A DNA stretch of 64,000 bases from Marispirochaeta aestuarii (GTDB lineage: Bacteria > Spirochaetota > Spirochaetia > JC444 > Marispirochaetaceae), in contig NZ_MWQY01000003.1 in assembly GCF_002087085.1 (NCBI RefSeq), positions 186,001 through 250,000 on the forward strand, in the 5' to 3' direction. Of this stretch, positions 1 through 64,000 are shown in pieces. Position numbers and translations under genes: made by a program. The notes beneath the pieces were generated by a model. The model did no database searches and had not been told where the DNA came from. It saw only the letters and a list, made by a program, of their open reading frames with translations. Position 1 is the stretch's first letter. Each line of letters starts with the position of its first letter.

Positions 1-90
1 GAAATTATTTACCTTTGGTGACCAATATATGACAAAGCCCGAACATGTGTCAATTAACCGGGAAAGGGATATAAAACTGGAAAATATAAT

Positions 91-2067
91 TTATTGTATT
101 GTAAGCAGTTCCTGATAGAGCCCTTCCCTCTGATCGTCTTTCTTCGGTACCGGCGGAGGAGCTTCTCCCGGCATGATCAGAATGTCTCCCTCGTTTATGT
201 AATCAAAGAATCCCAGGGCTTCGATCGTCCCCTCCGCCACGAGATCATCGATACCATCAACGGTAAAACGCCCCACCATATCATCCTCACTGTAGGCGAA
301 TCCGAGACGGTCCCGCAGAAGGCTGACAGCCTCGGGAGGAAAAATAAGAAGCTCGTCTCCCTCCTCGAGGCCGTCGAGGGCACCGATATCAAGCAGTCCG
401 GCATCGAATTCCCGTCGCAGAAGATTGCCCCGCAAGGGCAGTGAAGCGTGAATTCCCCGAACGGCGCGGTCAAGAGCATCGCTAACCCTGTCGTTGCCGG
501 TTCTGTATACCTTCCGTTCTTCCATTCCTGCACCATTGACAGCGAGATACATGTCCGCGTATACAGAAAAACTGCGCCGGGTTTCATCGAAGGAAAGAAG
601 CAGGAAATACTCATCTCCCCGGCCTCTCGCAATACCGAAGGCCTCTGCAAAGGAAGATACCATCCGGGCCCGGAGATCCGTTACGGCGACCCTCTCCATT
701 GAGCTCAGAAAGTCCACAAAAAGATCCGCGGCAATCCTTTCGCCCATATATTTTTCCATGGTTGATTCCGAAGGAATATAGAAAACCCCGAGGCGGTACT
801 CGTTCCGTTCGATTTCGAACTGCCCGAGCCCCCAGGACTGTGCAATCCCGTCCTCCTGAAGACTGCGCTGAATTTCCAGTTCATCCAGGATATCCTCAGA
901 CTGAGTTCCTTCATCAACGATTCCCTCAAGATAGCTGAGATACTTTGCGTAATAACCAAGAGTCTTCCAGACCTCCGCATACCGCATACGGTAACGCGCC
1001 TCCGATGGTTGCAGCTGTACTGCAAGACGATACTCCCGTGCCGCCTTGTCCATGAGAAAACGGGATTCGAACTCGATTCCCCTGTTCAGATGATACTCCG
1101 CCAGAGTCTCCCGCAGCGGGTGATCCCCGGGGGTACTGCGCCTGACCAGGGATTCCAGGGCGTAACGGGTCAGTTCGTCGTCCCGGCGGCTGCGAAACAC
1201 GGAGGTATAACTCCGGATCGCCTCCTCAGGTCGACCTGCCATTTCATATGCCATTCCCAGGGAATAGAGGGTACCGGCATCTGCAGGATCCACTTTAAGG
1301 GCGTTCAGAAGATACTCGATCGCTTCGTCAAACTCATTTTTCAACAGCAGAGCCCGGGCAGCTGTAAGCAATGCAGGCTGATAGTCCGGCTGAAGAGAGA
1401 CGGCGATACGGGCATGATGGAGGGCATCGTCAAAGCGCTCCCGCCTGATATAATGCCGGGCGACAGCTACCTGCACCTCGGGACTGTCTCCATGATACCG
1501 CACCGCCGCGGAGACGTAGGTTTGAGAAGCTTCCTGGCGTTCCAGCTCATCGGAGAGAAGCAGAAGCCCCAGAATAATCCGCTTGTCCCCGGGGACCCGG
1601 GCAAGGGCGTCCTCATAGGTCTGCAGTGCATTACCCACCTCCCCCTGAGCCACGTCCAGTTCAGCCAGCCCCAGCAGGGCTTCCATATTGTTGGGCTCCG
1701 CCTCGATAACCTGGGAAAAAATCTTCCTGGCCTCGTCGAATCTTCCCAGACCCACCAGAATCCTTCCATGGAGCACCTGAAGAGAGGTGCTCCCCCGGCG
1801 CAGTCTGATGGCATCCTGTATATAATGGAGGGCGTCCTGATACTCACCAAGAAAGAAGAATGATTCCGCGAGGCCGATCACGGGGTCGGCATAGACCGGA
1901 TACCTGCGTACAAGCTCGGTATAGGCTTCCACGGCCTGATAGTATTTTCTGTTCTCCTGCAGATTTCTTGCCCGCCTGTAGGCCTCGACCTGAGGGGCCT
2001 CGGCGCCGAGAGGGAACAGGAAGAGAAACAGCAGAATCGCGGAATAAAACCTATTCACCTTTAACAT
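91..2067 (-). CDS. exported TPR-repeat protein
   Basis: Predicted secreted or periplasmic TPR scaffold; no enzymatic function is visible. A hydrophobic signal helix lies at about residues 7-24, followed by degenerate TPR units (repeated A..Y...L..P pattern) from about 30 to 390. The C-terminal 230 residues are not TPR; the stretch near residues 560-590 (GALDGLEEGDELLIF) loosely resembles the small beta domain of FlgT/CsgG-like proteins, which is only an impression. It is the last gene of the phoH-pgpH-ybeY-CBS operon and overlaps the CBS gene by 17 bases, so translational coupling is likely. I chose the ATG at 2067 over the GTG one codon upstream because AAAGGG sits just before it. Confidence 0.8.
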   Translation of the reverse strand: MLKVNRFYSAILLFLFLFPLGAEAPQVEAYRRARNLQENRKYYQAVEAYTELVRRYPVYADPVIGLAESFFFLGEYQDALHYIQDAIRLRRGSTSLQVLHGRILVGLGRFDEARKIFSQVIEAEPNNMEALLGLAELDVAQGEVGNALQTYEDALARVPGDKRIILGLLLLSDELERQEASQTYVSAAVRYHGDSPEVQVAVARHYIRRERFDDALHHARIAVSLQPDYQPALLTAARALLLKNEFDEAIEYLLNALKVDPADAGTLYSLGMAYEMAGRPEEAIRSYTSVFRSRRDDELTRYALESLVRRSTPGDHPLRETLAEYHLNRGIEFESRFLMDKAAREYRLAVQLQPSEARYRMRYAEVWKTLGYYAKYLSYLEGIVDEGTQSEDILDELEIQRSLQEDGIAQSWGLGQFEIERNEYRLGVFYIPSESTMEKYMGERIAADLFVDFLSSMERVAVTDLRARMVSSFAEAFGIARGRGDEYFLLLSFDETRRSFSVYADMYLAVNGAGMEERKVYRTGNDRVSDALDRAVRGIHASLPLRGNLLRREFDAGLLDIGALDGLEEGDELLIFPPEAVSLLRDRLGFAYSEDDMVGRFTVDGIDDLVAEGTIEALGFFDYINEGDILIMPGEAPPPVPKKDDQREGLYQELLTIQ

Positions 2068-2857
2068 CACCCTTTGTTTCGCTTTTCCTGTTCTGATCGA
2101 TTATTTTTACCGTCTTTATTTTATGTCCGTCCATCTCCTGGATAATGAAATTCAGGTTCTGGTAGCTGACCTTTTCAAACTTCACGGGGATCTTTCCCAT
2201 CAGATCAAAGACAAATCCCCCCAGGGTGTCGAAATCATCCAGGGGAAGACCGATGCCCGTCTCCTCCTGCAGGTCCTCAAGATTTACCCGGGCGTCACAG
2301 AGAAAAACCCCCTCGCCTATCTCCAGGATATCCTCAACTTCATTATCGAACTCGTCCTGGATCTCTCCAACGATCTCTTCGATTATGTCCTCCATACAGA
2401 CAATGCCTGAAACACCGCCGTATTCATCCACCGCCACGGCGATATGCACGCGGCGGCGTTTGAACTCCTTTAACAGGCTGTCGAGTTTTTTGCTCTCGGG
2501 AACAAAATAGCCTTTTCGGGTCAGAGCACGGACATTTATTTCCTGAGGTTTGAACATGTATTTGAGCAAATCCTTGGCGTAGAGAACCCCGATTACATTG
2601 TCAATCGTCTCTTCATACACCGGGACCCGGGAGTGACCGCAGTCAGTAAGGATTTCCAGCAGTTCCGGAACTCCGGTATCCACTGAAACAAAGACCACGT
2701 CTATTCGGGGAACCATGACCTCCTTGACAGTGGTATCGGAAAGTTCGACGATACCGCGAATCATGTCCTTTTCTTCGATGTTCAATGAGTGATACGACTC
2801 GTCCCCGTCGTCTTTATTCGCCTGAAACAGCTTTTGAAAAAAGGTAGGTTTCTTCAA
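2051..2857 (-). CDS. CorC/HlyC-type CBS-domain protein
   Basis: A 268-residue soluble protein with two CBS motifs (about residues 45-165, starting VKEVMVPRIDV) followed by a CorC_HlyC C-terminal domain (about 180-258). There is no DUF21 membrane domain, so it belongs with CorC/YbeX rather than the membrane-bound hemolysin/YfjD group. The family is linked to Mg/Co efflux, and in many bacteria it sits next to ybeY and phoH. Here it overlaps ybeY by 4 bases upstream and the TPR gene downstream, which fits one transcript. Its exact role is unknown; the family name hemolysin should not be read as evidence of a toxin. Confidence 0.9.
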   Translation of the reverse strand: MKKPTFFQKLFQANKDDGDESYHSLNIEEKDMIRGIVELSDTTVKEVMVPRIDVVFVSVDTGVPELLEILTDCGHSRVPVYEETIDNVIGVLYAKDLLKYMFKPQEINVRALTRKGYFVPESKKLDSLLKEFKRRRVHIAVAVDEYGGVSGIVCMEDIIEEIVGEIQDEFDNEVEDILEIGEGVFLCDARVNLEDLQEETGIGLPLDDFDTLGGFVFDLMGKIPVKFEKVSYQNLNFIIQEMDGHKIKTVKIIDQNRKSETKGDVKGE

Positions 2858-3309
2858 CTTTTTTCTTCCCCCATGAGCCGACTAAGTATCTTCTCCTGCA
2901 ACTTCAGCATAGGTTCGCTCTCACTGCTGCTTTCATGATGATGACCCGCAAGATGCAGGACACCATGGATGGACATACGAGAGAGTTCCTCTGTAAAACT
3001 GACACCGTACTCCATCGCCTGCTCCTCGATTCTGTCTACGGCAATCACGATATCTCCCGCAGGGACAGGACCTTCCCCGCCGGATGCGATTTCACTGTCA
3101 CCCTGAGGAAAGGAGAGGACATCGGTAACCTCGTTTTTATTGCGATAGCTCTTGTTCAGATGCTTGATCATCTCTCCGTCGCAGAGAAGTACGGATATCT
3201 CCCAGTTATCGATTTTCAGATAGTCCAGGACTCTGGAAATAAAACCTCGATACTCCTCGATCCAGTCGGGTAATTCAATCCTCTCAAGGGTTATTTCTAT
3301 ACGGTTCAT
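2854..3309 (-). CDS. ybeY: endoribonuclease YbeY
   Basis: A 151-residue YbeY (UPF0054) metalloprotein involved in 16S rRNA 3'-end maturation and ribosome quality control. The zinc motif is HGVLHLAGHHH near residue 115. The three zinc histidines of the family pattern HGxLHLxGYDH are kept, but the YD before the last histidine is HH. The upstream RNYRNKNEVTDVLSFP stretch is the other family signature. It overlaps pgpH by 4 bases and the CBS gene by 4 bases, in the common bacterial order phoH-(pgpH)-ybeY-CBS. Confidence 0.96.
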   Translation of the reverse strand: MNRIEITLERIELPDWIEEYRGFISRVLDYLKIDNWEISVLLCDGEMIKHLNKSYRNKNEVTDVLSFPQGDSEIASGGEGPVPAGDIVIAVDRIEEQAMEYGVSFTEELSRMSIHGVLHLAGHHHESSSESEPMLKLQEKILSRLMGEEKS

Positions 3310-5528
3310 TGAACAGCCTCTTTTCCTTCTTTCTGTTCAGGATACTCAATCCGGGTATGGAAATGACCCGCCAGAATCTGCACAAAAGTGCGCTTGATCT
3401 TTTCCAGGTCCTTGAAGGTCAGGTCGCAGTTATCAAGCTGATGGTTCTCGAACTTTGACATTATCTGCTTCCAGATAAATTTATCCAGCTTCGCAACCGT
3501 GGGATTCGCCAGAGTCCGGGTAGCCGCCTCGACGGTATCCGCCAGCATGACAACAGCCGCTTCCCGGGATGCGGGGGGAACGCCGTTATATGAGTAATCC
3601 TCCGGCTTGGTACCCCCGTCGGACTTCAGGGCTTCGACGTAAAAATAGTTGATAAGACCGCTGCCGTGGTGCTGGGCCACTATTTCGATTACCTCCTCCG
3701 GGAGTTTCAGTTCCCGGGCCTTCTCTATACCTATCTTAACATGAGATTTAATGACAGCGGCGGAAAGACTGGGTTTCAGCTCGTTATGCTTGTTGTCGTT
3801 ATCCGGCTGGTTCTCCACAAAATATTCGGACTGGTCAATCTTGCCGATGTCATGATAATAGGCTCCTACCCGGGCAAGAAGAGAGTTCGCGCCGATCTCC
3901 CGCGCTGCGGACTCGGCAAGGTTTGCCACGCTGACACTGTGGCTGTAGGTTCCCGGCGCCAGGGTGAGCATCCTGCGGAAAAGGGGCGTATTCAGGTCTG
4001 ACAGTTCTATGAGGCGAAAGGATGTGGGAATATTCAGGATATGCTCGAAAAAAGGCAGTAATCCAATATTCAGTATCGAGCAGAACAGGCTGTTCAGTAC
4101 GGCAAAACCTGCGAGAGACATGAACTGCCCGGGCTGAAGCCGGCCGAGAAAACCGATTACCGCAGCAATGCCGATATGGGCAAGAACCAGATAGAGGGTG
4201 GAACGGACCAGTTCAAAACGTTTGTCCGCCCCAAGGACCACAATAGCTGCGGCAACTCCGGAAAAGAAGGCAAAAACAAGCTCAAAGGGATTTGACCGGT
4301 TGATAAGAAGAAGACTTATGGAGAGAACCAGTCCGAGATTCACCGCGACACGGGGAGAAACAAGAAGAGCAAGCAGCATGGTTACCAGGGCCGTGGGAAA
4401 GAATACTGAAATCGGGAGCCATGACGGAACAGGAGCCAGTTCCGAAATCAGTACCGCGGCAACCAGATAGATAACGGAAACGGATAAGATAAAATATAAC
4501 TGGCTCTCCTTTAGCCGGACACCCGCGTAACGACTGCTGAGAAGCCAGAATGTGAGCAGGTAGAGGGCGATCATGAAAAAACCGATGCCCAGCATGCCCT
4601 GAAGATTGAAACGTGCCGAGGAGTTTCCGATGGCCAGGATCTTCTCCATGTCGTCCTCGGTAACGATAAAACCCTTGCGGACAATACGCTCACCGGGATC
4701 GAGCCGGACCACCACCGGGCTAAGCTCCTGGCGGGCCCGTTCGCGGTTGCGTGCTGTCTGGTCAGGATCGTAAAAGGTGTTTGCTGCGGCGAAAACCTGG
4801 AGAAGATTTGTATAGATGGGTATGAATCCTGCGGAGACCCCCAGGTCGGCAAGGTCCTCCCTGACCCGGTCCTCCAGATTTTCAGTGGTATAAAGCTCCG
4901 AAAGAGGGACTTCCTCGTGTTCCCGGCTGCCGTTCCGCCAGCGCCAGATATCGATGATGGATTCCTTCTGGTCCCACTGATCCGGGAATCGCACCAGGCC
5001 GAAACGAAGAATTCTGCGCAGAAGATCTTCGCAGATTCCAAGATCAAAGGGACTGCGGGCCACCATGAGGATGTCCCTGATCTGATCCGAGGTAAACAGT
5101 CCGGGATACTCAGCCTCGATCTGCAGAATGGCAGTCTCTTCGGGTAAGCGCTGGGAAACGGTACTCTCCACGGTTTCAACAAATCCCCGTAAAAGGGAGA
5201 GACTCCGCTGGGTAATATCCTCTTCCACCTCGAATATGGGCCGGACAAGCTGAACCCTGGCTGCAATCTTCAGGTCCGTTGCTTCCTGATCGATATAAGA
5301 TATTTCGCGGTCCAGGATAAGGTCGTTCTCCGCGACCTTTCCCGCCTCATAATCCGACAATCGGGCCCGGGTAAAGAAACCGCCGGCCTGGGTGCTGATA
5401 AAAAGGAAAACGTAGAGGATCAGAAAACTCGATACTACAAGAAGAAACCTCCGTCTTCGCCGGGGCATGGATGAGGGAAAATAGTTTTCGATACCGGCGG
5501 TAAAGCCGGTTTTAGCCTTGCGTTTCAT
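3306..5528 (-). CDS. pgpH: 7TM-HD family c-di-AMP phosphodiesterase (PgpH-type)
   Basis: A 740-residue membrane protein. There is one N-terminal helix (about 27-46), an extracytoplasmic 7TMR-HDED domain (about 50-305), seven membrane helices (about 310-500) and a cytoplasmic HD domain. HD-domain metal ligands are visible at H530 (GTYSHS), HD559-560 (YYHDIGKID) and HH620-621. The family hydrolyses c-di-AMP to pApA in Listeria PgpH, so a c-di-AMP signalling role is inferred. It overlaps phoH by 17 bases and ybeY by 4 bases. Length and domain order are normal for the family. Confidence 0.93.
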   Translation of the reverse strand: MKRKAKTGFTAGIENYFPSSMPRRRRRFLLVVSSFLILYVFLFISTQAGGFFTRARLSDYEAGKVAENDLILDREISYIDQEATDLKIAARVQLVRPIFEVEEDITQRSLSLLRGFVETVESTVSQRLPEETAILQIEAEYPGLFTSDQIRDILMVARSPFDLGICEDLLRRILRFGLVRFPDQWDQKESIIDIWRWRNGSREHEEVPLSELYTTENLEDRVREDLADLGVSAGFIPIYTNLLQVFAAANTFYDPDQTARNRERARQELSPVVVRLDPGERIVRKGFIVTEDDMEKILAIGNSSARFNLQGMLGIGFFMIALYLLTFWLLSSRYAGVRLKESQLYFILSVSVIYLVAAVLISELAPVPSWLPISVFFPTALVTMLLALLVSPRVAVNLGLVLSISLLLINRSNPFELVFAFFSGVAAAIVVLGADKRFELVRSTLYLVLAHIGIAAVIGFLGRLQPGQFMSLAGFAVLNSLFCSILNIGLLPFFEHILNIPTSFRLIELSDLNTPLFRRMLTLAPGTYSHSVSVANLAESAAREIGANSLLARVGAYYHDIGKIDQSEYFVENQPDNDNKHNELKPSLSAAVIKSHVKIGIEKARELKLPEEVIEIVAQHHGSGLINYFYVEALKSDGGTKPEDYSYNGVPPASREAAVVMLADTVEAATRTLANPTVAKLDKFIWKQIMSKFENHQLDNCDLTFKDLEKIKRTFVQILAGHFHTRIEYPEQKEGKEAVQ

Positions 5529-6465
5529 AAGCCTGAATTATCTTTTTCACCACCGGATGCCGAACCACATCATGGGCGGTAAAATAGGAAAAAGCGATCT
5601 CATCGATACCGGCAAGCACATTGACCGCGTCGACAAGTCCCGACTTCTTTTTGACGGGAAGATCTATCTGGGTAATATCACCGGTGATTACCGCCTTTGA
5701 TCCTTCCCCCAGCCGCGTAAGGAACATCTTCATCTGCTCCACCGTGGTATTCTGGGCCTCATCGAGGATGATGAAAGCGTTGGAGAGGCTTCTTCCCCTC
5801 ATATATGCCAGGGGAGCGATCTCGATTATGCGGTTTTCCTCAAGACGGCTCACCGTTTCATAGGGCACCAGAATATCCATGGCGTCGTAGAGGGGCCGCA
5901 GATAGGGATTTATCTTCTGAGCGAGATCACCGGGAAGAAAGCCCAGGCTCTCTCCCGCCTCTACAACAGGACGGGTAAGAACGAGCTTTCGCATCCGCTT
6001 GCTCAGAATCTCCTGGAGGGCGTAGGCGATGGCAAGAAAGGTCTTGCCGGTACCCGCAGGCCCTACTCCGAATACAATATCCTTCCCGGTCATGGATTCG
6101 ATATAGGATGCCTGGTTGGTACCCCGGGGGAAAACCTTGGTGGAGCTGCCGGGAACATTAAGAACAGTCCGCCTGAGCAGGGCCAGTTCGGTGTCGTTGC
6201 CCTCGTGCAGGGAACGGTAAATACCGTGGATGAGGTCCCTGTCCGGGGCATGACCGTTCTTCAAATGAGTCTGAAGTTCCCCGATAAGCTCCCGGAAGAC
6301 CCTCTGGTCCTGGGATTTCGGTGAATCCAGAACGAGCTGATTTCCCCTGGTATGGACACGGGAACCCAATACGCCTTCAATATACCGGAGGTTCCGGTCG
6401 TTGACCCCGCAAAGATCATGCAGGATCGTATTATCCTCTAATACTATAGTCACGTCGTCTTTCAC
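5512..6465 (-). CDS. phoH: PhoH family ATPase
   Basis: A 317-residue PhoH-type P-loop ATPase, usually linked to RNA metabolism. It has an N-terminal KH-like region (about 1-110), Walker A GPAGTGKT at 135-142 and a Walker B segment FIILDEAQN near 231-239. It is the first gene of the five-gene operon. The start is GTG at 6465, with another GTG four codons downstream. No Shine-Dalgarno sequence is visible, and the predicted promoter -10 lies only 12 bases upstream, so the transcript may start almost at the initiation codon. Confidence 0.95.
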   Translation of the reverse strand: MKDDVTIVLEDNTILHDLCGVNDRNLRYIEGVLGSRVHTRGNQLVLDSPKSQDQRVFRELIGELQTHLKNGHAPDRDLIHGIYRSLHEGNDTELALLRRTVLNVPGSSTKVFPRGTNQASYIESMTGKDIVFGVGPAGTGKTFLAIAYALQEILSKRMRKLVLTRPVVEAGESLGFLPGDLAQKINPYLRPLYDAMDILVPYETVSRLEENRIIEIAPLAYMRGRSLSNAFIILDEAQNTTVEQMKMFLTRLGEGSKAVITGDITQIDLPVKKKSGLVDAVNVLAGIDEIAFSYFTAHDVVRHPVVKKIIQAYETQG

Positions 6466-6476
6466 TGCGTCTACGT

Positions 6477-6506
6477 AGTGTAATGGCGCTCTTCCATTAA
6501 GGTCAA
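6477..6506 (-). promoter_or_regulatory. predicted sigma70 promoter of the phoH operon
   Basis: On the minus strand TTGACC (6501-6506) and TACACT (6477-6482) are separated by 18 bases. The expected start near 6470 is about 5 bases before the phoH GTG, giving an ultra-short 5' leader. Confidence 0.55.
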
Positions 6507-6518
6507 GCGGGAAAGAGC

Positions 6519-9500
6519 TTAAAGGGAAAGATCACCGTCTGAATAGTTGATCTCCTGTTTCAGTTCCGGAATCGGGTTCCACTGCAGATAAATGGAGAAA
6601 TTTGATTCCCATCGGTACACCGGCCGGGTACCCTCATTTTCCTGCTCCGGTTCGCCGGTATATTCGATGGTGAGGTCCCACTGGTCAAGATGATGGACTG
6701 CTTTTAGAGCGATGGACCTGAGATTGAAATTGGAGAGCCGCCGTTCCTCATCATTGAAGAAATTCAGGGAACGGACCAGATCCTCCAGGGGATTTACCGG
6801 TTCTATGCCCGAATCCTCGAGCAGCCAGGGCATGTATCGGAAAACAGAGGTATTCTCTGAATAACTGGAGAACTGAAGATCGATGAACCGAAAAACTTTC
6901 AAGGTAAGGCTCGTTTCAAAAAAGAGGGAGGAGTCAGAAAACCTGTTCAGGTCCTGGGTCAGCCCGGTATCTATGGTAAAACTCATGTTTACCCGCCTTT
7001 TCCAGAAAGGATCGGATAAATAGTCCCGTTTGTAACCGAGGGAAAAGGTACTTGGAATAAACTCCCTTTCTGTCCCCTTATTCCACCCGGTACCGACCTG
7101 GAGGTCGTAGGGATAGAGGTACTCCATGGCATAGCGGGACCAGAAATTCCCGATCCAGCCCTTGAATGCCAGGGTCTGGGGAAGAAAGGTCTGCCGGATT
7201 CCCGAATCATCTTCATCGTTTATGGTGTATTCATAGTTTCCCTGGAGTCCGTACCGGTTATCCGACGTGGCGGCCGTTGCTTCGCTTATTCCCTCCCTGA
7301 GACGGAAGTGTTCAAGGGATTCATTCTCTCCAAACAGGAGACGCTGCCGCAGATAACTGTAGTCATTCAGGTTGATCCTTGCTTCGCTTATCAGATCATC
7401 GGGCTCCCATTCATAGTCGTCGACCTCGGTAGCGCCGCCGGAGAGGTTGAGCACCAGACGATTGAATTCCCCGGTATAGAGGGCATCCACCTGCCCGAGA
7501 AGAGGGGGCAGGACCCAGCTTACATAAACCTTCTGGGGATAGTCCCCGGCATCAAACAGGCTGGTGGAACTCAGCTTCTGTTCCTGAATGGTATTCCGTT
7601 CCCAGGGAAGCACATCATTCCTGAAGCCGTGATCAGCCTCGTACTCCCGGGTAAAAAGGTAATGCCGCAGACTGTATTCCAGGGTCTGATCAACGGGGAC
7701 GGCGGAATGCAGGAACGGACGGTAACTGAGGGTCATAGAATGGGAAAGCCGTTCATAACTGCCGCCCTTGTCACTCTCCACCAGGGAGTCCCAGTTGGGA
7801 ATGGAGGATTCAATATGCCTGGTACGCTGCTTTTCCTGAAAAGTCAGCCCGATGGATTCGTTCAGGGAGAGCAGATTATTCATGTAACTCCCGTCATAGC
7901 GCAGTCTCGCGTCTCCGGAGAAGGTTGTGAGGCTGTAGGCGCTGTCAAAATCCACATCCTCAGGGGACGAATAGAGGGTGGTTCCTCCCTCCTTCCAGCC
8001 GTAGATGTCATAACTGATACCGTGCACCAGGACGGGATTGAAACTGTAGCTCAGGGCATCATTTTTTGCACTATCGGCGTTCAGACGGAGGCTGTAATCG
8101 TCCATCAGACGCGGAGAAAGTACTCCTTCCTCTTCCTCGGTATCGGCGGAATCTTCATCTTCGCTGCTGCGCCAGGGAGGAAGAAGTCCGGAGCTGTCAT
8201 CCCCGGCGCTCCCCTCCCCGGTTCCTCCCCCCCCCTTTTCCGGGAGGAGATTCCCCGCCAGGTTGATACGAAGTTCAGGAAACACAAGACTCTTCGGATA
8301 GGGAAAGTAGATCGAGGAGTATTCGTTCCGCAGATACGAGGGAACAATATCGTACTGGGGTAAAAGGGAATCGAGGTCGGGTTCGGAAGCGGAGATTGTG
8401 CCGTAGGCCCATTCCATGGAGCTGGAAAGCTCCCTGATTCTGAATTCCGTTATCCATGGCCGCAGGCGGGAGGTATCGGCGGAGTAGCTGGAAACCGCCT
8501 CCCAGGTAAAGCTGGAGGGAAGCGTGGTATCCTGGTAGGGGTCCGGATTTTCGGTAATGGCCAGCAGTTCTCCCCAGTCTATGGTCTCCTTGCGATTGTC
8601 GAAGAGCCGGCTGACCCGGGGATCGGAATTAAAGGGTACCGAGAGGGAATAGTCCAGTCCTGCCAGTTCCCCCTCCAGGGAGGAGCGAAGATCAAAACGA
8701 AAGGGAATAAACACCCCGGCAATCCATCCCCCTTCCCATACCGGGACCGGGGAACTCTTGTTTGGATCGTCCCAGGTGTACTGGTACGGAGCATACTGCG
8801 AAACTACCCGGGTGGCTCCGACTCCGGCGAAGAGCTCGAGGGAATCGAGACCGCCGGTGTCGCTGAGAGACAGGTCCAGGGCGCTTACAAGACCCTTTCG
8901 ATTGTAGTAGTCAAGAAGGACCCGAAAATAATCCCCCGATTCCCTCAGCCGCCGTGCCCGCTGGACCTCTTCCCTGGAAGGATTATCCTTGGTCCTCATA
9001 TACAGACCCCGGAGCTCGGTAACCCTGTCGCCCTCTTCCACATCCGTCATCTGCAGAAAAGAGAGGGAGTCCTGATCGCTTTTCGAGGGCATTCCATAGA
9101 GGTACGTTGTTGTCTGAATGAAGGCCCCGTCCACCAGATCGAAGCCAAAGGAGGGATTGACCACCATCTTGTCCCGGAGCTGAAAAAAGAAGGGAAATAC
9201 AAGAACAGGAACCCTGCCGAGGTAAAAGGTCGCGCCATTCATGAGCCACTCACCGGGTTCATAGACCCAGATCTCGTCCGCATCGATCCGGTAGCTGGGA
9301 GGTTCCAGCTGGCTGGAGGTAATCCGGCCGTCCTGCATGAAGATAATCTCGGAGGATGAACGGGCGATGGTATCGCCGTAAAATGTAAAGGTAAGTTCCT
9401 TTTCGTTAACAGTCCGGTTCTGCAGGGTATAGCCTTTCAGAAAACGGCTCTCCCAGCTGCCGAGATTGACCGTCAGGCTTTTACCGTAAAAGGTCTCCTC

Positions 9501-10013
9501 CTGGTTTCCTTCTTCCACCAGGGTATAGCGTACACTTCCCTCTGCACTCAGGTCACCGGTGCTCTGGTTATAGAGCAGCCGATCCGCCTGTATAGTATGC
9601 CTCGTACCCTCCACGGGAGAATAGAGTTCCAGCAGAATGCCGCCGGATATCTCGATATAGCCCTCGTCCCGCGTCTCCAGGGTAAAATACCGGGTCGAGT
9701 CGGCGGAGCGGATAGTGAGGGTCTGTTTTTTCTCAGCCTCCGTCAAATCCGGAATATTCCCGGCTTCGAGCCCGAAGTGAGCATACAGTCGGCGCCTCAG
9801 GGAGTCGATGGTGCCGCGGTGATCAAGGGAAAGGATGCGGCACCAGTCCTGCAGCTGATACAGGTCCGCTGTTGCGATATCGTAGCCGGTGAGTTTCAGA
9901 TAGACCGCAGGATCCAGCATTCCCTGCCCGCCGGTCTGAGCCGTCAGCACCCCTGCAGCGGCAAGAATGAAAACAAGGGTGTATACAGACAGACGAAGCA
10001 GAGGGGATGCCAC
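6519..10013 (-). CDS. lptD: LptD/OstA-like outer-membrane beta-barrel protein
   Basis: A 1164-residue exported protein. A signal peptide lies at about residues 1-26. Residues 40-82 form an unusual helical stretch (LYQLQDWCRILSLDHRG) reminiscent of a SAP motif. Residues about 95-250 look like an LptA/OstA beta-jellyroll (GDLSAEGSVRY, EIIFMQDGRITS). A long C-terminal part rich in alternating aromatic/polar strands resembles a beta barrel. LptD inserts lipopolysaccharide in the outer membrane; spirochaetes that lack LPS still encode such proteins, so the cargo is uncertain. An acidic low-complexity insert (DEDSADTEEEEG) lies mid-protein. It starts 3 bases after the uvrA stop, so the two are probably co-transcribed. 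Confidence 0.72.
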   Translation of the reverse strand: MASPLLRLSVYTLVFILAAAGVLTAQTGGQGMLDPAVYLKLTGYDIATADLYQLQDWCRILSLDHRGTIDSLRRRLYAHFGLEAGNIPDLTEAEKKQTLTIRSADSTRYFTLETRDEGYIEISGGILLELYSPVEGTRHTIQADRLLYNQSTGDLSAEGSVRYTLVEEGNQEETFYGKSLTVNLGSWESRFLKGYTLQNRTVNEKELTFTFYGDTIARSSSEIIFMQDGRITSSQLEPPSYRIDADEIWVYEPGEWLMNGATFYLGRVPVLVFPFFFQLRDKMVVNPSFGFDLVDGAFIQTTTYLYGMPSKSDQDSLSFLQMTDVEEGDRVTELRGLYMRTKDNPSREEVQRARRLRESGDYFRVLLDYYNRKGLVSALDLSLSDTGGLDSLELFAGVGATRVVSQYAPYQYTWDDPNKSSPVPVWEGGWIAGVFIPFRFDLRSSLEGELAGLDYSLSVPFNSDPRVSRLFDNRKETIDWGELLAITENPDPYQDTTLPSSFTWEAVSSYSADTSRLRPWITEFRIRELSSSMEWAYGTISASEPDLDSLLPQYDIVPSYLRNEYSSIYFPYPKSLVFPELRINLAGNLLPEKGGGGTGEGSAGDDSSGLLPPWRSSEDEDSADTEEEEGVLSPRLMDDYSLRLNADSAKNDALSYSFNPVLVHGISYDIYGWKEGGTTLYSSPEDVDFDSAYSLTTFSGDARLRYDGSYMNNLLSLNESIGLTFQEKQRTRHIESSIPNWDSLVESDKGGSYERLSHSMTLSYRPFLHSAVPVDQTLEYSLRHYLFTREYEADHGFRNDVLPWERNTIQEQKLSSTSLFDAGDYPQKVYVSWVLPPLLGQVDALYTGEFNRLVLNLSGGATEVDDYEWEPDDLISEARINLNDYSYLRQRLLFGENESLEHFRLREGISEATAATSDNRYGLQGNYEYTINDEDDSGIRQTFLPQTLAFKGWIGNFWSRYAMEYLYPYDLQVGTGWNKGTEREFIPSTFSLGYKRDYLSDPFWKRRVNMSFTIDTGLTQDLNRFSDSSLFFETSLTLKVFRFIDLQFSSYSENTSVFRYMPWLLEDSGIEPVNPLEDLVRSLNFFNDEERRLSNFNLRSIALKAVHHLDQWDLTIEYTGEPEQENEGTRPVYRWESNFSIYLQWNPIPELKQEINYSDGDLSL

Positions 10014-10016
10014 GTG

Positions 10017-12836
10017 TTACTTCATGACCTCGCGGAGGTAATGGGCGGTGTGAGATCCCTTGACTTTCAGGATTTCCTCCGGTGTACCCCGGGCCACAAT
10101 GTTTCCCCCCTTATCTCCTCCTTCCGGTCCCAGATCGATAATGTAGTCCGCCTGCTTTATGACATCCAGGTTGTGTTCGATCAGCACCACGGAATTGCCC
10201 TTGTCCACCAGCATCTGCAGAACCTCCAGCAGCTTTTTTACATCCGCGAAATGGAGACCCGTTGTGGGTTCATCCAGTATATAAAAGGTTTTGCCCGTGC
10301 TGCGCTTGGAGAGCTCCAGGGAGAGCTTGACCCTCTGGGCTTCTCCGCCTGAAAGGGTCAAAGCTGACTGTCCAAGCTTTACATAGTTCAGCCCCACCGC
10401 CTGCAGGGTCTCCAGGCGCCGCCGGATGGAAGGAATCTTTTCAAAGAATTCCAGGGCCTCCTCCACGGACATATCAAGAACATCATGTATATTTTTGCCC
10501 TTGTAGCGGACATCCAGGGTCTCCCGGTTGAAGCGTTTTCCCTTGCAGACATCACAGGTAACATAGACATCAGGAAGGAAGTGCATCTCGATTTTAATGG
10601 TGCCGTCCCCCTGGCAGTTCTCGCAGCGCCCGCCTTTCACGTTGAAGGAGAAGCGCCCCGCCTTGTAGCCCCTGGCGCGGCTCTCCGGCAGGGAGGCAAA
10701 GAGATCCCGGATGGGGGTAAAGAGCCCCACATAGGTCGCAGGGTTGGAACGGGGGGTCCGGCCGATGGGGCTCTGATCGATATTGATGATCTTGTCGATC
10801 TCTTCAAGACCTTCAGCCCTGTCGTGAGCCCCGGTTTCGAGCTTGTAGGGACTGACAGAGTTCCTGAGGATGGGGAAAAGCAGGTTCTCCATGAGAGTCG
10901 ATTTTCCGGACCCCGAAACCCCGGTTATAACCGTAAAGGTTCCCAGGGGAAAAGAGACATCTATATTCTTGAGGTTGTGCTCTGAGGCGCCGTAGATGGT
11001 AATCGTTTTTCCGTTTCCCCGGCGGCGTTCCGCAGGAATGGGAATGGCAAGCTCACCCCGCAGGTACTGCCCGGTAAGACTCTCCGGCGCTTCGAGGATC
11101 TGTTCGAGGGTTCCGCAGGCGGTAATATGCCCCCCGTGAATCCCCGCCCCGGGACCCAGGTCCACGATATAGTCGGCGGTCTTGATGGTCATATCGTCAT
11201 GTTCGACGACGATGAGGGTGTTCCCTATATCCCGCAGATGCAGAAGGGTCTCTATGAGACGCTGATTGTCCCGCTGATGAAGTCCGATGGTCGGCTCGTC
11301 CAGAATATAGAGGACCCCCACCAGCTGGGATCCCACCTGGGTTGCCAGGCGTATCCTCTGGGCCTCTCCCCCGGAGAGGGTCGCTGACTGGCGCTCCAGG
11401 GTTAGGTACTCCAGGCCGACCTTCTTCATGAAGGTGAGGCGGTCCAGGATCTCCTTCATGATCTGGGCGGAGATGTGCTTTTCCGTGGGGCTCAGACCGA
11501 CCTGGCTGAAGAATCCAAGCAGATCCTGCACCGAACGGCAGGTAAGGGAGTGGATGTTCTCTCCCCCGACGGTCACTGCCAGGGCTTCGGGTTTGAGACG
11601 CTTGCCCCCGCAGGCCGTACATCTCTGCTGGCGCATGAAGCCCTCGAGCCACTCCTTGATGCCCGGGGAACGGCTCTCCCGGTAGCGGCGATTCAGATCA
11701 TTGAGAATCCCCTTGAAGTTTGTGGAGTATTCAAAACGCCCGGTCTTTTTCCGGTTCACATAGGTTATGTCGATTACATCATCACTGCCGTGGAGCAGAA
11801 TATGCCATATATCCTTGTCCAGGTCCTGTATGGGGGTGTCCAGGTCAAAGCCGAAATGGTCGGCCAGGGACTCGAACCAGCTGCGGTGCCAGGCGGAGTC
11901 GGGGTTGTGGGTCTTTATAGCCCCATCGTTAAAGGAGAGGGAGGGATCGGGAATAATCAGGGCGGGATCAAACTCCATGGTCATTCCCAGTCCGGCACAG
12001 ACCTCGCAGGCGCCGAAGGGATTGTTGAAGCTGAAGAGCCGGGGCTGCAGTTCGGGAATGCTGATGCCGCAGTCGGGGCAGGAGTTTTTCTGGCTGAAGA
12101 ACTCCTCCTTCTGGATGTTTTTTTCCAGCTGCACCACCACAATCTGCCCGTCGGCAACCTCCAGGGCGGTCTCCACCGATTCGGCCAGACGCTTGCGCAC
12201 ATCTTCCTGAATTTTCAGACGATCCACCACGACCTCAAGAGAGTGTTTCTGCTTCTTGTTCAGAATAATCTCTTCATCCAGGGAAAGGACTTCTCCGTTG
12301 ACGCGAATACGCACAAACCCTGCCCTGGCGGCATCCTCGATGATCTTGCGGTGCTCTCCCTTTTTTCCCCTCACCACCGGGGCAAGAATCATGATCCTGC
12401 TGCCGTCGGGGTATGCAAGAATAGTGTCCAGGATCTGGTCCACCGACTGCTCCCGGATCTCCTTGCCGCAGACCGGGCAGTGGGGGATTCCGATCCTGGC
12501 GTAGAGAAGCCGCATGTAATCGTATATTTCGGTTACGGTTCCCACGGTTGAACGGGGATTCCGGTGGGTCGTTTTCTGTTCTATGGAGATAGCCGGGGAG
12601 AGTCCCTCGATGTAGTCCACATCCGGCTTGTCCATGCGCCCCAGAAACTGCCGGGCGTAAGCCGAAAGGGACTCGACATAGCGGCGCTGCCCCTCGGCAA
12701 AGATGGTATCGAAAGCCAGGGAGGACTTCCCGCTTCCGCTAAGACCGGAGACGACAATCAATGAGTCCCGGGGAAGTTCAAGATCGATGTTCTTGAGATT
12801 ATGCTCCCGGGCACCTTTTACAATAAGCTTTTTCAT
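10017..12836 (-). CDS. uvrA: excinuclease ABC subunit A
   Basis: A 939-residue UvrA, the damage-sensing ATPase of nucleotide excision repair. The first Walker A is GLSGSGKSS (about residues 31-39) and the second GVSGSGKST (about 640). Two ABC signature regions ([18 protein letters not shown]) precede DEPTIGLH and DEPTTGLH. Zinc-binding CxxC pairs are visible (CPVCGKE, CPDCG, CTACGG, CENCQG, CDVCKG). Full length. The lptD-like gene follows after 3 bases. Confidence 0.98.
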
Positions 12837-12862
12837 CGTACCTCAGAGATCAAACGGTACAG

Positions 12863-12889
12863 AAAAAAAAACTCCTTGGCAACCAGTCT
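12863..12889 (-). terminator. possible terminator after the Gld-type ABC operon
   Basis: On the minus strand a short imperfect hairpin (CTGG TTG CCAAG) is followed by nine T residues at 12871-12863, between the DUF4340 stop and uvrA. The stem is weak, so this may only be a partial terminator. Confidence 0.35.
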
Positions 12890-12905
12890 GCGGGAAGCCC
12901 GGGGC

Positions 12906-14291
12906 TCACTCCCCCGTCATCTTGTGCAGTAATTCAGCCGCGCCCTTTATCTGCCGGGATGCTACAAGAAAAAGGCTTTTATCCTGATCCGTAAAGGCAG
13001 CGTAGAAGTCCTTGTCCACCGGTTTGAACCAGACAGATGCCTCCCCTTGGGGATCGTCCTTTAATCTATAGGTAATCCCGAATTCCGGCCTGGCCGTCGG
13101 AAGCTCTCCCCGATTCGGAGCGTCGCCGATAATTCCGACAAGCTTCTGGTAGAGCTTTTTGAAGGCTTTTTCGTCTATCTCTTTTCCTTCCAGGATATAC
13201 CGCACCTGCGGCTCATCAGAATCAGGGGAAGAGTTCCGTTCTATTCGGGCAGAAAAGGTCTCATTCTCATGGACCACCGTGAAAGCGTCGATCTTATCGA
13301 TGGAGATGATCAGGGGGAACTTATCCATAAGCAGGAAACTGTCCATCTGAAGAACAGCGAGATCCGATTCCGCAAGGGTCACGACCCGCTCTTCTTCCCC
13401 AAATCGGACATAGTAGTTCCCGATACTATCGCGGGTTCCCACAATAAACGACAGGCTCCGCTCCCGGTCCCTGAGCTGCAGTTCGTAACTCGGAGAATCG
13501 AGTCCGTAGAGCCCAAGGTCCTCAGGCTTCTCTTCGACAAAATCCTGAATCTTCAGCTCCCGGGGCAGCTTTTCCATAAGTTGTTCCAGTTCGTGGGCAT
13601 CGATTCCCCGGGGTCCCCGTGGGCGAATCATGACCAGGCTGGTAAAAATCGAGCTCAGCGGCTCACTCTCGAGGGTTTCAACCGGAACAAGCTCGATGAT
13701 TTCTCCCTTTCGCCGGAAGAAGAGGTACCGGAGTTCTTCGGCGTTAACAGTCGGTATCATGGTATTTCGAAAATCCTGCTGGTTCAGGAAAAACTGGGCC
13801 ACCCGGGAAGTGTCGATGGTGTAAACCGCCTCAGAGCCTTCAGGCCGGATATATCTCTGTTTTCCCGAGGGTGTCGGATATCCGAGTTCGAATACCGAAC
13901 GTTCTCCGCCCCTGAACGCAAGAGTCACCACTGCCTGAGGCGGTTTCAGACCGAAGTCTTCAAGCCCGATGGCAGGATTCTCGAGACGCCGGTCAGCGGA
14001 GAGCATGGAACTTATTCGTATAACAAGGTCCAGACGGGATTGATCGAGCTCATCCTTCCAGGGAACAGGCAGCACCCAGCGCTCTTCCTCCTTCAGCAGG
14101 ACAAGGCTGCTGCCGTCGGCCCGGAGAACCTCGATTCTTTCGAGATCCTCCGCCGCCCGGGAGATCAGATCATACTGTTCTGCTTCCCCGGGAGCCTCCT
14201 GAGTGACTGTCTGTTTTTTCAGGTAGAGGTAGCTCCCCAGAAGAAGCAGGGGAACAAGGAGTGCGATAACAAGACGCCGGGAACGGCTCAC
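12906..14291 (-). CDS. DUF4340 domain protein of a Gld-type ABC system
   Basis: A 461-residue protein with one N-terminal membrane anchor (about residues 7-24) and a repetitive extracytoplasmic DUF4340 region (segments such as [15 protein letters not shown] and [15 protein letters not shown]). DUF4340 genes follow GldG/GldF/ATPase genes in many phyla; the transported substrate is unknown. It overlaps the GldG-like gene by 4 bases and is the last gene of the four-gene operon. Confidence 0.85.
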
Positions 14292-15724
14292 AGATGTCTC
14301 CTGCGGATCCAGACTATCGTACCGCAGACAAGCAGGGTTGCCGGAATCAGGATGATGATGATTCCCGCATACAGATAGAGCTGAAAAGCCGTTAAACGCA
14401 GCGGACTGCGATAAAAACTCTTTGCCCTGATGGAAACACGCTCTTTACCTTCGCTGAGCCAGGAGAGGGCGCTCAGAAAAAAGTCGATATTCCCCTTTAT
14501 CTGTCCGTAGGGAGGAATCGATCCCAAAAAAATGGAGTTTCCCACCGCGACGACCCTGAACGCAGGAGGATCCCCGTCGATGTATTTCTTCCGCTCCACC
14601 GTCCAGGCAATAATGTGAGGTCCCGGCAGGTCCGTCTCCTGCAGCAGTAAGGAGCTGTTCTCCCTGTCCGTCCTGCTCCAGGCCCGGGCTGTGGTTGAGA
14701 GAAGCGGGGTCAGATCGACGGAACGGGGTTTACGTCCCGTCTGAACAAGAGGAACCGCATTGGGGGTGATGACATCGAGATTATTGTCCACCAGGGGTTC
14801 GGTTATCCCGTGGTCCATAAGCTCAGGGGCGACAAACAGGGGTGAACGTACATAACGGGATGCATCCGCCTCCATGATGAAGCCCTCACCTATCTCAAGA
14901 CCGTAGCTTTGAAGAATTGCCCTGCCCCCGGGGGAAGGATCGCCGATAAAATCCACCATGACGATCATCCGCCCGCCGTTTTCCACATACTCATAAATTT
15001 TCCGCAGCTCCTCATCGCTTATCTCATACTTGGGAGAAGAGACCAGAAGGACCGAAGCGTCCGCCGGAACTTCATCGGACCTGAGAAGGTTAAGACTCTC
15101 TATTTCATAACTCTCCGCCCGAAGCATTGATTCGATACCGTACTCTCCGAGGCTGTATTCACCATGACCGCTGAGTTCATAGATCTTCGGATTGTAACCG
15201 GAGGAGACATAATTGATGGCCTGGGAAACCCGGGGTTCCACCTGGATTCCCGTTACCTGGGGATGCCCCTGGGGATTATAGCGGATATCATACAGCTCCA
15301 TGTAGGGAATTACCCTGAAGCGCGTGTCCCCCTCGACAATAATGCTGCCGCTCTCCACTTTCTCCCCTTCACCGGCAAAACGGGCAAGAAGACCGGGATT
15401 CAGATCCGGATCAATAATCTTCAAATCTACCGAAGGGCCGATCCGATCATATTCCTGAAGAATTTCGAGAATGCTGGTCTCTTCCTCACCCGCAGGATAG
15501 AGGGCATAGAGTGTGACGGGTTCCTCCAGTTCAGTGAGAATTTTCCTTGTCTGTTCAGATAAAGAGAACAGCCTGTTTTTCGTTAAATCAATCTTCAGCG
15601 GGATCTGCTGTACTATCATATTGAGAATTACCAGGCCGCACAGAAGCGACGCGGTCAGTGTCGCCGCGTAAGCTCCGTAACGAAGCCTTTTATTCTTCAG
15701 TATACTACGCAGGCTCTGCATCAT
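14288..15724 (-). CDS. GldG-like ABC auxiliary protein
   Basis: A 478-residue protein with an N-terminal membrane helix (about 17-38), a large periplasmic GldG/ABC_transp_aux region (KIDLTKNRLFSLSEQT near 48, GHGEYSLGEYGIES near 187) and a C-terminal membrane helix (about 450-472). In Bacteroidetes GldG works with GldF and GldA in gliding; homologues elsewhere are orphan ABC exporters, so a gliding role is not implied. It lies 4 bases after the permease gene and overlaps the DUF4340 gene by 4. Confidence 0.87.
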   Translation of the reverse strand: MMQSLRSILKNKRLRYGAYAATLTASLLCGLVILNMIVQQIPLKIDLTKNRLFSLSEQTRKILTELEEPVTLYALYPAGEEETSILEILQEYDRIGPSVDLKIIDPDLNPGLLARFAGEGEKVESGSIIVEGDTRFRVIPYMELYDIRYNPQGHPQVTGIQVEPRVSQAINYVSSGYNPKIYELSGHGEYSLGEYGIESMLRAESYEIESLNLLRSDEVPADASVLLVSSPKYEISDEELRKIYEYVENGGRMIVMVDFIGDPSPGGRAILQSYGLEIGEGFIMEADASRYVRSPLFVAPELMDHGITEPLVDNNLDVITPNAVPLVQTGRKPRSVDLTPLLSTTARAWSRTDRENSSLLLQETDLPGPHIIAWTVERKKYIDGDPPAFRVVAVGNSIFLGSIPPYGQIKGNIDFFLSALSWLSEGKERVSIRAKSFYRSPLRLTAFQLYLYAGIIIILIPATLLVCGTIVWIRRRHL

Positions 15725-15728
15725 ATCG

Positions 15729-16592
15729 TCAGCTCCACCGCCGTTTTTCCAGTGTACGGACTGTTAAATAGAGGAAGAAGATCATAAACGAGAGGTAATA
15801 GACGGTATCCTGGAGGGATAAAATCCCGCTGGAAAATCGTCGGTACCTGTCGATCAGGGAGAACCAGCTCAGGATTTTTCCCACAAGGCCGACGAACAGC
15901 TCCGGATGTAAAAAATGAATCAGATAGACAACGACAGCTCCGAGACCAAGAAGTACCGCAGGGACTATCAGGTTTCGGGTCGTTCCATAGAACCAGAGAG
16001 CGGCAGCTGCGACTATAAGCCCGCTGAAAACGAGTCCGGATGTGGTATTGGAAGGAACGGCATCCTGCAGGATATTGATGAGCCACATGGCAAGGAGGGC
16101 GGCAAAGCTGGTAATCGCTGCGGTAATCTGGTTCTCCGTAAGGCCGGAAATAAAGAGCCCCACGGAGATAAAGGTGCCCCCCAGCAGAATGAACCCGATA
16201 TACCCTCCCAGGGTCTCCCACAAATCGAGTTCTCCGTGAATAAGGATTATCAGGGTATAGAGAAGGGTCAGCGCCAATCCCAGACAGAAAAAGGTCAGGG
16301 CTGCCAGGAACTTTCCCACGACGATCTCAGGGATCCCCAGGGGACTGGTCAGAAGCAGCTGATCAGTTTTCTTCTGTTTTTCATCGCTTAAAAGGCGCAT
16401 GGTCAAAAGGGGTACAATAAAAATGAATATAAAGAGGATGCTTCCGAGAAAACCGAGATACCGGGAATTGCCGCTTATCAGGTTTCCGGTGGTAAAAAAT
16501 ATACCGGTAATCAGAAGAAAAATACTCAAAAAAATATATCCCTGGGGACTTAAGAAAAATGCCCTGAGTTCCCGTTTGAATACTGCCGGCAT
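15729..16592 (-). CDS. ABC-2 type permease (GldF-like)
   Basis: A 287-residue integral membrane protein with six or seven hydrophobic helices. It begins MPAVFKRELRAFFLSPQGYIF, typical of ABC-2/GldF permeases, which in this family have the sequence FFLSPxGYIF near the start. It shares its start with the ATPase stop (TGATG), so the two subunits are probably translated in tandem. Confidence 0.9.
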   Translation of the reverse strand: MPAVFKRELRAFFLSPQGYIFLSIFLLITGIFFTTGNLISGNSRYLGFLGSILFIFIFIVPLLTMRLLSDEKQKKTDQLLLTSPLGIPEIVVGKFLAALTFFCLGLALTLLYTLIILIHGELDLWETLGGYIGFILLGGTFISVGLFISGLTENQITAAITSFAALLAMWLINILQDAVPSNTTSGLVFSGLIVAAAALWFYGTTRNLIVPAVLLGLGAVVVYLIHFLHPELFVGLVGKILSWFSLIDRYRRFSSGILSLQDTVYYLSFMIFFLYLTVRTLEKRRWS

Positions 16593-17545
16593 CAGTCAGA
16601 CTCCTTCAGTTTTTCATCCGTTGTAAGATGAAGAAAGATATCCTCCAGACTCATGTCCATGGGACGCATCATGAGAATGGGAAGCCTGTTTTCAGCACAG
16701 GCAAAGAATATCTTTTCCCGGATATCCGTCTCCTGTCCGGCTTCAAGCAGAAGATCAATACTGCCCTCTTCACTGCTCCCGGTACATGACAGGCTGTTTA
16801 GTCCTTCGAGTTTTTCAAGAACCGAAAGGGCTCTCGCTTTTTCCCCGGAAAGTCGAAGCATTATTCTTCCCGTACCCATCAATCTCCGGCTCAGGTTCTC
16901 CGGTGAATCAGATGCGACAATACTGCCCTGGTTCATAATCAGAACCCGTCCGCAGACAGCACTGACCTCCGGGAGAATATGCGAGCTGAGGATTATTGTA
17001 TGCTCCCTTCCCAGGGATTTAATCAGTTTTCTGATTTCCAGGATCTGCTTGGGGTCAAGCCCTGCTGTCGGCTCATCCAGGATCAGAAGAGGCGGGCTTC
17101 CAATCAGCGCCTGGGCGAGACCTACCCGCTGCTGATAGCCCTTGGAGAGGTTGCCAATACGACGATTGCTGACATCGCCGATCTTTACCAGCTCCAGGAT
17201 TCTTTCCCGCTCCGTCGCAAAGGCCTTTTTCTTTATTCCTTTGATTTCGGCCGCAAAGCCGAGATATTCCAGAACAGTCATATCCTGGTACAGGGGAGGC
17301 TTCTCGGGAAGATACCCGATGCATTTTTTAACCTCCCGGGGATGGTCCAGCACATTGAGGCCGTTGACCCAGACATCACCCTCGGTGGCCGAAAGATACC
17401 CGGTTATTATGTTCATTGCAGTGGACTTGCCGGCGCCGTTGGGTCCGAGAAATCCGAGTATTTCTCCCCGCCGGATACTGAAATTTACAGCGTCCAGGGC
17501 AAGATGCTTCCCATAGCGTCTGCTAAGATTCTCCGCCCGGATCAA
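16592..17545 (-). CDS. ABC transporter ATP-binding protein (GldA/CcmA-like)
   Basis: A 317-residue ATPase. Walker A is GPNGAGKST (about residues 34-42), the signature is LSKGYQQRVGLAQ, Walker B is LLILDEPTAGLDP, and the switch histidine is in SSHIL. The C-terminal ~90 residues are the regulatory extension of the CcmA group. First gene of the exporter operon, with a strong promoter 42 bases upstream. Confidence 0.94.
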   Translation of the reverse strand: MIRAENLSRRYGKHLALDAVNFSIRRGEILGFLGPNGAGKSTAMNIITGYLSATEGDVWVNGLNVLDHPREVKKCIGYLPEKPPLYQDMTVLEYLGFAAEIKGIKKKAFATERERILELVKIGDVSNRRIGNLSKGYQQRVGLAQALIGSPPLLILDEPTAGLDPKQILEIRKLIKSLGREHTIILSSHILPEVSAVCGRVLIMNQGSIVASDSPENLSRRLMGTGRIMLRLSGEKARALSVLEKLEGLNSLSCTGSSEEGSIDLLLEAGQETDIREKIFFACAENRLPILMMRPMDMSLEDIFLHLTTDEKLKESD

Positions 17546-17586
17546 ACCAACCTCCCGTCACAGCAGTTCATGAAAACACACCGCAA

Positions 17587-17641
17587 AGAATAGCCCGAGT
17601 ATCCTGGACTGTCAATAAAAATGATATACCGTATATACCAT
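17587..17641 (-). promoter_or_regulatory. promoter of the Gld-type ABC operon with upstream direct repeat
   Basis: On the minus strand TTGACA (17610-17615) and TATTCT (17587-17592) are 17 bases apart. Just upstream, at about 17624-17641, GGTATATAC is followed directly by GGTATATCA, a 9-bp direct repeat that could be an activator or repressor site (inference). Confidence 0.65.
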
Positions 17642-17673
17642 TAATGTTCCAGTGTTGATAAAAAGAGGGAGGA

Positions 17674-18588
17674 TCAGAAAAAGTAGAAGAATTCCCGACT
17701 GGTTATAACAGGTTCGATGGAGGGATCCGCAAGCTGCGCGATAGCGCGGGAGCGCCATACGCTGCCGGGAAAGGCATCCCGGACCAGCTCCATTACCTGC
17801 CGAAAGGAACCCAGTTCTCCGGCAGCGTAAAGGGAGGCACCAAGATAATACAGAAGGGCGTCTATTCGGCTCTCTTCGAGGTATTCCGCTCCCTCTTCTT
17901 CGGCCATGGCGTTTCTGAAAAGATCGGTAAGACCGGTGTATTCAAGAAAAGGCCTACGTACCTCCAGATGCCGAATTGTCCTGGAAATAACGGTGAGCCC
18001 TCCGCTCAAGAGATGGCGTACGGCATCCATATAGCGGCCGGTGCGGTAGTAGAAAAGACCCAGTTCGGCGTTGGCCAGAAAATACTCCGCTTTATCAAGA
18101 CGGTAGAGCTCCACCACCTTCTCCAGCCCCTGGTCTGTTAAAATGCGGATCATGGCGGCCCTCATGGCTTCCGACTCACGACTGGAGTATTCATCGTCCA
18201 TGAGAAGGATCTCCGTCAGGGCTTTCTCGAATTGGGCGTAGTCACCCTTCTCCTTGTAAAGACGGGCAAGACGTTCCCGTATACGTATTTCGTAGTCCAT
18301 CACATAGAGCTGCCGGCGAAACTCCAGAGCGCGCCGGTACTGCTCTTCCGCCAGGGAGTACTCACCCTCCTCTTCAAAGATGCGGCCAATCCAGTAATGG
18401 GCTTCCGGCGATATCCTGTCCTGTTCCAGTACGGAACGAAAGATCCTCATGGCCTGGCCGTACTCACCTTTTTCAAAAGCGATTTTTCCCGTTTCCAGAA
18501 CCAGCCAGTCCGGCCGGGCTTCCTGGGCCCAGGAGATGGGGCTCAGGAGGATTACACAGACAAGCGGAAACAGGATTCGCATTTTCAC
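17674..18588 (-). CDS. exported TPR-repeat protein
   Basis: A 304-residue protein with a signal peptide at about residues 1-21 (ILLSPISWA) and three or so TPR units at about 28-125 (GQAMRIFRSVLEQ, SLAEEQYRRALEF). The remainder is helical with no recognised domain. It overlaps the end of ispG by 4 bases and so shares its transcript. Function unknown; a periplasmic protein-interaction role is all that can be inferred. Confidence 0.8.
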   Translation of the reverse strand: MKMRILFPLVCVILLSPISWAQEARPDWLVLETGKIAFEKGEYGQAMRIFRSVLEQDRISPEAHYWIGRIFEEEGEYSLAEEQYRRALEFRRQLYVMDYEIRIRERLARLYKEKGDYAQFEKALTEILLMDDEYSSRESEAMRAAMIRILTDQGLEKVVELYRLDKAEYFLANAELGLFYYRTGRYMDAVRHLLSGGLTVISRTIRHLEVRRPFLEYTGLTDLFRNAMAEEEGAEYLEESRIDALLYYLGASLYAAGELGSFRQVMELVRDAFPGSVWRSRAIAQLADPSIEPVITSREFFYFF

Positions 18589-19646
18589 TCCTTTATGGCC
18601 TCCCGGATCTCCTCACGCAGAGCTTCCAGGGCCTGATCCATGGGAATTTTCCGTTTAAGTTCCCCGTGGCGGAAGATTATCGCCTCGTTTCCGCTGCCGG
18701 TGATACCGATATCAGCATGTCGTGCCTCCTCCGGTCCGTTTACCACGCAGCCCATGACGGCGACGGTCAGGGGTTTCCTGATGGCGTAAAGTTCCTCCTG
18801 TATCTGTCCCACCAGTTCATGGACCGGGAACTCGGAACGGCCGCAGCGGGGACAGGAGACGATGTCCACTCCACCGGGGCGGAGGCCTGCTTCGCGAAGG
18901 ATTTCCCTTCCGGTAACAACTTCATCCTCCTCAGGTGCTGAGAGGGAAACCCGTATGGTGGATCCGATTCCCTCACCCAAAAGCTGAAGCAGGGCGCGGG
19001 TGTTCTTGACTATACCGGGAATCATGGGTCCAGCTTCAGTCACCCCGAGATGCAGGGGATAGTCCCAGCGGGATGCAAAGCGGCGGTTGACCTCGATGGT
19101 ATTCCCGGCGGAGGAGGACTTCAGGGAGAATACGGCGTCTTTGAATCCCAGGGCCTCCAGGAGTTCAATCTCGTTTTCCGCGGCGGCGATCATTCCCTCA
19201 ACCTGGGGAAGGTCCCGCAGTTTACGCGGCAGAGAACCGCCGTTGATTCCGACCCGGATGGGAATACCCTTGTCAGAGGCCTTGGCGAGCACCTCCTTTA
19301 CCTTCCACTCAGCACCGATGTTGCCAGGATTGATTCGCACCTTCTGGACTCCGTCCAGAACAATCAGGGCGAGGCGGTAGTCAAAATGGATATCCGCTAC
19401 TATGGGAAGGGGAGAAATAGGACCAATTTCTGCAAGGAGCTTCGCGTTTTCCTCGTTTGGTACGGCAAAACGGATAATGTCGCAGCCCAGGACGGCGAAG
19501 CGGCGGAGTTCCTTTAAAAGAAGCTCCCGGTCATCGGGCAGTGCCCGTTTCCACATGGTCTGTATGCTGACGGGAGAATCCCCGCCGAGGGAAACATTTC
19601 CTACCCGCATTACGCGTGTTTTTTCCCGAGTATATATTATGTTCAT
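18585..19646 (-). CDS. ispG: 4-hydroxy-3-methylbut-2-en-1-yl diphosphate synthase
   Basis: A 353-residue IspG (GcpE), the penultimate enzyme of the MEP isoprenoid pathway: it converts MEcPP to HMBPP with a [4Fe-4S] cluster. The N-terminus REKTRVMRVGNVSLGG matches the family start, which supports the ATG at 19646. Cluster ligands are seen in SCPRCGRSEFPVH and GCVVNGPEEA. The protein is of the short, two-domain bacterial type. No Shine-Dalgarno precedes the ATG and the promoter -10 lies only about 10 bases upstream. Confidence 0.97.
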   Translation of the reverse strand: MNIIYTREKTRVMRVGNVSLGGDSPVSIQTMWKRALPDDRELLLKELRRFAVLGCDIIRFAVPNEENAKLLAEIGPISPLPIVADIHFDYRLALIVLDGVQKVRINPGNIGAEWKVKEVLAKASDKGIPIRVGINGGSLPRKLRDLPQVEGMIAAAENEIELLEALGFKDAVFSLKSSSAGNTIEVNRRFASRWDYPLHLGVTEAGPMIPGIVKNTRALLQLLGEGIGSTIRVSLSAPEEDEVVTGREILREAGLRPGGVDIVSCPRCGRSEFPVHELVGQIQEELYAIRKPLTVAVMGCVVNGPEEARHADIGITGSGNEAIIFRHGELKRKIPMDQALEALREEIREAIKE

Positions 19647-19655
19647 CTGTCTAGG

Positions 19656-19684
19656 ATTATCGGCAAAAGAAGGAGTTTCGCCAA
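19656..19684 (-). promoter_or_regulatory. predicted ispG promoter
   Basis: On the minus strand TTGGCG (19679-19684) and GATAAT (19656-19661) have a 17-base spacer. The predicted start is 3-4 bases before the ispG ATG. Confidence 0.5.
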
Positions 19685-19705
19685 GTGGGAGCGGGGCAAA
19701 AGAGA

Positions 19706-19743
19706 TTCCCCTTCAAAGAACAGAGACATTCTTCAAAGGGGAA
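19706..19743 (-). terminator. terminator after the V-ATPase operon
   Basis: A hairpin with arms TTCCCCTT-AAGAA and TTCTT-AAGGGGAA, interrupted by an opposed TG/TG internal loop, is followed on the minus strand by TCTCTTTT. It lies between atpK and ispG. Confidence 0.65.
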
Positions 19744-19762
19744 ATTTTCTCTTTGTGCGGAT

Positions 19763-20185
19763 TTAGATTGTACCGAGAAGGAAAACCATGACAAAGAGGG
19801 CAACGGTCTCGACAAGACCGAGAACCATCATGTAGTTGACAAATCCCTTACCGGTCTCGGCCAGGGCGTCCGAGGCAGCAGCTCCCGCTTTTCCCTGGAA
19901 GGCGGCGGAAAAGCCCATGGCGATACCACCGAAGAGGCCGATCCCCAGGTGAGCCATGGTCGGTTCAGGCACAGCCATGATGGAGTTCATCAGAATCATT
20001 CCGTAGATGATCTGAGTCAGGGGTGCACCGACAAAGGCTACCAGCATAAAGGGAGCGGGCCGGTTCTGGGCGAAACACTTCTTCCAGGCTCCGACAGCCG
20101 CCATACCGGCAGCTCCCGCTCCAATGGCGGAACCCATGGCCGCGAAGGCTATTGCGGCGGAAAAGCCAAGCAAACCAAAATTCAT
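19763..20185 (-). CDS. atpK: V-type ATPase subunit K (c-ring proteolipid)
   Basis: A 140-residue membrane proteolipid with four helices in two hairpins, forming the rotor ring. Glycine-rich helices (AMGSAIGAGAAGMA, GLFGGIAMGFSAA) are typical. The ion-binding glutamate is probably in MVLGLVETVAL near residue 125; the first hairpin has LTQIIYG in the equivalent place and no glutamate. Whether the ion is H+ or Na+ cannot be told by eye. Last gene of the V-ATPase operon. Confidence 0.95.
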   Translation of the reverse strand: MNFGLLGFSAAIAFAAMGSAIGAGAAGMAAVGAWKKCFAQNRPAPFMLVAFVGAPLTQIIYGMILMNSIMAVPEPTMAHLGIGLFGGIAMGFSAAFQGKAGAAASDALAETGKGFVNYMMVLGLVETVALFVMVFLLGTI

Positions 20186-20256
20186 AGGATGCTCCTTACA
20201 AAATTATATTCGTTGTATACTCACAGTCCCCATTATAAGGGACTTCAGCACCTGTA

Positions 20257-22071
20257 TCAGGCCGCCCGCTTGGCGAACGGCTCGTAGGGATACCCGGACC
20301 ATTCAAGTCCAAGCTGCCCGGAATATTCCAGCATGTTCAGACGAATACCGTGTACGATAATCGACATCAGGGCAAGAACGATGTTCAGTCCGTGACCGAT
20401 GATCAGCATCAGGACCGAGGCTATTGCCTGCGGGCCGTCGAATCCTATGGACATGGCCATGGCATTGAAGCTCGCCGCCACCGCAACGCTGGAAAGGCCC
20501 ACGGCGAACAGGCGAATGTAGGAGATAATGTTGGAAAAAGAACTTACCCCGTCCAGAAAATTCAGGAGCAGGTTTATGGGATTGAGCCCCTTGAGCATGC
20601 CCCGCAGAAAGTTTCCCTGCTGGTTCGAAAAGAGCACGATCAGTGCGAAACCGGCGACAGCCAGGGGAATAACCAGGGGCGTGAACTCTATTCCCTGCCA
20701 GGAGGTGATTCCGAGTACGATATTCATGGCCAGGAAGAAGAGTCCCCACAGGAGTGAGAGCCACCCGAGATGCTCAAAGGCCTTCAGACTCGGCAGAGTG
20801 CGGAAAAACATCTCGATCCGGGCGATACTCAACTGGGCCACACCGATAATAAAACAGATAAGCTGTACAGCCAGGACTGAGTCCACCCCTTCCTGGGCAA
20901 AACTGGCTATCTGCGGAATAATCAGGCTGTTGAAGGGCTTCCAGGAGGCGATGGTCTCGGAGCCGAACCAGGTACCGGTAATGGCCCCCCATATGACGAT
21001 GGCCGACGACAGAAGCACCACAAGCTTAAGGGGGAGCTTCGCCGATTCCGAGGCTTTCGACAGCCCCCAGAAGGCAAGACCGAGGAAGATAAGCCCGTAG
21101 CCCGCGTCTCCCACGATCATGGCGACAAAAATGGTGAAGGCGGTCAGAAATACCAGGCTGATATCGAACTCCCGGTACCCGGGAAAGGTGCCCATGAGGT
21201 CAAAAATGGGCTTCGCCATCTTTACCGGTCCTTTCCGTTCAACCAGGGTAGGTACGTACTCGTCTTTTGTGGGATCCCGCAGCATCAGTCCCCAGCCGTT
21301 GTCTGCGGCGCTCTTTTTCAATTCCTCCGCCCTGGGTTCCGGGACAAACCCGTGGAGGTAGGCCAGTTCATCCTCGATTCCCACACCGGTCCGGACCTCT
21401 TCAAAGCGAATCTCATCGTCCAGTTCATCACGGTAGGCCCCCAGGGCCTTCTGGTACACGGCCTCGTTTTCCAGTACCTCATCGGTCTTCCGGATTTTTT
21501 CTTCCAGCGCGCCGATATTCTCCCGTACAGTACTCAGCCCGTGTTCCGGGGGATTAAAATCCACAGCCTCGGCGGGCGGGTCCTCCTCGTTATCCACCAA
21601 GGCAAAACGGTAGACCGGACTTGTATCATCGATGCAGTAGAATCCCTTTTTGCCCCGATACGGTTCAGCGGCCTTTTTGGGGATCTGTACCAGCCGGATT
21701 TCGATTCCTTCCTTCTGCAAAAAGGACAGGTCGGAAGGCTTGAAGTCTCCCCAGCCTTTCAACAGTTCCTCGTCCTTGAGGAGTTGAGCGAGTTTTTCCT
21801 GAAGCCGTTTTTTCTCTTCCAGAAGACCGATAATTTCGAAGGCCTTTTTTTCGGCGTCCCCGGGAGTTTTATGCTGTTTAACAGAGATATCGGACAGAGC
21901 AATAAGAGCCCTGTTGACCTGGTCTCTCTTTTCCTTCAAAGCCTCGAGGGTTTCGCTGGTTCCGGCACAGTCTTCAAGATGAACCACCCCCAGCCCCTTC
22001 AGCTTCTTCAGGGACTCTTCCCGTTCCGAGTCCAGGAGAATCAGGTAGACCTTTTTCATTGCTACAATCAT
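20257..22071 (-). CDS. atpI: V-type ATPase subunit I (a-subunit)
   Basis: About 604 residues from the chosen ATG. A cytoplasmic N-terminal coiled-coil stator half (to about 310) precedes a membrane half with seven or eight helices. The helix containing NIISYIRLFAVGLSSVA is the family segment that carries the ion-channel arginine. The reading frame is open further upstream, overlapping atpD, but IVAMKKVYLILLDSE is the normal family N-terminus and AAGGATG lies before the ATG at 22071. Confidence 0.93.
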   Translation of the reverse strand: MIVAMKKVYLILLDSEREESLKKLKGLGVVHLEDCAGTSETLEALKEKRDQVNRALIALSDISVKQHKTPGDAEKKAFEIIGLLEEKKRLQEKLAQLLKDEELLKGWGDFKPSDLSFLQKEGIEIRLVQIPKKAAEPYRGKKGFYCIDDTSPVYRFALVDNEEDPPAEAVDFNPPEHGLSTVRENIGALEEKIRKTDEVLENEAVYQKALGAYRDELDDEIRFEEVRTGVGIEDELAYLHGFVPEPRAEELKKSAADNGWGLMLRDPTKDEYVPTLVERKGPVKMAKPIFDLMGTFPGYREFDISLVFLTAFTIFVAMIVGDAGYGLIFLGLAFWGLSKASESAKLPLKLVVLLSSAIVIWGAITGTWFGSETIASWKPFNSLIIPQIASFAQEGVDSVLAVQLICFIIGVAQLSIARIEMFFRTLPSLKAFEHLGWLSLLWGLFFLAMNIVLGITSWQGIEFTPLVIPLAVAGFALIVLFSNQQGNFLRGMLKGLNPINLLLNFLDGVSSFSNIISYIRLFAVGLSSVAVAASFNAMAMSIGFDGPQAIASVLMLIIGHGLNIVLALMSIIVHGIRLNMLEYSGQLGLEWSGYPYEPFAKRAA

Positions 22072-22096
22072 GCTGCACTCATCCTTGTTCCGCGTT

Positions 22097-22693
22097 TCAT
22101 GAAGCTCCCACAACCTTGGCTTTGGCCATTTTTCCCCGGACAACCGCGGCGGTCTGCTGGTCTCCGAGATAGATCTGGATTCGCCGGATATTTTCCTTTG
22201 ATTCCGGGATCTTTACCTTTTCAAAGAGGTTAACCCGCTGTGAAGTGGTCCTCAGCTCATCGTGCAGCAGTTTCCTGCGGCGCTGCAGAACAGCGACCTC
22301 CGCGTCAAAGGTAATAAGCTCCTTCAAGGCGGCGATCCCCTTGTCGATCCACAGAGGGGTCTTCAGCAGGTCCCACTCTATGTCCTTGAAATCAAGCTCC
22401 TTGAACACAGGAACATCGACACCGGCGATATTCCCGGTTTCCGTTTCCACGTGGTCAATCTGCACATACTCTTCAAGATCAATCTCGTCGCCGAAAACTG
22501 CAATCCAGTGCTGCAGCCTGTCCCTCAGGGCCTGCTGTTTGCGCCTCAGTTCCTGTTCTTCCGCTTCCACCTGGCGGATAACCAGCTGCAGCTGCTGTTT
22601 CTTGAGCTGCAGCGTCGGCAGGTAGCGCTGAAAGCGTTTTAAGGAGTCTTTCTGTTTTTTGAGCTCGTTCTTCGTCAGCTTGACGGCGGCCAT
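22097..22693 (-). CDS. atpD: V-type ATPase subunit D (central stalk)
   Basis: A 198-residue long antiparallel coiled coil. The N-terminus VKLTKNELKKQKDSLKRFQRYLP is characteristic of V/A-type subunit D, the rotor shaft that couples the A3B3 head to the K ring. It lies 15 bases after atpB. Confidence 0.94.
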   Translation of the reverse strand: MAAVKLTKNELKKQKDSLKRFQRYLPTLQLKKQQLQLVIRQVEAEEQELRRKQQALRDRLQHWIAVFGDEIDLEEYVQIDHVETETGNIAGVDVPVFKELDFKDIEWDLLKTPLWIDKGIAALKELITFDAEVAVLQRRRKLLHDELRTTSQRVNLFEKVKIPESKENIRRIQIYLGDQQTAAVVRGKMAKAKVVGAS

Positions 22694-22708
22694 ACACTCC
22701 CCTTCCTG

Positions 22709-24016
22709 TTATACGCTTGCGGTCTCTTTGGGCCAGAATTTCTCTATCAGGGAGGACCGTAAGCCCGTCTCCTGGGGTTCGAAGCATTCAGCGAGGATCT
22801 TCCATCCAAGATCCAGGGCTTCCTCCAGGGGGATATTGACCGTAAGGTCCATCATTTTCTCTTCAAACATATCTCCGTACTTGAGGAGCTTCTGGTCCCA
22901 GTCGGACATCCTGAATCCCATGGACTTCTTTTCCATGGACTCCTTGAATGCCGCATAGAGCTTGATCATGCCGTCCATAAGGGAGCGGTGGTCGTCCCGG
23001 GTTGAGCTGTTGACCTGCTGCTTGAGACGGGAGAGACTGCCGAAAGGTTCGATACGACCGTTTTTCAGGTAGTACTGCCCCTCGGTGATATACCCGGTAT
23101 TGTCCGGTACAGGATGGGTTACATCATCGCCGGGCATGGTGGTTACGCCGAGGATGGTAATGGACCCGGCACCCTCAAAGTCGACTGCCTTTTCGTAGCG
23201 GGAGGCCAGCTGGGAATAAAGGTCTCCGGGGTATCCCCGGTTCGACGGCACCTGTTCCATAGTAATGGCGATCTCTTTCATGGCGTCGGCGTAGTTGGTC
23301 ATATCCGTCAGAAGAACCAGAACCTTCTTTCCCTTCAGGGCGAAGCCTTCGGCTACCGCCAGGCTGATGTCCGGTACCAGCTGCGCCTCTACAATGGGGT
23401 CGGCGGCGGTGTGGACGAAAAAGATGGTCCGGCTCATTGCACCGCCCTCTTCCAGCGTCTCCTTGAAGTAGAGATAGTCGTCAAACTTGAGACCGATACC
23501 CCCCAGGATAATGATATCAACCTCCGCCTGCAGAGCGATACGGGCCAGCAGGGGGTTGTAGGGTTCACCGGAAACCGAGAAAATCGGCAGCTTCTGGGAC
23601 TCCACCAGGGAGTTGAAGACGTCGATCATGGGGATTCCGGTCCGTACCATGTTACGGGGAATGATTCTCTTGGCGGGATTGACCGAGGGTCCGCCGATCT
23701 CGATCATGTTCTCCTCGAGGGTGGGTCCGTTGTCCCGGGGACGTCCGGATCCGTCGAAGATCCGCCCCATGAGGTTATCCGAGAAGGAGACTTTCATGGA
23801 ATGACCGAGAAAGCGTACCTCGTCACCGGTGGAGATCCCCCGACCGCCGGAGAAGACCTGAAGGGAGACCTTTTCTCCCTTCATGCGGATAACCTCCGCC
23901 AGGGACTCTCCATGGGCGGATGAGATAACCGCCAGGTCGCCGTATTTTACATCCGTCGCCGAGACGGTAATAACATTTCCGGAGATTGCCTCTATCTTGC
24001 TGTATACCTTGCGCAT
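22709..24016 (-). CDS. atpB: V-type ATPase subunit B
   Basis: A 435-residue non-catalytic nucleotide-binding subunit. No canonical Walker A is present ([11 protein letters not shown] in its place), as expected for B. Family blocks such as [23 protein letters not shown]-like [15 protein letters not shown] and [17 protein letters not shown] are visible. It alternates with subunit A in the soluble head. Confidence 0.97.
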
Positions 24017-24034
24017 TCTGTTTCTCCCTTAACT

Positions 24035-25801
24035 CTACTCTGCCACGGTCTGCAGTAAACGGGCAGCTTTGCTTTCCATTCCTGCCTGGCGCTCGTCTAT
24101 CATCTTCAGGATCTTGCCTTCCAGCTCCTTGAACTCGTCGCCCTGCCACTGGCTCCGGTTATAGTCGATGAAGAGCTGCCGCAGGTTGTTAAAATAGGAG
24201 CGGGCCTCTTCCTTGCTCTCGAAGTTAAGCTTACCGCCCAGAACCTTGAACAGGATATTGAAGATATGGTCCTGCCGTTCCACGCTTACGGAAAAGTCGA
24301 TGGCGTCGAAGGAATCCTGCTGCAGATAGACCGCATCGAGAAAATCGCTCTTCAGGTAGATTACGAAGTCGTCAAGACTCGTTCCCTCTTCTCCGACTAC
24401 CTTCATCATCTGGCCGATCTCGTCTCCCCGGAACAGAAGTTCCCGGGCGTACTCGGTAAGGGCATGATTGACCGAACCTTCATACTTGGACCATGAATCC
24501 AGGGGATGAATGGCCGGGTACTTTCTGGCGTCGGAGCGTTCCCGGGAGAGTCCGTGAAAGGCACCGACGACCTTCAGGGTTGCCTGGGTTACCGGCTCCT
24601 CGAAGTTTCCTCCCGCGGGGCTTACCGTACCGCCGATGGTGACCGAGCCGATGCTGCCGTCCTTGAGCCGGACGAGTCCGGCTCGCTCGTAGAAGGAGGC
24701 GATGGTGGACTCGAGGTAGGCGGGGAAGGCCTCTTCTCCGGGGATCTCCTCCAGACGTCCCGACATCTCCCGCATAGCCTGGGCCCAGCGTGAGGTTGAG
24801 TCAGCCAGAAGCAGAACATGGAGCCCCATCTGACGGTAGTACTCCGCCAGGGTCACCGCGGTATATACCGAAGCTTCCCGGGCTGCAACGGGCATGGAAC
24901 TTGTATTGGCGATAATGATGGTACGCTCCATCAGGGTCTTGCCGGTCCGGGGGTCGAGGAGTTCCGGGAACTCCTTCAGGGTTTCCACGACCTCACCTGC
25001 CCGCTCTCCGCAGGCGGCGATGATAACAACGTCTACTTCCGCATTACGGCTGGTGACCTGCTGCAGAACCGTCTTTCCCGCGCCGAAAGGACCGGGAATA
25101 CAATACGTACCACCCCGGGCTACCGGAAGAAAGGTGTCGATAATCCGCACTTTGGTTACCATCGGCTCGGAGGGTTTGAGACGTTCCTCATAGGCGCTTA
25201 TTGCCCGCTTGACGGGCCACTCGAACTTCATTGTAAGGGTGTGCGTGTTTCCGCTGTCGTCCTTTATTACGGCCACGGTGTCGTCCACCGTGTAGGAGCC
25301 TGCGTCCGCCACGGATTCAACAGTATAGACTCCCTTGAAACTGAAAGGCACCATGATGCGGTGCTTGAAGATTCCTTCGGGAACCGTACCCAGAGAGTCT
25401 CCGCTCTGTACTGTATCGCCGGTTTTAACCGAAGGGGTAAACTCCCATTTGCGCTCCCGGGAAAGGGCGTCGAGATAGACTCCCCTCTGCAGGAAGAAGC
25501 CGCACTGCTCGGCGAGCTTCGGCAGCGGGTTCTGAAGACCATCGTAAATCTGCCCCAGAAGCCCTGGTCCGAGTTCCACCGCCAGAAGCTCCCCGGTAAA
25601 CTCAACCTTGTCTCCGATTCCGATGCCCCGGGTTATTTCAAAAACCTGCAGCTCAACGTTGTTCGCATTTACCCGGATAACCTCAGCCTTGAGGCGCTGG
25701 TCACCGACAAGAATGTATCCTACTTCATTCATGGAGACCGTGCCATCGACAGCTACGGTGACCATATTTCCGTTTATACCTACAACCGTTCCATTCGTCA
25801 T
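24035..25801 (-). CDS. atpA: V-type ATPase catalytic subunit A
   Basis: A 588-residue catalytic subunit. The P-loop is GPFGAGKT (about residues 232-239). The catalytic glutamate region is CGERAGEV. The V-type-specific non-homologous insert (about 105-200) is present, separating it from F-type beta. It is the third gene of the E-DUF2764-A-B-D-I-K operon. Confidence 0.98.
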   Translation of the reverse strand: MTNGTVVGINGNMVTVAVDGTVSMNEVGYILVGDQRLKAEVIRVNANNVELQVFEITRGIGIGDKVEFTGELLAVELGPGLLGQIYDGLQNPLPKLAEQCGFFLQRGVYLDALSRERKWEFTPSVKTGDTVQSGDSLGTVPEGIFKHRIMVPFSFKGVYTVESVADAGSYTVDDTVAVIKDDSGNTHTLTMKFEWPVKRAISAYEERLKPSEPMVTKVRIIDTFLPVARGGTYCIPGPFGAGKTVLQQVTSRNAEVDVVIIAACGERAGEVVETLKEFPELLDPRTGKTLMERTIIIANTSSMPVAAREASVYTAVTLAEYYRQMGLHVLLLADSTSRWAQAMREMSGRLEEIPGEEAFPAYLESTIASFYERAGLVRLKDGSIGSVTIGGTVSPAGGNFEEPVTQATLKVVGAFHGLSRERSDARKYPAIHPLDSWSKYEGSVNHALTEYARELLFRGDEIGQMMKVVGEEGTSLDDFVIYLKSDFLDAVYLQQDSFDAIDFSVSVERQDHIFNILFKVLGGKLNFESKEEARSYFNNLRQLFIDYNRSQWQGDEFKELEGKILKMIDERQAGMESKAARLLQTVAE

Positions 25802-25825
25802 TGTGCTCTACTCCGATCTCCCGCT

Positions 25826-26359
25826 TCAGATACCGATTTCGGCATCCTCCAGAGGCTTGGTGATATTCTGATAAGATTCGGTATACCGGGCGGTACCCCG
25901 CTCTTCTGTAAGCTTGTTTTTCCGTTCCAGCAGCATGAGTTTCAGCAGATGGATAACCAGGCGCTCGAGATCAAAAAAGTGTCCAGCCTCGAGTCCATCG
26001 AGGAATTCCCAGGTGAAGCGCATGACCTCGGTCTCGGCTTCCAGGGGGTTCTCCATGGCGACACACTGCCGCGCTTTTTCTCCGATCCGGGCATCAGAAG
26101 CCTGGGCGTACTGGTTCGGGTCCCTGCCCATCCCCTGGGCCCGGTACCGGGCAAGTTCCCGGTCGAACTCGCTGCTGAATACCCTGGTCCTGGCTACAAA
26201 GGGATGAGAAGAAGCCTCACCTCTGAATACAGAGTCAAGAACCTGAAAGTCCTTTTCCGGAAGCATGCTCCTGACGAAGGCCAGAAAGCCCTGGACATCT
26301 GTTTCCGTTGTGCCGGAAAATGAGAGAAAAGGTAAGGTCGCGACTATGTAATAATACAC
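25826..26359 (-). CDS. DUF2764 V-ATPase-associated protein
   Basis: A 177-residue protein starting MYYYIVATLPFLSF, the typical DUF2764 start. DUF2764 genes occur between subunits E and A in spirochaete and Bacteroidetes V-ATPase operons; they are often thought to fill the place of subunit C/F-like peripheral proteins, which are missing here, but the role is unproven. No catalytic motif is seen. Confidence 0.8.
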   Translation of the reverse strand: MYYYIVATLPFLSFSGTTETDVQGFLAFVRSMLPEKDFQVLDSVFRGEASSHPFVARTRVFSSEFDRELARYRAQGMGRDPNQYAQASDARIGEKARQCVAMENPLEAETEVMRFTWEFLDGLEAGHFFDLERLVIHLLKLMLLERKNKLTEERGTARYTESYQNITKPLEDAEIGI

Positions 26360-26370
26360 GTCAGTCCCCT

Positions 26371-26982
26371 TTACGATTCTTTCGCCGCTGCCTCGACGAT
26401 TTCAGCGAGCTGGGGATTGACAAGACGGGAGAGCATCTCCGCGATCTCCGTTGCGGAAAAATCGTAATAGCTGCCGCCCTCTTTCGTACCGATCCGGAAA
26501 CCTGCCTTTATGGAGGGGAAGGGTTTGATTTCCACACCTTCGCCGAACCTGGAAGCAAGCTGACCGGTGAGCTTTTTGCCGAGTTCCCGGGCATCCTTTT
26601 CGGATAGAAGAAGGGAGAGATCTCCTTCGGAGCCGTCCCACTTTTCCAGGGCCGCGAGAATGATCTTCTCAAGGCCTTCCCCGCTCAGGGCCTCCGCGGT
26701 TTTCTGATTCAGGATTGATTCACCTATGCTCTGAATAGACTGCCGTACCTTCAGAATGAGATCCCGGGCGGCCTGTTCGAGGGCAGCACGTCCGGAGGCC
26801 TCCATTCTGGCGGCCTCTTCTTTGGCGCGGGACCTGATCTGGCCGGCTTCCTGCTCAGCCTCTTTCAGGATTTCATCCTTACGACGGCGGGCATCCTGCA
26901 GAACCTTTTCGGCCTCCTCTCTGGCAGTGCCAAGGCCTTCGGTTTTTATCTTTTCAATAAGTTCGCTCAGTTGGACATCCAT
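26371..26982 (-). CDS. atpE: V-type ATPase subunit E (peripheral stalk)
   Basis: About 203 residues. Residues 1-100 form a long charged coiled coil (AREEAEKVLQDARRRKDEILKE), followed by the globular C-terminal domain that binds the A3B3 head. I chose ATG at 26982, preceded by GAGGAAAGC, over an in-frame start 7 codons upstream. First gene of the V-ATPase operon. Confidence 0.9.
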   Translation of the reverse strand: MDVQLSELIEKIKTEGLGTAREEAEKVLQDARRRKDEILKEAEQEAGQIRSRAKEEAARMEASGRAALEQAARDLILKVRQSIQSIGESILNQKTAEALSGEGLEKIILAALEKWDGSEGDLSLLLSEKDARELGKKLTGQLASRFGEGVEIKPFPSIKAGFRIGTKEGGSYYDFSATEIAEMLSRLVNPQLAEIVEAAAKES

Positions 26983-27017
26983 GCTTTCCTCGCTCTTATA
27001 CACAAGATCGTATTAAT

Positions 27018-27065
27018 TCGGCATTGATATGCCGACATATTAAAGGAGCATTTTTATTTAATCAA
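27018..27065 (-). promoter_or_regulatory. V-ATPase operon promoter with hairpin at the start site
   Basis: On the minus strand TTGATT (27060-27065) and TAATAT (27037-27042) are 17 bases apart. A perfect 7-bp inverted repeat TCGGCAT/ATGCCGA with a 4-base loop (27018-27035) covers the predicted start. It could be an operator or a 5' stem-loop. Confidence 0.6.
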
Positions 27066-27116
27066 TACAATTTGTCAAAAATACGCTATTTTTTTATCGA
27101 TATAAACAATCTGTTA

Positions 27117-27479
27117 TCAGACAACCTTGGACCGAATATATTCAGCAACCTTGTCGATCTTTCTCTCCACAAAAATACAGACTGCATCGGGATACGCCGA
27201 ATTGTGGATGGTCTGCCCGCAGCGCTGCTTCAGGCGGGAAATAAAATCGGGAAACGTCTCCCCTTCAATCAGCTCGACCTTATCCAGCTCATCCACAATT
27301 TTTTTTATTCCCGCAAACTCCTGCTTTAACAGGGATATGTTTTCCATATGCACATATTCGGTGATTGCCCGGTCCTGACGGCGTTTTGCCGTAAGTCCGG
27401 CCAGGGTGTTGATATCCTCTTCCAGATCCTCAAGCTCAACCTTCAGGATACGCAGGAACTTTCCTACCCTCTCTTGCAT
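27117..27479 (-). CDS. conserved-looking helical protein, unknown function
   Basis: A 120-residue, mostly helical, charged protein with no signal peptide or recognised motif (residues 1-70 look like a coiled coil; CIFVERKIDKVAEYI near the C-terminus). I do not recognise the family. It has its own predicted promoter upstream and lies between the V-ATPase operon and a small-gene/rsgA operon, on the same strand. GAGG sits before the ATG at 27479. Confidence 0.65.
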   Translation of the reverse strand: MQERVGKFLRILKVELEDLEEDINTLAGLTAKRRQDRAITEYVHMENISLLKQEFAGIKKIVDELDKVELIEGETFPDFISRLKQRCGQTIHNSAYPDAVCIFVERKIDKVAEYIRSKVV

Positions 27480-27530
27480 AACCTCACCTCATGGACAGAT
27501 TGGAAACATTGGAAATATCCTTACAAGCCT

Positions 27531-27558
27531 ATTGTAATGGACTCAGCCAAAAATGCAA
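27531..27558 (-). promoter_or_regulatory. predicted promoter of the 120-residue gene
   Basis: On the minus strand TTGCAT (27553-27558) and TACAAT (27531-27536) are 16 bases apart, about 50 bases before the ATG. Confidence 0.45.
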
Positions 27559-27585
27559 CAAAAGTTTCCCACATTTTCCCGTTTT

Positions 27586-27990
27586 CTAGAGGGAACCGAG
27601 AGAAAAATCCCCGTGAATCTTGTAGACATGACCGTCCCGGCTCACCGTCAGATCCCTGTCGGGAAAAAAACGCGGCAGCCGCTCCTGTACCAGATCCACT
27701 ACCTCCTCCTCGATCTCTTCCCGCACATCATCGGGTATCCTGGTCAGGGTCACCATATCGATATCGATTATATAGCCCTTTCCCAGTTCACTCCCGAAGC
27801 CGGCGGTAAAGGAGGTACCCACATTGAAAAGACCGTCGTGCTCCTTGTTGGAGGTTTTTCCCCTCTTTGCCCGGTTGGGATGCAGAGGATACAGGTGACC
27901 GTACTTCTCTTCCAGATAATCGTCGATCTCATCGAACATTTTCTTCATGGTCTCGTCCCACTGCTGCAGTTTCGGGTGTCTCATGCTCAT
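27586..27990 (-). CDS. unknown small acidic protein
   Basis: A 134-residue protein with no recognised domain. A central segment (GYIIDIDMVTLTRIPDDVREEIEEEV) suggests an alpha/beta fold. It overlaps the rsgA stop by one base and so is translationally coupled to rsgA. No function can be proposed. Confidence 0.7.
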   Translation of the reverse strand: MSMRHPKLQQWDETMKKMFDEIDDYLEEKYGHLYPLHPNRAKRGKTSNKEHDGLFNVGTSFTAGFGSELGKGYIIDIDMVTLTRIPDDVREEIEEEVVDLVQERLPRFFPDRDLTVSRDGHVYKIHGDFSLGSL

Positions 27991-28943
27991 CAGTTCTTCC
28001 CCCTTTCCCGTACATATTCGGGTTCGTTGCCCTGGAGCTGTTCGAGTATCCGCAGGTAGCTCTCGTATCTGTCCGGATGTATCCTGCCCTCTTCCACCGC
28101 ATCCCTCACGGCACAGCGGGGCTCGTGATCGTGGTAGCAGGGAGAAAAGGCACAGTCCTCCAGAAAAGGCTGAAAATCGGGAAAATAGTGTCCCAGATCC
28201 AGGGGCAGAATGCCGGCAATATCGATTTCGCGGATTCCCGGAGTATCCACCAGGCGTCCGGGAAAATCACCTTTGAGCATCAGAGCAAAACAGGTGGTGT
28301 GGCTCCCCCGATTGTACTTCTTCGTAATCTCCCCCACAGCCAGATCCGCGCCGGGAACGATACGGTTCAGAAGGGTGGATTTTCCCACCCCGGATTGTCC
28401 CACGAAGGCGACGTCCATGCCCCGGAGGGATTCAACAAGCTCGTCGACCCCTTCTCCGCTGGCGGCTGAACAGAAACGGACATCCCAGCCGAGGGACCTG
28501 TAGATTTCCAGGCGCCCGGTCATGGCTGAATCCATCTTCTGGTCCATCTTGTTAACCAGGATCATTACCGGCATATCACCGATGGCCGCAGCAACCAGGA
28601 CCCGGTCGATAAAACGGGGTCTGAAGGGAGGGGACTCCGGCGAGCTTAGACAGACAAGCAGATCCATATTGGCCGCTATGGTCTGCATGGTACCCCGCTT
28701 CCGGTTCAGCCGGGCAAAGACATTTTTCCGTTCTCTCCGGGAGACAATCATACCACTCCCCTCGTGCCGGGGGTCCTCTTCGAACTCCACCCAGTCTCCC
28801 ACGGCTATGGGGTTGTAGCGCCCAAGGTCTTCCTTGAGCTTTTTCCCTTTGATACGACAGCTGATCTCCCGTTCACGGCCGTTTTCTTCGGAAAACAGGG
28901 TATAGATATTGTTGATTCCGGAAGCCACTCGTCCTAGGGGCAT
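27990..28943 (-). CDS. rsgA: ribosome small-subunit-dependent GTPase RsgA
   Basis: A 317-residue circularly permuted GTPase for 30S maturation. It has an N-terminal OB fold (about 1-75), then G4 NKMD, G1 GQSGVGKST, G2 threonine in SHTT and G3 DTPG in permuted order. A C-terminal zinc knuckle is seen as CAFSPCYHDHEPRC. Overlaps the murI end by 10 bases. Confidence 0.96.
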   Translation of the reverse strand: MPLGRVASGINNIYTLFSEENGREREISCRIKGKKLKEDLGRYNPIAVGDWVEFEEDPRHEGSGMIVSRRERKNVFARLNRKRGTMQTIAANMDLLVCLSSPESPPFRPRFIDRVLVAAAIGDMPVMILVNKMDQKMDSAMTGRLEIYRSLGWDVRFCSAASGEGVDELVESLRGMDVAFVGQSGVGKSTLLNRIVPGADLAVGEITKKYNRGSHTTCFALMLKGDFPGRLVDTPGIREIDIAGILPLDLGHYFPDFQPFLEDCAFSPCYHDHEPRCAVRDAVEEGRIHPDRYESYLRILEQLQGNEPEYVRERGKN

Positions 28944-29785
28944 TCCAGTACCCCCCGGTAGCTGGCGCCGTAGAGGGCGGCAAAATCATCATACGCAGGA
29001 CCGGGAACAGGAGAGCTTGTATAAATATCGAATACAGAACCCCGCTGTCCGGGATCCGGAAAATCCTCGAGGCGGCGAAGGACCTGTCGTCCCACCCCCT
29101 CCACGGAGTCGACAACCCGTATATCCGGACCCAGGAGGGTCTGGAATTCCTTTTGAAGGTGAAGATAATGCGTACACCCCAGAACCACAGTGTCCACCCT
29201 TTCTTCGCGAAAAAAGTCGCAGGCCGGGCGGACAGCCTCGAGACGGGCCTTTTCATCCGCCCGGGTCAGGTCGTTTTCCACAAAGTCGACCAGATCCTGT
29301 CCGGCAAACCGCAGTACCCTGCAGTCCGCCGCGAAGGTGCTGATCAGGTTCTCCGTATAGGAACTGATCACCGTTTCGGAGGTCGCGATAAGACCGATTC
29401 GGCGAAGACGGCTCTGCTGTGCCGCGGGTTTTACCGCAGGGACCACCCCCACAAAGGGCTTGGAAAAACGTTCCCGCAATGCCCCCAGGGCCACCACGGA
29501 GGCAGTATTGCAGGCAATAAGAAAGATATCCGGATCGAAGCTCTCATTCAGGCAGCCGATCATACGGGTGACGATCTCGATGATCTCATCCTCGCCCTTG
29601 CTTCCATAGGGAAAGCCGGCGGTGTCTGCAAGATAGATATAGGCCCCGGCGGGACGGGCACGGAAAATCCAGTGAAGATAGGGCAGCCCCCCTACCCCGG
29701 AATCGAGGACCGCCAGACGCGGACGGGACAGGGATCCCCTTAGCCGATCAGCCGAAGAGCTTGTTGAATTTGTCCCGTGCATCAT
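28934..29785 (-). CDS. murI: glutamate racemase
   Basis: About 283 residues. It makes D-glutamate for peptidoglycan. Motifs are LAVLDSGVGGLPYL at the N-terminus (catalytic region), ACNTAS with catalytic Cys, and LGCTHYLHL with the second catalytic Cys. The frame stays open about 100 codons further upstream, but that part coincides with the zinc-ribbon gene in another frame and is not MurI-like. I placed the start at the ATG pair near 29785; a non-ATG start slightly downstream is possible. Confidence 0.9.
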   Translation of the reverse strand: MMHGTNSTSSSADRLRGSLSRPRLAVLDSGVGGLPYLHWIFRARPAGAYIYLADTAGFPYGSKGEDEIIEIVTRMIGCLNESFDPDIFLIACNTASVVALGALRERFSKPFVGVVPAVKPAAQQSRLRRIGLIATSETVISSYTENLISTFAADCRVLRFAGQDLVDFVENDLTRADEKARLEAVRPACDFFREERVDTVVLGCTHYLHLQKEFQTLLGPDIRVVDSVEGVGRQVLRRLEDFPDPGQRGSVFDIYTSSPVPGPAYDDFAALYGASYRGVLECP

Positions 29786-30023
29786 CGTCCCTGGCGGCCC
29801 TTCCGGAGGAGGAGATATTCCGGTTGGGGGAAAAGTAGTCGCAATAGTTGGCTGCTTCCTTGTCCCGGACAGGTTCAGTAATGTGTTCACTGCAGTCATA
29901 CTGTTTTCCCGGGGCATAAAACTGACAGTTACGGCAGGAACGCAGAGCCTTGCCGCAGTTCGGGCATTCATCGGCCCGGTAAATCTTCCGGTCCGGCAAC
30001 GGAGTTCCACATAAAGCGCACAT
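29748..30023 (-). CDS. small zinc-ribbon protein
   Basis: About 91 residues from the ATG before MCALCGTPLPD. Cysteine pairs CALC, CPNC and CRNC, and later cysteines in YDCSEH and NYCDYF, suggest one or two zinc sites. The C-terminus is charged (ARDDDARDKFNKLFG). Function unknown. It overlaps the chosen murI start by 38 bases, with murI in a different frame. The open frame extends 15 codons further upstream. Confidence 0.7.
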   Translation of the reverse strand: MCALCGTPLPDRKIYRADECPNCGKALRSCRNCQFYAPGKQYDCSEHITEPVRDKEAANYCDYFSPNRNISSSGRAARDDDARDKFNKLFG

Positions 30024-30096
30024 ACACTGTAGACTACCCCAGGATGCGGGGAATGTGAAGCTGTGCATTCATTAGAGAAGAGATACGTTTTTTTCA

Positions 30097-30126
30097 TTGC
30101 CCCGGCACAGTCCTTGCGGGTATTAT
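30097..30126 (+). promoter_or_regulatory. promoter of the NatAB-like operon
   Basis: TTGCCC (30097-30102) and TATTAT (30121-30126) are 18 bases apart. The ATG at 30133 falls at the expected transcription start, which suggests a leaderless transcript. Confidence 0.5.
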
Positions 30127-30132
30127 GGTTTC

Positions 30133-30894
30133 ATGCAAAAAGCACGGCCGCCGATCCCGCCGGACGAAGCATCTGTAACGACAGTCAATCTGGGAAAGAA
30201 GTTTCCCCGAAGTCCCCGCTGGGCGGTGAAGAATCTATCCTTCAGCTGTCGTCCCGGTACGATAACCGGACTTATAGGGGAGAACGGTGCGGGAAAAACA
30301 ACAAGTCTTCGCATGATATCCACCATGCTCAGCCCAACGGAGGGCAGCGGGACCGTCTGCGGACACAGCCTCAAGGCAGCCCCCACCAGGGTACGACAAA
30401 ACCTGGGGGTTCTCTTCGGAGGCACCAGCGGATTGTACGAGCGCCTGAGCGCAGCGGAGAATATACTCTACTTTGCCCGCCTCAACGGACTCGAGCCCGG
30501 GGAAGGAGAAAAGCGGCTGGCCGAGCTCTCCCGTCTCTTTGGAATGGAGAGCTTTCTCCACCGCCGGGCCGGCACCTTTTCCACCGGAATGCGCCAGAAG
30601 TGCCTCATAGCCAGGGCGATCATCCACGACCCGGCGGTCCTGCTTCTGGATGAACCGACCACCGGCCTCGACTTCAGTACGAGACGGAGTATTTACCGCT
30701 TTATTCTGCAGCAGAAGGAGCTGGGCAAAACAATACTATTCTCCAGCCACGACCTGAACTCGGTACAGGAGATATGCGACAGCCTCCTTGTTCTGCACAA
30801 GGGCCGTCTTGCAGCCCAGGGCAGTCCGGAAACCTTGAGCCGGGAAGGTTCTCTGGAACGAGGAATCAGCGAACTGACAGGAAGCATACAATGA
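30133..30894 (+). CDS. ABC transporter ATP-binding protein (NatA-like)
   Basis: About 253 residues. Walker A is GENGAGKTT, the signature is FSTGMRQKC, and Walker B with D-loop is [11 protein letters not shown]. The closest described type is the Na+ or drug exporter ATPase NatA/CcmA. An in-frame TTG lies 12 codons upstream, but that would sit inside the predicted promoter. The permease follows with a 4-base overlap. Confidence 0.9.
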   Translation: MQKARPPIPPDEASVTTVNLGKKFPRSPRWAVKNLSFSCRPGTITGLIGENGAGKTTSLRMISTMLSPTEGSGTVCGHSLKAAPTRVRQNLGVLFGGTSGLYERLSAAENILYFARLNGLEPGEGEKRLAELSRLFGMESFLHRRAGTFSTGMRQKCLIARAIIHDPAVLLLDEPTTGLDFSTRRSIYRFILQQKELGKTILFSSHDLNSVQEICDSLLVLHKGRLAAQGSPETLSREGSLERGISELTGSIQ

Positions 30895-32027
30895 TACCCA
30901 GGCGTATACCCGCAGCCCTGATTACAGCCCGTAAGGAACTGAAGGACTTTTTCCGGGACCCCCGTTCCATTATCCTGACCCTGGTTCTTCCGGTAGTGCT
31001 GTTTCCCCTCCTCTTTCGGGTCCTGGAGGAAAGAAGCCCGGAAGCTTCCGGGAGACAGAGGATATTTACCATTGGTCTGTCCGGGGAGGTCCCCGATTTT
31101 CTGAGCAGGACGGATCCCGGCTATTTTGTGGATGATATTGACGAACCTGCAGCGGCGGAGAATGATACAGAACGCCGCAGGCTCCTTTTCAGCCGTTACG
31201 ATGCGGTGGTAATTTCCGAAAGCGGCACCGTCTATTACAACAACGCCGATCCGGAATCAGAGGCCGCTGTCAGATATCTGCAGGAGGCTTCCGGCAGCAT
31301 GGACGGAAAGAAGAAGCAGCTCCAGGGAGATTCCGCGTTTTCCGCTGCCCCCCTGTACCGCCCCGAGGACGCCGCGGGTAAACTGTTTCTATCCCTTGTT
31401 CTCCCCTTTATGGTCTTCATCTTTGCCTCCACCTGCCCACTGCCTGTTGCGGCGGACATGAGCGCCGGAGAGAAGGAACGCCTGAGCCTGGAACCCCTGC
31501 TCTGTACAGCCGCCCCGCGTTCCGGCATTATCAGCGGAAAACTCCTGGCCGCGGCCCTCGCGGGCTGCATCAGTGTGGGGGCCTATTTTCTTGGAATCAG
31601 TATATCTGTTCTCATCAGTCCCGAGATTCTCGGAGACGAGGCCATGATTTTCAACATTGATCCGTCACAGTACCTATTAATTCTGACTCTGATGCTGCTG
31701 GCCACTTCCTTTTTCGCCGCCCTGGAACTTACAGCAGGCTTTATGGCCAGATCGGTTCGGGAGGCCCAGCTCCTGGGCATGCCCTTACTGTTTGTATCCA
31801 TGGGAGCTGTCTATATTGCCCAGAGCATCGATCTGCAGCATGTTCCCCTGCTGATACCCCACATTCCCCTGGTCAACCTGGGACTGGTAATCCGGGAAGC
31901 TGCCCTGGACCGGGTAAATCCGTACCACGCGTCTGCCGCCATTTTGTGGAGCCTTTTCTACCTGTTCTGCGCCGCCTTTGCGTCGGTGCACCGCTTCAAA
32001 CACGAGTCGGTGATCGGGGGAAGATAA
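30891..32027 (+). CDS. ABC-2 permease (NatB-like)
   Basis: About 378 residues. One N-terminal helix (VLPVVLFPLLF) precedes a large extracytoplasmic loop (about 45-185) and five or six C-terminal helices, the layout of NatB/ABC2_membrane_3 exporters. It starts ATGA with the ATPase stop, so coupled translation is likely. Substrate unknown. Confidence 0.88.
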   Translation: MIPRRIPAALITARKELKDFFRDPRSIILTLVLPVVLFPLLFRVLEERSPEASGRQRIFTIGLSGEVPDFLSRTDPGYFVDDIDEPAAAENDTERRRLLFSRYDAVVISESGTVYYNNADPESEAAVRYLQEASGSMDGKKKQLQGDSAFSAAPLYRPEDAAGKLFLSLVLPFMVFIFASTCPLPVAADMSAGEKERLSLEPLLCTAAPRSGIISGKLLAAALAGCISVGAYFLGISISVLISPEILGDEAMIFNIDPSQYLLILTLMLLATSFFAALELTAGFMARSVREAQLLGMPLLFVSMGAVYIAQSIDLQHVPLLIPHIPLVNLGLVIREAALDRVNPYHASAAILWSLFYLFCAAFASVHRFKHESVIGGR

Positions 32028-32032
32028 AAAGC

Positions 32033-32061
32033 TTGATTTTGACCGTTTATGGCCCTATCAT
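32033..32061 (+). promoter_or_regulatory. promoter for a 20-codon peptide gene
   Basis: TTGATT (32033-32038) and TATCAT (32056-32061) are 17 bases apart, immediately upstream of a strong ribosome-binding site and a short reading frame. Confidence 0.55.
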
Positions 32062-32091
32062 TTACACCATAGAAAGAAAGGAGAGGATTGT

Positions 32092-32154
32092 ATGGGAATC
32101 GTTACCGCTCTTGTCGTTGTAATCCTTGTTATTGTAATTGTTAAACTCGTGTAA
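32092..32154 (+). CDS. 20-residue hydrophobic peptide (putative single-helix membrane peptide)
   Basis: ATG GGA ATC to GTG TAA encodes 20 residues made of G, I, V, T, A, L and one K near the end, so a single membrane-spanning helix is expected. AAAGGAGAGG ends 5 bases upstream and a consensus-like promoter lies 30 bases before that. This combination makes it more than a chance frame. It could be a small membrane regulator or a type I toxin-like peptide; no partner RNA was identified. Confidence 0.55.
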   Translation: MGIVTALVVVILVIVIVKLV

Positions 32155-32207
32155 TCCGTTGTGAGGCATAGACTTTAGACAAAGGGGAATAAACTGCCGA
32201 AACAGGA

Positions 32208-32236
32208 TTGACAAAAAAACGACTTATTACTATATT
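32208..32236 (+). promoter_or_regulatory. tRNA-Gly promoter
   Basis: Consensus TTGACA (32208-32213), 17-base spacer, TATATT (32231-32236), with the tRNA 5' end 14 bases further on. Confidence 0.8.
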
Positions 32237-32250
32237 CTCACCGTAACAAC

Positions 32251-32324
<74 letters not shown>

Positions 32325-32390
32325 AAACAAATGCTTACAGCATCAAGAGTTAGGCTTCTTTCTGATCAAGCATTGAACCCTTCTTTGGCT

Positions 32391-32416
32391 CGTGTAGCCA
32401 ATTGCGTAGCCACTAT
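32391..32416 (+). repeat. left arm-type site
   Basis: A 26-bp block containing two GTAGCCA repeats (GTGTAGCCA-ATTGC-GTAGCCA). It matches 25 of 26 positions with 48652-48677 at the other end of the island, same orientation. Probable integrase arm-binding site. Confidence 0.7.
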
Positions 32417-32436
32417 CGCTCACCAAGGAGCATAGT

Positions 32437-33597
32437 ATGGCACGTTATCGATTACCCTACACCTACTACACCCGCACCCTCAAATCCGGGAAAAAGGTGT
32501 ATTACTACCGGACCTACTACGAAAACGGCAACCGGACTCCCGGAATCTCCACCGGAACAAGCACCAAAAAAGACTTTCTTGCTCACATGTCGCATCTCAT
32601 CAAGCAGGATGCCCTGATCCCCGACCGCCGGAAGATCGGCACCTTTGCAGAGTACACCGAGTCCTGGTGGACCTGGGATGCCTGCCCCTACATTGCCCGG
32701 CAGCTCGCCCGGAACGCCAGCGCCATTACCCGGGAGTATGCGAAGTCCCGACGGAGCGAACTTTCATCGCACCTGATTCCAGCCTTCGGGACCACCCGGC
32801 TGGATGCCATTACCCCGGGGATGATCGAAGAGTGGATCCTGTCCATGAAGAAGGCCGGTACCCGGTCGGATGCGACCATCAACCATGCCCTCAAGAACCT
32901 GAAGAAGATCCTGGGAGAGGCCTGTCGCCTGGGGGATATCCCCTCGGATCCGACAGCATCCATCTCGCTGATCCATGAACAGCGAAAAGTCCGCGGGATA
33001 CTCACCCTGGAGGAGATGAAAAAGCTTCTAAGTGATGATGCGCTTGGGACAATCTGGGACGGTCATATTGTGCATTACGCAATTAACCTGACCGCAGCCG
33101 CCACCGGGATGCGCCAAAGCGAGCTGCTCGGGGTAACAAAGGAGAGCTTCCATGGCACCCACATCGATGTTGCGACCGTGTACCGCCCCTTGAGCAAGGA
33201 GAAAAGCACCAAAACCAACCGTCCCCGGATCGTCCCGGTCCCGGGCAGGGTCGCCCAGTATCTCGAGCTGCTCTGTCAGCAAACGAATAATTACCTCTTC
33301 TCGATCGATACCGGCACCACCCCGCTTGCAGGTAACAGTATTACCCGCTCCTTCTATCGTGCTCTGGAACGGATCGGGATCGAAGCTGAAGAGCGGAAGA
33401 CACGCGGGATCGTGTTCCACTCCTGGCGGCACTTCTTCAATACCTACTGTCGGAGCGACAACCTGGCGGATGCAAAGCTTCAGGCTATAACGGGTCATAC
33501 CACGATGAAGATGACGGAAAATTACACCAAGTTCGACATGCAGCACTTCAAGGAAGTAATAGAGCTGCAGGAGCGTCTGATAGGCAATTCTCAATAG
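32437..33597 (+). CDS. int: tyrosine recombinase (phage-type integrase)
   Basis: A 386-residue integrase. An N-terminal arm-binding domain (about 1-60) is followed by a SAM-like core-binding domain (about 65-175) and a catalytic domain (about 185-386). Catalytic residues are R226 (TGMRQSEL), H328 and R331 (HSWRHFF), H354 (ITGHTTMKM) and nucleophile Y363 (ENYTKF). AAGGAG sits 7 bases before the ATG. Adjacent to attL and oriented away from it, the usual position for a tRNA-island integrase. Confidence 0.95.
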   Translation: MARYRLPYTYYTRTLKSGKKVYYYRTYYENGNRTPGISTGTSTKKDFLAHMSHLIKQDALIPDRRKIGTFAEYTESWWTWDACPYIARQLARNASAITREYAKSRRSELSSHLIPAFGTTRLDAITPGMIEEWILSMKKAGTRSDATINHALKNLKKILGEACRLGDIPSDPTASISLIHEQRKVRGILTLEEMKKLLSDDALGTIWDGHIVHYAINLTAAATGMRQSELLGVTKESFHGTHIDVATVYRPLSKEKSTKTNRPRIVPVPGRVAQYLELLCQQTNNYLFSIDTGTTPLAGNSITRSFYRALERIGIEAEERKTRGIVFHSWRHFFNTYCRSDNLADAKLQAITGHTTMKMTENYTKFDMQHFKEVIELQERLIGNSQ

Positions 33598-33729
33598 AGC
33601 CTAAGACCATTCGTTCAATACATAGCCATCACTTTAACCTAATGTTTTACAATTCCCTTAAATTCTACACACTCTATACGGTTTCTGATAGCAAACAATT
33701 CCGTCAACGACACGGTATTTGGAAATTTG

Positions 33730-33769
33730 TATAATGATCACGTTCAAACAGTCATGAATCATCATGATT
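33730..33769 (+). promoter_or_regulatory. control region before the HTH gene
   Basis: TATAAT lies at 33730-33735, with a poor -35. A 6-1-6 perfect palindrome AATCAT-C-ATGATT follows at 33757-33769, a candidate operator, possibly for the HTH protein encoded 38 bases downstream. The rest of 33598-33806 shows no gene. Confidence 0.4.
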
Positions 33770-33806
33770 GTTGGTGATTATCGTTAAAAAGCTGGGAAGG
33801 ATTATT

Positions 33807-33992
33807 ATGAGGATTTTAACGAGTTATGAAACCGCAGAGATGTTGCGGATTTCAATGCCGACATTATATCGGCACGTACGAGATGGGTTGATTCCGTGCC
33901 TGAGAGTAGGTCGGCGAAAACTTTTTCGATATAGTGATATCGAAAAATTTATTGACAATCAGATCTCTGACGGGAGTACTAACGGTGTATAG
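33807..33992 (+). CDS. excisionase-like / MerR-type HTH protein
   Basis: A 61-residue single-domain winged-helix protein (YETAEMLRISMPTLYRHVRDGLIP, then VGRRKLFRYSDIEKFID), the HTH_17/excisionase type. The position next to an integrase suggests Xis or a recombination directionality factor, but it could also be a repressor. GGAAGG precedes the ATG. It overlaps the start of the ATPase gene. Confidence 0.8.
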   Translation: MRILTSYETAEMLRISMPTLYRHVRDGLIPCLRVGRRKLFRYSDIEKFIDNQISDGSTNGV

Positions 33993-35259
33993 TATTCCTG
34001 AAACAGCTAAGGCGAAATATGATCCATTGAATGAACATGTACTATCGGAAGACTTCGCCCATAACTATGGGACTCCGATTACAAGTAAGATTGACATTCA
34101 CAATGGGATAGTGATGGTACCAACTGACCGCGGGCTGTATGAAGTTCACTCACAAGAAGGAACCATCACTGTTGTACCATCATCGCAATCCAGACAGTTT
34201 ACCCTCTCAAGCCTGCTTTCAACAGAGTTCCCGGAACTCATCTGGTACGTCGATCGGCTTATAACACCAGGGCTCAGTCTGCTGTGGGGGTATGCTAAGA
34301 GCGGGAAGTCTATCCTTGCGCTGCATATCCTTGTTGACATCGTTCTTGGGCGCAAGGTGCTTGGTACTTTGGCAGTGAAACAATCATCTGCACTCTTCAT
34401 CAGCCTTGAGGATGGAGGTCGTCGCCTTAAGCAGAGGCTCCAAGCCGCTGGAGCAATAGGGAGTGATAATCTTATTATCCATACAGATTGGTCACGCGGT
34501 ACTGAAGGAGTCCGGGAACTTGAGCTGTTCTTGGATGTACATCCAGCTATCAGGGTTGTCGTTATCGACACACTCTTTCTTTTCTCCAAGTTGCCAGATA
34601 GCAACGATTACAGCTCTACTATTAGCCTCATGGAAACCCTTAAACGGGTAGCAGATGACAGGGACATCTGTATTATTGCTTTGCACCATAGTAAAAAGTC
34701 TGGCCGGGAAGATTCTACCGATATAACACAAACTGCCCTTGGTTCTACCGGAATCGTCTCTGGACCGGATCACTTGCTGTACCTAAAGCGGACTCCTGAA
34801 GGTCCTACTGATGCAGTGCTGTTCTTCCGATCCAAGGACGCCGAACCTGCTGAAATTGCGCTGACGTTTGACTCTACTATTCAGGGGTGGCGCTACGCAG
34901 GAGAAGCTGATGAGATGGCCGATACTGATGAGCGACAGGAGATCCTGGAACTGTTACGCCGTAATCAAGGCTCCATGTCCACTGGCGATATCGCGGATGC
35001 GCTGAGAAAGAAGAAAGCAGCTGTTTCAAACCTTCTTGGGCGACTTGTAAAAAAAGGCGCAGTAAGAAAACTCAGCTACGGGATTTACACCCTACCCTCT
35101 GGAGAGTCGTGTAACCCGTGTAACTGTGAAACTGAAGGAAGCAAGGAGGTGTTCCACCAGGATCAGGAAACGAGGACTTTCACAGTTTCACCACTTACAC
35201 AGGAGGTTGATGCTGAAGAGAGTGAAGGTGAAGACCAGGCTCAGGTGCCTTTGTTTTAG
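33985..35259 (+). CDS. RepA-like AAA_25 ATPase with winged-helix C-terminus
   Basis: About 424 residues from GTG at 33985 (GGGAG 8 bases upstream); the frame is open 17 codons further up, through the HTH gene. Walker A is GYAKSGKS (about residues 102-109) and Walker B is RVVVIDTLFLF. LHHSKKSGR matches the RecA/RepA hexameric helicase fold seen in plasmid and satellite replication proteins. The C-terminal ~80 residues contain a winged-helix (LRRNQGSMSTGDIADAL) and an acidic tail. A role in replication of the excised element is inferred. Confidence 0.82.
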   Translation: MYSIPETAKAKYDPLNEHVLSEDFAHNYGTPITSKIDIHNGIVMVPTDRGLYEVHSQEGTITVVPSSQSRQFTLSSLLSTEFPELIWYVDRLITPGLSLLWGYAKSGKSILALHILVDIVLGRKVLGTLAVKQSSALFISLEDGGRRLKQRLQAAGAIGSDNLIIHTDWSRGTEGVRELELFLDVHPAIRVVVIDTLFLFSKLPDSNDYSSTISLMETLKRVADDRDICIIALHHSKKSGREDSTDITQTALGSTGIVSGPDHLLYLKRTPEGPTDAVLFFRSKDAEPAEIALTFDSTIQGWRYAGEADEMADTDERQEILELLRRNQGSMSTGDIADALRKKKAAVSNLLGRLVKKGAVRKLSYGIYTLPSGESCNPCNCETEGSKEVFHQDQETRTFTVSPLTQEVDAEESEGEDQAQVPLF

Positions 35260-35269
35260 GGAGGCGGAG

Positions 35270-35542
35270 ATGGATTGGATGATATCCTGGCTAATTGATC
35301 TACACCTTAAGCAATCTGGCGCCTTCTTTAGTTCCCTGCCAATAGAAGACCAATGTTCTATTGCACACGCTCTTGGCAACATAAAGGCAGGAAATGCAAT
35401 GATCCATTCATTATCGAATGGCAATCGAGTGATTATCGGCAAAGATAGATGTTGCCGACCACAAGTAGTTCCAGCAGAGCAGATCATGACTCTGCTTGCC
35501 CTGAAGCAAAAGAGGCAGGAAGATGCAGTGTCCGAGAAATGA
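35270..35542 (+). CDS. small unknown island protein
   Basis: 90 residues, start ATG at 35270 with GGGAGGCGGAG just upstream, 10 bases after the ATPase stop. No motif recognised. A longer open frame upstream overlaps the ATPase and has no ribosome-binding site. Probably co-transcribed with the ATPase. Confidence 0.6.
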   Translation: MDWMISWLIDLHLKQSGAFFSSLPIEDQCSIAHALGNIKAGNAMIHSLSNGNRVIIGKDRCCRPQVVPAEQIMTLLALKQKRQEDAVSEK

Positions 35543-35669
35543 GAATCCCGAGTTCTGCACCGGTGCTTTCCTGTGCAGATTCTGGGATCCATTCAGCGTG
35601 AAATGTTCGTATCCGCTATTTGCCGCAGCAAGAAGAAGGGAGGCACAGGTAAAAAAGTTAGCAAAATGA
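35523..35669 (+). CDS. 48-residue cysteine-containing protein
   Basis: ATG at 35523, preceded by AGGCAGGAAG, overlaps the preceding gene by 20 bases in another frame. It contains four cysteines (residues 3, 12, 18, 28), a spacing that could bind zinc, and a basic C-terminus. Too short for firm support; the overlap and ribosome-binding site are the only evidence. Confidence 0.4.
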   Translation: MQCPRNENPEFCTGAFLCRFWDPFSVKCSYPLFAAARRREAQVKKLAK

Positions 35670-35733
35670 TCGAAGTGCAGCAGAATCCTTAGATTCTGCG
35701 GTACTACTTTTCTTTGTGTACTTCTGTAGGCAG

Positions 35734-35757
35734 AAACCCCTCTTGAGTGGGGTTTTT
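35734..35757 (+). terminator. rho-independent terminator after the replication genes
   Basis: Stem AAACCCC / GGGGTTT with an 8-base loop, followed by TTTTT. It ends the plus-strand integrase-ATPase gene block; the A tract before the stem means it may also work on the minus strand. Confidence 0.75.
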
Positions 35758-35893
35758 GTCGACATTAACTGAGTTTCTGTTAACATAATGTATACAGAAA
35801 TCCCCTTCAAGCTCTGTTTCTGCGTCATAGACAATTTCGATTCGTTCTTGAGAACTGAACCACTCCGGAAATCCCGGAGACTGTTTCGTGTGA

Positions 35894-36815
35894 CTACAGC
35901 CCGCTGGCTGTGTCTTCCAGTTGATTATAATATGCCGTCTCAAACTCGGCCGGAGGCATATATCCTAACGGTTCAAGAAGCCGTTTGTTGTTGAACCAGC
36001 TTACCCATTCCCGTGTAGCAGCGCCTCAATCACTTCAAGGTTTTTCCACGGACCTTTTTTCCGAATTACTTCAGTTTTGTAAAGCCCATTGATAGTTTCC
36101 GCCATTGCGTTGTCATACGAGCTGCCGACGCTTCCCACCGACGGCGTAACTTCAGCTTCTGCCAATCTCTTGGAATACCTGATGGAAAGGTACTGCCTAC
36201 CGCGGTCGCTATGGTGGATGAGTCCATCCTGTGTTTGTCTGGCCCACAAAGCCTGCTCGAGAGCATCAAGGGGAAGTTCCGCCTTCATCGAAGTCGACGC
36301 TCGTCACCCGACGATCATGCGGGAAAAGATAGCGATGATAAACGCGACGTACACAAAACCCATCCTCGTTGCAACATACGTAAAATCCGCAACCCACAGT
36401 TGGTTAGGCCTGGTTGCGTTGAAGTCCCGATTGACCAGGTCCAGTGGGAGTTTGTCTTCTTGGTCTGAGACGGTGGTTCGGACCTTTCGGCCCCGGACCA
36501 CGCCCTAAAGGCCCATAGAACACATAAGCCGCGCTATGGTGCACGTTGCGACTATGAAGCCTTCACGCTTCAGTTGACGCCAGATTTTACGGGCTCTGTA
36601 GACTTGGTAGTTCTCATCCCAAACCCGTCTGATTTCTGGCTTGAAGAATTCATCGCGCTGGATACGCGCAGGCGCTGTCTCAGGGGTTCGTTCCCGCTTT
36701 TTCTGCTCGTAATATACCGATGGAGCAATCGGCAGCGTTTTGCAGATTGACTCGACTCCATACTTGTTCCGGTATCTGTCGATAAATCCAACTATCTCTT
36801 TTGTGGGCGGTCGAG
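35894..36815 (-). pseudogene. IS3-family transposase OrfB, broken
   Basis: The DDE integrase domain is recognisable: D in VADFTYV, D in IHHSDRGRQY, E in DNAMAETINGLYK. Reading the orfB frame gives TAG at 36505-36507 (after ARLMCSMGL), TGA at 36304-36306 (after FSRMIVG), and a one-base shift at about 36010-36022, after which EWVSWFNNKRLLEPLGYMPP continues in another frame to TAG at 35894. The remaining pieces show the whole domain, so decay is recent. Confidence 0.9.
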
Positions 36816-37118
36816 CTCCGCCTTCACGAAATATCCGGCAACCAGGCGTAAAATCTCATTGGCTTTCTTGAGCTCCCGGACTTCCCGCTCTAAATCTTGT
36901 ATTCGTTTCTTTTCGTCGGAAGTGAGACCTTCGCGGTCCCCGTTATCTTTCTTCGCCTGGCGGATCCATCTTCGAAGCGTCTCCGACGTACAGCCAATCG
37001 TCTCGGCAATCGACTCTATGGCGGCCCACTGCGAATCATATTCGTCCTTGGCGGCGAACACCATCCTAACTGCCCGTTCCTTTACTTCCTCAGAAAACCT
37101 GTTGTTTTTCCTTATCAT
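36792..37118 (-). CDS. IS3-family transposase OrfA
   Basis: 108 residues with an N-terminal HTH of the IS3 OrfA type (FSEEVKERAVRMVFAAK, ETLRRWIRQAKKD) and a C-terminal leucine-zipper coiled coil (IQDLEREVRELKKANEIL). Intact, overlapping orfB. It would normally be fused to OrfB by programmed frameshifting; with orfB broken it may only act as a repressor, or not at all. Confidence 0.88.
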   Translation of the reverse strand: MIRKNNRFSEEVKERAVRMVFAAKDEYDSQWAAIESIAETIGCTSETLRRWIRQAKKDNGDREGLTSDEKKRIQDLEREVRELKKANEILRLVAGYFVKAELDRPQKR

Positions 37119-37171
37119 GACTCCATTCTCTCACAAGATTTTTTCTCCGGTAAAGTTGGGGCATTTCACTT

Positions 37172-37310
37172 GAGCCCATGTCTTTAATTACATTGAGGTG
37201 ATATTTTACATCAGGAAACGTCGTCATGAGCATCCCGATGGAAAGCCACCTGTAGAAGAATTAGTAGCTAAGGGGTGTCTATAAAACAAGGGGAATTCCA
37301 CTGTACCTCA
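37172..37310. other. gap between the IS and the methylase gene
   Basis: No full gene. A plus-strand run of about 28 codons (from a GTG near 37199 to TAA at about 37284, including KRRHEHPDGKPPVEELVAKG) looks like a protein C-terminus but has no recognisable source; it may be a remnant of sequence cut by the IS. Confidence 0.3.
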
Positions 37311-38951
37311 TCAACTGGTTGATGGAGATCGGGGACGCTGACGTTCCTGAAGGAGACGGTGATGCGCGTCCCGTGCTTCTTGCAGTATCTTCGGATCGAG
37401 TCCAGCAGCAACTAGCATATCGTCTACTTCGAGAGAAGCCTTCTCTCGGTGCCCGGACCGACAGAGTGCGTCCAACCGATGAAATTTTTCAGACGAGACA
37501 ACAAATCCATCAGGAGAAAGAAGCTCCAGAACATCCGAAGGATCGAGACGTAGGGCACCGCCACCAGTTCTTCGACCGACGATCTCTGCACTGAGCTGAG
37601 CTGGCGTAGAGAGCATTCCCACCGCTACCATTCGCTGGTGGGAGAGGGTCTTATCCAGAAAAGTAACTGCGTGTAGCGTATTCGTACATGCGACTCCAGA
37701 GCGGTTCAACGATAGACAAACAAAAGTCCCACTTGTATACGTCAAAAATGCATCTGGTGGAGAGGTGCCCGGCACTATATACCACGGGTGTCTACTTGAG
37801 CATTTGTGCCCTCGATGGATACCCTCTCGCTCGCCGTACTCGATATATGCCTGAGCTCCACTTGGGCAGTCACCTTTTAGCGGTGGCGAGAACAGGAATA
37901 GCTTTCCGAATCGATCCTCAGCCCAATTATTGTGAACACCAGTCACTTGCAGACCATGTACCTGTTTTGCTCGTGCAACTATCGGTACTAGACAGTCAGA
38001 TTCGATGCCACGATCGATAGCTTCGTCGAGCGACATGACGAAAAACCGCTTTGCACCAGTCACTGCGCCTATCCTAACATGAGCTCTTGACCCGAATGAG
38101 GGGTACTGGCTACGCAATATCTCAAGTACTGAAGCGGCACCCGAGCTTTTTGACGAGAGGTGCCAATCAGCCGGACGTTCCCTTGATAGAGTAATTTCAA
38201 CATCTTCCGAATGTATAGTTCTCTGCAGTTCGATTTTGTGTCGTTCCATTGACCTCAAAATCACCTTTGCACATCCGTCTTGCCTGTTTTCACCTAGGAC
38301 TAGAATACTTTCCTCTTGGGCTTCGGGAAATACCGTCCCAATAACGCGGATGATCTGCAACGACGCAAAAGAAGAAGCAAGGAGAGTGCGAATACGTTCA
38401 GCGTAGTTTGCATGAAGAAAGGCTCCAGGTAGTACAAAGGCTAAGTGCCCACCAGGTCGAATGAAACGGAGTGAATGTACTACAAAATAGGCCCAGTAGC
38501 TTGCGCGTCGCGAGACCTCTCCTCTACTACAGGATTGTTCCGCGGCGAGCCGTGCTGCATCACGAAGTAGGTGATGTCTGACGTACGGCGGATTGCCGAT
38601 GATGACGGAGTAAAGTCCCCCCACATCTGATGGAGTTAAGCGAAGGAAGTCTGTATGCATTAGTTTGGATTGCGCGAGGGACTTCCGCACAAAGGCGATA
38701 GACGTCGCTGCAGCAGAGTCAATCTCTACGCCAACTATCTGGCGGCTTGGATTACTGACTCCAAGATTCCGTAGGCGATTGAAGGCTGACTGCAAAAAAA
38801 CCCCGCTCCCGAAGCTCGGATCGATTACGGTATCATGCTCATTGCGAATTGCCCAAAGCGCCAATGCATCGGCAATATCAGTTGGGGTGTAGTACACACC
38901 ATTCCTTTTCTTCACCGAAACATTTGCTGAATTGGAGAGAGAATAGCTCAT
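37311..38951 (-). CDS. N6-adenine-type DNA methyltransferase of the DISARM-like operon
   Basis: 546 residues. AdoMet motif I is DPSFGSG (44-50), an acidic motif is GVEID (about 74-78), and catalytic motif IV is NPPY (120-123), so it is an Eco57I/PglX-like gamma-type adenine methylase. The C-terminal part (about 290-520) probably recognises DNA. It is the last gene of the operon and overlaps drmC by 4 bases. In published class 1 DISARM the methylase DrmMI is of adenine type, while class 2 has a cytosine-5 enzyme. A methylase of this kind should mark self DNA; the target sequence is unknown. Confidence 0.88.
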   Translation of the reverse strand: MSYSLSNSANVSVKKRNGVYYTPTDIADALALWAIRNEHDTVIDPSFGSGVFLQSAFNRLRNLGVSNPSRQIVGVEIDSAAATSIAFVRKSLAQSKLMHTDFLRLTPSDVGGLYSVIIGNPPYVRHHLLRDAARLAAEQSCSRGEVSRRASYWAYFVVHSLRFIRPGGHLAFVLPGAFLHANYAERIRTLLASSFASLQIIRVIGTVFPEAQEESILVLGENRQDGCAKVILRSMERHKIELQRTIHSEDVEITLSRERPADWHLSSKSSGAASVLEILRSQYPSFGSRAHVRIGAVTGAKRFFVMSLDEAIDRGIESDCLVPIVARAKQVHGLQVTGVHNNWAEDRFGKLFLFSPPLKGDCPSGAQAYIEYGEREGIHRGHKCSSRHPWYIVPGTSPPDAFLTYTSGTFVCLSLNRSGVACTNTLHAVTFLDKTLSHQRMVAVGMLSTPAQLSAEIVGRRTGGGALRLDPSDVLELLSPDGFVVSSEKFHRLDALCRSGHREKASLEVDDMLVAAGLDPKILQEARDAHHRLLQERQRPRSPSTS

Positions 38952-39805
38952 GATTTCTCCCCGCGATACTGATCCCCAAGGAAATCACTACCTTGCTGAA
39001 GAACAATTTCCATAAGCATCGAGAGGCGTTGCGCTATTGGACCCCGTAGAATTGTACCCGCCTCGAACCTCGAGCGCATACCTGCAACAGTAAAATTAGC
39101 AGATCCGAGATATGCCGAACGTCCGTAATCGGAGACAGCAGCTTTGAAGTGGAAAGTTGAGATACCGAACCGATCTGCTGTGTCAGGCGTGTTCCAAGTA
39201 AGAACCCTACACCCGGGGTAGTGTGCCAGTTGCTCAAGTCTCGCGAGAAGGGTTTTGCTCGAGCTAGCGTTGAAACGACCCAAGATCGTTAGTTGAACAC
39301 CTGACTTCAGCCGACGCTCCACGACTTGAGATATGTCCGAGACTGTATCGCTATCCCAAAAGGGAGCAGCAAGGATTACTCTCTGCTGCGCGCTTGCAAT
39401 CACATCAACAACCGCCGTCCGAAGATCAAGTGCGGTTCGCCGAATATCTGCTTGTTTATCAAGGGATAGACTGGAGGGAAAAGTCACACAGAGCTCAACT
39501 TTTGACTTTGAAGCCCTTTCCATTCCAAGGGCTGCTGCGACCCCTCGTCGGAACTCAGCAGTTGACTTCAGAATGGCATGGTCTATTTCAAAATTGTCAC
39601 CAGACGTGCGGTTTACAACTCCCAAGTCTTCCAGTCCGATCAGAGCAAGTTTAATCTCATCGTACGACGCGGAGCGTTCAGATAATTCAGCCTCGATTTC
39701 ATGAATTCCAACAGACTTGGTTTGATTGGAATAAGCTAACGATTTCTCAACAAGTTCAAGGAGCCGCCCGAGGCGACGCGCCGCTTCAAGATACCGGGTA
39801 CTCAA
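38948..39805 (-). CDS. drmC: DrmC, phospholipase-D-like protein
   Basis: 285 residues with an N-terminal winged-helix-like region (about 1-95) and a C-terminal PLD domain. A single HKD-type motif is seen: H219-F-K221, D226, then GSAN (234-237), as in DrmC. PLD-family nucleases act as dimers of such half-sites. It overlaps drmB by 4 bases and the methylase by 4. Ofir et al. 2018 found DrmC dispensable in some DISARM settings, so it may be auxiliary. Confidence 0.85.
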   Translation of the reverse strand: MSTRYLEAARRLGRLLELVEKSLAYSNQTKSVGIHEIEAELSERSASYDEIKLALIGLEDLGVVNRTSGDNFEIDHAILKSTAEFRRGVAAALGMERASKSKVELCVTFPSSLSLDKQADIRRTALDLRTAVVDVIASAQQRVILAAPFWDSDTVSDISQVVERRLKSGVQLTILGRFNASSSKTLLARLEQLAHYPGCRVLTWNTPDTADRFGISTFHFKAAVSDYGRSAYLGSANFTVAGMRSRFEAGTILRGPIAQRLSMLMEIVLQQGSDFLGDQYRGEKS

Positions 39806-41826
39806 TACTCAACTCCATCCAACTGCCAGAATCCTACAATCTGCTCGAAATTGCTAACATCTGCCCATGGAGCATGTCCACCAATCAAGAAAGTCCTCGA
39901 CAAGCCGTGATTAAATGTACGACACGATATCTCCGGAGACTGAATACAACCGTGACATGCACCTCGTCCATCAATGCAGGTTGAATCATACACGCAATAT
40001 AGTGCTTCGTTAGCCAAAGCATCCAGAAACGCACTAAGTTGATCACGGACGAGTGTCTCAAAGCCACCGAGTTGAAAACTCCCTGAACTATCATAAATCA
40101 CAGTTCCTAGGAGCGGGAGAAACAAATACTCGGACAAGGATGTACGTTCGAGACCAGAATACCAGCTGGCAGCGCGCATCGCTGCATGTGAGAGAGTATG
40201 GACCAATCCAAAGACCATTCTACGCACTCGACAACTCCAGATGTCGTCGTAGTAGCGATCAATAGGCTCAAGATGGCTAAGGATCCACGACAATGGAGAT
40301 TTCTCGTTTTGAGGTACAGCGATCCCATTTGTCCGGAGCCAAGCCGCTACTCTTGCTGGATCGAGGGAGAGAAAGATTCCCTCGTGATCGCCCTCACGAG
40401 CGAGGATTGGAACTGTTCCGACGAGTTCCGGTCGCCCAAGCCGTTGAGCGGCAGCATACTTATCAAGCGAAGGAAATGCACGGATTTCAGTCGGAAGATC
40501 CTGTGCCGATAGCTCCTCGAAAGTCGGCAAAAAGGAACGACGCGTGTAGCCGAAGGTTGCAGTAATAACTGGTAGATCCTCAACTAACATGAGGTCCTTT
40601 ATTCCAAGCTGAGAGCGCGTATTTGCAATCTCGTCGGCAAGCAACGCTGTTGCACTGTCTTCCGAATCTATGACACTCATAGCATCTATAGTTGTTACAG
40701 TGGACCGAAAGGCGAGACTTTCCCGTATAGACGACTGAACATCTATCTCAAGGTGGATGCCTTCAGTTTCATCGTTTTTTTCCTCTTCGAGAGAAGGAGA
40801 TACTACAGCTGTTGCTGCTACAGCAATACGAGACATCAGTTCGGCAGCTCGCTGCGAATCTCCTGTCTGCCGTGCCGCTTGAGCGGCTTTCGTCAATTCT
40901 TGGATCACATCGATGGGATTCACCGGCCGCAAAGGCCGCTCACCGACAGGTAGCAGCGACCAGAGTGTCCTCTGCTCATCATCTGGTATACCAGTTACAG
41001 ATGGTCTGTCCAGACGCAGAATTGTTAGGGACTGCGGATAATAGGTTGCATTCGCACTGTATCGAGTCATACGCATCGCTGTCCTAGTCACGAAAGTACT
41101 GTCAGTATCTCCGCGGTCTACGGATCCGATAGCTCTCTCCTTCACAATGTCCTTAGCACACCGCGGGCAAGTTGCTGTGAACCGGTCCACAACAGTATGG
41201 CCGCACTTTTTGCATATGACCTTCATGTCTTTTACCCGTTCGGACATCGCTGACAACTCTAGATGACCACCTTCTTTGCAGTTGGGGCACCGCAGTCTCC
41301 GCTTCGAAGGCACCAGCAATCCATCTTTCGTCTTACGCGTAGTAGGCAAGTATTCGGAAACAGCGACAATCTCGCCACAACCATGTACGAAAACTTGTCC
41401 AAATTGTCTTACGGTCCGACTGTGGCACGCTGGACAGAATAGGGATGCTGCGGGTAAACCTCGCGGAAAGAAAAGAGTGCCGCAAGAACTGCAAAGAAAT
41501 GCTGTCTCAAAGACCCTTGCCTCCACAGACTCTGGCAGACCAATAGTGAAACGTTGCGCTTCACGTAACGGATCCGGGAAGTTCCGGTCGATACGACCAC
41601 CACGCGACTCCCAACGCTTGAGCTGCTCATTGACCTCTGCCAGTAAAACTTCCGCCCTTGAGGGCTCCCAAACACTCGACAGCCGAACGTTACCCAATTT
41701 TACGACTGCGACACCGTCTTCCCAGTCAACAGTACGTCCAGGAAGATAGTTAAACAATAACTGCGATACTCCTCGCGTCATTGAAAGGGCGGCGATGTCT
41801 GAATTGCTATAGCTATTACTGTCCAC
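39802..41826 (-). CDS. drmB: DrmB, DUF1998 protein
   Basis: 674 residues. Cysteine pairs at about 112/115 and 131/134, 180/183, and 205/208 with 220/223 form several zinc ribbons; a C-terminal cluster CIDGRGACHGCIQSPEISC with following HGLSR is the DUF1998 signature. DrmB partners DrmA to form the core DNA-binding complex of DISARM. It overlaps drmA by 11 bases and drmC by 4, indicating coupled translation. Confidence 0.9.
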   Translation of the reverse strand: MDSNSYSNSDIAALSMTRGVSQLLFNYLPGRTVDWEDGVAVVKLGNVRLSSVWEPSRAEVLLAEVNEQLKRWESRGGRIDRNFPDPLREAQRFTIGLPESVEARVFETAFLCSSCGTLFFPRGLPAASLFCPACHSRTVRQFGQVFVHGCGEIVAVSEYLPTTRKTKDGLLVPSKRRLRCPNCKEGGHLELSAMSERVKDMKVICKKCGHTVVDRFTATCPRCAKDIVKERAIGSVDRGDTDSTFVTRTAMRMTRYSANATYYPQSLTILRLDRPSVTGIPDDEQRTLWSLLPVGERPLRPVNPIDVIQELTKAAQAARQTGDSQRAAELMSRIAVAATAVVSPSLEEEKNDETEGIHLEIDVQSSIRESLAFRSTVTTIDAMSVIDSEDSATALLADEIANTRSQLGIKDLMLVEDLPVITATFGYTRRSFLPTFEELSAQDLPTEIRAFPSLDKYAAAQRLGRPELVGTVPILAREGDHEGIFLSLDPARVAAWLRTNGIAVPQNEKSPLSWILSHLEPIDRYYDDIWSCRVRRMVFGLVHTLSHAAMRAASWYSGLERTSLSEYLFLPLLGTVIYDSSGSFQLGGFETLVRDQLSAFLDALANEALYCVYDSTCIDGRGACHGCIQSPEISCRTFNHGLSRTFLIGGHAPWADVSNFEQIVGFWQLDGVEY

Positions 41827-44800
41827 GCGACAACCTCTGAATCAATTTCTTATCTGCGGAATCCCAGATTATGATGAACCCAGGATCATCCGAATCTCGC
41901 AAGCTACGCATTGACGATAGATGCGAATTCAAGTTTACGGATCTCCTACCATGTACACGTTCTTGGTTCACTATACTGCTGTAGTGATTCTGAACTACCA
42001 CCTCAAGCTGTTCGCGATAGCGTCTGCTTGGAGCCAGATCCGTTCCATACGCGCTATTCATCCATGCGATGATTTCCGATACTTCGAGAGCCTCTGCATT
42101 CTCGCTCCCTTGCAAGTCCTGCACGTCCGCGACCGATACAATACGCCGGCGTATATGTCTCGGAGCTATGGCCATCAAATATCCTGCGAGAATACCGGCA
42201 GATGTTCTTCGTAAGGCAGGTTCGGGCCAACGAATGATTGCAGACGGATCCACAAGACGGTCAAGATACTCATGGAATTTACAAAAGCGATCAAATACGC
42301 TTCTATCTCTCTCACTTTGTGGAGTAGCAACGAACAGTGATATCCCAGGCACCGTTCGTCCTACTCTCGCAGATGCTTGGATGTACTCAGCGACGAGTCT
42401 CGGAAAACCGGCAAAGACAATGATGTTGAACCGGTCGACGTCAACTCCATGACCAATCACGTTTGTAGTTACGATACCGCGCGTCCGCTTCGCGGGGTCT
42501 CCAAGTGGATCAGCGGTTCTAATCGCGTGAACAATGCGACTCATCTCCGATTCAGAAATTCCCCCATTAAAGGTAGTAACGAGGAGATCACCGTGCTCGG
42601 GAGCCAGACGCTGAAGCTCTCGCTTCACTCGTGACTCTATAGCCTCAGCGACTTGATCAGAACCTTTACGCGTGAGAACATATGATAAAACTAACTCATA
42701 GTAAAAAACCAGCAACTTGTAATCATCTTTCGAGAGATCGCCCAAACCATAGCGATCCGCCATGGCCGCGGTATCGGTGTCAGCCAGATGCCGCGCTAAC
42801 TGTAGTTCTTCATAGAGTAGAGAGAGCGTGCGAGTTACAGCAGGTGTGTGCTTTCGTCCCACACCAAGAACTCCCACGAAAACTCTCCCGAGTTTTGCTC
42901 GGTTTTGTGCATAGTAAAAGGACTCATAGGCACTAGGCCCCGGGCCAGGAAACTGTCGAGACTGTCGCAAGTAAAGATGCCAAGCATGTGTCTTGTAACG
43001 TTCGATTGTCGCTGTTGCAGCAACGATTTTCCACGGTCTGCTGCCGAGAGTGTAAGCCAAGTTCATTACAGCCGTTTCGTAGTGCGAGTCAAATGTGCCC
43101 AACTCCTCACTAAGCAGGTGCATTTCGTCCTGAATCAGAAGGCTGGGGGCTGGATCTTTAAAAGGTCCATAGTGTATCCGGTTCGTCGCAGTACCACACG
43201 ACTCCGGAGTCTCCCCTGCCGCGTAGGCTACTGCTGCACTGCAGATTCGGTTAGAATCAAGAAAACTTGTTCCGTGAGTAGGGCAAACCAAGTCAAATCG
43301 ACCAAATAATTCGGCAAATCGCTGGTTTTGCCCAAACTGAGCGAGTTTGTCGACGGTCGAGACGATAACCGTTGGCACAAACCGATAAACGTCTTGGTCT
43401 ACAACGTAAATTGGAAGACGATTCTGTCCCCCGGGACATGAGTCACTCGTGCAACGGTGCTCCACAATGCGGTTAGAAGCATCGTATGACAGAACAGTAT
43501 CGCACCCACAGAATGGACAAGCGAATACACGCCGAAGCTTATCGTCTGGTCCGTTTGTGACAAACCGACGATGCGCGTCATCATCGATACGATTTGGTGT
43601 CGTCCCACTGCCAACAAAGTATCCCATTGAGAAACGAGCGCCACCGAGCCTCTCACGGTGCCGTATAAGCTCTGCAGACCCCAGTGCGGAGCCTAGGCGT
43701 TGCAGTTGTTGAAAAGTTAGAAGACGCAATGGGAATCTCACAAAGGCGGTAACACCAATTCGTTTACCCCTTAGTCGATCAAAGAAAGCTTGCCAGATCA
43801 GAAGACCGAGAAATGCCTCCGTCTTTCCGCCCCCAGCTGCAAACCAAAGGATATCCACGTCATCGTCATGTTCTTCGCGAATTTCCTCGTATTCTCGCGA
43901 AGCAAGTCCAGGAATCTGTGACACGATAAACACAATTTGAAACAAGCGCCACCTATCATAACGTCCGTCAGCAGCAGCTTCCATCGCCTCGTTCATCAAC
44001 ACGAAGGCCCGCAACACATGATCGAAACTGTCGTCCGCAAGTAGTTTAATGCCTCTGGAAAACCGCTGAATTTCGTCGCGAAATCTCTTCCGTGCTTCTG
44101 AAGCGTCGGTGAGCTCTTTTCCCATGAGACCAGAAAGAGTGTCTCTCCATTCGATTCTATCGTACGATTTCATCGCGGTGAGGATCGACTGAAGAGTATG
44201 AATGGGATCACTGCGCATTGAATCGAATGTTGGAGCGCCGTCTGGGATTTCGCGCGGTTCGAGTCTGTAGACATATTCGATCGGCGTGGCATCTGTTGAG
44301 AGTATAACATTCCCGTTCTGAGCATCGTGCCTCACGTGACAGTTGATGCCAATCCCCGCCATTCGTCGGTCGTATCTGAAGCTCTTCGGTAGTTCTCGGA
44401 ACACCGAGAACCGATGCGCACTTGCAGGCAACACAACACTTAACCGAACACGGTAGAGATTTGGGTCAAGGAAATCACCTTCGCCGCGACCAGGTACCTC
44501 AGTTCGGTTGATCACTCTAAGAACCACTCGCACACATTCTGGTTCCGTCGGAATCGGTACAATCCGTACATCAAGTACCGGGCTCCAAAAATTGCGTAGG
44601 GACGCCATTCCCAAGGAGCTGAGCCAACTGCGGTATTTCTCATTAGATTTCACATTCTCTTGCGACACTTGAAACTGTGTTACTCCAGGGTAGAGATCCC
44701 TAGGCGAGATGGAGTCGAGATACCTACGAAAACTTTGGGAAAGATCCATAGTTATCTTCTTTCGCTGGCAGAGATCCCGTATGTTGATTTCGGGTGCTAT

Positions 44801-45319
44801 AAGTCCTGTCACATCTTCCCGTGTCCATACCGGCACAATCTCAGAAGTTTTTATCCCAGTATCGTTACTACCTACACTTTCGTCGACCGATTTGGAAGAA
44901 GAATACTCACGCCGCCAAGCTCCCAGGCCCGATTGTTCCTCTAAAGTCGGCAATCTACGCACATAAATACTAGCACTGAAATCAATGACCATTGCACCGG
45001 CCATTTCGCAGGCCTCATGTGGCATCTTCCATTGAAGCCCAAGAGAAGACTGCTCATAGGCCGAATCCTGCGGGAGGTCTTCTGCCAAACTATCAAGGTC
45101 GTTTCCGGCAGAGATAGGACCAAGTATGGAACTTTTTGGGGACGGCTCGGGCTGATTAGCCATTCGTGATGCAGGAGTCAAGAAACCACAAAGCACGGTG
45201 TCTCTTGGGAACTGACCTACCAACCGCGAGGCAGTTTGATCGGAACCTTGTGCGCGTTCGGCGAATCGTCTTGCTAGATTAATTGAAAATGCATTATATT
45301 CATCGTCAGATATCGACAT
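41816..45319 (-). CDS. drmA: DrmA, SF2-type helicase
   Basis: 1167 residues. The helicase core starts near residue 480: Walker A-like AAGGGKTE (about 495-502), DEMH (731-734), ATATIERY (about 768), and a C-terminal motif VI region YIQASARVGRT. The motif I residues before GKT are AGG, as in DrmA/DUF1998-linked helicases. CPFCGC and CTSDSCPGG add a zinc insert near 600-630. The N-terminal ~450 residues are the DrmA-specific trigger-loop region. Overlaps the drmE-like gene by 14 bases. Confidence 0.93.
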   Translation of the reverse strand: MSISDDEYNAFSINLARRFAERAQGSDQTASRLVGQFPRDTVLCGFLTPASRMANQPEPSPKSSILGPISAGNDLDSLAEDLPQDSAYEQSSLGLQWKMPHEACEMAGAMVIDFSASIYVRRLPTLEEQSGLGAWRREYSSSKSVDESVGSNDTGIKTSEIVPVWTREDVTGLIAPEINIRDLCQRKKITMDLSQSFRRYLDSISPRDLYPGVTQFQVSQENVKSNEKYRSWLSSLGMASLRNFWSPVLDVRIVPIPTEPECVRVVLRVINRTEVPGRGEGDFLDPNLYRVRLSVVLPASAHRFSVFRELPKSFRYDRRMAGIGINCHVRHDAQNGNVILSTDATPIEYVYRLEPREIPDGAPTFDSMRSDPIHTLQSILTAMKSYDRIEWRDTLSGLMGKELTDASEARKRFRDEIQRFSRGIKLLADDSFDHVLRAFVLMNEAMEAAADGRYDRWRLFQIVFIVSQIPGLASREYEEIREEHDDDVDILWFAAGGGKTEAFLGLLIWQAFFDRLRGKRIGVTAFVRFPLRLLTFQQLQRLGSALGSAELIRHRERLGGARFSMGYFVGSGTTPNRIDDDAHRRFVTNGPDDKLRRVFACPFCGCDTVLSYDASNRIVEHRCTSDSCPGGQNRLPIYVVDQDVYRFVPTVIVSTVDKLAQFGQNQRFAELFGRFDLVCPTHGTSFLDSNRICSAAVAYAAGETPESCGTATNRIHYGPFKDPAPSLLIQDEMHLLSEELGTFDSHYETAVMNLAYTLGSRPWKIVAATATIERYKTHAWHLYLRQSRQFPGPGPSAYESFYYAQNRAKLGRVFVGVLGVGRKHTPAVTRTLSLLYEELQLARHLADTDTAAMADRYGLGDLSKDDYKLLVFYYELVLSYVLTRKGSDQVAEAIESRVKRELQRLAPEHGDLLVTTFNGGISESEMSRIVHAIRTADPLGDPAKRTRGIVTTNVIGHGVDVDRFNIIVFAGFPRLVAEYIQASARVGRTVPGISLFVATPQSERDRSVFDRFCKFHEYLDRLVDPSAIIRWPEPALRRTSAGILAGYLMAIAPRHIRRRIVSVADVQDLQGSENAEALEVSEIIAWMNSAYGTDLAPSRRYREQLEVVVQNHYSSIVNQERVHGRRSVNLNSHLSSMRSLRDSDDPGFIIIWDSADKKLIQRLSRGQ

Positions 45320-47582
45320 ATGCTTCCTCTTCGCACTTGATTATATCGTCTACCACCCGCATCTGAGCGGCTGACATCAGTTGGCTGACAGACATTCCCC
45401 ACTCCCGTTCTATTTGTGCGAGCGTCAGTGGTCCCAGTCGGCTAGAGTAAGATGCCCGAATTGCTCTTGCTAGATCTCGTCCTGCTTTTCTGTGAAGGAC
45501 CCGCCAGCGTTTGATCCGATCGAAATACCTCCGAAGATCAGGCTCATATAAACTCACACCAAGTGCCGCAGCAAAAGCTCTAAAACGCTCCCAACTTGCA
45601 GGAGTGCTCGCAGCATCAATGTCTTTGAAAGTAATCCACGACCTGATCGTTGAGTAAGTGACCGGGTGTCCTCTCTCTGCAAGTACACGGGTGATTTTCC
45701 TTAGACTGGGACGGTTTTCAGAATACACCGACTTAACGATAAGCAACCACTCCTCACGAGCAGCGGCAAATTCCTTTAATACACCCGCATCAAGCATCGC
45801 TATTCGACGTTCAGAGAATAGTTCGTGTGAATCATCGTCCAACATGACGATTTTATCTCCAATTTGCAGATTCTCAGCGAACGTGACTGTAGTGTGGCCA
45901 CCCGCAGCACCAAGGACTTCGAACCGCGTATGCTGCCCTGTTGTCATTATAGTTCCATCTTCGAAGACTAATGTAACCTCGCCAGCATTTGCTCGGAAAT
46001 CATTGTCAATCTCATTGGACTCAGTCTTGATTGTCGTCCCTGCGACGTCCATGCCTATAGGCAATTCCGCTGTGTCGGCGAAAGGAGGAACATAAGGCTC
46101 CAAGGCCGCCATTAAACTTTCCAGTGGTTCCGCAGCTGCTGATTGGCCCACGCTTTTCAGTAGTTCGATCATACTGTTCGCACCATACCATGCAGCTCTG
46201 ACTTCCAATGGATCCATAACAAGTTGAGCATTTTTCACTCGATGCGAGAGTATTGCGTCAAGGGTAGCCATTCCGCTGTATCCAATGACTATTGCCCTCT
46301 CATAGCTCCGATGCAAACCACGTTGTCCCACCCACCTTGTCGTCACGCCGAGTTCGTGAAGTCCTTTTGTATCGATACCTAGGACACTCGCTACAGAATG
46401 CTCTACAGACAAAGCCGTTCGTTGGTCCCGCACCAAAACCAGCAACTGCCCATTGCCTTCCTCGTGGATGATGGAAGCAACGGCTGCGTCAAGTCTTTCT
46501 TGCTGGATAGCGACATCTGCCGCTGTGGCAGTGAGTAGTTCGGTGCAGTATGTCAGCATGCTGGCTTCTTCAGGACGAGCATTCTGCAATCGCTCTAACG
46601 CAGCGAAGTAACGCGCCAACTCACGATTCTCATAATTATCAACTGCCTGACGCAATGACCACCAAGCCGCCCGTGCAAGTCGAACAAGCCGATCGAGTTC
46701 GCCCGACATGTCGCTCAAGCCTTCCAATGCAAGATCTAAACTGCGCTGAGCCGAAAGTCGGGTTCCACCGACAGAGACAACTCCGCCTCCAATAAATACC
46801 GGTGGCGGAAGGACAGGTAAAAAGGTCTCAGCTACGTTTTCGATATCCATAGGCAAACCCAAGAGATCACTAGGACTCGCAGCAACGATGACAGTGGGAG
46901 CCGAATCTTCTCGTATCCCAAGAATCGAACTAACAATTTTTCTTCCGCGAATACCTCGATAGAATTGAATATCGGCCAAAACAACATCCGCCTCCGCCAG
47001 AGTTCGTAGTCCGAACTCTCCGGGACGTCGATTCGCAGGTACCTGAATGTGTGGTCTGTATTCGGAATGAGAAGTGTATCTCCCGAGCACAGGGCGTGAA
47101 CCTTTTACAACTCTACCAGTCGGATGTACGCGATCAATACCCATGAAACATTTTGACCCCAATAGCCTCTCTGAAAGATCGCATTTATGTCGTTGGAATG
47201 CATCCTCCCAGTCAGGCTGGACGAAGTCACGTTCTTGTTCACGTTGCTCCATGTGCCTGGTCCGACGTGCTTCGAGCCGCCTTGCGCTTGATTCGGACAC
47301 CGAATACGCCAATGAATCATCAAGATTAAGGACTGGAACTACGCTCCAGGAAGCATTTAACGAAAGCCATGGAACCGCGTCTGGCCAACGGACGTGAAGA
47401 TACAGTGGAAGCTCGGATACATGGGGGATATGCGTCCACGAAGTGAAAAGAACAATTCCACCTGCTCCGCTTGCATGGCGCAGAGCCGCGACCATCGGGC
47501 GCAAATCCTTGTCAATAACTGCTAAACGACATTCCTCGGTGCTGGAGAAGAATGCAGAAAAGTTTTGATTCGATGGCATCAA
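45306..47582 (-). CDS. drmE: DrmE-like first gene of the DISARM-like operon
   Basis: 758 residues. Position, length and overlap with drmA match DrmE of class 2 DISARM, but I recognise no strong motif. Visible parts are an N-terminal alpha/beta region (GIVLFTSWTHIPH), a mid region with LLVLVRDQRTALSVE and AIVIGYSGMATLDAIL that reads like a degenerate helicase lobe, a beta-rich segment (about 555-615: VFEDGTIMTTGQ, IGDKIVML) and a helical C-terminus with an HTH-like stretch (KITRVLAERGHPVTYSTIRSWI). No Walker A is seen. It could be a different protein in the DrmE slot. The start is the second of two adjacent start codons, or the first. Confidence 0.6.
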   Translation of the reverse strand: MMPSNQNFSAFFSSTEECRLAVIDKDLRPMVAALRHASGAGGIVLFTSWTHIPHVSELPLYLHVRWPDAVPWLSLNASWSVVPVLNLDDSLAYSVSESSARRLEARRTRHMEQREQERDFVQPDWEDAFQRHKCDLSERLLGSKCFMGIDRVHPTGRVVKGSRPVLGRYTSHSEYRPHIQVPANRRPGEFGLRTLAEADVVLADIQFYRGIRGRKIVSSILGIREDSAPTVIVAASPSDLLGLPMDIENVAETFLPVLPPPVFIGGGVVSVGGTRLSAQRSLDLALEGLSDMSGELDRLVRLARAAWWSLRQAVDNYENRELARYFAALERLQNARPEEASMLTYCTELLTATAADVAIQQERLDAAVASIIHEEGNGQLLVLVRDQRTALSVEHSVASVLGIDTKGLHELGVTTRWVGQRGLHRSYERAIVIGYSGMATLDAILSHRVKNAQLVMDPLEVRAAWYGANSMIELLKSVGQSAAAEPLESLMAALEPYVPPFADTAELPIGMDVAGTTIKTESNEIDNDFRANAGEVTLVFEDGTIMTTGQHTRFEVLGAAGGHTTVTFAENLQIGDKIVMLDDDSHELFSERRIAMLDAGVLKEFAAAREEWLLIVKSVYSENRPSLRKITRVLAERGHPVTYSTIRSWITFKDIDAASTPASWERFRAFAAALGVSLYEPDLRRYFDRIKRWRVLHRKAGRDLARAIRASYSSRLGPLTLAQIEREWGMSVSQLMSAAQMRVVDDIIKCEEEAYVDI

Positions 47583-48135
47583 TGAGCATTACCTCTTCAG
47601 AAATCGAAAGATGCAACGCAGATGATACTTACCTGAGTGGTGAGACATGACTTTTGTCACGATGCAAGAGTGTACTGGCACTTGGAATCCGCTGGTCCGC
47701 AGCTTTTGAATTGTACATGCAATTGCCGTGCCTCAACAGCCAAGATGTAGATCTGGTTCATACTAACAATACAGTCAGTATAACGTGAATCACGAGCGTT
47801 CTGAGCCGTTGCCCTCACACTTTGAACTGTCAGCTTTACCGACTCCGAACCAGGACTTTAGCCCACGATTCCTTGTAGCTGCTGTTCCATTGTAAGTAGA
47901 TGGGGCAATGGTTCGTTCATACTTACAGATACTCCTTTGGGCAACTACACGAATTAACCATTAAGCCTTGTCACGATGGCGATTCAAACGCTCCTAGACT
48001 GAACCTACCTTACACAAATGACGTTACGCTATTAAACGATATTTCCATCTATTTTACCGGTTAGCATGTGTTCTTGCAACTGCAAAATCATGATAAGGTA
48101 AGTATGCTGTTAGTAGGGGCGGTTCATAAGAGATG
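47583..48135. other. 550-bp non-coding region upstream of the DISARM-like operon
   Basis: No reading frame of note. Two copies of TTGTCACGATG occur in the same orientation at 47654-47664 and 47968-47978. No convincing sigma70 promoter was found; the region must hold the operon's control elements or an unseen small RNA. Confidence 0.5.
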
Positions 48136-48366
48136 TTATCGGTGATCCAAACATATATGGCACGCACAAGCTCCCACTGGTTTTGCGAAATTACCCAGGT
48201 TCTCTGACAAGGACCAGATGCTCTCTGCTGCCTCCACCGGCAAGGTACGGACAGCAGCGTCTATACGACTGAAGTCGATGTCGGATCGTTCAACTGGAAG
48301 TTGATCGTGATATATTCCACGAAAGCGGGCGTGCTTCCGTCTGGCCTTCAACCTTTGAGTGTTCAT
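48136..48366 (-). CDS. possible 76-residue island protein
   Basis: ATG at 48366 has CTGGGGA upstream. The product has a basic N-terminus (RLKARRKHARFRG) and a cysteine-containing C-terminus (ACACHICLDH), which could bind a metal. Upstream of the defence operon and on its strand, so a regulator is conceivable. The evidence is only length, start context and position. Confidence 0.35.
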   Translation of the reverse strand: MNTQRLKARRKHARFRGIYHDQLPVERSDIDFSRIDAAVRTLPVEAAESIWSLSENLGNFAKPVGACACHICLDHR

Positions 48367-48651
48367 CGTTAGTTCCCCAGACTGTTGATTGTGGTTTTGC
48401 CGTGCACTCCTGGGATTGCTGATCGTTCGATTATTCCTTGCTCGTGTGTAGAAAGAGACCATCGATATATGCAGATATGCAGGCGAATATTTTTTGGGGT
48501 TCAATCGTGGTGCAGCCTGTAAGCAATTAAAGAACCATCAGCACAAAACCTTTTTTCATATGCCAGCAGTATCTTATGGTTTGCGCCGATGTGCAACTTT
48601 TTTCCTTTCTTGACCAAGCCGACGAGTAATTCCAATTGTCTACATTTTCCC

Positions 48652-48677
48652 CGTGTAGCCAATTGTGTAGCCACTAT
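48652..48677 (+). repeat. right arm-type site
   Basis: 25 of 26 bases identical to 32391-32416 (C to T at one position), with the same paired GTAGCCA units, 119 bp inside the attR core. Confidence 0.7.
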
Positions 48678-48698
48678 TTTCTCTATTATCTAAAAGTT

Positions 48699-48718
48699 AT
48701 GATCACTCATGATCACTC
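48699..48718 (+). repeat. tandem 10-bp repeat near attR
   Basis: ATGATCACTC occurs twice head-to-tail between the arm site and the attR core, one helical turn apart. This is the usual layout of excisionase sites (inference). Confidence 0.55.
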
Positions 48719-48746
48719 TTGACATGTTAATTTTTTGTTATATAAT
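48719..48746 (+). promoter_or_regulatory. strong promoter reading out of the island's right end
   Basis: TTGACA (48719-48724), 16-base spacer, TATAAT (48741-48746): both hexamers are consensus. It reads toward attR. In the excised circle it would read across attP into the integrase about 210 bases away. Confidence 0.7.
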
Positions 48747-48796
48747 GATTTATGTAAGTCGTGAGCGATGGTAAATATCTCTAATATCTCACGTCG

Positions 48797-48844
48797 TCAG
48801 CCTTCCAAGCTGATGACGTCGGTTCGATTCCGATCAGGCGCTGA
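48797..48844 (+). repeat. attR core (48-bp direct repeat)
   Basis: Perfect copy of 32277-32324, the 3' part of tRNA-Gly. The 5' half of the tRNA is missing here, so this is not a gene. Confidence 0.95.
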
Positions 48845-48928
48845 GAGTGAGCGGAATGGCAAAGCTTGCTTTGTCATTCCCGAACCGAAGTGACTGAAAC
48901 TGTAAAGTATCAGTCGATGGCGAAGAGT

Positions 48929-48953
48929 CCCCGCTTTGCGGGGGCATTTTTTT
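48929..48953 (+). terminator. rho-independent terminator outside attR
   Basis: CCCCGC-TTT-GCGGGG stem followed by a seven-T run. Probably the original terminator of tRNA-Gly, displaced 16.5 kb by the island. Confidence 0.75.
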
Positions 48954-49022
48954 GCCCTGAAGCTTTAGCGGCTTTTCCATATCCTGCCCTGCAAAATCAG
49001 AAAACCTTTATTAGCTTATCCT

Positions 49023-49146
49023 TTGTCGTGGATGTCGTGGTGAAAATAATAACTCCGGAAGAGGCTCAAACCACTACAGGCACGACAGGATCACGACATA
49101 TTTATTGCGATTCTTCCTCTGTCGTGGTCTCCGTGGATGTCGAGGT
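49023..49146. repeat. cassette-zone palindromic repeat, copy 1
   Basis: GTCGTGGATGTCGTGGT and ACCACTACAGGCACGAC form an imperfect stem; CACGACATATTTA and GTCGTGG follow. Same family as the other four copies to 52058. With the stretch 48845-49022 this makes up a region without a gene. Confidence 0.7.
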
Positions 49147-49156
49147 TAAGGTTGTA

Positions 49157-49621
49157 TTACGCCAGAAATTGGTAGACCGACATCATGGTTGCGAGGATGA
49201 CAAACCCTGTGGTCATGAACTTGAACATCATGTCAAAACGCTTGTCCACGGATGTAAAACGCTCATCCATCGATTTCTGTACGGCACCAAAACGCTCGTC
49301 CATTGAACGCTGTATAGCTTCAAAACGCTCATCCATGCGTTTAAAGCCTTCCTCGATGCGGGTATCGATGCGGATTATGGCTTCACGAAACTCCGAATGT
49401 TCCCGTTCGTTCCGGTCCTGACGTACCAGGTTCTCAGTCAGCAGGGTTATATAACGGTGCAGGGAGCGTTTGTTCTTTACTTCCACCGCTTCTTCGAGTT
49501 CCTGTTCCAGAATGTCCGCCAAGGATTCCATGGTCATCTCATGTAATATACTCTGATCAGTACCATTAATACAGCGGAACATAAGCTGTTGCTTCAGGAG
49601 AGACTCGACCACAATGGGCAC
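49157..49621 (-). CDS. coiled-coil protein with MDERF repeats and C-terminal membrane helix
   Basis: 154 residues. Three 11-residue repeats containing MDERF (residues about 96-130: MDERFEAIQRS, MDERFGAVQKS, MDERFTSVDKR) predict a long coiled coil, ended by a hydrophobic helix (TTGFVILATMMSVYQFL). The N-terminal region is helical. It resembles DUF1640-type or phage-like coiled-coil anchors, without a known function. Flanked on both sides by the palindromic repeats. An internal ATG (about 49540) is a possible alternative start. Confidence 0.65.
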   Translation of the reverse strand: MPIVVESLLKQQLMFRCINGTDQSILHEMTMESLADILEQELEEAVEVKNKRSLHRYITLLTENLVRQDRNEREHSEFREAIIRIDTRIEEGFKRMDERFEAIQRSMDERFGAVQKSMDERFTSVDKRFDMMFKFMTTGFVILATMMSVYQFLA

Positions 49622-49655
49622 TACAGGAGCGCGCCATGGTTACAGATTCCTCTCT

Positions 49656-49774
49656 TCGTCGTGGGTGTCGTGGATTTCGTGGTTAAAATTCTTATTTTCG
49701 AAGATGTTCAAACCACTACAGTCACGACAGGACCACGACATTTTTATGGTTCTTATTCTTTCTGTCGTGGTTTA
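49656..49774. repeat. cassette-zone palindromic repeat, copy 2
   Basis: GTCGTGGGTGTCGTGG, then ACCACTACAGTCACGACAGG, CCACGACATTTTTATGG and TGTCGTGGTTT. Nearly identical to the right half of copy 4. Confidence 0.7.
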
Positions 49775-49790
49775 ATCTTCTTCTAATACA

Positions 49791-49921
49791 CTCCTTCAAG
49801 GTCTTCTCATTCTGCCAGCCGTCTTGCCGCCATCAAGGGCCTCGGCAAGCAGGCCGTCCGGCCCGCCCTTGACTGCGGCTGTGACGGTCCGGGGGTGTAA
49901 CAAGGTAAAACCTTGAAGGAG
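49791..49921 (+). promoter_or_regulatory. structured leader of GxxExxY gene 1
   Basis: Outer helix CTCCTTCAAGGT (49791-49802) with ACCTTGAAGGAG (49910-49921), 12 perfect pairs; the 3' strand contains the AAGGAG ribosome-binding site of the gene starting at 49930. Inside are CAGCC/GGCTG, a CTTGCCG/CGGCAAG hairpin, and TCAAGGGC/GCCCTTGA, which crosses that hairpin and so must form a pseudoknot or an alternative fold. A stretch of this kind is consistent with translational control or a functional RNA. Confidence 0.65.
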
Positions 49922-49929
49922 GCTTTGCC

Positions 49930-50292
49930 ATGGTGTATCCGGAATTGTCAAAACTCATCCTGGATTCCGCTTTTGCTGTTCACAGATCCCTCGGTCCTGG
50001 GCTGCTGGAGCTGCCCTACCACAACGCTTTGTATTACGAGCTTGCCGGTAATAATCTGCAGGTTGGCTACAACGCTCCGTTTAATGTTTGCTACCGTGGG
50101 CATACGGTAGGAGAGTATTTTGCAGACCTCATGGTAAACGGTACTGTCATTCTGGAGGTCAAGGCGGTCTCCGCCCTGGGCGTGGAACATACGGCCCAGC
50201 TGCTAAATTATCTGCATATTTCCGGCTGCAGGCTGGGCTTTCTGCTCAATTTCGCGCCTCAACGGCTGGAACTCAAGCGGCTGGTTTTGTAG
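49930..50292 (+). CDS. GxxExxY family protein (PD-(D/E)XK nuclease-like)
   Basis: 120 residues. The family-name motif is G24-L-L-E27-L-P-Y30. A nuclease-like core has D66 (EYFADL) and E76-V-K78 (ILEVKAV), the PD-(D/E)XK pattern, then Q90. The family is common in spirochaetes and other free-living bacteria, often in several copies; no function is proven. GAAGGAGG lies 8 bases before the ATG, within the outer helix of the leader. Confidence 0.85.
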   Translation: MVYPELSKLILDSAFAVHRSLGPGLLELPYHNALYYELAGNNLQVGYNAPFNVCYRGHTVGEYFADLMVNGTVILEVKAVSALGVEHTAQLLNYLHISGCRLGFLLNFAPQRLELKRLVL

Positions 50293-50304
50293 GCCGGAAA
50301 GGGT

Positions 50305-50382
50305 AACCACGACGGGTACTACGGGAGCACGATATTGCTGAAGAACTTTATCCTTGGTAGTGGGTTCCATGAAGGTCGTGGT
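50305..50382. repeat. cassette-zone palindromic repeat, copy 3
   Basis: AACCACGAC ... GTCGTGGT forms the outer stem; inner blocks are ACTACGGGAGCACGA and GGTAGTGGGTTCC. It lies between GxxExxY gene 1 and the antitoxin gene. Confidence 0.7.
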
Positions 50383-50454
50383 AATGCTTGATAGAGCTGT
50401 TGAATAGCTTTATATTATGCACTGACAGCATTGCTATCAATGGAGGGTTTTACC

Positions 50455-50709
50455 GTGGCTTCTTTAACGATTCGAAACCTGGATAAAGAGATAAAATCCC
50501 GGCTGCGGGTACTGGCTGCCAGACATGACAGGTCCATGGAGGAGGAAGCGCGGTGTATTCTTGGAGAAGTCCTTACCAGAGAAGAGAACGAGAAAGAAAA
50601 CTCCGGGCTTGGGTCCCGTATTCACCGGAGATTTTCTGATACTGGGGGCATAGAACTCAGCATTCCGGAACGGCGAGAACCTGCACGAGCAGCGGAAATT
50701 ATTGAATGA
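50455..50709 (+). CDS. FitA-like antitoxin (Arc-type)
   Basis: 84 residues from GTG at 50455, with GGAGGG 8 bases upstream. The N-terminus ASLTIRNLDKEIKSRLRVLAARHDRSMEEEAR is the FitA/Arc ribbon-helix-helix fold. It should bind its own promoter and neutralise the PIN toxin with its C-terminal tail. It overlaps the toxin start by 4 bases (ATGA). Confidence 0.88.
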   Translation: MASLTIRNLDKEIKSRLRVLAARHDRSMEEEARCILGEVLTREENEKENSGLGSRIHRRFSDTGGIELSIPERREPARAAEIIE

Positions 50710-51128
50710 TAGTTCTGGATACCAATGTGCTATCCGAACTTATGCGGCCGACCCCGAACCCAGTCGTTATTACATGGCTTGATACCCTTCCTGTCAGGGA
50801 CGTTGCTTTAAGCTCGATTACTGTTTCGGAGATACTTTTCGGTATAGGTTTGTTACCGTCTGGAAAAAGAAAGGATCAACTCATTTCCGCAGCAAAGACA
50901 CTCTTTGAAACTGATTTTCAGGACCGCATATTTCCTTTCGATGCCGATGCAGCTGTTGAATACGCGGCGATCGTACTTCATCGTCAAAAGTCCGGCCGCC
51001 CCATATCCATGGCTGATGGCCAGATTGCAGCAATATGCAGGGCACGGAAATGCTCGCTTGCGACCCGGAATATAAAGGATTTTGAAGGTACGGGAATAGT
51101 ATTGATCGATCCTTGGGCCGAGGGGTAA
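50706..51128 (+). CDS. vapC: FitB/VapC PIN-domain toxin
   Basis: 140 residues with PIN-domain acidic residues D5 (LDTN), E42 (SEILF), D104 (SMADGQIAA) and the LATRNIKDF strand. VapC-type RNases cut tRNA or other RNA and are held inactive by the cognate antitoxin. Type II toxin-antitoxin module; sandwiched between the two duplicated GxxExxY units. Confidence 0.93.
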   Translation: MIVLDTNVLSELMRPTPNPVVITWLDTLPVRDVALSSITVSEILFGIGLLPSGKRKDQLISAAKTLFETDFQDRIFPFDADAAVEYAAIVLHRQKSGRPISMADGQIAAICRARKCSLATRNIKDFEGTGIVLIDPWAEG

Positions 51129-51174
51129 CAAGTTTTTCCCCATAAGACCGCGGATAACTCTTTTTACAAGGTAG

Positions 51175-51345
51175 AACCACGACAGGCACTGCAGGAGCAC
51201 CACGGAGCCAGGGTCCCCCGTTTCCTGTGTGGTGCTTTTCGTGAATGTCGTGGTTAAAATCCTTATTTTCGAAAATGCTCAAACCACTACAGACACAACA
51301 GGACCACGACATTTTTTATGGTTCTGATTCCCTCTGTCGTGGTTT
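51175..51345. repeat. cassette-zone palindromic repeat, copy 4
   Basis: Two stems in tandem: AACCACGACA ... TGTCGTGGTT (perfect 10-bp arms, with GAGCACCAC/GTGGTGC inside), then ACCACTACAGACACAACAGG, CCACGACA and TGTCGTGGTTT. It fills the gap between the toxin and the second leader. Confidence 0.7.
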
Positions 51346-51362
51346 AATCTTCCTTTAATTCA

Positions 51363-51491
51363 CTCCTTCAAGGTTTTTTCATTCTACCAGCCGTCTTGCC
51401 GCCGTCAAGGGCCACGGCAAGCGGGCCTTCCGGCCCGCCCTTGACTGCGGCTGCAACGGTCCGGGGACAAACAGGTAAAACCTTGAAGGAG
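51363..51491 (+). promoter_or_regulatory. structured leader of GxxExxY gene 2
   Basis: The same outer helix CTCCTTCAAGGT (51363-51374) / ACCTTGAAGGAG (51480-51491), with nested CAGCC/GGCTG, CTTGCCG/CGGCAAG, TCAAGGGC/GCCCTTGA and a perfect GCGGGCC-TTCC-GGCCCGC hairpin. Copy 1 has GCAGGCC in the last helix, so the pairing is better here. Confidence 0.65.
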
Positions 51492-51499
51492 GCTTTGCC

Positions 51500-51862
51500 A
51501 TGTTGTATCCGGAATTGTCAAAACTCATCCTGGATTCCGCTTTTGCTGTTCACAGGTCGCTTGGTCCGGGGCTGCTGGAGCTGCCCTACCACAATGCTTT
51601 GTATTATGAACTTGCCGGTAATAATCTGCAGGTTGGCTATAACGCTCCGTTTAATGTTTACTACCGTGGTTATACGGTAGGGGAGTATTTTGCAGACCTC
51701 CTGGTAAACGGTACTGTCATTCTGGAGGTCAAAGCGGTCTCCGCACTGGGCACTGAACCTTCAGCCCAGCTGTTAAACTACCTGCATATTTCAGGCTGCA
51801 GGCTGGGTTTTCTGCTCAATTTTGCCCCTCAAAGGCTTGAGTTTAAGCGGCTGGTTTTGTAG
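51500..51862 (+). CDS. GxxExxY family protein, second copy
   Basis: 120 residues, differing from the first copy at only about ten positions and keeping the motif GLLELPY, D66 and E76-V-K78. Conserved core and start context suggest both copies are kept functional. Confidence 0.85.
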   Translation: MLYPELSKLILDSAFAVHRSLGPGLLELPYHNALYYELAGNNLQVGYNAPFNVYYRGYTVGEYFADLLVNGTVILEVKAVSALGTEPSAQLLNYLHISGCRLGFLLNFAPQRLEFKRLVL

Positions 51863-51874
51863 GCCGGAAAGGGT

Positions 51875-52058
51875 AACTACGACGGACACTACGGGAGCAC
51901 GATATTTCTGAAGACTTTATCCTTGGTAGTGGTTTCCGTGAAAGTCGTGGTCTGAAAATTAAGTCAGAAGAGGTTTAAACCACTACATTCACGACAGGAG
52001 CACGACAGATTTATGGTTCCCGTTTCCTTTGTAGTGCTGGTAGTGGATATTGTGGTTC
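51875..52058. repeat. cassette-zone palindromic repeat, copy 5
   Basis: AACTACGACGGACACTACGG ... GGTAGTGG, GTCGTGG, then ACCACTACATTCACGACAGG, GCACGACAG and TAGTGCTGGTAGTGG. The last recognised copy; nothing further in 52058-52080. Confidence 0.7.
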
Positions 52059-52080
52059 CTGTTTCACCGCGCTATTCCCA

Positions 52081-52255
52081 CTAATAATCAAGAATATGCC
52101 ATCCCGCAGCGATGTTTTTATCCTTCTTCTTTTCATCTGAGAGATAGACCTTAATGTTGATGTCAGGTTTTTTTATTGACGCACGGCGATAGAGAACATA
52201 CAGTTTTACCAGACGTGATCTGCCTTCCGGCTTGCTGCGTCCGGAAAAAATAGCC
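52081..52255 (-). pseudogene. possible C-terminal gene remnant
   Basis: A minus-strand open stretch ends TAG at 52081-52083 and reads like a real protein tail (GRSRLVKLYVLYRR, then KKPDINIKVYLSDEKKK, ending GWHILDY). No start codon or ribosome-binding site is found. It lies at the edge of the cassette zone. I do not recognise the family. Confidence 0.35.
52176..52204 (+). promoter_or_regulatory. possible promoter of the ADP-ribosylglycohydrolase gene
   Basis: TTGACG (52176-52181), 17-base spacer, TACAGT (52199-52204), 70 bases before the ATG. Confidence 0.4.
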
Positions 52256-52274
52256 ACAGGAGGAATCCTGCGTT

Positions 52275-53264
52275 ATGCAATCCGAAAACCCGAATAATCT
52301 TCTTCTTGATTCCAGAGTAAAAGGCGGCATTTTCGGCCTTGCTATAGGCGACGCTTTGGGGGTGCCCGTCGAATTTATACATCGGGAGAAAATAACCCGT
52401 TCCCCGGTACGCGGCATGCAAGGATACGGGACCCATAATCAGCCCCCGGGGACCTGGTCCGATGATACCTCAATGGCACTGTGTATTCTTGAGTCAGTCA
52501 CCAAAATAGGCTGGAACATTGACGACCAGGCAATGCGTTTTGTCCGCTGGTACAAAGAAGCGCATCTGACCGCCCATGATGCTGTTTTTGATATAGGGAT
52601 AGCGACAGCACAGGCTATTGATCGTATAGCAGCCGGGTACGCACCACTTGAAGCGGGAAGCAGGGATGAAAACTCTAACGGCAACGGATCGCTGATGCGC
52701 AGCCTGCCGGCCGCCGTCTACTGCGCGGTTACCTGCGGTGATGAAAAGTTGGTGGAAGAAGTCGCGAACTCATCGGCCATCACCCACGCCCATCCCCGGA
52801 GCAGACTGGGCTGCGTTATCCACGCGTTTTTAATCTCAGAGCTGCTGAAAAGTAAGCGGATCGATGCCGCCCTCATCGGGGCGGCCAAACGGGTTGAATC
52901 GGTGCTTGAATCCTGTATTCTTTTTTCCGACATGAAGCAGGAGCTGCAGCACTATCATTCCATACTGTATGACAACCTGGAACTCGCTGAATCGTCCGAA
53001 ATACGGTCAAGCGGATACGTGGTAGACACCCTGGAAGCAGCGGTCTGGTGTCTTCTTACAAGTTCAGGCTTTGAAGAATGCGTCCTCAAGGCAGTGAACC
53101 TGGGGGACGATACGGACACGGTGGGCGCGGTTGCAGGAGGCCTTGCAGGAATTTACTGGGGGTATGAAAGTATTCCGTCTGAGTGGATTGAAACTTTGGC
53201 GAAGCATGAGATGATCGGGGCGATGGCGGAGGAGTTTGTTGGTGTTTTAAACTGTTCTCAGTAA
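52275..53264 (+). CDS. ADP-ribosylglycohydrolase family protein
   Basis: 329 residues of the DraG/ARH fold, which removes ADP-ribose from proteins or other targets. Metal-site motifs are GLAIGDALGVPVEF at the N-terminus, WSDDTSMAL (about 58-66), NGNGSLMR, HAHPRS and GDDTDTVGAVAGGLAG (about 280-295). AGGAGG precedes the ATG. Full-length. Genes of this family are often on accessory DNA and sometimes counter ADP-ribosylating toxins; none is seen nearby. Confidence 0.93.
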   Translation: MQSENPNNLLLDSRVKGGIFGLAIGDALGVPVEFIHREKITRSPVRGMQGYGTHNQPPGTWSDDTSMALCILESVTKIGWNIDDQAMRFVRWYKEAHLTAHDAVFDIGIATAQAIDRIAAGYAPLEAGSRDENSNGNGSLMRSLPAAVYCAVTCGDEKLVEEVANSSAITHAHPRSRLGCVIHAFLISELLKSKRIDAALIGAAKRVESVLESCILFSDMKQELQHYHSILYDNLELAESSEIRSSGYVVDTLEAAVWCLLTSSGFEECVLKAVNLGDDTDTVGAVAGGLAGIYWGYESIPSEWIETLAKHEMIGAMAEEFVGVLNCSQ

Positions 53265-53316
53265 ATGATACTTCATTTGCGTTAGGAAAATCCCCTAATC
53301 ATTTCGTTATACTTAA

Positions 53317-53355
53317 CTTTATAAGTTCAGAAAGATTACTCTTTCTTTTATAAAG
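53317..53355. repeat. AT-rich inverted repeat before the LacI-type gene
   Basis: Arms CTTTATAA-gttc-AGAAAG and CTTTCT-t-TTATAAAG with a 6-base loop. There is no T-run after it on the plus strand. Could be an operator or an mRNA 3' stem for the upstream gene. Two copies of GATACTTCATTT also occur at 53265-53370. Confidence 0.4.
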
Positions 53356-53424
53356 ATACTTCATTTTCATTGACTTAATAGTGGACAGTTGAATTACAGC
53401 ATATTAGTAGTGTATTGTCATCTT

Positions 53425-54438
53425 GTGGGAACTACAATCAAGGATATGGCTAGAATTTTAGGTGTTTCTCATTCTACAGTATCGCGTGCACTTAGAGATA
53501 GTCCTGAAATTGGTCCTTTGATGAAGCAGAAAGTACGAGATTTGGCGTTAAATCTAAACTATCGCCCTAATGCTTTTGCTCGTAATTTAGTTCGGCAAAA
53601 GTCTGAACATATTGGAATTATTATCCCAGATATAGAAAATCCTTTTTATGCTTCACTATGCAAAAGAATTATTCGGTTCTTTGAAAATAATAATTATAAA
53701 ACAATAATCTGCAATTCTGATCGTGATACAACTAAAGAAAAATCTCACATTGAATACTTAGAAGAATTACAAGTTGCTGGCATTTTAATGGTTCCCGCCG
53801 ATGTTAATCAGGAATCTTTTATGCATTTAACTACTTCCGGGGTGCCCTTAGTTCTAATTGATCATGACGGTACAAAAGAAAAAATTGATTCCGTAATGGG
53901 AAATAACTTCATTGGTGCATGTATAGCGGTAAAACATTTGATATCTTTGGGTTATACCAAGATTGCGCATATTTCCGGACCAGAAAATGCTGATCCTAGT
54001 CTTGCTCGTTTGAAAGGTTATTTACATGTTGTATCAGAATTTTTTTCAACTGATTTCGAACCTATTATTATACATTCTGACTCGACATTTACTGGAGGCT
54101 ATGAAGCTTCTAAATCGTTGTTTTCAGGTAAATATGATTTTGATGCGGTCTTCACGGTAAATGACGTTACAGCTCTTTCTCTATTACAGGTCGTAAATGA
54201 ACGCGGATTGAGAGTGCCATATGATGTTTCCGTTGTTGGTTTCGATGATATTTCTATGGCTCGTATGGCATCTGTTCCTCTAACAACTATGCGACAAGTA
54301 CCAGAAGACATAGCACGCGAGGCCGGTAACATTTTATTGGATAAAATGCAAACAGGCTACTCTGATTCTCAGAGAAACATCTTTTTAACCCCAGAGTTAA
54401 TTATCCGAGACTCCTGTGGTTCTAAATTAAGAGTATGA
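53425..54438 (+). CDS. LacI-family transcriptional regulator
   Basis: About 337 residues from GTG at 53425. N-terminal HTH TTIKDMARILGVSHSTVSRALRD is typical, with hinge helix YRPNAFARNLVR and a periplasmic-binding-like sugar domain. The frame opens 12 codons earlier from TTG, but LacI proteins start near TTIKD. Neither start has a strong ribosome-binding site. It faces the sugar operon convergently and is probably its repressor (two matching palindromes in that operon's promoter). Confidence 0.9.
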   Translation: MGTTIKDMARILGVSHSTVSRALRDSPEIGPLMKQKVRDLALNLNYRPNAFARNLVRQKSEHIGIIIPDIENPFYASLCKRIIRFFENNNYKTIICNSDRDTTKEKSHIEYLEELQVAGILMVPADVNQESFMHLTTSGVPLVLIDHDGTKEKIDSVMGNNFIGACIAVKHLISLGYTKIAHISGPENADPSLARLKGYLHVVSEFFSTDFEPIIIHSDSTFTGGYEASKSLFSGKYDFDAVFTVNDVTALSLLQVVNERGLRVPYDVSVVGFDDISMARMASVPLTTMRQVPEDIAREAGNILLDKMQTGYSDSQRNIFLTPELIIRDSCGSKLRV

Positions 54439-54491
54439 CTAATTTTGGTAAATTCACAGATAGACTTTAAAAGTTATTGTCTTATCCTATA

Positions 54492-55583
54492 TTATATTCT
54501 TCCTACCGCTCCAAAGTTAACCAACAATTGGCCAACAATTTCTTTAGTTCCTAATTCTATCTTTTGACAAATCTTCTTCTCAAATTCGTCAGCAGCATCG
54601 CCTGTCAATAGCATTTCTTTTACTGGCGCCAAGATCTTACGGAAGTCAATTTCATGAGAATTCTCCTGTAAATATGTAAATATTTTTGATTCTATATTTC
54701 CTTTGTTCTTTTCCGACATTATTAATTCTCTTATATTTCGTGTTATGCTTAACCTCATGTCAGTGTCTATATTTATTTTCCCAACTCCCTCTTTTATAGC
54801 GCTTTTTAATTCATCGACATCTATACCTTCTGCTTTCACAAGATCGCCACCATTTTTATTGATATCTTCGACAATATACTTGGGAACAGTTGAACTACCG
54901 TGAGAAACAAGAACTGTACGTAAACCTGAGTGTAGCAGGTTCTCTCTTGCAGCAGTAATTATCTCTTTTCTAAGCTTTACATTACTCCCTTTATTTACCC
55001 CATGCTTTGTGCCAAAAGATAGGGCCAAACAATCAATTCCAGTTTTTTTTACAAAATCTGTCACCAACATAGGGTTTGTATATGTGCTTGTTTCAGAGAA
55101 AATATTCTCTTCTTCGCCTGCTAAAATTCCAAGTTCCGCTTCAACAGTAACATCGTAAGGTTTAGCTAACCTCTTAACTTCTCGAGTGATGTCAACATTT
55201 TCTTTATATGGTAGATTTGAAGCATCAATCATAACAGATGTAAACCCATTCTCTATCAGCATTTTAATGGTATCTAAGTCTTTTACATGGTCAGCATTTA
55301 AGGCTACAGGAATGGAATACGCATGTTTCAATTTCTCAATCATCGATATAACATTCTTTGCACCAAACTCTTTTTCATCTAAAGTTGAATTGTTCATATC
55401 CTTTGCTGAACCTAGAAAACTAATTGCTATCATACCTATCTGAATGATCGCTGGAGTACGAAAAACTTCATGAATATCAAGTGCAGCTTTTAACTGTTGA
55501 AAACATGTAATGTTAAAAGCACCATGCGCATATCGTTTTTCAATAGTGGGTTCAAGTATTTGGTACATCGGTACAAGGTTCAT
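54492..55583 (-). CDS. class II aldolase (fructose/tagatose-bisphosphate type)
   Basis: 363 residues, zinc-dependent class II FBA/GatY family. Motifs are AHGAFNITCFQQLKA at the N-terminus, LNADHVKDL with the catalytic Asp and zinc His, AELGILAGEEEN, SFGTKHGVNKGSN and LVSHGSSTVP. The protein is divergent from housekeeping FBA, so tagatose, sedoheptulose or an unusual sugar phosphate is possible. Last gene of the operon, preceded by a PfkB kinase that would make its substrate. Confidence 0.88.
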   Translation of the reverse strand: MNLVPMYQILEPTIEKRYAHGAFNITCFQQLKAALDIHEVFRTPAIIQIGMIAISFLGSAKDMNNSTLDEKEFGAKNVISMIEKLKHAYSIPVALNADHVKDLDTIKMLIENGFTSVMIDASNLPYKENVDITREVKRLAKPYDVTVEAELGILAGEEENIFSETSTYTNPMLVTDFVKKTGIDCLALSFGTKHGVNKGSNVKLRKEIITAARENLLHSGLRTVLVSHGSSTVPKYIVEDINKNGGDLVKAEGIDVDELKSAIKEGVGKINIDTDMRLSITRNIRELIMSEKNKGNIESKIFTYLQENSHEIDFRKILAPVKEMLLTGDAADEFEKKICQKIELGTKEIVGQLLVNFGAVGRI

Positions 55584-55604
55584 ATTTACTCCATTTCTTT
55601 TTGA

Positions 55605-56522
55605 TCAGGATAGGGACATCTTTTCTTTTTTTATAGTAAATTCTTGGACTTCTTCGAGAGTTGGAATCCCTTTTTGTCCTCCAACAGTTTGACAATTTAT
55701 AGCGGCACAGGCATTAGCAAATCGTACCGTTTTTTTTAGATCATATCCCTTCCATAGAGCGAATATAAAAGCGCCATGAAAGACGTCACCTGCCCCCGTT
55801 GAGTCTATTACATTTACCTTATAAGCAGGTATATTTTCGATACCATCTTTTTTTATTATGTAAGATCCCTTCTCGCCACAAGTCACTATTAAAGCTTTGT
55901 TACCATTCTGCAGCAACGATTTCCCAGCCTCGATTGGGTCGCTAATATTTGTGTATGAACATAGAAAAAGCTCAGACAAGACTGGGTAATCAATATATTT
56001 TAAATACTCAGTTAACCTTGGATCACGATTTTTAGGACTCAAATCTGTTACAGTCACAATATTCATTTTCCTAGCTTTTATTGCTGCCTTTAGCGCTGTC
56101 TCAAAGAAGAACCCATCAAATAGCATATGCGAAACATTCTCATAATTTATTTTATTTATGTTCAAATTTGATAGTCCATTAACACCTTTATAATGTATAA
56201 AGCTTCGTCTTCCTGTAGAGGAATGTATTAATACTAAAGTGACTGCACTTCTGTTTTCATTGCTAATCATTACATTGTCGCATTTAATACCAAACCTATT
56301 AAAGTTTTCTAAATGAGACATTCCTTCGGTATCATTACCGATTGCACTAATAATTTCTGTATCAGCTCCCAGTTTCGCAGCTGTTACCAATCCAGTTGCA
56401 ACCATTCCACCTTGTTGGACTTGATATTCTTCAATGTATTCCACTTCCTCCCAAGCTGGCATATTTGGTATTACTGAAAGAATATCGTATGCGATTCCAC
56501 CGAGTCCTAAAATCCGTTTCAT
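55605..56522 (-). CDS. PfkB-family sugar kinase
   Basis: 305 residues, ribokinase-like. Signature 2 DSTGAGDVFHGAF holds the catalytic Asp; signature 1 QGGMVATGLVTAAKLG is seen near residue 36. Works between the ABC importer and the aldolase; substrate not predictable by eye. Confidence 0.92.
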   Translation of the reverse strand: MKRILGLGGIAYDILSVIPNMPAWEEVEYIEEYQVQQGGMVATGLVTAAKLGADTEIISAIGNDTEGMSHLENFNRFGIKCDNVMISNENRSAVTLVLIHSSTGRRSFIHYKGVNGLSNLNINKINYENVSHMLFDGFFFETALKAAIKARKMNIVTVTDLSPKNRDPRLTEYLKYIDYPVLSELFLCSYTNISDPIEAGKSLLQNGNKALIVTCGEKGSYIIKKDGIENIPAYKVNVIDSTGAGDVFHGAFIFALWKGYDLKKTVRFANACAAINCQTVGGQKGIPTLEEVQEFTIKKEKMSLS

Positions 56523-56544
56523 TTAGTTCAGTCCTTTCTTATCC

Positions 56545-57384
56545 CTATTGCTTTACGGCACCAGCGACCAAGCCGCTCTTAAAAGACTTTTGAGCTATGA
56601 AGTACAAGAAAAATGTCGGAATAACTGATAGTGTGGCGGCTGCCATTAAACGTCCCCAGGCAAAATCATCTTCGACAATCCATTGAACTATACCTGCTGG
56701 TATGGTCATGCTTTTTGAGCTAGTCACAAAAACAAGGGCATATAGGAATTCGTTCCAACAAAGGGTAAAAGAATATAGAGCAACTACTGCAATGCCAGGC
56801 AACGATAGTGGTACAAAAATTTTGGTTAGTATTTGAGGTTTTGTACAACCATCCAATACAGCAGCCTCATCTAGACTTTGAGGAATAGTTGAAAAATAGC
56901 CATAGAGCATCCATGTACAAAAGGGAATAGTAGCACTTAGGTACGAAACTATTAATGCATATAGAGTATTTTGTATACCTGCCCTTGTTATTAAAAAGAA
57001 TAAAGGGATGAATAAAATAGCAGCAGGTATTAAATAACTTGCTATTATGCTTCTTGCAATAAAGATCCTCCCTGGAAACTTTAAGCGAGTAATTGCATAA
57101 GCACTCATGGTAGAAAAAACAATTGAAAACAATGTTACAGTCACACCTACAATCATAGAATTCTTCATATACTGAATAAAGTTTCCACGATTTATTACAT
57201 CTTGAAAGTTCTCAAGACTCCAGTTTTGTGGAAAAATCGTTACATTTCCTGCATAAAAATCTGCAGAAGGTCTAAATGCCGTAAAAAGAATCCATATAAT
57301 GGGAAAAACAGCCCAGAGGATACATATAATGACCAATAACAAAAATAAAATTTTCCTTACCGCATTGTATTTCTTGTAATCCAT
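56545..57384 (-). CDS. sugar ABC permease (MalG/CUT1 type)
   Basis: 279 residues with six membrane helices. The EAA loop is visible as DEAAVLDGCTKPQILTKIFVPLSLPG. Pairs with the adjacent MalF-like permease; no ATPase is encoded in the operon, so a shared MsmK-type ATPase elsewhere is needed. Confidence 0.93.
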   Translation of the reverse strand: MDYKKYNAVRKILFLLLVIICILWAVFPIIWILFTAFRPSADFYAGNVTIFPQNWSLENFQDVINRGNFIQYMKNSMIVGVTVTLFSIVFSTMSAYAITRLKFPGRIFIARSIIASYLIPAAILFIPLFFLITRAGIQNTLYALIVSYLSATIPFCTWMLYGYFSTIPQSLDEAAVLDGCTKPQILTKIFVPLSLPGIAVVALYSFTLCWNEFLYALVFVTSSKSMTIPAGIVQWIVEDDFAWGRLMAAATLSVIPTFFLYFIAQKSFKSGLVAGAVKQ

Positions 57385-57406
57385 AAACTCTTCCTTCTAA
57401 CCAGAA

Positions 57407-58312
57407 TTAATCATTTTTTAGCATGGTGCGAGTAAGGTACACAGTTAATACTGCAAAGACTGGAATTGCGGTAATTGAAACTGCCGACGCAAGAGAAATA
57501 TTTCTCATTTCTATGCCATATTTAAAAGTTAGAGTAGAAAGTATGTGAGTCATACCACCTGGACCACCACCAGTCATTGAATAAACATACTGAAATTGAT
57601 TAAAAGTCCATATAAATGACAGTAACATCGTTGTTATGATGATGTTAGTTAAACTTGGAAGGGTAATATAAAAGAACTTGTGTATTTTATTTCCCCCATC
57701 TATTTCTACCGCTTCATAAAGTTCCTTTGGTATTGTTACTAACCCAGCCAAAAGCATCATTGTATAAAACGGATAACCTTGCCAGGTCGCAGCTATAATC
57801 ACACTAATCATTGCGAACCTTGGATCAGAAAGCCAGTATATAGGTTCACTAGCTAAGCTATATTTAGCTAAAAGGATATTAAAAAAACCATTATAATCAT
57901 CAAAGATCCAGCGCCATGTTAACGCGGCAATATATGGAGAGATCGCCCAGGGTAAAATAATCAAAACCCTGACAGCACCCTTGAATGGAAAATTAGCATT
58001 TAGCAAAATAGCAGTTATTAGACCAATAAAAAACTTTAAAATAACTGAAGAAAAAGTATAGTAAAATGAATTACCAAAGGCACGCCAAAATTCAGCACTT
58101 TGAAATAATGTATAGAAATTTGATAGACCGATAAAATTCCCCTGACCACCCAAGCTCTTATTTGTAAAAGAGATCCAAATTGCTGTTAAAAATGGATATA
58201 ATATAACCAGCAATAAAATAGTTATTGTTGGTAGAATGAATAGATACGCAGTACGTATATCGCGGTACCTTTGTATTTCGAACAAATTTCTTGGAACAGA
58301 TGGAATTACCAT
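57407..58312 (-). CDS. sugar ABC permease (MalF/UgpA type)
   Basis: 301 residues, six membrane helices. EAA loop is YEAVEIDGGNKIHKFFYITLPSL. It comes 96 bases after the binding-protein gene, behind a strong hairpin, and 22 bases before the second permease. Confidence 0.93.
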   Translation of the reverse strand: MVIPSVPRNLFEIQRYRDIRTAYLFILPTITILLLVILYPFLTAIWISFTNKSLGGQGNFIGLSNFYTLFQSAEFWRAFGNSFYYTFSSVILKFFIGLITAILLNANFPFKGAVRVLIILPWAISPYIAALTWRWIFDDYNGFFNILLAKYSLASEPIYWLSDPRFAMISVIIAATWQGYPFYTMMLLAGLVTIPKELYEAVEIDGGNKIHKFFYITLPSLTNIIITTMLLSFIWTFNQFQYVYSMTGGGPGGMTHILSTLTFKYGIEMRNISLASAVSITAIPVFAVLTVYLTRTMLKND

Positions 58313-58336
58313 TTTTTTCCCCGATATCCATAATTT

Positions 58337-58368
58337 GGCAAAGTCGATTTATAAAAATCGACTTTGCC
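58337..58368 (-). promoter_or_regulatory. intercistronic stem-loop after the binding-protein gene
   Basis: Perfect 14-bp inverted repeat GGCAAAGTCGATTT / AAATCGACTTTGCC around a 4-base loop. It has no U-run, so it more likely protects the binding-protein mRNA 3' end than ends transcription, which would favour more binding protein than permease. Confidence 0.7.
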
Positions 58369-58408
58369 ATAATCGAAAACTTTTCTATAATTTATAAAGT
58401 CAATTTTT

Positions 58409-59692
58409 TTAAAACTTTGCTGCTATTTCTTTAAAGGCTTTATCTGCGTTTCTTACTGCCTCTTCTGGTGACATACCGCGTACTATCATATCAGAAAATG
58501 CTTTTGTAAGGATTCGCTGAACAAGCATTTCTGAAGCAGCGGCACTTGCTGGTCCCTTATAACCAACAACTTTAGCCTCTTCCAACATTTTACCTAAGTC
58601 TTCGAATTTCGGGTTGCTATTCCAAAAGGGTGTATCTATTAAATCCCTATATACAGGCAGATAGCGCGATCCGGCTGATTCAATTATTTTATTATAATTA
58701 TCAACCTGATAAAGGTATCTCAATGCATCTTTTGCCAGCTCATGCTTTTTAGAGTCTTTCGGTAGTGACACCGCCCAACATGCAGTTAGATTTGCACGTG
58801 TTCCTCTGGGGCCAGCAGGCATTCTCGAGAGTACCGTATTTTCATGCAAAGTATCATCATTTTCTTTTATCCATCTGTAAACACTACCAGGATTGATAAT
58901 GAATGCTGTTTGCTTCATCTGGTATGCCTGGTTATTACTACTATCATTCCAGGTAGTAGCGCCCTTGGGGATCGTTTCATCCTCTTCATACATTTTTTTA
59001 ATTAGTCTAAATACCTCTAAAGTTTCCGGTGAATTAAAAACAACTTGTCCATTTTCATTAAAAATATACGAATCGAAAGCCCACATGATTATTCTTGTTG
59101 AGAATTCTGTATCATTTATTTCGGAAAGAGGATGTCCAAAAGCTGGTATGTTGTATTTTTCCTTAATTTTAACAGAAATCCTCGCGATATCATCCCAAGT
59201 TTGTGGGAGTTCTTCACCAACACCCTTTACTAAATCCTCTCGGACATAGAAAAAATAGATATCATTCTGAAACGGAACACCATACAGTTCATCTTCGTGT
59301 TGAAGTACTGGGAGAACTCCATCGAACATTCCACCACCACGTTTATTAAGCTCTTGAAAGAAATCATCCAATGGTGTGAGGACTCCTTGCGTTGCATAAT
59401 ACTTACAAAAATCTCCATCGAAAGTAATAACATCGGGAACATTCCCAGTTTCAAAAGCAGCAGCGAATTTCTCTTTTTGAACTTCTGAGGTGATTGTCGT
59501 GTATTCTACTTCTACGTTGTTCTGCTCACCCCATTCCTTGAGAATTTCTTCGATTAACTCATCGGTTGCCCTGTCCTGCGCTTGCTTACCCCAGAAAACA
59601 AGTGTTTCTTTATCTGATTCCTCTTGTCCTCCAGCAAAAAGCAAACCCATCGCAATTATTACGACTAGACATACTGTTAATAACTTCTTCAT
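58409..59692 (-). CDS. sugar ABC extracellular solute-binding protein
   Basis: 427 residues, family 1 binding protein. The signal peptide (MKKLLTVCLVVIIAMGLLFA) is cut near FAGGQEE, a pattern common in spirochaete periplasmic proteins; no lipobox Cys. ETLVFWGKQAQ and ATTWNDSSNNQAYQMKQTAF are family-like. First gene of the operon; AAGGAGG precedes the ATG. Confidence 0.94.
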   Translation of the reverse strand: MKKLLTVCLVVIIAMGLLFAGGQEESDKETLVFWGKQAQDRATDELIEEILKEWGEQNNVEVEYTTITSEVQKEKFAAAFETGNVPDVITFDGDFCKYYATQGVLTPLDDFFQELNKRGGGMFDGVLPVLQHEDELYGVPFQNDIYFFYVREDLVKGVGEELPQTWDDIARISVKIKEKYNIPAFGHPLSEINDTEFSTRIIMWAFDSYIFNENGQVVFNSPETLEVFRLIKKMYEEDETIPKGATTWNDSSNNQAYQMKQTAFIINPGSVYRWIKENDDTLHENTVLSRMPAGPRGTRANLTACWAVSLPKDSKKHELAKDALRYLYQVDNYNKIIESAGSRYLPVYRDLIDTPFWNSNPKFEDLGKMLEEAKVVGYKGPASAAASEMLVQRILTKAFSDMIVRGMSPEEAVRNADKAFKEIAAKF

Positions 59693-59712
59693 CCTGGTTT
59701 CCTCCTTGGATT

Positions 59713-59767
59713 ACGGACACGTGTCCGTTAGTGAATTTATGGTAAACGCAAACGTGTGCGCTGTCAA
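59713..59767 (-). promoter_or_regulatory. sugar operon promoter with two LacI-type operators
   Basis: On the minus strand TTGACA (59762-59767) and TACCAT (59739-59744) are 17 bases apart. A perfect 16-bp palindrome ACGGACACGTGTCCGT (59713-59728) lies just after the start site. A near palindrome ACGCAAACGTGTGCGC (59746-59761) fills the spacer. Both share ACG-A-ACGTGT-CG, a LacI-type CG-centred operator. Confidence 0.8.
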
Positions 59768-59817
59768 GAAATAATTTTATTAGTTTTAAATACATTTTTA
59801 CCGCTGGATAGTGTAAA

Positions 59818-62800
59818 TCACTCCTCAAACCCGAAATCGTCGAACTTCAGCACATTACAGTTCTCTGCGATAACCCGGCGTTTTTCGTCGCTTAACCCAT
59901 CCGGAACATGGACATCTATGTCGAGGTTTATTTTTACTTCAGATCCAACAATACTCGTGAGGTGCTGCAGCACTTCTTCCGAGATTTTTCCAATTTCCCG
60001 GGAGATATGCAGGGGGTCGATTTTTTTATGGGCATAAAAACGCCGCTGCGGATTATCCACAGTGATGTGCTCAGCTGGTCTGGCTGTTGTATCGTGATTA
60101 TTTGCAGCTTCACCGCTGCCATGGGGAGTTGTACCCGGTTCCGGGTATGCTGAAGGAGCATTATTCTTAGGTTCAGATTCGGCTGCCTTCAACTGCTGTA
60201 CTGCTGCTGCGGCCTGAACAACAATCCCTCTCTCCGTATTTATTGAAACCACCCTGCCTGCCTTCAAGCCCTGATAGCGCTGAGCGTTATCATCGTAGCT
60301 GTCGGCATAGGCAAAACCGTCGCGTTCCCATTCGGGCAAGGCTATTCCGTCGATTACTGCGTTTTCAAGGACCTTTACGCTGGTAACTCTAGGAAGGTAG
60401 GGATAGGTAAAAAAATACTGAATCAGGTCCTTAACAGGAACATGAGAGCCTTTCCAGAGAGGGATTCGATCAAGGTCGATTTTCAGGTTCGATCCGCCCA
60501 TTTCAGCTTGCAGGATTCCTTCGGTACGCAGTTTTTTCGACAGACGTACTGCAAGGGCTTCACTGCCCTGCAAACGGTACTCCGTCAGTTCTATACTTTT
60601 CTTTGGATCCTCCTGGTACGGGACAAGGGCCCAGCAGAAGGTTTCCGGAATTTGCAGCTGTACTGTGCCTGCACATGAATCACGCTGTTCCTCCGCCTGC
60701 CGTATCTGATCAGGGGTCAAATTCAGCGAAACCCTGTCATCAAGAATGCTCTGCCAGGCAAGGTATATTCGCACCGCCTTGTTAAGATCGACATTGCGGC
60801 TTTGATCCGCAGCCAGAAATACCAACGCGTTTCGGTAAATACGGGGTGCGTTGCCCCGGGAATTGAGGATCTCTTCAGCCTTTTCACGAGCGGAAGAGGC
60901 CGCATCTCCTTTCAGGTGGGTGTTGTCGGTACTCAGCACGACCAGTCGGGTCGACATTTCATCGAAGATATCGGCTCCGCCCTGGGGAAATACGTGTACC
61001 TTCTGAAAACCACCGGTATCAGAAGCAGCAAGCTCAATCCGCCGCTGGATCTCTTTCCACACATCATGGGAATCGATCTGCCCCGCCCTTCCCTGGGCTA
61101 TTTTTCGAACTGTGGGCTGGGTGGAATACCAGTAGCGGCGGTTATCAACATAGAGGTAGGTTGCGTTATCCGCCAGCCTGCGCAGGGCATCTCCAAAGGT
61201 GGAGACGGCCTCACCGGGCTGGACGCAGCCGAGTTTTATTTCCTGTTCATCAATGCCCCGTTGAGCTGCGTGCTGGATCGGGGCGGATCCAAGGTAGATG
61301 GTCCGGGCCACCCTACGTACAGCGGAGTATCTTCCCAGATTGGTATTCTCTGAATCAATTTTTCTGGGCAGGGACTGGTCTCCATCCACATCATGGTCAA
61401 TAACCGGTTTCCAGTTGTCCTCCAGATAACGGGTCAGCTCACTCTTTACGTCAGGATCATCTATGGGGATGGTGGAGGGCATTATCAGCAGACTGCGGTC
61501 ATCCTTTTCCCAGAGAGAATAGATTACCGTCGCCATAAGGCGCAGCACACCCCGGGTCCTTTGGAAGCGATCGAGGGTGGACCAGGTGTTATAGAGCTTG
61601 TCGAACAGGTCTGGATGAACGGGATATGCCCGCTTGATGCGTTCCCTGTAGTCGACCTCCTTACACTCCGGGGGAAAATCCTGACTCTGGTCAAGATACA
61701 TGTCGGAAAAGGCCCTGGCAACGGCATCGAGGGCTTTATGGTCCAGCACGCGGCGAAAGAGCCTGCGGCGTACAATCTCAAAGCCTTCCTCCGCGGTCGC
61801 AGGACTCCAGGGGGTATGCACGCGACCGATGGCATTCTTCAGCCGGTCAAGGGCGGCCTGCCCGCCTTTCCCCCCGATTTCGTTATCCGAGGCCGGCACA
61901 CTGACTACAAGAAAGGTATTTTTCGCGTTCTTGGCAGACTCGCTCAAGGTCTGGGCAAAGGTAAACTGGGTATCGAAGGTCCCCGACGGCAGAGTGTCTA
62001 CATCGTAGAACTGCCGGGCATAGGCAACCCACTCATCCACCAGGATCAGGCAGGGTGAATAGGCATCGAAGAGCTCCTTTAGGGCATCCCCGGGATTAGT
62101 CGAAGTGGCATCGGATTCGGCTATCATGGCATAGGCATCCCTGCCGCCAAGCTGCCAGGCGATCTCTCCCCAGAGGGTATTCACCACGGTTCCATCAGCT
62201 TTTTTGTCGGGTTTGCCGGGAGGGATTTTATTCCCGACGATTACTGCCCGGTTTACTTTTTTAGGGACTTCTATCCCCAGCTCCTTGACCAGGGAGTCAG
62301 CCCCGGCCAGTTCCGAGGCAGCGATGCCGGAAAAGAGATGATAGAGGGCCAGCATGGAGTGGGTCTTACCACCGCCGAAGTTGGTCTGCAGTTCCACCAC
62401 TGGGTCTCCACCGTTCCCGGAAATACGCTTCAGTCCGGTTTTAAGCAGTTCATTGAGACCTTCAGTAATGAAGGTCCTGCGAAAAAATTCCCTGGGGTCC
62501 AGGTATTCTCCCGAGCCCCTGCCAAGATACACCTCCCAGAGGTCGGCGGCAAACTCGGCCTGGTTGTAGTTGCCCGAGGCAACATCCTTATGGGGCTCGA
62601 TTACCTCCCGCCAGGGTTTAAGACCGGAAGCCGTTTCTGTTTTTACCTTAACGGTAACCTTCTTCCGTGCTTCCTTGCGGGCCTGCTCGTTAAACCGGAT
62701 CCGTAGAAGATCCTGTTTTTCCGTATTTATCGCCCCTGATGCCGGAGAAGCAATGGATTCCAGGAGCAGGCCGATGCTGTCGAGGGCCCGATAGGCTTCG

Positions 62801-63123
62801 TCCGTGGAAAAAGGCTGCTGATGGGCCCACTGATTGCGGGCATCCTTGATCTGGAAAACCAGGCTGCGATCGCTGCGCCCCAGAACATCGGAGAAGACCT
62901 CGTTCCAGCGGACCTGCATAATCGTCAGAAGCACCTGGATATCCCAGCTGGCAGGGTCTTCGCTTATGGAACCGCCGTACTGGTTTGAGCTGAATATGGC
63001 GGCAATATCCTGAAAATAATTTTTTCCCAGCTTTGTCCGCACCTGGCGGAACACAAAGGGTGTAAGTTCCCTGTTCAGTGTATCCAGGGCTTTTCCTACC
63101 CGTTCTGCATTACTCAACGCCAT
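59818..63123 (-). CDS. DUF499 ATPase with N-terminal Swt1-type HEPN domain
   Basis: 1101 residues. The N-terminal ~125 residues look like a Swt1-type HEPN domain, with R96-NQWA-H101 in the place of the HEPN Rx4-6H RNase motif. The DUF499 P-loop ATPase follows (NFGGGKTHS near residue 246, ILVDEWVAYARQ near 360). The C-terminal 200 residues are basic/low complexity and then beta-rich. DUF499 proteins accompany DUF1156 methylases in antiphage-associated clusters. It lies 21 bases after the methylase gene; AGGAAGG precedes the ATG. Confidence 0.85.
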   Translation of the reverse strand: MALSNAERVGKALDTLNRELTPFVFRQVRTKLGKNYFQDIAAIFSSNQYGGSISEDPASWDIQVLLTIMQVRWNEVFSDVLGRSDRSLVFQIKDARNQWAHQQPFSTDEAYRALDSIGLLLESIASPASGAINTEKQDLLRIRFNEQARKEARKKVTVKVKTETASGLKPWREVIEPHKDVASGNYNQAEFAADLWEVYLGRGSGEYLDPREFFRRTFITEGLNELLKTGLKRISGNGGDPVVELQTNFGGGKTHSMLALYHLFSGIAASELAGADSLVKELGIEVPKKVNRAVIVGNKIPPGKPDKKADGTVVNTLWGEIAWQLGGRDAYAMIAESDATSTNPGDALKELFDAYSPCLILVDEWVAYARQFYDVDTLPSGTFDTQFTFAQTLSESAKNAKNTFLVVSVPASDNEIGGKGGQAALDRLKNAIGRVHTPWSPATAEEGFEIVRRRLFRRVLDHKALDAVARAFSDMYLDQSQDFPPECKEVDYRERIKRAYPVHPDLFDKLYNTWSTLDRFQRTRGVLRLMATVIYSLWEKDDRSLLIMPSTIPIDDPDVKSELTRYLEDNWKPVIDHDVDGDQSLPRKIDSENTNLGRYSAVRRVARTIYLGSAPIQHAAQRGIDEQEIKLGCVQPGEAVSTFGDALRRLADNATYLYVDNRRYWYSTQPTVRKIAQGRAGQIDSHDVWKEIQRRIELAASDTGGFQKVHVFPQGGADIFDEMSTRLVVLSTDNTHLKGDAASSAREKAEEILNSRGNAPRIYRNALVFLAADQSRNVDLNKAVRIYLAWQSILDDRVSLNLTPDQIRQAEEQRDSCAGTVQLQIPETFCWALVPYQEDPKKSIELTEYRLQGSEALAVRLSKKLRTEGILQAEMGGSNLKIDLDRIPLWKGSHVPVKDLIQYFFTYPYLPRVTSVKVLENAVIDGIALPEWERDGFAYADSYDDNAQRYQGLKAGRVVSINTERGIVVQAAAAVQQLKAAESEPKNNAPSAYPEPGTTPHGSGEAANNHDTTARPAEHITVDNPQRRFYAHKKIDPLHISREIGKISEEVLQHLTSIVGSEVKINLDIDVHVPDGLSDEKRRVIAENCNVLKFDDFGFEE

Positions 63124-63144
63124 CTTTTACCTTCCTGTTATACG

Positions 63145-64000
63145 CTATGAAAAAAGTTCCTGTTGGGTTTCCCGGCCCTTGTAGACTGCAGCCAGCCGTT
63201 CAATCTCGCTCCAGCTGGTTATAAGCCCGTTGTAGGCAAGGCCGTCACTGGTCCAGTTTTTGCGTTCGCAGATCGAATAGAGCAGGTATGCAAGCTCCCG
63301 GGCGGCATCCGCCTTCTGCGGTCCGACGGCATGAAGTACCCGGGCGGCGGCCTCCTCCCCTTTTTTCTGCAGCTTCCTGCATAGGTGCTGGGTCACCATC
63401 CAGACCGGTACACCGGTATCGGTAAAGGCTTCCCAGTCCGGGTCCAGGTCGTCCCGGCTGACAAGCTGCACCTTGCCTTTACCGGAGACCACAATCCCCT
63501 GGGCGGCTACATCCGCTACGGTAATGTCCTTGGCGTTGGCCAGCTGTTCGGCAACGCCATAATCAGCCTCCTGAATGCCGTACTGCTGGAACCAGACGAC
63601 AGCCCAGCGGGTAAAGCGGTCGAAATCAGCCTCCTGTTCATTCAGGATTTCGTCCAGGACCTGATTAATAAGCCCCAGGGCGACCCTGACCGTCATTGCA
63701 GAACCGTCGGATTCCAGTACCCGGTGATGGCGGGAGAAGACCGCCATCCCCGGCCCGATGGCCGACTGGGCCAGGTCCACCGGGGCAATGTTCCCCGCCT
63801 GAAAGGCCCGTAATCCCTGGGGGAGCTCGGAACGCAGAATGCGGATAAAATCGCTTCGGCGGATGTCCGGGGCGGTCTCGTCCCGCTTGCGGCAGACCAG
63901 GACAATGGAGGAAGCCAGGGCGTTTGTGCCGATACCAACTGCCCTGTTCGCCATCTCGGTGCGCATGGGCCAGGTGCCGATTATCTGGAACCCCGTCTCC
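63145..64000 (-). CDS. DUF1156 adenine-type methylase, C-terminal part (truncated by window)
   Basis: The frame is open to the window edge; the gene starts beyond 64000. The visible ~285 residues include TWPMRTEM and NALASSIVLVCRKR, characteristic of DUF1156 DNA methylases; their AdoMet and NPPY motifs would be upstream. Transcribed with the DUF499 ATPase. Confidence 0.85.
   Translation of the reverse strand, partial: ETGFQIIGTWPMRTEMANRAVGIGTNALASSIVLVCRKRDETAPDIRRSDFIRILRSELPQGLRAFQAGNIAPVDLAQSAIGPGMAVFSRHHRVLESDGSAMTVRVALGLINQVLDEILNEQEADFDRFTRWAVVWFQQYGIQEADYGVAEQLANAKDITVADVAAQGIVVSGKGKVQLVSRDDLDPDWEAFTDTGVPVWMVTQHLCRKLQKKGEEAAARVLHAVGPQKADAARELAYLLYSICERKNWTSDGLAYNGLITSWSEIERLAAVYKGRETQQELFS

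Follow-up and report, generated by a model that had tools for sequence, protein, structure and literature searches.

DISARM has been described in two classes, and we took our definitions of them from PMC9252829 and PMC9142583: class 1 consists of DrmD, DrmMI, DrmA, DrmB and DrmC, and class 2 of DrmA, DrmB, DrmC, DrmE and DrmMII. An operon within the window, by which we mean the whole 64,000-nucleotide stretch of Marispirochaeta aestuarii DNA that was analysed, begins with a drmE-like gene and ends with a gene for an adenine-type methylase. Where does such an operon belong? The earlier note had read it as five overlapping genes, drmE-like, drmA, drmB, drmC and methylase, a reading borne out by open reading frames, overlaps and profile matches. 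The genes lie on the minus strand (37311-47582), in that order, and overlap by 14, 11, 4 and 4 nt:

45306..47579, minus strand: drmE-like gene, 757 aa from the ATG; the open reading frame opens at a TTG at 47582
41816..45319, minus strand: drmA, YprA-type SF2 helicase, 1167 aa (profile matches, intact motifs)
39802..41826, minus strand: drmB, DUF1998-type zinc-binding partner of DrmA, 674 aa, GTG start (profiles; CxxC motifs)
38948..39805, minus strand: drmC, phospholipase D-type nuclease, 285 aa, TTG start (PLDc_2 and DrmC profiles)
37311..38951, minus strand: N6-adenine DNA methylase, 546 aa, M.Eco57I/M.BseCI-like (profiles, tree, solved relatives)

Gene order, overlaps, catalytic motifs, the chemistry class of the methylase, phylogenetic position and the element ends given below were all read from the sequence. 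For drmE-like, that reading favours the ATG at 47579 over the TTG at 47582 as the start, with AGAGG upstream. DrmA scored 377 bits against NCBIfam DrmAS and 427 bits against PADLOC DrmA, and its GGGKT (43820-43834), DEMH (43118-43129) and QASARVGR motifs are all intact. DrmB scored 78 and 91 bits with DrmB profiles and weakly matched the solved DrmB 7s9v_B. DrmC scored 61 bits with NCBIfam DrmC, 43 bits with a second DrmC profile and 37 bits with Pfam PLDc_2, and its HxKxxxxD motif is intact as HFKAAVSD (39128-39151). As the NCBIfam scores for DrmA, DrmB, DrmC and DrmE are all below the curated cut-offs, these proteins are divergent homologues. The sequence features of DISARM are all present, namely DrmA with a separate adjacent DrmB, drmC after drmB, and a methylase within the operon; judged by its gene content, the locus is a genuine DISARM-type operon.

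The first protein is recognised by known profiles only in its C-terminal third (residues 537-756). It scored 37.2 bits with Pfam DrmE_C, above the gathering cut-off of 27, and 52 bits with NCBIfam DrmE_fam, under the cut-off of 80; a profile built from 29 other DrmE proteins gave 91.9 bits over residues 500-747. Close relatives were absent from plasmids, viral contigs and 392 other genomes of the phylum, a DrmE profile search of 246 other genomes of the phylum returned no relatives, and no solved structure was related to it by sequence. A structure model (m8430b00d1310) resembles SF2 helicases at low confidence (pLDDT 59, TM-scores to helicases ~0.2), and a motif check found no P-loop or Walker A. 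Models of this protein and of the divergent DrmE described below, with separate alignments, were both SF2-helicase-like and both lacked Walker A. DrmE-like is thus probably an SF2-helicase-like protein without Walker A, and such dead-helicase-like models offer a lead on the long-unknown DrmE. For the C-terminal beta domain the DrmE profile hinted only weakly (E 0.003) at a mini-intein (Hint) fold, which was not relied upon.

The last gene specifies an enzyme matching Pfam N6_Mtase (58 bits) and Eco57I (46 bits), with DPSFGSG (38802-38822) and NPPY (38583-38594) both intact. Its best solved relatives, M.BseCI and M.TaqI, are both N6-adenine enzymes, in agreement with the earlier assignment of this gene as N6-adenine-type. 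The cytosine-5 profile match that the earlier note named as refuting a hybrid subclass did not appear: the methylase had no cytosine-5 family match at E<0.1, and a cytosine-5 methylase (PF00145) was absent from the operon and the whole assembly. In the methylase tree the enzyme groups with plasmid restriction-modification-like enzymes (99/96); the closest relatives we found were plasmid-borne methylases resembling those of type II restriction-modification systems.

That DrmE-like stands first and DrmD is missing, as the earlier note also held, was upheld by the DrmE_C match and by our search for DrmD. There is none in the operon, and the genome has only distant SNF2 helicases. The strongest hit, at 369 bits and 20 kb from the operon, is HmaA, next to HmaB in a separate Hma system, and the next best is part of a DUF1156/PLD-helicase system. 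PADLOC type I DISARM prohibits drmE (PMC9252829). On its predicted parts, a DrmE-type protein and an adenine methylase with no DrmD, the operon is outside both published DISARM definitions.

The helicase genes place it more closely. In the DrmA tree the window sequence is sister to a lineage with adenine methylases (99/99), and the DrmB tree agrees (91/95), although the window has long branches in all the trees, and long-branch attraction may account for part of this sister relation. With the adenine-methylase lineage removed, the window DrmA still fell within the DrmE-bearing set, and class 1 was separated (100/100). The lineage comprises at least 19 DrmA loci, 18 of 19 in Pseudomonadota (examples are Polaromonas plasmid pPNAP03 and Afipia plasmid pOC167), in which drmA is preceded by an unannotated protein of 880-970 aa. 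Profile comparison identified this protein as a divergent DrmE (probability 99.4%, E 5e-21); it is annotated 'hypothetical' and, where checked, is recognised by none of the Pfam, NCBIfam or PADLOC models. An adenine-type (N6) methylase is found in 18 of the 19 listed loci (one truncated), a count among the matches listed in a census that was not exhaustive. The window operon is not a lone oddity. Its core is most likely sister to this unannotated, mostly Pseudomonadota lineage of divergent DrmE, DrmA, DrmB, DrmC and adenine-type methylase, and DrmE homologues with adenine-type methylases, as predicted here, are a broad lineage left unnamed in databases. The two-class scheme misses at least one widespread arrangement, and detection tools, which use fixed DISARM part lists, would miss the window locus and the lineage of at least 19 others. 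The window methylase is not orthologous to those of the lineage, falling in a different clade of the methylase tree; this separate origin suggests that the methylase slot in these operons is exchangeable. No DrmA was found in phage records. A third group of DrmA loci, whose neighbours are UvrD-like and NERD helicases (e.g. L020, L059), was judged a different system and left out.

A 16.5-kb element, integrated in tRNA-Gly and flanked by perfect 48-nt repeats, carries the operon as cargo:

32251..32322, plus strand: tRNA-Gly(TCC), integration target (tRNA call)
32277..32324, no strand: left attachment repeat, 48 nt, 3' part of the tRNA (repeat search)
32384..32416, no strand: inner repeat left, 33 nt, possible integrase arm site (88% identical to 48645-48677)
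32437..33597, plus strand: tyrosine integrase, 386 aa (Pfam Phage_integrase 55 bits)
33934..35259, plus strand: AAA_25 ATPase with C-terminal winged helix, 441 aa, backbone gene (Pfam AAA_25 78 bits)
36001..37118, minus strand: insertion-sequence remnant (HTH_Tnp_1 ORF 36792-37118 and rve fragment 36001-36288)
48645..48677, no strand: inner repeat right (repeat search)
48797..48844, no strand: right attachment repeat, 48 nt, identical to the left (repeat search)

The same 48-nt repeat flanks other inserts in two congeners. An element at the same tRNA-Gly site in a congener encodes an integrase 61% identical to that of the window and a relative of the AAA_25 ATPase, and carries other defence genes.

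We consider it likely that this integrative element carries a defence operon of the DISARM type, whose DrmE-type core is accompanied by an adenine methylase. Its defence activity, division of labour and use of methylation as a self mark we infer by analogy with the mechanism in PMC9142583. The methylase would mark the host chromosome at its own adenine motif, and the DrmA-DrmB translocase would load onto incoming unmarked DNA and become activated; the solved DrmAB complex loads at free 5' overhangs (PMC9142583). DrmE would probably be a scaffold that resembles an SF2 helicase but lacks catalytic activity, occupying the place of the active class 1 helicase DrmD and aiding recognition or assembly, and the phospholipase D-type nuclease DrmC would contribute cutting. 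The methylase was probably acquired or replaced independently, from type II restriction-modification-like stock.

The earlier note had proposed a hybrid subclass, and the part list does combine features of both published classes. The operon indeed fits neither class, but an origin by recombination of class 2 genes with the class 1 adenine methylase DrmMI is very unlikely. Methylases beside DrmD (L026, L038, L062, L073, L105) have 1100-1570 aa, against 546 aa for the window enzyme, which is of the M.Eco57I/restriction-modification kind, has marginal similarity to them and stands apart from them in the tree; despite its adenine-type chemistry, it belongs to a different enzyme family from DrmMI. 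DrmA and DrmB, whose placement inside class 1 together with a DrmD homologue elsewhere would have spoken against a separate subclass, are not near class 1 in the trees. Since the helicase pair belongs to the DrmE-bearing radiation and the methylase is something other than DrmMI, nothing in the operon comes from class 1.

The restriction-modification-like kin of the methylase would also suit a class 2 system that had lost its cytosine methylase and had an unrelated type II methylase inserted downstream by chance, as a non-functional part. A cytosine-5 methylase was seen in 8 of 29 other DrmE loci, within the stretch examined around each, and since most lack one nearby, a DrmE core may function even if its methylase is encoded far away or is missing altogether. 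However, the gene shares 4 nt with drmC and closes a tight operon; the pairing of a type II methylase with its own restriction enzyme gene does not occur at the locus, no restriction-enzyme-like partner but an insertion-sequence remnant lying downstream; and methylase and DrmE-type core occur together in the 18 listed sister-lineage loci, the methylase being terminal in L075 too. We regard chance insertion as unlikely, if less so than the recombinant origin. That the system mainly serves the element, excluding competing plasmids or elements rather than phages, would agree with its being carried by a mobile element that sits at a tRNA hotspot and with the ability of DISARM to block plasmid conjugation (PMC9142583). 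The congener's element in this tRNA, however, has a cargo made up of known anti-phage systems, and we hold this role as the main one to be highly improbable, the two roles being compatible.

Returning to the DISARM-type defence reading, we tentatively propose, at somewhat less than even confidence, a third, so far unrecognised DISARM branch, in which DrmE has the shape of an SF2 helicase but no catalytic activity and works with adenine methylases that can be exchanged; DrmE would then generally be an inactivated helicase scaffold replacing DrmD. If so, the class 1/class 2 split would be one of live versus dead helicase partner, not of methylase chemistry.

Among known systems, Hma and ARMADA likewise defend by helicase and adenine methylase, but Hma lacks DrmA, DrmB, DrmC and DrmE, and ARMADA, a YprA helicase with BrxHII-like and PglX-like partners (PMC12458937), differs in those partners, which are absent from the window operon. 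Class 1 shares an adenine methylase and homologues of DrmA, DrmB and DrmC (its DrmAB complex is solved, 7s9v/7s9w), whereas the window has drmE, no DrmD, a non-DrmMI methylase, and DrmA and DrmB distant in trees. Class 2 differs in its cytosine-5 DrmMII and in that the window DrmE is recognised in the C-terminal third alone; it shares DrmE directly 5' of overlapping drmA-drmB-drmC, and the window DrmA and DrmB lie inside the DrmE-bearing radiation. In the Pseudomonadota lineage the methylase, of another clade, is usually the first gene and DrmA has ~1400 aa rather than 1167, but the lineage has the same part list, is sister in both helicase-pair trees and includes, in L075, the very gene order of the window.

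The operon under study (37311-47582) consists of five minus-strand ORFs with successive overlaps of 14, 11, 4 and 4 nt, in a genome of 4.2 Mb in 78 contigs, of which the window is contig C3 186001-250000. Profile matches identified DrmA, DrmB, DrmC, a DrmE-like protein (37.2 bits against Pfam DrmE_C; cut-off 27) and an N6_Mtase/Eco57I-type N6-adenine methylase, whose closest solved relatives are M.BseCI and M.TaqI. By sequence, the window DrmA has a single solved relative, the DrmA in the cryo-EM structure of DISARM (7s9v; E 2.5e-56), and motifs for catalysis are intact in the methylase, DrmA and DrmC. The five-gene part list in the earlier note was therefore accurate, with NCBIfam scores for DrmA, DrmB, DrmC and DrmE all falling below curated cut-offs.

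That note took the locus, with a DrmE-like protein, an adenine methylase and no DrmD, for a hybrid of class 1 and class 2 DISARM. The gene content held up. A match to the DrmD model (369 bits; cut-off 610) lies 20 kb from the operon, just beyond the window end, in an Hma system; we rejected it as DrmD, since it is HmaA (1581 bits), adjoining HmaB (1193 bits). Both Hma proteins exceed 1100 bits in PADLOC, and the system occupies 63145-64000 of the window and continues to L006 1145-7437, with HmaB coming first where it overlaps the window end. The second-best DrmD match was likewise rejected, as it belongs to an anti-phage pair of a DUF1156 methylase and a phospholipase-D helicase on a different contig of the same genome (C16; L009 808-6452; 1294 and 1198 bits, above NCBIfam cut-offs). 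The DrmD model also matched in 14 of 14 control genomes, so a low DrmD score means little. No match to the cytosine-5 methylase family (PF00145) was found anywhere in the assembly, the operon methylase included.

A DrmA alignment gave at least 80 genome and 21 viral loci, with further loci from plasmids, and we annotated their neighbourhoods with locally built profiles. Among the matches listed, 19 loci (18 Pseudomonadota and one Acidobacteriaceae) form a distinct lineage in which a protein of 880-970 aa precedes drmA; L072, truncated by the start of its contig, was assigned from its DrmA. This protein had no Pfam or NCBIfam match in the four members scanned and no PADLOC match in the three scanned. 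Profile-profile comparison matched it to the DrmE family (probability 99.4%, E 5e-21, 660 columns) and to the window DrmE alone (90.8%, E 1e-6), and by sequence we assign it as DrmE. A local N6 profile detected a methylase in all 18 lineage loci besides L072, the family being confirmed on L047; it is mostly the first gene, and is last, as in the window, in L075 (Salinarimonas rosea).

In a DrmA tree (51 rows, mixture model) the window is sister to this lineage (99/99), and the DrmB tree concurs (91/95, with a long-branch warning). AU tests rejected trees in which the window groups with L030 (p 0.022) or with haloarchaeal L013/L125 (p 0.002), both alternatives having been picked after the tree was seen. 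With the lineage removed, the window remained within the DrmE-bearing set, beside L030 (82/93), and a 100/100 branch separated it from class 1, which was anchored by L105 (DrmD 710 bits, DrmA 1470 bits, both above NCBIfam cut-offs). Together, the DrmA and DrmB trees firmly indicate that the window locus is not class 1, and make it likely that it is sister to the adenine-methylase lineage.

The methylase has a separate affinity. It joins plasmid enzymes in the methylase tree (99/96), and lineage methylases form their own clade (99/99), bar one divergent row, L128; methylases have been exchanged. Among the 29 other DrmE loci in the matches listed, the stretch examined held a cytosine-5 methylase in eight and a methylase of the window's family in none. 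The actinobacterial DrmE loci L064, L066 and L086 encode a downstream DPPY-motif protein, which in L066 matches amino-methylase models, and haloarchaeal L013, L125 and L126 encode an adenine-type enzyme of 1380-1415 aa after drmC. Along with the lineage, these cases show that amino-methylases have been paired repeatedly with such cores.

We also modelled DrmE with AlphaFold2, using alignments with no sequence in common for the window protein (24 rows; mean pLDDT 59) and that of L047 (15 rows; pLDDT 75). The top solved Foldseek matches were SF2 helicases for both (MDA5, RIG-I, XPB and Hef for the window; RIG-I, Hef, FANCM and SNF2-type for L047; best E 2e-6 each), with TM-scores of 0.1-0.4, so that the likeness is a hint of topology, short of a superposition. 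Of 32 DrmE sequences, 31 lack a Walker A pattern, as do 19 of 19 divergent DrmE sequences, and a P-loop pattern is present in 22 of 24 SNF2/DrmD-type helicases. We read DrmE as probably a dead helicase that occupies the position of the live DrmD. The beta-rich C-terminal part (A3 profile columns 586-657; window DrmE residues ~537-600) has a weak mini-intein (Hint) likeness (E 0.003).

The operon is the main cargo of an element of about 16.5 kb with these ends:

32277-32324: 48-nt perfect direct repeat, tRNA-Gly 3' part
48797-48844: second copy of the same repeat

A 33-nt imperfect repeat lies just within each end, and the element encodes a tyrosine integrase adjoining tRNA-Gly and an AAA_25/winged-helix ATPase. 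Between copies of this repeat, each of three congeners has an insert of its own (window 32251-48844; L155, L156, L157). In G394 (left flank 73% identical to the window's), two copies at the same tRNA bracket another insert, of 5.9 kb, whose integrase is distant; in G393 they bracket 22.6 kb with a 61% identical integrase and a related ATPase (33%), the cargo there being type I restriction-modification, a SoFic-type protein and a prokaryotic viperin. These inserts mark the tRNA-Gly site as a hotspot at which a family of elements inserts, its defence cargo being interchangeable. DrmE was not found in any other sampled genome of the phylum, consistent with horizontal arrival of the operon.

Elsewhere in the window are two small genes of the PDDEXK_3 nuclease family (GxxExxY type; 49930-50292 and 51500-51862), nearly identical to each other and with repeated surroundings, the flanking repeat having many copies in congeners, and a FitA-like antitoxin and PIN-domain toxin pair (50431-51128). 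G+C drops to about 36% across 54001-60000, starting near a LacI-type regulator, versus 50-57% elsewhere, and this stretch is likely another recent acquisition.

Unmethylated DNA stimulates DrmAB, which has a preference for 5' overhangs and an ATPase rate that falls with methylated DNA; DrmC is apparently non-essential (PMC9142583). From that structural work we infer each functional step proposed for the window system, in which the methylase would provide an adenine self mark.

Seven loci (L018, L020, L022, L028, L059, L079 and L097), one of them in a Spirochaetaceae MAG, have DrmA-DrmB pairs flanked by UvrD-like and NERD-domain helicases, lack any recognised DrmC, DrmE or methylase, and are possibly another undescribed DISARM-like system. 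The viral contig L106, with DrmA in the class 1 clade together with DrmE and a cytosine-5 methylase, is a better candidate than the window for a genuine mixture of class 1 and class 2. The plasmid kin of the window methylase are followed by a partner gene of about 250-340 aa, a layout resembling two-gene restriction-modification cassettes; no such partner follows the window methylase, the next minus-strand ORFs being an insertion-sequence remnant. With DrmA and DrmB outside class 1 and the methylase grouped with these restriction-modification-like enzymes, the hybrid subclass was not upheld and should give way to a DrmE-type DISARM whose adenine methylase is exchangeable, carried on a tRNA-Gly element and likely deep-branching kin of the overlooked adenine-methylase lineage. 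PADLOC type I comprises A, B, C, D and MI with drmE prohibited, and type II comprises A, B, C, E and MII (PMC9252829); the window locus fits neither.
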